Source: a virus. From it: a stretch of 21,084 nt of DNA. The translations under genes were made by a program, and so were the position numbers. A model generated the notes under the pieces. That model ran no database searches. It worked only from the letters and a program-made list of their open reading frames with translations, and was not told the DNA's origin. The stretch lies in IMG/VR virus record IMGVR_UViG_3300010370_000296, positions 1 through 21,084 of that record; one strand, 5' to 3'. Positions 1-21,084 of this stretch are shown here, piece by piece (within the stretch, counting starts at the first letter, position 1; the number at the start of each line of letters is the position of its first letter).

Positions 1-845
1 GCCCTTGAAGATCTTGTTTTTAAATCAGTCGTACCGGTAGACCTAGCTAGGTCTGACATAGAATATCTAAAATTAGATAAGGATGACCTTGCGTTGCCAA
101 TGGCAGCACCGCCAACCTCCATTGGAACCATCATGGTAACTAGGTTAATAGTGGAGTCTTTAACGAAGTCCGTAACTACGTCTACAGGATTGTACCATTT
201 GACCTTAGAATCGTCTCTACCGCCAAAAATTGGATCAACTATAGCTTTCTGGCCAACATACATTGCTGGCAGCTCATAGGGCATTCTACGAGCCATAGAG
301 ACCAAACGGGATTGAGCTTCTTCTCGGAAACCCCATATTCCCGCAGTCTCGTATTCTATGCCCTTACCACTCTTGCTGATTTCTCCAGCAGTCCAGTGAT
401 AGCCTCTATCTGTATGCTTAATAACACCGGTAGTTAGTTTACCTTCTGATGTTTCAAAAACAAGCCTTGAATAAGGATCTATTTGATCAGGGGTATTTCC
501 ATCTATCATTCGGCTAACGCCAGAAAGTTCGTCAAACTCTCTTCTGATTTTAGGAAATACATTAACAATATTTGAAGCAAATCTGCTTGCTCCACTATCC
601 GCTCTGTCCTGAACTGTTTTGGCTAGTTTTAAGCCACCTTGTTTTGTTATCTTAGACAAAACAAAAGCTGAAGCCATGGTAGTGGCTGCGGTAGATACAA
701 ATCTTAAAACAGGGTGATTATTTAAGGCCTTTGAGATAAAAGACGAATTAGGGGCATCGCCCCTTTCTTCGTCTATCATTGTAGGAACATCTCTGGATGT
801 TACGCTATAACCTAAGTTATGAATAGGCCCTGGATCTCTAATCAA
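1..845 (-). CDS. Probable tail tape measure protein, N-terminal part (TTG start)
   Basis: A frame without stops runs from 845 to the window edge, 281 codons, with continuation outside. I place the start at TTG 845, reading MIRDPGPIHNLGYSVTSRDV: AGGA lies 7 bases upstream, and an in-frame TAG lies four codons further up, so no earlier start is possible; the first ATG comes only about 20 codons later. The protein has an Ala/Ser/Thr-rich hydrophobic stretch (TAATTMASAFVLSKI, about residues 50-65), basic helical segments and later KVKWYNPVDVVTDFVKDSTINLVTMMVPMEVGGAAIGN, a second hydrophobic segment. It directly follows the chaperone-like genes, the normal place for the tape measure, which sets tail length. 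A different large tail protein cannot be excluded because most of it is missing. Confidence 0.72.
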   Translation of the reverse strand, partial: MIRDPGPIHNLGYSVTSRDVPTMIDEERGDAPNSSFISKALNNHPVLRFVSTAATTMASAFVLSKITKQGGLKLAKTVQDRADSGASRFASNIVNVFPKIRREFDELSGVSRMIDGNTPDQIDPYSRLVFETSEGKLTTGVIKHTDRGYHWTAGEISKSGKGIEYETAGIWGFREEAQSRLVSMARRMPYELPAMYVGQKAIVDPIFGGRDDSKVKWYNPVDVVTDFVKDSTINLVTMMVPMEVGGAAIGNARSSLSNFRYSMSDLARSTGTTDLKTRSSR

Positions 846-858
846 CTTTGTTTCCTAC

Positions 859-1488
859 CTATTTCATACCCCACAGCTGTTGAGCGATAGGATCTTCATA
901 TTGAGCCTCTCCATCTTTCTTAGAAAGATTATGCCTAGCTGCAGAAATTTTTCTCTTTTGCTCTTCCTCTTCAGGATCAATTAACTGAATCTTTAGATCA
1001 GTAGATTCCATGCCATTGGCATTCTGTTTTATCTCAATAATCTTTTCAGATAAAGCTACTTTTTCTGCTAATTCAGAAAATGTCATATCCTCCAAATCTT
1101 CTGGAGCATATGATGTTATAGTAGCCAAAACAAAGGCTTTCATTAAATTCTTAACATCATTTGCTTCAACTCTTTTTTCTTCAAGAATTCTTTTAGCAAT
1201 CGATGCGCTAAAGAAGCCGGAAATATCAAGTATTTCCGAAGAGAGGTTAGCAACTATACCGGGAGGTATTGTCATAGTGTCAAAACCCTCTGGGTATATG
1301 ACAGCATATTCGAGTATGATGTCTTCTATGTCAGAGGAGTCAATATCTTCTAACGTTTTTAGATAAAGAATTTTATCATATTCTTTAAAAGTTAATTCTC
1401 TAAAAACAACAGTTTGATTTTTTATATCAACACTATAAATGTTGCCGTATTTATTTTTTAAAGAAAAAATAATATCAGCTGTTAACAT
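859..1488 (-). CDS. Tail assembly chaperone-like protein B
   Basis: A 209-residue protein whose first 100 residues match residues 80-185 of protein A. The rest is helical and charged (NLMKAFVLATITSYAPEDLEDM, ALSEKIIEIKQNANGM), ending with SKKDGEAQYEDPIAQQLWGMK. The ATG lies 1 base after A's stop (TAA A ATG); the nearest ribosome-like site, GAGG, is about 15 bases away, too far, so translation probably depends on A being read. An Ala/Glu-rich helical end joined to a small globular domain is usual for such chaperones. The tape-measure-like gene begins 13 bases after its stop. Function is by position and homology to A. Confidence 0.65.
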   Translation of the reverse strand: MLTADIIFSLKNKYGNIYSVDIKNQTVVFRELTFKEYDKILYLKTLEDIDSSDIEDIILEYAVIYPEGFDTMTIPPGIVANLSSEILDISGFFSASIAKRILEEKRVEANDVKNLMKAFVLATITSYAPEDLEDMTFSELAEKVALSEKIIEIKQNANGMESTDLKIQLIDPEEEEQKRKISAARHNLSKKDGEAQYEDPIAQQLWGMK

Positions 1489-1489
1489 T

Positions 1490-2047
1490 TTATAACTGTC
1501 TTACCTCTAGGGCTACGAAACCGGAAGCTTCTAGTACTTCTTGCGATATTAATGATGGCAGTCCGGCCATAAAGCCAACAGAGTTATTTTTATCAAATCT
1601 AGGATAGAGCATGCATAGTTCTGCTATGGTTTCTTCGTTCCATAGATTTGCCTCTGCAGTAGAAAGCTGTCCAGATTGTACTAGCTGCTCCATTTTTTTG
1701 ACGATCTGCTTATATTCTGCTCTATTTAATACTCTCCAGACAACATGCTTATCGTATGTAATTGAAGTTACATAAATGTCGCCATATTGCTTTTTCCACT
1801 CTTTAACAAGACCGGCCTTGGGACCATTTTTCCAAATTTCCTCTTCATCCGGCACTTCTTCTATGTCAGTATACTGCTTGTCTTCGTTGTCGTCGGCAAT
1901 GTCGTCTAGGAATTGCTGATCATCCTCAAGCTCAACATCAATAGCATTAGGATCATCTGATCCAGTCAATGTGAAGTTAATTTCTTGAGCGCTTGTAGTG
2001 TCTTCAATCTCTAGATTTTGCAAAACAACTTTTCTTTTACTATCCAT
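1490..2047 (-). CDS. Tail assembly chaperone-like protein A
   Basis: A 185-residue protein with AAGGAG 6 bases before ATG. Residues 1-70 are strongly acidic (VELEDDQQFLDDIADDNEDK) and probably disordered. The folded part (80-185) is homologous by eye to the next gene: KKQYGDIYVTSITYDKHVVW (85-104) to KNKYGNIYSVDIKNQTVVF, NRAEYKQIVKKM to TFKEYDKI, and YPRFDKNNSVGFMAGLPSLI...EASGF to YPEGFDTMTIPPGIVANLSS...DISGF. Position just before the long gene at 845 fits a tail-assembly chaperone, which guides tape measure and tube assembly and is absent from the virion. In many phages the two products come from a frameshift; here they are two separate genes. Confidence 0.65.
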   Translation of the reverse strand: MDSKRKVVLQNLEIEDTTSAQEINFTLTGSDDPNAIDVELEDDQQFLDDIADDNEDKQYTDIEEVPDEEEIWKNGPKAGLVKEWKKQYGDIYVTSITYDKHVVWRVLNRAEYKQIVKKMEQLVQSGQLSTAEANLWNEETIAELCMLYPRFDKNNSVGFMAGLPSLISQEVLEASGFVALEVRQL

Positions 2048-2071
2048 GATATCTCCTTAAACTAATCATTG

Positions 2072-2083
2072 TACATTATATCA
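2072..2083 (-). promoter_or_regulatory. Extended -10 promoter candidate (TGATATAATGTA)
   Basis: The same 12 bases as at 20609-20620, ending 24 bases before the ATG at 2047, in the short gap after tube gene 3. TGATATAAT fits the extended -10 consensus perfectly; no -35 box is evident. It may drive the chaperone and tape-measure genes. Confidence 0.55.
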
Positions 2084-2086
2084 TAA

Positions 2087-3088
2087 TCATATGATAGGGG
2101 CTAAACCACCTAACGTTTGACCCCAATTTGTTACATAATTTAAATTCTCCGCAATTGCCAAAGGAGCCAATGGACCAGAAGACACATTTGCAGCAGATGC
2201 CCTCTTTATGAAAGTCGTATCCACTTCTGTAAAATAATGGTCTCTTGCCATAAATTGATATGTCTCCACAACCGGCTGCCCACCGGGCGCATAGACTGTC
2301 GACATATTAATTAAATTGACTTCTTGAACAACAATTTTCATTGGAGAACTTAAAGAAGTAGACTTTACAACTCTTTGATTAACATCTGACAACATTGTTC
2401 TAGACAAATTATCTAGGGAGCCATTAAATTCTACATCATTTGTATCTGTTTGAAACAGATTTTTTGGCGACAAAGCCACCTCTTCCATGCCATAAACTAT
2501 AACAAAGTTAAATGGCGGATGAGCGCTAAAAATATTCTTATCAGAATCTAAAACATTTTTAGCAAAAGGGTCTTCTGTGATTCTATCTAATTGGCCCATT
2601 TCCCAATATTTATTCATTAAAGCTTCGTCTTCTTCTGTTTCTAACTGACTTCTTAAATTAGATAATATTCTTCCAGGAGCTCTTTTGTCTGTTGCCAATT
2701 CAGATCTTGTTATTGCAGCTTTTTCTAAAAGATCTGTCATCCTTCTGGGATATCTTGTATATAGGGCGATTTCTCCAGTTATAATTCTGGTACCATACAT
2801 TATGGCATCGTAATTGTACGACCAGAAACCATACAGTGGCTGCTTTTCCTGGCGCACATTAAAAGCAAAAGTTGCTATATCTAATTCATCATCAGGATGG
2901 AACAAACCATCAATAAAGATTCTAATATCTTCTCCGCTGAAATAATAATCATAATAATTACTAAATCTTTTATCGGTATTAGTTCCGCCACTCCAAGTTA
3001 AATCGAGCTTTTCGTTTACAGGATTAAATTCTTTTCTAGCATTATTTGAAAATACCCCCGGCATAACCTGGGCAATTGGTGCTGGCAT
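2087..3088 (-). CDS. Divergent tail-tube-like protein (tube paralogue 3)
   Basis: A 333-residue protein with AAAGG before the ATG. Its core lines up with tubes 1 and 2: YYFSGEDIRIFIDG (48-61) with the FSGAD motif, TFAFNVRQEKQPLYGFWS (73-90) with the SVTREKAPIY motif, RIITGEIALYTRYPR (101-115) with GSLIFTVF, and HPPFNFVIVYG (190-200) with PPFDITITF. A late VQEVNLINMSTVY and TYQFMARD match FGVELLNEG and TYVARE. A charged insert of roughly 70 residues (about 121-190, helical) and a C-terminal extension set it apart. Such tube-fold proteins with inserts occur as tube initiators or baseplate-hub parts; that role is inferred. The tandem order of three related genes indicates duplication. Confidence 0.75.
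   Translation of the reverse strand: MPAPIAQVMPGVFSNNARKEFNPVNEKLDLTWSGGTNTDKRFSNYYDYYFSGEDIRIFIDGLFHPDDELDIATFAFNVRQEKQPLYGFWSYNYDAIMYGTRIITGEIALYTRYPRRMTDLLEKAAITRSELATDKRAPGRILSNLRSQLETEEDEALMNKYWEMGQLDRITEDPFAKNVLDSDKNIFSAHPPFNFVIVYGMEEVALSPKNLFQTDTNDVEFNGSLDNLSRTMLSDVNQRVVKSTSLSSPMKIVVQEVNLINMSTVYAPGGQPVVETYQFMARDHYFTEVDTTFIKRASAANVSSGPLAPLAIAENLNYVTNWGQTLGGLAPII
3060..3073 (-). repeat. Short direct repeat copy 2 (A-Q-V-M-P coding)
   Basis: Second copy of the 14 bases seen at 3123-3136, encoding AQVMP in the N-terminus of tube gene 3 (MPAPIAQVMPGVFSN). Tube gene 2 ends PAQVMPPGRLHL. Confidence 0.7.
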
Positions 3089-3100
3089 ATCTTTACCTTT

Positions 3101-3898
3101 CTATAGGTGTAATCTTCCAGGTGGCATAACCTGGGCTGGAACTGTGGGTTTATTATATTTTGTATTATAATAAGCTGTTTCTTCAGCTTGGCTTTGTAAC
3201 TCAGCAAGATCAGTTATAATCAAATCGCCAAAAACATTTGTACTAATTTGATCCCTAGCCTTCATTTCATCTGTATAAGAAGTATCTCTTGATAAAGTGC
3301 TGTCATTCGGCATTCTTACTAGGGGTTGTATTCCTCTGGCCATGTAAGTGTAGGTCTGCTCTGTAATTAAGTCGTCTACAGATAAAGTTTGGCCTTCGTC
3401 AACTATTGTTACTCCGAATATTTTCATTTTTGAACCGAGACCGTATTCATTGAAAAATGTAATAACAATATCAAATGGCGGCAACATGTCCGCTAGAGGG
3501 GCAAAGTATCCAGTTTTTCTTGCCAGATATTGCTTAAACTCTTTTATTCTATAAAAAGCGTATTCGTTAAATACTGTAAAGATGAGGCTGCCAGCTATAG
3601 TTCTTCCACCCTTAATAAAGCCCCGAACATTAACGTGGCCAAGAGTTCTTACTGGGGAATTTTCTCTGTGGACAGAATATGATATAGTCTGTAACTCTCC
3701 TAGATTTATAGAATCGCCTTGAGACTCAACATTTCCATCTGGACCGATAATAGGCAAAACGATTGTCGCAACAGCGTCTGCCCCAGAGTATGACATTGTT
3801 GATAGATATTTTTCCCAGTCATAAAGGTCATTGCCACTTTGCTGAACTGCTTCTTCTTGTTTACTTTTTCTAAAAGTAAATGTTTTAATTTCTGCCAT
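3101..3898 (-). CDS. Tail-tube-like protein (tube paralogue 2)
   Basis: I start this at MAEIKTFTFRKSKQEE (265 residues), with GGAG 7 bases before the ATG; an upstream ATG at 3943 would begin inside the terminator stem and add a hydrophobic leader of no apparent use. The tube pattern is clear: MSYSGADAVATIVLP (35-49), ISYSVHRENSPVRTLGHVN (72-90), RTIAGSLIFTVFNEY (99-113), LPPFDIVITFFNEYG (139-153), IFGVTIVDEGQ (160-170) and YTYMARGIQPL (183-193). It is homologous to tube 1 by eye over its whole core, with a longer N-terminus and a 60-residue C-terminal extension ending PAQVMPPGRLHL. In contractile tails, extra tube-fold proteins often form the baseplate-proximal tube or hub ring, so that role is likely. 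Confidence 0.78.
   Translation of the reverse strand: MAEIKTFTFRKSKQEEAVQQSGNDLYDWEKYLSTMSYSGADAVATIVLPIIGPDGNVESQGDSINLGELQTISYSVHRENSPVRTLGHVNVRGFIKGGRTIAGSLIFTVFNEYAFYRIKEFKQYLARKTGYFAPLADMLPPFDIVITFFNEYGLGSKMKIFGVTIVDEGQTLSVDDLITEQTYTYMARGIQPLVRMPNDSTLSRDTSYTDEMKARDQISTNVFGDLIITDLAELQSQAEETAYYNTKYNKPTVPAQVMPPGRLHL
3123..3136 (-). repeat. Short direct repeat copy 1 (A-Q-V-M-P coding)
   Basis: GGCATAACCTGGGC on the plus strand, at the end of tube gene 2. The same 14 bases occur 63 bases away at 3060-3073, at the start of tube gene 3, in the same frame. Confidence 0.7.
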
Positions 3899-3917
3899 TA
3901 AAATCTCCAAAAAATAA

Positions 3918-3951
3918 ATAAGTGCATGGAAGATACCTCCCATGCACTTAT
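3918..3951 (-). terminator. Intrinsic terminator between tube genes 1 and 2
   Basis: A perfect 12-base inverted repeat (ATAAGTGCATGG) with a 10-base loop is followed on the minus strand by TTTATTTTTT. The U-rich stretch runs into the ribosome site of tube gene 2 (GGAGATTTT). It would cut expression of the downstream tube paralogues relative to tube 1. Confidence 0.85.
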
Positions 3952-3971
3952 TCTGGCGACACTAAAAATTA

Positions 3972-4634
3972 TCAGGGTCTAATAATTGTTGTATTCAATC
4001 CTTCAGGTGGTATTCCTACCAAGTTGGTTGGATCAACAAGAGTGTCATTTCTAATTGTGTACATGGGACCAAGTTCACGAGCAACATAGGTCATAGTTTC
4101 TTCAATGACAATGTCGTCCATGGAAGCGCCAGAACCTTCGTTAAGAAGCTCTACGCCGAATATTGATCTGACAGCTGCCTGACCATACTCATTGGCAAAT
4201 GTTATAGTAATGTCAAATGGTGGAATTTGGTCAGCGTAGAAAGGAACCTTTTTTACAACGCCAGTCTTCTGTTCGTTGACATCAGCAATACCTCTTCTAT
4301 GACCATTGTCGCCAGGAAGTGTATTGTGGCTTCTAGTGTAGAAGTCCATTGGTCTATTTTGCGAATAGTTCTGATCTAACATCTTATATAGAGCTGGACG
4401 ATCAAATACTGTGAAAATCAATGAACCAGCTATACCTCTTTTGCCTCTTGAGAAAGAGCGAGGATTGGGTGATCCCATGGTGTAGATTGGAGCCTTTTCT
4501 CTAGTGACGGAGAAGGTGATACCCGAAAGCGCACCTATTTCCACTCCACCAAATGTAGCTACAATGTCTGCACCTGAGAATGTGGTATAAGTATTAAGAT
4601 ACTTATTTACTGATGTATATTCCTCTGCGGCCAT
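3972..4634 (-). CDS. Tail tube protein (tube paralogue 1)
   Basis: A 220-residue protein with a very strong ribosome site (AGGAGGG, 9 bases before ATG). It has the tube-type beta-barrel pattern: TTFSGADIVATFGGVEIG (17-34), ITFSVTREKAPIYTMGS (39-55), RGIAGSLIFTVFDRPAL (66-82), IPPFDITITFANEYG (137-151), IFGVELLNEGSG (158-169) and MTYVARELGP (181-190). This order directly after sheath 2 fits the main tail tube, which forms the rigid inner conduit for DNA. Two paralogues follow. A hairpin terminator lies just after its stop, so this gene is separated transcriptionally from the next ones. Relatively G/C-rich codons fit abundant expression. Confidence 0.82.
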   Translation of the reverse strand: MAAEEYTSVNKYLNTYTTFSGADIVATFGGVEIGALSGITFSVTREKAPIYTMGSPNPRSFSRGKRGIAGSLIFTVFDRPALYKMLDQNYSQNRPMDFYTRSHNTLPGDNGHRRGIADVNEQKTGVVKKVPFYADQIPPFDITITFANEYGQAAVRSIFGVELLNEGSGASMDDIVIEETMTYVARELGPMYTIRNDTLVDPTNLVGIPPEGLNTTIIRP

Positions 4635-4662
4635 TTTGTTTTACCCTCCTAATCGGTAATTA

Positions 4663-5925
4663 TTATAGATTAATGGCTACTCTGACTTCGATCTCTTTGA
4701 GTTCGAAGGCAGGTGTTAAAATGAGGTCTACAATCGCCTTGTTTTCATTTGGTATGTACGAGACTGTAAAGTCACTACCAAGCAGGGCTCCTACAATTTG
4801 CATTCCTCTCAAGCCAGAAGTGATTGCTGTCTCCATCGCATTTCTTGTTTGAATGTTTGATGGTTCGCCAACAAATCTCTGGCAGGCTTGTCTTACAACT
4901 GATGTGGCGTCGTCTATGATTCTCTTTGTTGAGAGACGGGTATAGTCCGATGTTGCCCAACCAAATGTTAAACCTTCTCCGAATACTGGAATCTTATTAA
5001 AGTTAATGACAACAGTATTAACACCCTTAGCAGCGAGAGCAGCCTGCTGAGTTCTAGAAGGAGCATAACGAACAGCCTCTACATTGTAGAGAGCCTTATT
5101 TACTAGTGAACTATATGAAGGAAGCAAGCTTAAAGCGCCAGCAACATGAGCGGCGCCGTTAGCGTAACCAAACTCTGTTGTTCCAGACTGATAGTTTACG
5201 GGCTTGATTTCCGCAGCGACTACAACCACATATGGGCCAACTTCCTTGAAGGAAGCGCTAGCATTTCTGTCGGGAAGATCTGTCAGTGCCAAATGTGTAG
5301 AAACTTGACCAGGAGTCATAGTTTCTGTTGTTGAATAGTATGGACTAACTCCCATGATTGCGATGCAAGGGTTGATGTTTTCAGAAATATCCTTCACCTT
5401 TGCAGCTACCTGATAGGCCCAGTTGCTTGATACGGTTGACGTATTGTCTGCAACGAAGCCAATTTTTGCGTCATCGCTGGGCGTAGCTGGGCTCTGCCAA
5501 TCGTCTGGGTGAGCGCCTCTTCCCCAAGGAATAATAATGTCGGGAATAGCAGCTTCTGCTGCAATAAAGGCAGCGTCGAAAACCGAGCCACCATAACTTA
5601 CGCTAGTTACAGTTCCAGTGGCTGCAGGGCTATCCGTATCAGTGTCCCACTTTGTATCAGAAGGAAGTGGTACAATATAAATTCTTCCAGCTCCAGCCAA
5701 AACTAGCTCTAGATATGCACGGTGAGCGTCTGATCCATCTCCAAAAGCGGTGATTACATCAGCCTCGTTAGTTACTCTTACAACGTCAAGATCTGCTACT
5801 GAACCAGTATTGTTAGCCGTGCTACGACGTGCTATCGCTACTATTCTAGGACCAACAGGTGTATCCTGACGCGACACACTGTAGAAGCGATCTCTAATTA
5901 ATGTTTTTACTCCAGGTATAGCCAT
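4663..5925 (-). CDS. Tail sheath protein 2
   Basis: A 420-residue sheath-like protein with GGAGG before the ATG. The N-terminus (MAIPGVKTLIRDRFYSVSR) is of the type that links sheath subunits. Residues 26-85 (GPRIVAIARRSTAN, ADVITAFGDGSDAHRAYLE, AGAGRIYIVPLPSD) and 130-260 follow the sheath core, with NGAAHVAGALSLLPSYSS (256-273) and ALAAKGVNTVVINFN (296-310). The C-terminal part (RIIDDATSVVRQACQRFVGEP, GMQIVGALLGSDFTVSYIPNENK) is the family's interlocking domain. It is shorter than sheath 1, lacks its Ig-like domain, and is richer in G+C, suggesting it is the abundant sheath. It lies directly upstream of the tube genes, the usual sheath-tube pairing. Confidence 0.85.
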   Translation of the reverse strand: MAIPGVKTLIRDRFYSVSRQDTPVGPRIVAIARRSTANNTGSVADLDVVRVTNEADVITAFGDGSDAHRAYLELVLAGAGRIYIVPLPSDTKWDTDTDSPAATGTVTSVSYGGSVFDAAFIAAEAAIPDIIIPWGRGAHPDDWQSPATPSDDAKIGFVADNTSTVSSNWAYQVAAKVKDISENINPCIAIMGVSPYYSTTETMTPGQVSTHLALTDLPDRNASASFKEVGPYVVVVAAEIKPVNYQSGTTEFGYANGAAHVAGALSLLPSYSSLVNKALYNVEAVRYAPSRTQQAALAAKGVNTVVINFNKIPVFGEGLTFGWATSDYTRLSTKRIIDDATSVVRQACQRFVGEPSNIQTRNAMETAITSGLRGMQIVGALLGSDFTVSYIPNENKAIVDLILTPAFELKEIEVRVAINL

Positions 5926-5963
5926 ATTGGTTTCAATCCTCCAAATAATAAACTTTTTTGAAT

Positions 5964-5978
5964 CTTCAGTTATAGTAA
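5964..5978 (-). promoter_or_regulatory. Divergent TACTAT-type element upstream of sheath 2
   Basis: The minus strand reads TTACTATAACTGAAG in the 112-base gap before sheath 2, resembling the TTACTATTAAAATAG element at 13704 and 17334 but 47 bases from the start rather than about 31. A TTGTTT lies 18 bases before TATAAC, so an ordinary sigma-70 promoter is also possible here. It fits a gap preceding highly expressed tail genes. Confidence 0.35.
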
Positions 5979-6037
5979 CACATAACTTATAAAAACAACT
6001 ACAAAGTTAAACTGGCAGGATTTTTCTATACACCATT

Positions 6038-6901
6038 TCAGACGTTAGGGGTTGCAGTCTGGAATAGATCGATAATATTTCCAGTTGTACCCTCATAATT
6101 AGGGGTAGCTAACTGATCTCTAAGCAACTGCTTTTCGTATGCCATCCAGGTTCTGGCGTCAACTGAAATCTTCTCAATTCTTCTATTGGATATTGCAAAC
6201 GTCTTTTCTGTAGTTAACATATATGTAACAGTTCTTTTATGAACATCTTTTCCTTCACGATTAATCTCGGAATCAGACAAACGTCTAGAATAGACTAATT
6301 CAGACGCTCCGGCGGATTTGAAAATTGATGTATATTCCAACATGAAATCTTCAAATGCCTCAATTACTTGATCGCACAAAACTGCTGCATCTAGATCATC
6401 CCTAGTTGTGGCGCCATTAGTGCCCTGAAAAGTTCCAACTTTAGACATGACAGTAAAACCAACAATATTTTGAAAACGTTGGCCATAAATAGTCACTGTG
6501 TTAGATAGCACATTTTGTCTCATTCTTGGCTTTGGCTCTGTTGTATGAGCCTTTCTTAACTCTAAGTGATATCCTATGATTGCAGGGAACTCATCAAGGC
6601 CAACATAGGTTGAAGACGGGGCAGAAGAGAGATCTCCAGAAGTAACGTCGGTTCCACCATTATCTTTATAGGTTACAGAAGTTTCTCTATTTACACTTAG
6701 TGGCAATATTGGTATTGCTGGATAACTTTCTTCCCAAAGTTTTTTAACTAAAGTGATAAAATCTAAATAACTTAAATTACCAGAATATACTTCCTCTACA
6801 CCATCTTGATCTAATCTTCTATATCCAGGGGCTTGAAGCTGAGGATAACCATATCTAAGGTTTTCTGAAAAACTAGGAAAATCTCTATTAATGTATGCCA
6901 T
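6038..6901 (-). CDS. Probable tail terminator or neck protein
   Basis: A 287-residue protein starting 1 base after the sheath 1 stop; its ribosome site AGGAGC is made of sheath 1's last Gly-Ala codons. A hydrophilic N-terminus is followed by YSGNLSYLDFITLVKKLWEESYP, then a helix-strand region (IIGYHLELRKAHTTEPKPRMRQ, TVTIYGQRFQNIVGFTVMSKVG) and DQVIEAFEDFMLEYTSIFKSAGASELVYSRRLSDSE with HKRTVTYMLTTEKTFAI. The fold pattern and position between two sheath genes fit a tail terminator or sheath-collar protein, whose ring caps the finished tail and joins it to the head. No diagnostic motif was recognised, so this is position-led. The downstream gap holds a possible promoter. Confidence 0.65.
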   Translation of the reverse strand: MAYINRDFPSFSENLRYGYPQLQAPGYRRLDQDGVEEVYSGNLSYLDFITLVKKLWEESYPAIPILPLSVNRETSVTYKDNGGTDVTSGDLSSAPSSTYVGLDEFPAIIGYHLELRKAHTTEPKPRMRQNVLSNTVTIYGQRFQNIVGFTVMSKVGTFQGTNGATTRDDLDAAVLCDQVIEAFEDFMLEYTSIFKSAGASELVYSRRLSDSEINREGKDVHKRTVTYMLTTEKTFAISNRRIEKISVDARTWMAYEKQLLRDQLATPNYEGTTGNIIDLFQTATPNV

Positions 6902-6902
6902 A

Positions 6903-8498
6903 TCAAGCTCCTGGACCAGCTGCTAAAGAAAAGTTAATCTTTTTAATAGCAAAATATGATATTAATTCAATATCAAAAATTAATTTTTCCTTTGTTGTAT
7001 CAGAAAATCTTGCATTAAAAGAATAATCTAGTATAGCTTTATTAGTTTTTAAATATTGTAAATATTTTTTAGTATCATCTATAATACTGTCAAATGCTAG
7101 CAAATCATGACCAGAAGCTGCTATTCCCTTAATTTCGCTAACAACTGCAGCAACTAGTCTCATTTGAAAGAGCTTGCTAAACACAGATTCCCCATGGGCC
7201 ATAGTGTACTCATTGGTAACATATATCTCAAAAGGAACAGCTCTTCTGGTTTTTCTTCCCCTATAGACAGTGTTCACTCCTATAGCTTCTAATCTCTCAT
7301 AATCTGAATATGTTAAATCTGTCCCAAATAAAGATAGCGCTCCTGGCACTCTAGTGCGAATAATTGCCTTAGCTTGCTGATTCGCTGCGATCATGCCAGC
7401 GTATGCTGCTGCGGCACTGGAGGTATAGCTAATTTTAATTTGTGGATGCTGAAAAACTAATTCGCCATAAATCGGAACCACGTATCTACCTTTATCAGAC
7501 GCTATTTGGCCATCTAGATAAGTAGTGAATTTATTAGTAAATAATGGATTAGCTTCCAAAATAGATATGTCCGAAGACTTTACTCCATCAGATCTTGAAC
7601 CAATAACTCCCATCTGAATAAAGCCAGTAGAATTATGAAAAGAAGAACAGTAATTAGCCAATTGAGTAACAAAATCTACTCCACCAGTATTCATAATACT
7701 AGCTTCTAATGGAACTACAATATCAACAAAATCTAAATCAATTATATCTGCATATGCTTGCTCTAGGCGGTCATAGTATCTTTCGTAGAAAGTGCTTTGA
7801 GTACCTGGCGTAGCGTCGTTAATAGAGAATACTGTCGTAGATAAGTTTCTTTGAGCGTAGCTGTCAACATATTCCGACATTGGAGCGACAGCGCAAATCA
7901 TAATATCTCTAGCCCCACATGAATAGGCGTCTAAGACTCCTCTCAAAAGAGGGCTATTTGTATTGGCGCCCATCAAATCAACTGCATGTTGAATCGAATT
8001 AATTCTAATAGGATAGTTTAATCTCATGCCGTCAGCGTGACCAAGCAATAATATTGTGCTTGTGTTTCTTCTATCTAACTGCTGATAGGTTGGCTTATAG
8101 TTGACGACAGATGATTTTGGTGAAGTTATTGTTACCGAAGAAACAGATGTTACAGAATTTTTTACCTGAAAAGTCGCTGTAGCGTTTATGTTTTGCGCAG
8201 TACTGCTTGTTCTGGCTATTATTGTGTAAACATATTCATATAAATTTTCTGGAACTTTATATGTAAAGGTGTACTCGCCAACTGCTGATCTGACTATTGA
8301 ATTATCATTTTCATTTCCATTATCTAGAAGAAGGGAGAATGGACCATCAATTACGGGGCCAGAACCAGTGTCGCCTCTTAATACATAAACTACAACATCT
8401 ACTGGAGTAGAAAGATTTGCTGGATCATAGATAGATCCATCATAGTCTGTAAAAATAAATTTAAATTGTGCCGTCTGACCTTTTGATAAAACTATCAT
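6903..8498 (-). CDS. Tail sheath protein 1 with N-terminal Ig-like domain
   Basis: A 531-residue protein. Residues 1-115 form an Ig-like beta domain (KGQTAQFKFIFTDYDGSIYDP, SIVRSAVGEYTFTYKVPENLYEY), comparable to the connector's N-terminus. Residues about 145-530 follow the contractile sheath pattern: STILLLGHADGMRLN, RDIMICAVAPMSEY, the Ala-rich SYTSSAAAAYAGMIAANQQA (358-377), LEAIGVNTVYRGRK (403-416), and a C-terminal domain (FDSIIDDTKKYLQYLKTNKAI...IFDIELISYFAIKKI) that joins neighbouring subunits. A sheath contracts to drive the tube through the host envelope. The ATG is 1 base after the previous stop, with AGAGAAG before it. It shares GVNTV and the Ala-rich helix with sheath 2 but carries the extra domain. 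Confidence 0.83.
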   Translation of the reverse strand: MIVLSKGQTAQFKFIFTDYDGSIYDPANLSTPVDVVVYVLRGDTGSGPVIDGPFSLLLDNGNENDNSIVRSAVGEYTFTYKVPENLYEYVYTIIARTSSTAQNINATATFQVKNSVTSVSSVTITSPKSSVVNYKPTYQQLDRRNTSTILLLGHADGMRLNYPIRINSIQHAVDLMGANTNSPLLRGVLDAYSCGARDIMICAVAPMSEYVDSYAQRNLSTTVFSINDATPGTQSTFYERYYDRLEQAYADIIDLDFVDIVVPLEASIMNTGGVDFVTQLANYCSSFHNSTGFIQMGVIGSRSDGVKSSDISILEANPLFTNKFTTYLDGQIASDKGRYVVPIYGELVFQHPQIKISYTSSAAAAYAGMIAANQQAKAIIRTRVPGALSLFGTDLTYSDYERLEAIGVNTVYRGRKTRRAVPFEIYVTNEYTMAHGESVFSKLFQMRLVAAVVSEIKGIAASGHDLLAFDSIIDDTKKYLQYLKTNKAILDYSFNARFSDTTKEKLIFDIELISYFAIKKINFSLAAGPGA

Positions 8499-8499
8499 T

Positions 8500-8871
8500 T
8501 TACTTCTCTCTTGTAGCGCCCACGACCCAATAGTCTATCTTACCCATGCGTCCCCTCATTGCAGTAACAGCGTCTACTGTAAACATGGTGTAATTTTTAT
8601 TTACTTTTAAAGAAAAATTTTCGTATATTCTGTCGCCCTCTTTTGGATTAATGTGGTCTTCAAAATAATAGACTGCATCGTATTTTGTAAACAAACCATC
8701 TTGGGCCTCTGTGGTGGATAGCGAATTGCTTATTCCAGATTGACCAACTTGTCGAGTTGTAACTCTTTCGAATTTGCTTGAATGATTACCATTTGATAAT
8801 ATTCTTTGTATATAAACATCATGGCCCCATTCTCGAAGAACTTTTTTAAAACTTCTTTTTATATCAATCAT
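8500..8871 (-). CDS. Probable head-closure or neck protein
   Basis: I start this at MIDIKRSFKKVLREWGHDVY (123 residues), overlapping the connector gene by 8 bases; an in-frame ATG 11 codons earlier is possible but lies deeper inside that gene. The ribosome site is weak (GAGG, 11 bases away), which fits coupled translation. The sequence, a helix with REWGHDVYIQRIL then strands with DAVYYFEDHINPKEGDRIYENFSLKV and a closing KIDYWVVGATREK, has the small beta-barrel look of head-closure (stopper) proteins, which seal the portal after packaging. Order connector, closure, sheath supports this. No diagnostic residue is available, so the function is inferred. Confidence 0.68.
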   Translation of the reverse strand: MIDIKRSFKKVLREWGHDVYIQRILSNGNHSSKFERVTTRQVGQSGISNSLSTTEAQDGLFTKYDAVYYFEDHINPKEGDRIYENFSLKVNKNYTMFTVDAVTAMRGRMGKIDYWVVGATREK

Positions 8872-9766
8872 ACTTCTTGAAACCTCTTCTTGGCATGGGG
8901 TCATCTTGAGGTGGGACGCTTCTTCCTGGGCCGTACAATTCTCTATCCGACAAGTAAACTATTTTGCCAGTTTCCACTTCTGGAATCTTGCCTGAAGTCA
9001 CTGGGAGCCCTCCGCTGGGCAGATTCTTCATTTGGAAACCCTTTGGGCCCACTTTTCCAGCTAATATTTCTTTTCTTAAAGAAGCAGCTATTTGACACCA
9101 TGTCGTTGCGTTATCTCTGGTCACCTTCGCTCTTGGCACTGATCTATTAGTTAGCGAAAAATCACCCAAACGAACAGAAACCTCATCATCTCCACCAAAT
9201 CCATAAGTCCTACTAAGCTCACATGCTACTGATGCCTTAATGTATTCCAATACAGTAAAAGATAAACCAGAGCCATCCTCTTCGTCCAGAAGATTATATA
9301 AAGCCTTAACTTCATTAGAGTAATTGTGCACTATTTCGCCTATCTCCAATAAAGAAGCATCTGGAAAATACGGGATTAGTTCTTCCGGATCTAAATATAG
9401 CGGAGTAACATCTGGTGCAAAAATAATTGTTTCATCAGATTTCAGGGTTATTGTTGGCTGATATTCTGTGACCGTTGAGCTAACATACAATTTTTGCTCA
9501 ACAACAACCGAGTTGCCACTACTTAAAGTTCCGGTAAATTTAACAGAATACGTATCTGCAGAAGATGCCGTAAAATCATATATGTAAACAGAAGAAGAAC
9601 TAGCAGTAGCATTACCAGATTCAACTATGCTGCCTGCTGAATTTTTTATAACAACAGTTACAGGTGGAACTGGAGATAGGTCAACTTCATTACCTGAAGT
9701 GTCTATATCTTTAAACTTAACCGTTATTCTGACTGTATCATTTATTACAATTCTGTCTGTAGACAT
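8864..9766 (-). CDS. Head-tail connector with N-terminal Ig-like domain
   Basis: A 300-residue protein. Residues 1 to about 100 form a beta sandwich of Ig type (DTVRITVKFKDIDTSGNEVDL, VVIKNSAGSIVESGN, DTYSVKFTGTLSSGNSVVVEQKLYV), of the kind also seen at the start of phage baseplate upper proteins. From about 120 on it looks like a head-tail connector (adaptor): TPLYLDPEELIPYFPDASLL, then helices with FTVLEYIKASVACELSRTYGFGG and VRLGDFSL. Such adaptors dock under the portal ring. The last 60 residues are Gly/Pro/Arg-rich and probably extended. Ribosome site AAGGGG. The stop overlaps the next gene by 8 bases. An Ig-like domain on the first sheath protein two genes downstream suggests a shared add-on. 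Confidence 0.68.
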   Translation of the reverse strand: MSTDRIVINDTVRITVKFKDIDTSGNEVDLSPVPPVTVVIKNSAGSIVESGNATASSSSVYIYDFTASSADTYSVKFTGTLSSGNSVVVEQKLYVSSTVTEYQPTITLKSDETIIFAPDVTPLYLDPEELIPYFPDASLLEIGEIVHNYSNEVKALYNLLDEEDGSGLSFTVLEYIKASVACELSRTYGFGGDDEVSVRLGDFSLTNRSVPRAKVTRDNATTWCQIAASLRKEILAGKVGPKGFQMKNLPSGGLPVTSGKIPEVETGKIVYLSDRELYGPGRSVPPQDDPMPRRGFKKYD

Positions 9767-9782
9767 AAAACCCCTTATTTAT

Positions 9783-10235
9783 TTATACGTTAGATATAAT
9801 AGTAACGTCTATTGTTCCAGCAGAATTTTTATCAAAAACTATAGTATCTGCAGTTGCAAATGCATAGGATTCATTTTTATCCACAGATATAGCTATGTAA
9901 CCAGAACTATCTGGATTAATTCCTTGCGAACCAGATATTGCATATGCGTCTGCGTTAATTTTATCAAATTCTATTGATCCGTATCCATTAAATGCAGAAA
10001 AATCTATTGATGAAGAAGTTTCTGAATTTTCTATAACGCCTGTTGGCAATATTATCGAAGGAGCAGCAACAAAAACTAATGTACTCGTTATAGAAGGCGG
10101 TTTTAGTACAATTACTTTTAGTAAATTTAAATTACCAAATGTAGGAGTTAAACCAAACGCTTGCGGAGATACTACATATAATCCATTATATTGATAGTGC
10201 TCTTGATTATACGTTATATCTCCATCATATTTCAT
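9783..10235 (-). CDS. Unknown virion-type protein after fibre gene
   Basis: A 150-residue protein starting MKYDGDITYNQEHYQYNG, with AAGGAATATAA before the ATG. It is almost wholly beta-type sequence with many Ser, Ile, Val and Thr (LKVIVLKPPSITSTLVFVAAPSIILP) and no charged clusters, signal peptide or membrane helix I can trust. The N-terminal Tyr-rich stretch (YNQEHYQYNGLY) resembles short segments I have seen in small structural proteins near fibre and neck genes, but I do not recognise a family. Position suggests a fibre accessory or a head-surface protein. The last codons also contain the TACTATTA element upstream of the next gene. Confidence 0.62.
   Translation of the reverse strand: MKYDGDITYNQEHYQYNGLYVVSPQAFGLTPTFGNLNLLKVIVLKPPSITSTLVFVAAPSIILPTGVIENSETSSSIDFSAFNGYGSIEFDKINADAYAISGSQGINPDSSGYIAISVDKNESYAFATADTIVFDKNSAGTIDVTIISNV
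9789..9805 (-). promoter_or_regulatory. Weaker TACTATTA-type element upstream of connector gene
   Basis: The minus strand reads TTACTATTATATCTAAC, sharing TTACTATTA with the elements at 13704 and 17334, and its TACTAT ends 33 bases before the ATG at 9766, against 30-32 in the other copies. It lies inside the last codons of the preceding gene, so it is constrained by coding. Lower confidence for that reason. Confidence 0.35.
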
Positions 10236-10242
10236 TTATATT

Positions 10243-10257
10243 CCTTCTATCAGAAGG
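10243..10257 (-). promoter_or_regulatory. Hairpin holding fibre stop codon and next ribosome site
   Basis: The minus strand reads CCTTCTGATAGAAGG: a perfect 6-base stem with a 3-base loop. The TGA stop of the fibre gene lies at the loop (10252-10250), and the 3' arm AGAAGG plus following AAT is the ribosome site of the gene starting at 10235. A ribosome finishing the fibre gene would melt the stem, so this could couple the two genes. Pairing is seen; function is inferred. Confidence 0.45.
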
Positions 10258-12148
10258 TTCCACAATCTATAGTTATTCCATCAATTGAACCACCAGTAAT
10301 GGAAACATTATTGGAGTTTTGTGTAGCAATTGTTCCTAATCCTAGAGTTGTTCTTGCAGCAGATGCGTCTGCATCATCGACTAGTGATCTACCAAAGCTA
10401 GTAAACGTTGCCAATGAAGCTGTTCCGCTACCAGTAAAATATGGAAGCTTATCAGCTGCGGATGTAAGACCAGCAATAGCTGCCAGCTCCGCATCATAAG
10501 CTTGAACGTCTGTGTTAATTGCTAAGCCAAGATTTGTTCGAGCAGTCGCAGCGTCTGTAGCTCCAGTTCCACCTTTATTTACAGCTATTGCTGTAGCGCT
10601 CCAGGTTCCAGTTGTTATTGTTCCAACTGAAGTTAAACTTGAGCTTACAACATTTGAACCAAGTGTTGTTGCGTTAAGAACGCTTGTACCATTTATATAA
10701 TATGCCTTACCGGTTGCTAAATCCATATTTTCTGATGAGGTCCAGGCAGCAGTTGAGCTAACCCAGTTGAATGTTTTGTCTACATCGGCTCCAGCTTCAA
10801 CTGTGATTCCAGCTCCATCTGCAGTAGTATTATCGGGTGATCCGACATTTGCTAAAACAATATTTTTGTCTTCCACAACTATTGTAGAAGTTTCAAGGGT
10901 TGTAGTATTTCCTTGAACAGTTAAATCTCCCGTAATAATTAAATTATCATCAACAGTAACTGTGCCGCCAGCAGAATCAATTGTAAGATTTCCGCTACTA
11001 GTGTCAATTTCATTCGCTCCTGTTACACCAATTTTAATATTATCTGCTGTAACTCCAGCAAATGTTGGACTATCTGTAGTTCCAACTGCTTGACCAATGG
11101 CGATTGTTGCGTCGGAACCCTCGCCAGGTGTGTGTGTAATAGTTACTCCAGTTCCAGCGGTTACGCCTGACATATAGTTGCCAGTAGTATCCGTCCCTAA
11201 AGCAATAGTGCCAAGTAGTGCTAGTGTTCCAGTTGCGTCTGGAAATGTTAGAGTTCTATCTGCTGTAGGATCTGTAACAGTAAAAGTTGTCTCATAGTCG
11301 TTTGCTGTTGCGCCTTCAAAAATAATTGAAGCGCCATTGATCGTTAGACCCCCAAAGGTTGGGCTATCTGTAGTCCCTACTGCCTGGCCAATAGCAATCG
11401 TTGCACTAGAAGCCTCTCCAGGCGTGTGCGTAACAGTAACACCAGTACCAGCAGTGACGTCCGACATGTAGTTGCCGGTAGTGTCCGTGCCAAGAGCTAT
11501 TGAGCCCAGCAGCGCGACTGTTCCAGTAGCATTTGGGAGTGTTATTGTCCTGTCCGCTGTGGGGTCAGTAACCGTTAGTGTCGTTTCGTAGTCATTTGCG
11601 GTGGCGCCTTCAAAAATAATACTTGCACCATTTATTGTCAAGCCAGCAAATGTAACTGAATCAGAAATGCCAACTGCTTGTCCAATAGCTAAAGTTAAAG
11701 TATCTGTAGCAGATACAGTAGCAGTTACGCCGGTACCGCCAGTAACTGTCAACGTATTTCCATCGTCTATTGACTGAGAATTTGTCCCATCAGAAATATT
11801 AAAATTATAGCTTGCTGCAGTTATCGCAGAATCTACATATGCTGTTGTTGCGACTGCAGTGCTGTTATTGCCTGCTGTTTGGGTGGTGGCTGTTGCAGAA
11901 GAGCCTAGTGCGACAGTGCCTGAAAATGTTTTATTTCCAGTAATAGTTTGATTAGTACCAAGCGTAGTAAATGCCCCAGATCCAGCTATTGCTGGAATAG
12001 TTGTTGCATCACCGCTGCCGTTATCTCCAAAGCCATAGTAAAGAATATTGTCTGCTTCATTATAGGCTAACTCTGCGTTTTTCAACGAAGATGGCGCACC
12101 GCTTGACCCAGTGCTTGCTCTTCTTTTTATTCTAAGTGTATTTGCCAT
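10250..12148 (-). CDS. Fibre protein with tandem repeats
   Basis: A 632-residue fibre-type protein. The N-terminus (LRIKRRASTGSSGAPSSLKN, then AELAYNEADNILYYGFGDNG) is a conserved virion-attachment type segment of many phage fibres. Residues 60-150 hold stretches such as NQTITGNKTFSGTVALGS. Residues 155-252 and 253-350 are two tandem 98-residue units, 84 of 98 positions identical, and the first 10 or so residues of a third follow. Then come a beta-rich shaft (NLTIDSAGGTVTVDDNLIITGDLTVQGNTTTLE) and an end with TSFGRSLVDDADASAARTTLGLGT and SITGGSIDGITIDCGTF. No chaperone or enzymatic tip domain is visible, so the receptor tip may be another gene product. The TGA stop lies in a hairpin that also holds the next gene's ribosome site. 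Confidence 0.85.
   Translation of the reverse strand: MANTLRIKRRASTGSSGAPSSLKNAELAYNEADNILYYGFGDNGSGDATTIPAIAGSGAFTTLGTNQTITGNKTFSGTVALGSSATATTQTAGNNSTAVATTAYVDSAITAASYNFNISDGTNSQSIDDGNTLTVTGGTGVTATVSATDTLTLAIGQAVGISDSVTFAGLTINGASIIFEGATANDYETTLTVTDPTADRTITLPNATGTVALLGSIALGTDTTGNYMSDVTAGTGVTVTHTPGEASSATIAIGQAVGTTDSPTFGGLTINGASIIFEGATANDYETTFTVTDPTADRTLTFPDATGTLALLGTIALGTDTTGNYMSGVTAGTGVTITHTPGEGSDATIAIGQAVGTTDSPTFAGVTADNIKIGVTGANEIDTSSGNLTIDSAGGTVTVDDNLIITGDLTVQGNTTTLETSTIVVEDKNIVLANVGSPDNTTADGAGITVEAGADVDKTFNWVSSTAAWTSSENMDLATGKAYYINGTSVLNATTLGSNVVSSSLTSVGTITTGTWSATAIAVNKGGTGATDAATARTNLGLAINTDVQAYDAELAAIAGLTSAADKLPYFTGSGTASLATFTSFGRSLVDDADASAARTTLGLGTIATQNSNNVSITGGSIDGITIDCGTF
11099..11392 (-). 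repeat. Fibre repeat unit 2 (98 codons)
   Basis: Encodes residues 253-350, from IGQAVGTTDS to GSDATIA; a truncated third unit (IGQAVGTTDSPTFAGV) follows at lower coordinates. In a roughly 70-base stretch I compared by eye the DNA differs from unit 1 at about 20 sites, mostly synonymous. Confidence 0.9.
11393..11686 (-). repeat. Fibre repeat unit 1 (98 codons)
   Basis: Encodes residues 155-252 of the fibre, from IGQAVGISDS to ASSATIA. It is followed directly by unit 2 with 14 amino-acid differences. Its codons are visibly more G/C-ending than those of unit 2. Confidence 0.9.
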
Positions 12149-12150
12149 TT

Positions 12151-12489
12151 TTAGAAATTTCCTCCATCTACTATGTCTAGTTCGGCGTAATTAACCCATG
12201 CAGACCCGTTATATCTCAATATATCACCATGATTTGCTGATGTTATAGTAACATCAGTTAAACCATTTAAAACCGATTGGGCAGCTATAGTTGATTCTGC
12301 TGAAATTATTCTATCTTTAACCGTTAAATGCACTCCTGCCGGACTTAAGCCCAGGACAGTTTGTATTGCTTCGACCGCATCATTTAAATCCGTATGCTGC
12401 TGGTGGTGTGGTACTGTAACAGAATTTAACTTATCTGTAGCAGTGGGATTTACAAAGTTATCTAATGTTCCGGGATATGAAGTAGCCAT
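12151..12489 (-). CDS. Short fibre-associated protein
   Basis: A 112-residue protein starting MATSYPGTLDNFVNPTATDK, a start seen in many phage fibre-associated proteins. PHHQQHTDLNDAVEAIQTVLGL (about 27-48) follows, then a helical stretch and ANHGDILRYNGSAWVNYAEL, a short motif typical of fibre and receptor-binding proteins. It has AAAGGA before the ATG. Its last codons (GAT GGA GGA AAT TTC) encode DGGNF and also supply the GGAGGA ribosome site of the fibre gene starting 3 bases after its stop. It may be a fibre connector or a short fibre; no receptor-binding domain is identifiable. Confidence 0.72.
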   Translation of the reverse strand: MATSYPGTLDNFVNPTATDKLNSVTVPHHQQHTDLNDAVEAIQTVLGLSPAGVHLTVKDRIISAESTIAAQSVLNGLTDVTITSANHGDILRYNGSAWVNYAELDIVDGGNF

Positions 12490-12498
12490 AAATATCCT

Positions 12499-12909
12499 TT
12501 ATAGTCCAAATATTTTATAAATATCATTACTCCAATTTATTGTAATTGAAATAATATCTGTAGTAGCGGTTACTGGTAAGCCAGTCGCCGTATCGATGTA
12601 TGCAATTAGTCTAGAAGTAGAAGCGGTACCAGTATCTCTATATATAACCAAATAAGAAAAACCAGAATTGCCGTAATCTTCTATTGTTATGTTTTCTGCA
12701 TCGAATACACCAAGGGAGGTAGATTTGCCAGTCAAAACATTTGAATACGCTGCAATGGCAGCACCTGATATGTCTGATAAAAATTCATGGTCGTTTAAGT
12801 TTACAGAATAAGTGCTCTTAACTAAAGCTACCTTAATATTATTATCAGTTAGATCTAAAAGACCTTCTAATAACGCCTCTTTAGCTTTAGCGTAAAGTGC
12901 GTTAGCCAT
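12499..12909 (-). CDS. Small conserved phage structural protein
   Basis: A 136-residue protein starting MANALYAKAKEALLEGLLDL. The ATG at 12909 shares its A with the stop of the preceding gene (TGATG), and no strong ribosome site is visible, so it probably depends on coupled translation; a GTG one codon earlier is the alternative. The pattern of an N-terminal helix, then TDNNIKVALVKSTYSVNLNDHEFLSDISG and GFSYLVIYRDTG, is one I associate with a small protein found near fibre and minor structural genes in many phages. No enzymatic motif is visible. It is probably a virion accessory linked to the fibre genes that follow. Confidence 0.65.
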   Translation of the reverse strand: MANALYAKAKEALLEGLLDLTDNNIKVALVKSTYSVNLNDHEFLSDISGAAIAAYSNVLTGKSTSLGVFDAENITIEDYGNSGFSYLVIYRDTGTASTSRLIAYIDTATGLPVTATTDIISITINWSNDIYKIFGL

Positions 12910-13682
12910 CACGGACCAACTTCTGAAGAAACAATTACCCTATATTTATATCCAGACTCAAAATATGTTTTACCATCTGTAGCATAAACTGGCGTTGCGT
13001 CATCAGATGGAAAATCTACATAGACATCTGCTCTCCATGAGTGCATTGATACTTGTGCATCAACAGATTCCCATCTAGAAGGTGTTTTTTGTATCTTCTT
13101 TCTTTGAGCCTTAAAATACTTTGAAGTTAAAAAGTTTGATGCGGGACGGGAACTAAAGTTTATTGTAACTCTTCCATTGTTTTCGTCATTATTTAAATAG
13201 AAACTGCCGGTTGAAGGATCTGTTGAAATAATATAAAAGTCTGGATTTTTTGCTAATATTTGATAACCAGTTTCTATATCAACTCGAACTGACTTGTCTT
13301 CAATGAGAACTTCATTAAGAACAGTTCCCTGAGTCTCCTGCAGAACTGATGGAGTAGCTGAATTTGTTTGGCTAGTAAAACTGATTTGCTCTTGCGGTAC
13401 AGTAAGACCAGAGGAATCAACTAAATTAGAAACTTTTACAATATAATCTGAATTAGAAGAAAGTACAACATTCCAATAAAGAGTTAAAGTTCTACTGATT
13501 TGATTATAATCTGTTATTGTATTTATTGTTCTAAAAGGAGAACTAATTTCAACTGGCGTTGCAGTGTCTGTAAAAAGGGCAAAATTTGCATTAACTAATG
13601 ATGCTATTTTTATTGTTCTACCAAATTTAATATTAACTGTATTAACAGTTACGGTAGCGTTGTCTATCAGATACAAGCTCAC
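12909..13682 (-). CDS. Structural protein with Ig-like domain
   Basis: A 257-residue protein starting at GTG, with GGAG 8 bases upstream. Residues 1 to about 105 match the pattern of a bacterial Ig-like domain of the SbsA type: NTVNIKFGRTIKIASLVNANFAL, a linker, LTLYWNVVLSSNSDYIVKVSNLVDSSGLTVP and a closing strand ISFTS. The second half holds more beta strands (YIISTDPSTGSFYLNNDENN) and a Trp-containing stretch (SMHSWRADVYVDFPSDD). There is no signal peptide. It opens the unit after the capsid terminator and its stop overlaps the next gene (TGATG). Ig-like domains in phage virions usually decorate heads or tails and bind surfaces or sugars; a virion surface role is likely, the exact site unknown. 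Confidence 0.65.
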   Translation of the reverse strand: MSLYLIDNATVTVNTVNIKFGRTIKIASLVNANFALFTDTATPVEISSPFRTINTITDYNQISRTLTLYWNVVLSSNSDYIVKVSNLVDSSGLTVPQEQISFTSQTNSATPSVLQETQGTVLNEVLIEDKSVRVDIETGYQILAKNPDFYIISTDPSTGSFYLNNDENNGRVTINFSSRPASNFLTSKYFKAQRKKIQKTPSRWESVDAQVSMHSWRADVYVDFPSDDATPVYATDGKTYFESGYKYRVIVSSEVGP

Positions 13683-13703
13683 TCAACACACTCCATCAAT
13701 AAA

Positions 13704-13720
13704 ATCTATTTTAATAGTAA
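13704..13720 (-). promoter_or_regulatory. Promoter-like element after capsid terminator (TACTATTA type)
   Basis: The minus strand reads TTACTATTAAAATAGAT between the capsid terminator and the next gene's start, ending 21 bases before the GTG at 13682. The same 17 bases occur at 17334-17350 at the same distance from a start codon. Placement directly after a terminator is what a promoter restarting transcription would show. Confidence 0.62.
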
Positions 13721-13744
13721 TAAACAAAACAGAATAAAAGCAGA

Positions 13745-13772
13745 GGGGGTGGCGGATTTCTCCACCACCCCC
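13745..13772 (-). terminator. Intrinsic terminator after major capsid gene
   Basis: A 12-base stem (GGGGGTGGCGGA on the plus strand) pairs with its partner around a 4-base loop. The single mismatch on the plus strand (C-A) becomes a G-U pair in minus-strand RNA, and a U-rich stretch (TCTGCTTTTATTCTGTTTTG) follows on the minus strand, so it terminates transcripts coming from the capsid gene. Its stop codon is 46 bases upstream. Confidence 0.88.
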
Positions 13773-13818
13773 AAGCTTTAGGGTAATTTGTAACTATAAC
13801 GACCCTAAGGTTTGTTTA

Positions 13819-14877
13819 TCAGGTTGCCTCGTTAGTAACCATGACTTCATAGTTACGGCTGAGTCTGACGTTCTTGGCTACGGTAATACCCTCGCCATCG
13901 CCGAGCATTACGATGTCGTAACGCTCCTTCATCTTAAGTGAACGAAGGTCACGGCTAGGATCGTCAAACTGATCGGTGCTCATGTCATCCTTGACCAAAA
14001 GTGTTCCCACTTCGTTACGGTCAATGAGGAATAGGTCTGACTTAGCTGCTGTTGCGCCACTCTTAGCGGTGAAGCTTACGAATGGTGAAACAAGAACGTT
14101 TAGACCCATTGGGGCTGTTGCGTTAAGGGCGCCGTCAGCTGACTGCGGACGATATCCCCAGCTTGTGCCAACTCCTGAAGCTGCACCACCGGCGTGGAAG
14201 ATGGAATCCTTAAGGAATACCGACCACATGAGGGGGTGGAGAATAAAGTCTGTTGGTACATGATTTTCAGCCATAAGTACAGCAGCCATGTCTACAATGT
14301 CGTCCCAGGTGATTGTCTTATTGGCAGCGCCATTAATGTCAAGACCTGTTGTGTCATCATATGAACCGCTATCGTTATCAAAAACGATAGTAGCTGCATC
14401 CTTGAAGCGACTAAGAGCGATTTGCTCTTTTAGGCGAGCCATAGCGCGACCGGCTGCGCGAACATGTAGACCGACAATGTCCCAAAGTGAGTCAGCGATA
14501 ACTTCCTCGGTGAAAGCTAGCTTTACACCTTTCTTTGAAACCTTGCCCTCTACCTGCTTTGCGAAGGCGAGTGCTTGCTCTGGATATTCTTGGCCTTCTG
14601 GAATCTCAGCCGCTTGGATAGCATTGACTGCTGGGAACTCCAAAGAACGCCCCTTACCGAGACGAACTGTGGAAAGCAGGGGGGTCACAAGAAGCTGTGG
14701 CTCAGCTGCTTCTCTTAGCGTACGAGAGAGAACCTTGGGGAAAAGGGCTGCTGCATCTGGTGAAGCAAAAGCCTCCTTAATGGTTACTCTGTTGTCTGCA
14801 TCGATATACCCGTCCTCAGTCAGTGCAGTCTCCCAAGCTGGGAGACCAGAGAGGAGCTCTTGGATTGTCTTACTCAT
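13819..14877 (-). CDS. Major capsid protein (HK97 fold)
   Basis: A 352-residue protein with the look of an HK97-fold capsid subunit. The N-terminal arm (1-70) leads into the probable E-loop with RSLEFPAVNAIQAAEIPEGQ (about 76-95), then a spine-helix region, a P-domain helix (VRAAGRAMARLKEQIALSRF), a strand and turn region with ITWDDIVDMAAVLMAENHVPTD and ILHPLMWSVFL (A-domain), and a C-terminal part with DRNEVGTLLVKDDM and LKMKERYDIVMLGDGEG typical of the fold. The gene is visibly richer in G+C than its neighbours, consistent with strong expression. Upstream is AGGAGG, 12 bases from ATG, with a small palindrome AGGAATATTCCT between them. A strong terminator follows the stop. It forms the icosahedral shell. 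Confidence 0.9.
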   Translation of the reverse strand: MSKTIQELLSGLPAWETALTEDGYIDADNRVTIKEAFASPDAAALFPKVLSRTLREAAEPQLLVTPLLSTVRLGKGRSLEFPAVNAIQAAEIPEGQEYPEQALAFAKQVEGKVSKKGVKLAFTEEVIADSLWDIVGLHVRAAGRAMARLKEQIALSRFKDAATIVFDNDSGSYDDTTGLDINGAANKTITWDDIVDMAAVLMAENHVPTDFILHPLMWSVFLKDSIFHAGGAASGVGTSWGYRPQSADGALNATAPMGLNVLVSPFVSFTAKSGATAAKSDLFLIDRNEVGTLLVKDDMSTDQFDDPSRDLRSLKMKERYDIVMLGDGEGITVAKNVRLSRNYEVMVTNEAT

Positions 14878-14910
14878 CTTAGGAATATTCCTCCTGTGTT
14901 GTTGTTTTTA

Positions 14911-15681
14911 TTAGAGTGTCAAATTGACGCGGAATGCACCAATGACATTGTATACGTCCAAGTTAGCACGAATACCGAGCTTGCCACTGTAGCTTCCGCT
15001 ACGGGTAAGTTCGTATACTGTCTTTAGTGCACCTGGATCTGATGGAAGCTGCATGTAGCTGAGGAGGCCATCGTCAAAGTTTGTAGCAAACTTTTCGACT
15101 TCGACAACCTTACCTACCTGCAAGTAGCTGTAAACAGCGCTGCTATTATAGAAATCGGCAGCTGCTGCGGCTACTGGGCGTCCCATGAAGTCGGAACGGA
15201 TTAGTGAACCGACTGTTACGTCGTCATTAATGCCAGCAACCATTGGATACTCTACATAGCCGTGAGTGATAAAGCCAGCACCTTGCGATGTGCCTTTGTC
15301 AAATGGTCTGTAGAGATCATATTGTGCGCAACCAATCGGAATTGACCGAGCTGCTACAGTAACTGTGTCAGATGATCCACTCGTTGATGTTGGCGTAGCG
15401 CCATCTAGTGGGTCCCAAGAAGGCATTACGTCGCCCCAGCTCTTGCTTGCAGATGTTCCGTTAGCTGGAACAATACGAGCATCACCGTTGGCGTCGGCAA
15501 CCACTGAAAGAATAGTACCCTTTGGAATGACGATCTCAAAGCGATCATCTTCACTGTCCAAATACCATGTTGGCAAGCCGGGGTGGGGCAGTAAGTATGC
15601 ACTGGGGGCTACACCCTCAGAAACAACGAAGCGACCAGCACCTGTCTTGCTATGAACCTTGCGGAACTTTGCTAAACTCAT
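14911..15681 (-). CDS. Probable capsid decoration protein
   Basis: A 256-residue protein starting MSLAKFRKVHSKTGAG, with AAGGAG 7 bases before the ATG. It is rich in Gly, Ser, Ala, Val and predicted strands, with short loops (IPKGTILSVVADANGDARIVPANG around residues 53-76) and no signal peptide or membrane segment. The end (SGKLGIRANLDVYNVIGAFRVNLTL) is beta-rich. It sits between the protease/scaffold gene and the major capsid gene, the place of lambda gpD, and shares the capsid gene's higher G+C, which suggests high expression. Capsid decoration or cement protein is therefore likely, but I do not recognise a specific family, so the function rests on position and composition. It could instead be a second capsid subunit or a head-vertex protein. 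Confidence 0.6.
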   Translation of the reverse strand: MSLAKFRKVHSKTGAGRFVVSEGVAPSAYLLPHPGLPTWYLDSEDDRFEIVIPKGTILSVVADANGDARIVPANGTSASKSWGDVMPSWDPLDGATPTSTSGSSDTVTVAARSIPIGCAQYDLYRPFDKGTSQGAGFITHGYVEYPMVAGINDDVTVGSLIRSDFMGRPVAAAAADFYNSSAVYSYLQVGKVVEVEKFATNFDDGLLSYMQLPSDPGALKTVYELTRSGSYSGKLGIRANLDVYNVIGAFRVNLTL

Positions 15682-15699
15682 TTTTTATCTCCTTAATTA

Positions 15700-16446
15700 T
15701 TAAAGTTTACGTCTACCCATAAGGGCATCTACTAGAACTTGCTCAAAAGAGTTAACCGGAGAAACAGGTGTCTGCACTTCGGCCTTATCTACTGTTAATA
15801 CATTTACTTCTTCTGCAACTTCTGCTTCTGAAGTTACTTCGGGTACGCTAAAGAAGCTAGAAAGTCTCTTGCCAACTTTAGCAGGCACTTTAGCAAGATC
15901 TCTTAATGAATCAGCTAATGAAGCTGCAGTTCTTGATGCATGCTCTTCAATAAGCTTTTCGCGATCATCAACAGACTCTAAGCCCAAGCCGACCTTAGTA
16001 TCAACAACTCTTTCAACTAGAGTTCTATGCAGAGCGCTTTTGAGCTTTGCATTTTCTTCTTCAAGAAGCTTAATTCTTGCCTTAAGTGTGTCAGCATCTT
16101 GCTCAACGCCCTCTTTGTTATCGCTGAGCTCACTGGCCTCTTCGGCATCTTCTTGACTCTCATCAGTCTTTTCGACCGATGACTCTTCTGGCTTTTCAGC
16201 ATTTTCGGAATCTACAGTTTGTACATCCGCCTCTTCTGAATCGTCAGCTGAGTTCTCTTCTTCCGAGCCCGTTTCTACAGACTCTTCTGAAACCTCTTCA
16301 GTCTTTTCTTCTGAAGCCTCTTCGACAACCTTTTCGTCAGTTGTAGCTGAAGGCTCTTCGGAAGAAGAAGCTGCTATATTAGAGAGATCCTCGCTTAGCC
16401 CTTCGGCTACAGCTAGAATATCTTCTTCTTTATTAACATCTTTCAT
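15700..16446 (-). CDS. Possible internal-start scaffold product within protease gene
   Basis: Met290 of the protease gene is preceded by CTGAGGAGACTCATAGC, placing GAGGAG about 9 bases before an in-frame ATG. Translation from there gives a 248-residue protein (MKDVNKEEDILAVAEG...) made of the acidic stretch, the coiled coil and the basic C-terminus, without the protease. Lambda C/Nu3 is the established precedent for a scaffold made from an internal start in a protease gene. The ribosome site also encodes Glu-Glu in an Glu-rich stretch, so chance is possible. Seen: site, ATG and domain boundary; inferred: use. Confidence 0.45.
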   Translation of the reverse strand: MKDVNKEEDILAVAEGLSEDLSNIAASSSEEPSATTDEKVVEEASEEKTEEVSEESVETGSEEENSADDSEEADVQTVDSENAEKPEESSVEKTDESQEDAEEASELSDNKEGVEQDADTLKARIKLLEEENAKLKSALHRTLVERVVDTKVGLGLESVDDREKLIEEHASRTAASLADSLRDLAKVPAKVGKRLSSFFSVPEVTSEAEVAEEVNVLTVDKAEVQTPVSPVNSFEQVLVDALMGRRKL

Positions 16447-17313
16447 GCTATGAGTCTCCTCAGAATTATTTTTTTCAGAATCTTCATTGGATAGTAATGA
16501 ATTAGCATTACTTATATAACTTTCACTTTCCTGAAGGGCCAACGCAGTTAAAAATGCGCCCTTTAAATGTAAGTAAATGGGTTTCGATTCCTTCTTCTTC
16601 ATATCAGAAAGAATTGATCTATTTTCCTCAATTGAAATAATATCTTCATTATCCATGCTGAGGACAAACGCAGCGCTTTTTGCAATCCAACCTTCAGAGT
16701 CTGAGATTTCTGTTTTCCCATCTTGCATTTTTGTGGATCTCACTCCGGATTTTTGATCTGCCGGCTGATTTACAAAAGAGTATTCCTTGAAGGAAATATC
16801 CTGCATATCAATGTATGCTAGCTTGCCTTTGTAAACCTTGCCCTTTTTAAACTTGGGCATACGGGGACGACCTGAGTCATCTTCTCTCGCTAGATCTTCA
16901 CCAGAAATACTACAAACAGCTTTTGTAGCCCTTCCTCCAACCGAACCCGTCAAGTATCTCTTATCGATAACCTTTTGGGCTGCAACAGGATCAGTGATTG
17001 CAATTTGCAATCTAACAAAAGCGCTTCCATCTGACTCTTTGTCCATCTTGGCAGCCATTACCCTGCCAATAGGCTCTGTATTTAAGTCATGATTAAGAAT
17101 AATTGGCTTTGGATAAGGCTCAACCCATGATTGAAGTGCCTTCTCTAACTCTATGGCTGAATAATGATTATAATTAGAAGTCAAGCCCTCGTGTATTGCG
17201 GCGACCTCTATAATCAAGCCGTGCCTGGAGTTAAATGATTCTGAAAAATCTATATCTGATTTTGAAAAATCAGGAAGCTGTAATGTAAAGTTTTCTACAA
17301 AATCAAAAGACAT
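15700..17313 (-). CDS. Capsid maturation protease with C-terminal scaffold-like domain
   Basis: A 537-residue protein. Residues 1 to about 190 look like a herpesvirus-assemblin type prohead protease: HEGLTSNYNHYSAIELEKAL (41-60), PIILNHDLNTEPIGRV (70-85) with candidate His75, YLTGSVGG (120-127) with candidate Ser123, and FKEYSFVNQPAD (175-186), the usual closing motif of the domain. Residues 280-400 are extremely rich in Glu, Ser and Asp. Residues 405-435 form a probable coiled coil (LKARIKLLEEENAKLKSALH), and the end (NSFEQVLVDALMGRRKL) is basic, as in scaffolds that bind the capsid shell. The protein would cut scaffold and capsid precursor during head maturation while its tail acts as scaffold. 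Start: GGGG 5 bases before ATG. A probable internal start lies at 16446. Decoration and major capsid genes follow directly. Confidence 0.82.
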   Translation of the reverse strand: MSFDFVENFTLQLPDFSKSDIDFSESFNSRHGLIIEVAAIHEGLTSNYNHYSAIELEKALQSWVEPYPKPIILNHDLNTEPIGRVMAAKMDKESDGSAFVRLQIAITDPVAAQKVIDKRYLTGSVGGRATKAVCSISGEDLAREDDSGRPRMPKFKKGKVYKGKLAYIDMQDISFKEYSFVNQPADQKSGVRSTKMQDGKTEISDSEGWIAKSAAFVLSMDNEDIISIEENRSILSDMKKKESKPIYLHLKGAFLTALALQESESYISNANSLLSNEDSEKNNSEETHSMKDVNKEEDILAVAEGLSEDLSNIAASSSEEPSATTDEKVVEEASEEKTEEVSEESVETGSEEENSADDSEEADVQTVDSENAEKPEESSVEKTDESQEDAEEASELSDNKEGVEQDADTLKARIKLLEEENAKLKSALHRTLVERVVDTKVGLGLESVDDREKLIEEHASRTAASLADSLRDLAKVPAKVGKRLSSFFSVPEVTSEAEVAEEVNVLTVDKAEVQTPVSPVNSFEQVLVDALMGRRKL

Positions 17314-17333
17314 GTATTCCCCTATTTATTAAT

Positions 17334-17350
17334 ATCTATTTTAATAGTAA
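17334..17350 (-). promoter_or_regulatory. Promoter-like element upstream of capsid protease (TACTATTA type)
   Basis: The minus strand reads TTACTATTAAAATAGAT, identical over all 17 bases to the element at 13704-13720. It ends 20 bases before the ATG at 17313; the other copy ends 21 bases before its start codon. It lies in the 76-base gap after the glycosyltransferase, one of the few real gaps in the cluster. I infer a promoter for the protease, decoration and major capsid unit. Confidence 0.6.
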
Positions 17351-17389
17351 GTTTGTTTTTATAACATTGAACAATTTTATATAAATATA

Positions 17390-18169
17390 TCACACTTTAG
17401 TATAGTTTTCAAATATTAGCGCTGATCTTTCATCCCCGTGCTTTAAAAATGACCCATACATTAACTCAGACATTATGTGTGGAGCATAGATGTATGAAGC
17501 GCAGAATAAATTATAACCAGCCTCTTTACACTCCCATGACCAGCCTACATCCTCACCTTGCTCATGGACGCTGTAGTCTATATTTGAATATACCTTCTTG
17601 TTCATCATTTTTGCAGCCATGATTACGTCAGATTTAAAATAAGTTCCAAGAGAATACTTTTCCTGTCTAAATGCTTTTCTAGTCATACCTTCTCTCCATG
17701 TCATCACACTCGGATACATTGTACCGAAAGGAGTCATGAACATGAGAGGATTAACTGCGTCAGCACCGGACTTAATATGTGCAATTAACAGCTCTAAAGT
17801 ATTTGGATTTGTTAATAATATATCAGAATCTAAGCTAAAGTAGTATTCTGGAGAAACATCTCTAACAGTAGAGAGCAAAGAGTTTCTTAAGGAAACCATA
17901 TTTTGATACTTAGACAATGTCCACTGTCTTCCATTGTTTTCATGCTGAAAGTGTGGTATATCTTTTCTTATGTTTATATTGAAATAAGGTATCCTATTAT
18001 CGTATTTTTTCCATGCCTCTAAAGATTGGATTGTTTCAGTATCATCTGGAGAAACCTCAAAAACAAAACCAATATCTTCAATAGGAAGAGACTGATTAAC
18101 GATACAGCGAATCCAATGAGGTAATATCCAAGATCTCTTGTACATTGGACATCCTATTAGAAGTTTCAT
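17390..18169 (-). CDS. GT-A fold glycosyltransferase (GT2-like)
   Basis: A 259-residue protein with the layout of a GT-A nucleotide-sugar transferase. The first strand is LLIGCPMYKR (3-12), followed by a helix and the second strand GFVFEVSPDD. RNSLL (95-99) precedes the DxD-type metal site DSD (114-116) in YYFSLDSDILLTNP. A GEDVGWSW stretch (205-212) supplies the ED pair expected near the catalytic base, and APHIM (229-233) contains a histidine where such enzymes place a metal ligand. There is no membrane helix or signal peptide, so the enzyme is cytoplasmic. The ATG overlaps the preceding stop (ATGA). Set between portal and capsid protease genes, it may glycosylate a virion protein such as the capsid, decoration or fibre protein, or a host component; substrate and sugar cannot be read. 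All key residues appear intact. Confidence 0.8.
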   Translation of the reverse strand: MKLLIGCPMYKRSWILPHWIRCIVNQSLPIEDIGFVFEVSPDDTETIQSLEAWKKYDNRIPYFNINIRKDIPHFQHENNGRQWTLSKYQNMVSLRNSLLSTVRDVSPEYYFSLDSDILLTNPNTLELLIAHIKSGADAVNPLMFMTPFGTMYPSVMTWREGMTRKAFRQEKYSLGTYFKSDVIMAAKMMNKKVYSNIDYSVHEQGEDVGWSWECKEAGYNLFCASYIYAPHIMSELMYGSFLKHGDERSALIFENYTKV

Positions 18170-18507
18170 TTAGAAGCTTTAATTTCCTCAGACTTTGTCG
18201 CTACAGCTTCATCAGACTTTGATTGATCCTTTTCAGCTTTTACCGGAGACTCTAACTTTGCAGGAGTCTGGCTTTCAATGACTACTTCGCTAGCGGCCAA
18301 TGCTTCCTCTGGCTCATCTTCAATCGGATTAACTTTTTCCTCTAGGGCAAAAAGTCTTTCTGTTAGCTCCGATACAATCTCAAGAACTACCTGAAGAGCA
18401 AGTCTAGACTGACCATTGTCTACTGTTTTTTCTAAGGCGCGAATTGAGTCATTTGTTGCTAAATAAGAAATTAGCTGTTCATTCTTTAGTGTCAGATCTG
18501 TCGACAT
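18166..18507 (-). CDS. Small acidic protein downstream of portal, unknown
   Basis: A 113-residue protein starting MSTDLTLKNEQLISYL. The ATG at 18507 follows AAGGAAA at a normal distance; a TTG two codons earlier is less likely. The first 65 residues look helical and include a possible coiled coil (LALQVVLEIVSELTERLFALEEKV, about 36-59). The rest is a low-complexity tail rich in E, K, A and S, probably disordered. Its start lies inside the portal gene and its TGA overlaps the ATG of the glycosyltransferase (ATGA), so the three genes look translationally coupled. A scaffold-like or portal-associated role is possible given its composition, but I recognise no family. Confidence 0.7.
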   Translation of the reverse strand: MSTDLTLKNEQLISYLATNDSIRALEKTVDNGQSRLALQVVLEIVSELTERLFALEEKVNPIEDEPEEALAASEVVIESQTPAKLESPVKAEKDQSKSDEAVATKSEEIKASK

Positions 18508-20143
18508 TATCAATTTCCTTTTCCTCTTTTGTATAGACTATAGTATACTCTGATTCAAGGGCATTTTCAACTAATGTCAACCATGCGTTGTCTGATCTTC
18601 TGATATTTGGTGAAGTATTTCTACCTTGCTGATTTGCTGGACGTGTTGCATTTCCGACGCCACGTCTTTGATTTGGTAAGTTTCTTTGGCCTTTTTGTGC
18701 CGGAGCTTGCTTATCGCCATCTATAACAGCGTCTTTAGGAGCCGACTTTGTCATTGTTAGTTCTGCTTGGTTTTTTGCTAAATCCATTTGAACTTTACCC
18801 TGTATGGCAGCAAACATTTCATCTTCTTCATAATCAGGATTAATGCCAAGTTCTAGTCTTGCTTCTTTGATTGAAATAATATTATTAACATACTTTTGTA
18901 TAACATGCGTTTCTTTTTTAACTTGAGTATCAACGTCTATTTCGTTAAACTTGAAATAGCATCTGTCAGAAGAACCTTCTTCCAAAGGATTAGTTACGGG
19001 GTCAAATCCGCCTTCAAGTAAAAGTTCATTAAAAATATGAACCCTAATCATTTCTGCCATTATCTTCTGATACTGCTTAACTTTATCATACAAAGCAGTG
19101 TCTAGACGATCAGTCACTGATCTGTTTCCACCATTCATCATCATACCTAGGTGATGAGGGGCAACCCCAAGCCCAACTGCAACTCTTTCCTTAAAGTGCT
19201 CCAGGTATTGCGAAGCTTCAAGTGCGCTATTGTTGGCACCGATAACTTCAATGTTGTGTCTGTAAGGAAGAATTAGGCCACCCTCTGCTCTTAAGGATTC
19301 TATCTCAGATGCTGCGTTGGAGATTTCCTGAGGCTCTGCTGGCTGGTCTGCGGTGCCTATGGTGTATTTATATAATGGAAAAAGTTCTCTATGAACAAGG
19401 TTCTGGATATCTTCTTCAATCTGACGAAGGGCAACAACATCATCTAGAACAGAACTTAGAAACGGAGTACCGAAAGCTCGGCCTGACTTTTTATCCAAAT
19501 ACATATGAATAACACGATCAGCTGACCATACCGGATCTCGTTCTGATGGCATGTAGGTCAGAGGATCTGTAGCCTGCTGATAAGATCTTGGTCTATTAAA
19601 CTTATCTCTTAGAATTCTAACTTGTTCCGTAGGAATTAAATAATAACCCACTACAGGCTGCGGTGCATTTACTCCTGATATTGGAGTTGGAAAATATTCC
19701 GATATGTCACCTCTAGCCTTAACTATAAAAACATTCGCATACTTTACAATATGTTCAGTAATTTCGATTAAAAAATCTAAAAACGGCCTTTTCATGGCCA
19801 TTTCCATATAATCTATTCTTTGATATAGATAAGATACAGCTTCCGGATTTTCTCCGACTATTGACCAGCTTTCTTTCCAGAACAATTCTTTATATTTATT
19901 TATTGCCTGTTTAACGTAAGAATCTGTATCTGCAGCTTGCATAATACGATCAAAGTCATAGGGAGAAGGTTCAAATGTAGCTCTATTGTTATAATAGTAT
20001 GTATTGCCCTGAAAACCAAGTGCAAGAGCAGCGACTTTCATCGCTTTGCTTACAGATTTAATTTCTTCTGGTTTAAGAGCTTTTGCTACAATATTATTCT
20101 TTTTATCAACTTGCCGAAAAGGCAAAAAATCGAGAACTGCCAT
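18479..20143 (-). CDS. Portal protein
   Basis: A 554-residue protein forming the dodecameric ring at one capsid vertex through which DNA is packaged. Visible portal-family features: an N-terminal alpha/beta region with SYVKQAINKYKELFWKESW (about 75-93), the stem/clip region with PTEQVRILRD (171-180) and VIHMYLDKKSGRAFGTPFLS (211-230), then a long helix region (DVVALRQIEEDIQNL, 235-249) and the typical GVAPHHLGMMMNGGNRSVTDRLD stretch (326-348). The C-terminal 90 residues are Gln/Asn/Pro/Arg-rich and probably disordered. Length fits the family. The start has GGAGAA 7 bases before ATG. The end overlaps the next gene by 29 bases, which suggests translational coupling. It heads the unit that also holds the acidic protein and the glycosyltransferase. 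Assignment is by recognised motifs and position. Confidence 0.92.
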   Translation of the reverse strand: MAVLDFLPFRQVDKKNNIVAKALKPEEIKSVSKAMKVAALALGFQGNTYYYNNRATFEPSPYDFDRIMQAADTDSYVKQAINKYKELFWKESWSIVGENPEAVSYLYQRIDYMEMAMKRPFLDFLIEITEHIVKYANVFIVKARGDISEYFPTPISGVNAPQPVVGYYLIPTEQVRILRDKFNRPRSYQQATDPLTYMPSERDPVWSADRVIHMYLDKKSGRAFGTPFLSSVLDDVVALRQIEEDIQNLVHRELFPLYKYTIGTADQPAEPQEISNAASEIESLRAEGGLILPYRHNIEVIGANNSALEASQYLEHFKERVAVGLGVAPHHLGMMMNGGNRSVTDRLDTALYDKVKQYQKIMAEMIRVHIFNELLLEGGFDPVTNPLEEGSSDRCYFKFNEIDVDTQVKKETHVIQKYVNNIISIKEARLELGINPDYEEDEMFAAIQGKVQMDLAKNQAELTMTKSAPKDAVIDGDKQAPAQKGQRNLPNQRRGVGNATRPANQQGRNTSPNIRRSDNAWLTLVENALESEYTIVYTKEEKEIDNVDRSDTKE

Positions 20144-20164
20144 TTATCTTCTCCAATATAAAAG

Positions 20165-20180
20165 CTATCATAATAGTAGC
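20165..20180 (-). promoter_or_regulatory. Promoter-like element upstream of portal gene (TACTATTA type)
   Basis: The minus strand reads GCTACTATTATGATAG, with TACTAT centred about 32 bases before the portal start codon. The same core recurs at nearly the same distance upstream of the genes starting at 17313, 13682 and 9766. The downstream flank is also alike (CTTTTATATTGGAG here, ATTTTATTGATGGAG before 13682). No convincing -35 box is present. I infer a phage late or middle promoter, or a transcription start signal. Confidence 0.5.
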
Positions 20181-20202
20181 CTTATGGATTTTTTTTTATA
20201 AG

Positions 20203-20394
20203 TTACTGACCAGATTGCTGCGATCTAGCAAACGCGTTATTTAGAATAAGCGTTTTGACAGACTCCATCCAAAACACTGTTTCGGCTTCATTGAAATCAC
20301 TCTTATACTGCAAATTCGCATCTGAGATCTTAATCTCAATAGTGAACTCCTTTTTTGGCTCAACTGCTTCATTTACATCAATTACATCTGACAT
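20203..20394 (-). CDS. Small acidic protein, unknown function
   Basis: A 63-residue protein starting MSDVIDVNEAVEPKKEF. I chose the ATG at 20394 because a GAGGT ribosome site lies about 8 bases upstream; an upstream in-frame codon at 20418 would overlap the preceding gene and has no such site. The N-terminus is acidic; the middle (FTIEIKISDANLQYKSDF) looks like beta strands and the end (FWMESVKTLILNNAFARS) like a helix. It is the last gene before the portal gene. No family recognised and no function proposed; the good start signal and tight packing support it as real. Confidence 0.7.
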   Translation of the reverse strand: MSDVIDVNEAVEPKKEFTIEIKISDANLQYKSDFNEAETVFWMESVKTLILNNAFARSQQSGQ

Positions 20395-20404
20395 TTTATT
20401 TACC

Positions 20405-20587
20405 TCACTCAAATTCATCTGTTTTTGTTTTTATTGTTTTTACTGTTTTTTGCTGCGCAGCCAGTTGCTCAATCTGAGCTGTTAACTGCTTAATAGTGGC
20501 TTCTTTTATAACAATCTCTGTCATCATTTGGGCCATTCGCTCATTAAACGTTTGAACCAATATGTTTATATCAAGATCATTGTTCAT
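20405..20587 (-). CDS. Small coiled-coil protein, unknown function
   Basis: A 60-residue protein with a strong ribosome site (AAGGAG, 5 bases before ATG). From about residue 14 to 47 the sequence has hydrophobic residues in heptad-like spacing with many Q, E, K and A (MTEIVIKEATIKQLTAQIEQ), typical of a short coiled coil; the end is charged. There is no signal peptide or membrane segment. It lies between an unknown gene and a second small gene, just upstream of the portal gene. Small coiled-coil proteins near portal genes can be scaffold or packaging accessories, but that is inference only. No family recognised. Confidence 0.65.
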   Translation of the reverse strand: MNNDLDINILVQTFNERMAQMMTEIVIKEATIKQLTAQIEQLAAQQKTVKTIKTKTDEFE

Positions 20588-20608
20588 TTTTTCTCCTTAA
20601 ATACACAC

Positions 20609-20620
20609 TACATTATATCA
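20609..20620 (-). promoter_or_regulatory. Extended -10 promoter candidate (TGATATAATGTA)
   Basis: The minus strand reads TGATATAATGTA, a perfect extended -10 pattern (TGnTATAAT), 22 bases upstream of the start of the 60-residue gene. It overlaps the stop codon of the preceding gene. No good -35 hexamer is visible 17 bases further up, as is usual for extended -10 promoters. The identical 12-mer recurs at 2072-2083, also just upstream of a gene start, which strengthens the call. Confidence 0.55.
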
Positions 20621-21084
20621 CATAGGGTATAGCTCTGGTAGATTATTCTCATCTATATTTAGTGGAAGTTCCACTGTTCTGCTTCTAAAAAAATAATACA
20701 TGTCTGAAATCCATAGCTTAAACGACTCTGGCATTGGGGTATCGGTGTCATACTCTTCGAGTGCATTTGAGTCTCCAGATATAAATCTAGCAACTGGCTG
20801 TGGCCTAATGGCCATTATGTCATCTCTTACTGCTTTGGGCATCTGGAGCGCTTGAAGTATATTGTGAGAGAGCTTAGCCATTGGTTCCGTATTGTTGAAT
20901 TCCGTATAACTATAGGCCCACTCTATTATCAGTCTAAATAATTCATGAATTGTTCTAGACGTACTCTGGGGGTGTGTTTTGTATACAGATTCAACTAATG
21001 TTTCGCTATTTGTTTCTGAATAGGTAATAACAACTAGAGGTGCCAAGTCTATGAGAACATAGTGTTTTGATATAAGAGGAAATA
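20618..21084 (-). CDS. Unknown phage protein, 5' end outside window
   Basis: The reading frame is open right up to the window edge, with 154 codons visible before a TGA stop. A TTG codon at 21046 could serve as a start, but no ribosome site precedes it and the frame continues upstream as ...FPLISKHYVLIDLAPLVV, so I treat the gene as 5'-partial. The protein is soluble-looking and mixed in charge, with a helical central part (RTIHELFRLIIEWAYSY) and an acidic end (NIDENNLPELYPM). I recognise no domain. It lies upstream of two small genes and the portal gene, where phages often carry packaging or early-head genes, but nothing in the sequence supports a terminase. Function unknown; confidence is for the gene being real. 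Confidence 0.75.
   Translation of the reverse strand, partial: FPLISKHYVLIDLAPLVVITYSETNSETLVESVYKTHPQSTSRTIHELFRLIIEWAYSYTEFNNTEPMAKLSHNILQALQMPKAVRDDIMAIRPQPVARFISGDSNALEEYDTDTPMPESFKLWISDMYYFFRSRTVELPLNIDENNLPELYPM

Follow-up and report, generated by a model that had tools for sequence, protein, structure and literature searches.

Systems with several sheath proteins

Machines with several sheath proteins are already known. The injection systems Afp (Afp2-Afp3-Afp4) and BIS (Sheath1/Sheath2) are described as having several sheath and several tube proteins per machine, and the contractile phage PaBG is reported to have a two-component tail sheath, gp76 and gp213, which are 38% identical (Kurochkina 2018, cited in PMC7412058). 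Two sheath annotations, with ORF numbers far apart, are also listed for a phage in PMC12063606; these are known by annotation only. In phage Milano, gp13 is reported to form an external sheath-like collar that links the tail sheath and the neck, and is jellyroll-like and 15-fold (PMC10491603).

The closest gene arrangements are in Moorella phage MTATph1 (CDS0017/CDS0019) and Bacillus phage KLEB27-3 (gp023/gp025). Each has two annotated tail sheath genes, one gene apart, followed by three tube-like genes; those of MTATph1 are recognised by similarity and have one small gene among them. No account of the arrangement described below was found in the literature searched (two or minor sheaths, Afp/Pvc sheaths, collar sheath, 0305phi8-36, KLEB27-3 and MTATph1), although such absence is not proof; PMC6357053, PMC4870245 and PMC10194406 have no bearing on it.

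The window analysed here is a 21,084-nt stretch of an uncultivated virus (IMG/VR record IMGVR_UViG_3300010370_000296). As predicted originally, its tail cluster has two intact open reading frames of 420 and 531 aa on the minus strand whose products both have the sheath fold by profile and model; these are termed A and B (Table 1). The pair is one gene apart and three tube-like genes follow, as in MTATph1 and KLEB27-3. The sheaths of those phages are related to A and/or B but their sequences are very diverged from those of the window, and the flanking neck genes of KLEB27-3 can be matched by annotation order only. The window resembles PaBG in that a single contractile phage encodes a pair of sheath proteins. 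The PaBG proteins are clearly similar to each other, however, whereas BLASTP of A against B gives no meaningful alignment (best E = 0.92). Afp and BIS share the multiplicity of sheath and tube proteins, but they are injection systems and the window is from a phage.

Table 1. Features of the tail and neck gene cluster in the window (aa, amino acids).
Feature	Position	Strand	Evidence
A, major tail sheath (putative), 420 aa	4663..5925	-	PHROG sheath profiles; model match to R-pyocin sheath; raised codon bias
A N-terminal arm (residues 1-22)	5860..5925	-	best conserved of three A parts measured
A C-terminal arm (residues 406-420)	4666..4710	-	73.3% vs 64.2% core identity
B, second sheath-fold protein (predicted), 531 aa	6903..8498	-	hhalign to A family; Foldseek; VIA
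B N-terminal Ig-like domain (residues 1-115)	8154..8498	-	nearly all-beta model; Ig rows in Foldseek
B linker/arm (residues 116-142)	8073..8153	-	lowest conservation among B parts measured
B sheath core (residues 143-513)	6960..8072	-	hhalign; model; Foldseek; VIA
B C-terminal arm (residues 514-531)	6906..6959	-	54.9% identity over 514-531
X287 (gene between those of B and A), probable tail terminator	6038..6901	-	phrog_20284
S134, putative stopper/head-completion-like neck protein	8500..8904	-	phrog_38102, 2.3e-4
N300, putative adaptor-like neck protein	8864..9766	-	position; weak Ig-like Pfam rows under cut-off
T220, main tail tube	3972..4634	-	conservation; A-like codon usage; KLEB27-3 relatives annotated tail tube
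T280, second tube paralogue	3101..3943	-	PHROG in common with T220; mutual similarity
T333, third tube-like gene	2087..3088	-	matches third KLEB27-3 tube gene, 1.6e-7
Promoter-like block GTTTTTATAAGTT-N4-GTTACTATA, upstream of A	5971..5996	-	two-part form in 71/78 A loci
Terminator-like hairpin 3' of T220	3916..3953	-	17-bp stem

The two sheath-fold proteins

A profile search matches A to five tail-sheath PHROGs, the best being phrog_16991 (4.8e-20). Its score against Pfam Phage_sheath_1C is 15.7 bits only, below the 26.9 cut-off; PF04984 has no match anywhere in the window, and the A1 profile found no sheath among PDB sequences. The AlphaFold model of A (mean pLDDT 74.9) matches the R-pyocin sheath 3j9q_A in Foldseek (1.5e-10), and VIA superposes the two with Z = 26.1 and an rmsd of 3.2 over 314 residues. 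A is thus predicted to have the tail-sheath fold.

Single-sequence searches of Pfam, PHROGs and NCBIfam gave no sheath match for B. Its sequence homology to sheaths is visible only at the family level and not from the window protein alone: phrog_279 (tail sheath) is matched by 6 of 27 B-family members (best 9e-14), the window B not being among them, and hhalign of the B and A family alignments gives a probability of 94.4 (E = 8.6e-8, 334 columns, 17% identity). These alignments used 29 of the 31 non-redundant A rows (L065 and L066 left out) and 27 of the 30 non-redundant B rows (L045, L059 and L063 left out). The landmark L-x-A-x-GVNTV, said at the outset to be shared, appears as LAAKGVNTV in A and LEAIGVNTV in B, in register in the hhalign alignment; a chance occurrence of these landmarks was rejected because GVNTV is in register there. 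The AlphaFold model of B (mean pLDDT 80.8) has a Foldseek match to 9gts_2A (1.8e-12), and VIA aligns it with 6j0n_V (Z = 29.6, rmsd 4.9, 333 residues). On its profile alignment and model, B too is predicted to have the tail-sheath fold. Both models therefore match solved sheaths, and neither lacks a sheath core.

An N-terminal Ig-like domain was named in the original prediction as a difference between the two products. In the model, residues 1-115 of B consist almost wholly of beta structure. Foldseek rows for B include the Ig-superfamily proteins titin, VISTA and PD-1 (E = 6e-5 to 1e-3); as the Foldseek list shows no ranges, we infer that these rows belong to the N-terminal domain. One relative (L045, also left out of the X motif count and of the comparison that follows) has an insertion of ~650 residues at this domain, and a B form of 1205 aa occurs in one relative. 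A copying of the domain from N300 was considered but is unsupported (hhalign of the two Ig-like regions, probability 0.6).

The arms of the two proteins differ in conservation. In A, mean pairwise identity is 80.3% in the N-terminal arm (residues 2-22) vs 64.2% in the core, and the C-terminal arm also exceeds the core; residues 1-22 have pLDDT <50 in the monomer model. The N-terminal arm/linker of B is the least conserved part of B that was measured, with 29.4% identity vs 47.7% in the core; it carries an insertion in some relatives, and residues 116-139 have pLDDT <50. At the C-terminal end of B, strand 517-527 (48.3%) is level with the core.

Conservation of the gene pair

Two scans for relatives were made, in which the best 80 of 179 and the best 80 of 168 relatives were kept. 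Of 83 distinct A genes, 81 have B upstream. For the remaining two, from MTATph1 and KLEB27-3, a second sheath annotated in the phage itself occupies the place of B. The strict order S134-B-X-A is seen in 79/83, and B was found in all sampled IMG/VR relatives. These loci are related, so counts across them are not independent. Split open reading frames are seen in a few relatives (B in L048 and L049, X in L067 and L077). The possibility that B is a damaged duplicate was rejected for the window, since its A and B open reading frames are whole and the sampled relatives retain B.

A tblastn search of 50,697 phage records with A and B yielded only MTATph1 and KLEB27-3, with B at E = 0.02 and 0.8. 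For an origin of the A/B split and of the MTATph1/KLEB27-3 sheaths in one event, support was 34-52 and profile scores were mixed. A scan of genome contigs with the A family gave no relative and hence no host.

Neck and tube neighbours

X287 matches phrog_20284 (virion structural protein) at 2.2e-11, as does gp028 of ME3 (6e-5), which adjoins the ME3 sheath gene; gp027 of ME3 matches phrog_38102, as S134 does. In ME3 these two genes are followed directly by the sheath gene with nothing in between, and one annotated sheath was seen within the 36 kb inspected. The C-terminus of X has a conserved [IV]DL motif in 23 of 24 loci, after a variable linker. In Milano and phiCD508 the top sheath ring is reported to be entered by the C-terminal arm of the terminator (PMC10491603, PMC11948020). 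N300 has no PHROG match.

T220 shows the highest conservation among eight genes (80.5%). The PHROG that it matches best carries the label major head protein; since the capsid gene lies elsewhere, at 13819-14877, this label is regarded as wrong. The true start of T280 is probably the ATG at 3898, past the hairpin that follows T220.

Signs of expression level

Codon usage, scored relative to the capsid gene of the window, is 0.604 for A and 0.614 for T220; B, at 0.491, resembles in this respect the neck-type genes around it, X (0.511), S (0.479) and N (0.467). The gap between A and B was equalled in none of 5000 synonymous shuffles, and the codon bias of A exceeds that of B in 22/22 loci. Genes other than those of sheath and tube show such bias too, namely a 256-aa gene beside the capsid gene (0.659) and a fibre gene (0.552).

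The promoter-like block precedes A in its two-part form in most distinct A loci (Table 1), and the site upstream of A is the only exact one in the window. The core of the block, a TTACTAT element, is found upstream of A in 69/74 and of B in 2/79 cases. It is present before the capsid gene in 0/24 and is therefore no general mark of strong expression. Of 46 distinct stretches downstream of T220, 45 have a hairpin helix of at least 10 bp (mean z = -5.69); such a helix also follows the capsid gene in 18/19 cases, and B in 1/46. T220 is probably co-transcribed with A. Identity across relatives is 65.4% for A and 46.6% for B, which diverges faster. A and T220 thus bear signs of high expression that B is without.

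The suggestion that A, shorter and richer in G/C, is the abundant form is supported by codon usage, transcription-unit layout and rates, copy number being deduced by proxy. By the same proxies, B would have a low copy number. For A, roughly 500 copies per virion are estimated from the 2060-aa tape measure open reading frame of L021, scaled by phage G (2893 aa for 450 nm; PMC8570332) and by a ring rise of 36-39 A; with an assumed 6-24 copies of B in a terminal ring, the B:A ratio would be near 1:50 or lower.

Possible roles of B

Three roles had been put forward for the second sheath: it could make up a collar ring, alternate with the first within a mixed sheath, or serve a second tail zone. 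Gene order favours a collar or terminal ring. In a PaBG-like arrangement, B would be a minor subunit interspersed throughout the sheath, or would make a second tail zone; both sheath proteins of PaBG are reported among its structural proteins (PMC7412058). Either alternation or a long second zone would need many copies of B and is therefore disfavoured: codon usage, transcription units, rates and arm conservation all set A apart from B. Moreover, the PaBG proteins show a similarity that BLASTP does not find between A and B, and a B of 1205 aa, as in one relative, could hardly be placed over and over along a tail. This appears the least likely of the explanations.

B could instead form the first, baseplate-proximal ring, like a minor eCIS sheath subunit, with A growing on it. 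The top VIA rows of B, 6j0n_V (Z = 29.6), 9qgl_4A (29.0) and 6rao_E (28.2), are sheath chains in baseplate entries, and Afp is described with three sheath and three tube proteins (PMC12961389), to be compared with two sheath and three tube-like genes here. But VIA rows no more than 1 Z apart count as ties, these chains are matched by A as well, and the B gene lies among neck-type genes and does not adjoin the tape measure gene, so that a baseplate location seems unlikely. Finally, B may be a former sheath protein that now serves as a neck collar and has lost contraction, or it may assist assembly and be missing from the virion. The poor conservation of its N-terminal arm and the place of its gene between the stopper-like gene and X agree with this, and the Milano collar, of a different fold, is reported to join sheath to neck (PMC10491603). 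A sheath-type role is nevertheless likely to have been kept, because B has a recognisable sheath core and occurs in every IMG/VR relative sampled; a non-contracting collar or an assembly factor of this kind is quite improbable.

The evidence tips slightly towards A as the bulk contractile sheath and B as a ring of sheath fold, low in copy number, that lies head-proximally and serves as anchor or collar. A would polymerise with the tube T220 as one bulk sheath, B being a single minor sheath-fold protein. The few B copies would assemble into one ring, or a small number of them, where the sheath nears the head, beside the stopper and terminator, and would anchor the sheath to the neck. The Ig-like domain would face outward and could bear extra modules. 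The proposed head-proximal place of B rests mainly on gene order, which is not virion position.

In phage A-1(L), both tails of one ring are reported to insert into domain II of the ring next to it (PMC10966104). If B were simply the last ring, it might therefore be expected to have retained an N-terminal arm like that of A. It has not, and may thus be something other than an ordinary last ring. Further observations count against an anchoring ring at the head-proximal end: the C-terminal strand of B is no better conserved than the core (48.3 vs 47.7), and the best VIA rows of B include the eCIS baseplate entries 6j0n_V and 9qgl_4A, though these are tied and common to A.

Implications

To our knowledge, only for a few phages is it understood in detail how a contractile sheath stays held at the neck as its remainder slides. 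It is possible, and proposed here tentatively, that a sheath protein has been recruited as a dedicated part of the neck and is conserved in this role in a large group of phages, most of them uncultured. With a true sheath fold and a low copy number, it would make a ring or collar that secures a long contractile sheath at its head-proximal end. It would display Ig-like domains and, in one relative, lectin-like ones. Further study of sheath anchor points is asked for in a paper on phage G (PMC8570332). A conserved second sheath-fold protein among neck-type genes would give a genetic handle on sheath anchoring, also in KLEB27-3 and MTATph1, which have named hosts.

Gene layout of the window

The window is the whole of a 21-kb virus record, and its long structural open reading frames, whose starts were called mechanically, are on the minus strand. 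Their order is: portal, a weakly protease-like gene (phrog_18299, E = 0.013), capsid, fibre-like genes, N300 (adaptor-like), S134 (stopper-like), B531 (the second sheath-fold protein, B), X287 (the probable tail terminator gene, X), A420 (the sheath, A), three tube-like genes (T220, T280, T333), two genes termed chaperone-like from their position, and finally the beginning of the tape measure. For T220 and T280, the matching PHROG carries the label major head protein. Both are nevertheless read as probable tail tubes, because their relatives in Bacillus phage KLEB27-3 are annotated as tail tube and the capsid gene sits elsewhere.

Raised codon bias together with very high conservation is found only in the first of the three consecutive tube-like genes; thus the second and third perhaps form low-copy tube ends or act as initiators. 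In T280, the start as called falls within a hairpin, and the ATG at 3898 is the likelier one. Both genes preceding the tape measure match phrog_29362 (3.3e-8 and 0.0043), and these separate, non-overlapping open reading frames are perhaps a duplicated chaperone pair. A 259-aa gene, flanked by the portal-side genes and by the protease-like gene, has a weak Anp1-type match (E = 3.5e-4, below the cut-off); Anp1 is a glycosyltransferase family. The 632-aa fibre-like gene contains two tandem 294-base copies that are 75% identical.

Positions of features, with expression signs and conservation of the genes. Codon scores are those of the window, with the capsid gene of the same phage as reference; identity is the mean pairwise value (%) over 25 loci; TTACTAT was counted identically for every gene, within 140 bases upstream; helix is the number of distinct stretches with a helix of at least 10 bp 3′ of the gene; z is the number of the same stretches with a hairpin z below −3
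Feature	Position (strand)	Codon score	Identity	TTACTAT	Helix	z
N300	8864-9766 (-)	0.467	57.8	36/77		
S134	8500-8904 (-)	0.479	54.5	0/81		
B531	6903-8498 (-)	0.491	46.6	2/79	1/46	0
X287	6038-6901 (-)	0.511	56.5	1/77	5/46	0
A420	4663-5925 (-)	0.604	65.4	69/74	0/41	1
T220	3972-4634 (-)	0.614	80.5	0/69	45/46	46
T280	3101-3943 (-)		61.4	2/68	3/53	0
T333	2087-3088 (-)		52.2	0/74		
Capsid gene				0/24	18/19	18
Three tube-like genes	2087-4634 (-)					
T280, likelier to called start	3898-3943					
phrog_29362 gene pair	859-2047					
Tandem copies, fibre-like gene	11059-11646					
TTACTATTAAAATAGAT stretches	13682-13740; 17313-17370					
Hairpin 3′ of capsid gene	13745-13772					
259-aa gene	17390-18169					
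1205-aa B gene	5410-9024 of locus L045					

Identity of B and occurrence of the pair

PHROG profiles identify A as a tail sheath. The B sequence alone is not recognised as a sheath by Pfam, PHROGs, NCBIfam or BLASTP against A. The B family is homologous to the A family by profile (hhalign E = 8.6e-8, 334 columns), and 6 of 27 B relatives match a sheath profile. The B model, in which the linker is poorly modelled, has a sheath fold (best Foldseek row, TM 0.46 on query and 0.66 on target), and the A model, which has low-confidence stretches, matches the same solved sheaths. By family profile, by relatives and by fold, B is a sheath homologue.

In the first look a B-family gene was found at E ≤1e-3 in 82 of 85 sources (84 loci and the window); the three sources without one are named records. 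All 61 loci newly found with the A query, a search blind to B, have B. A later pool, partly found through B and hence not blind to it, holds 83 distinct A genes with at least 3.5 kb upstream each and includes the best 80 of 179 and the best 80 of 168 relatives. B was found for 81 of these A genes, with the strict order S134-B-X-A in 79, and A is present for all 80 distinct B genes of the pool with at least 3 kb downstream. A and B each occur once in every one of six chosen large contigs (169–210 kb). The loci are all related to one another; these counts are therefore not independent trials.

The two A genes without B are those of Moorella phage MTATph1 and KLEB27-3; both have another gene annotated as tail sheath, upstream of the first and separated from it by one gene. 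GenBank already annotates two sheaths in a like arrangement for these phages. In the 36 kb seen of Acinetobacter phage ME3, a single sheath is annotated. Directly before it are gp027 and gp028, with matches to the S134 and X PHROGs respectively, and the slot of B is therefore empty. A common PHROG is all that ties gp028 to X; phmmer with X did not find gp028. Two sheath proteins are reported for PaBG (PMC7412058), several for Afp (PMC12961389) and BIS (PMC7394362), and two annotated sheaths for Vibrio phage Pv27 (PMC12063606). The literature searched gave no account of a deeply divergent sheath pair, of the neck-cassette position, or of an asymmetry in expression or constraint. In a tree of 12 A, 13 B and five sheaths of named phages, B is grouped with support of 100 and A with 66; the named sheaths are unplaced (34–52), which leaves the A/B split undated.

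Expression signs

The A–B gap in codon score was reached in 0 of 5000 synonymous redistributions between the two genes, and A scores higher than B in all 22 loci with a recognised capsid gene. B does not differ from X (4188/5000 trials) or N (1096/5000). Genes other than A and T220 score high as well: 0.659 for the 256-aa neighbour of the capsid gene, 0.602 on average for the first chaperone-like gene and 0.552 for the fibre gene.

Of 78 distinct loci, 71 have a two-part block, TTTTTATAA / [GA]TTACTAT[AT], upstream of A. TTACTATA is found there in 72 of 78, at 43–60 bases before the ATG in all but one (base-shuffled stretches, 20/1560). The strict block without mismatches occurs once in four of the six large contigs and is absent from two. 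The TTACTAT site of N300 may start an N-S-B-X unit. The S, B and X genes overlap or follow one another with no more than 6 bases between; the X–A gap is 78–119 bases in 21 of 22 loci and 56 in the remaining one, where the A start was probably called too early. TTACTATTAAAATAGAT is found in two other intergenic stretches of the window and may be a variant of the promoter-like block upstream of A. A stable G+C-rich 12-bp hairpin is immediately 3′ of the capsid gene. Taken together, codon usage, the upstream block, the spacing and the hairpin 3′ of T220 make A and T220 look like one strongly expressed unit, separate from B.

Sequence constraint

A is more conserved than B in 296 of 300 locus pairs. 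Both arms of A exceed its core in identity (N-terminal 80.3, C-terminal 73.3, core 64.2). For B, identity is lowest in the linker/arm (29.4), whose alignment is less sure as some relatives have insertions there; it is 37.9 in the Ig-like domain, 47.7 in the core, 48.3 in the C-terminal strand and 54.9 over the whole C-terminal end. The longest B open reading frame (1205 aa, locus L045) has roughly 650 residues inserted within the Ig-like domain. The insertion has a partial match to phrog_5313 (function unknown) and no match in a Pfam search; by eye it appears lectin-like.

Proposed role of B

In phage A-1(L), N- and C-tails from the succeeding ring are held in domain II of each sheath subunit; domain II is mimicked by the initiator, and a hairpin of the terminator ends the sheath (PMC10966104). 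A C-terminal arm of the terminator enters the top sheath ring in Milano (PMC10491603) and in phiCD508 (PMC11948020). Of 24 aligned loci, 23 (all except L042) have an X287 whose variable linker is followed by a terminal [IV]DL motif, which would suit a terminator role.

The B gene is flanked by the stopper-like gene and X, and for B we infer a low copy number and a head-proximal position. The main rival is that B forms a baseplate ring. B is without an A-like N-terminal arm, which is compatible with a subunit not required to mesh via that arm; this also argues against a plain last ring and leaves room for a collar-like placement around the neck. In the simplest reading, B would be a low-copy ring at the head-proximal end of the sheath, joining the sheath to the neck.
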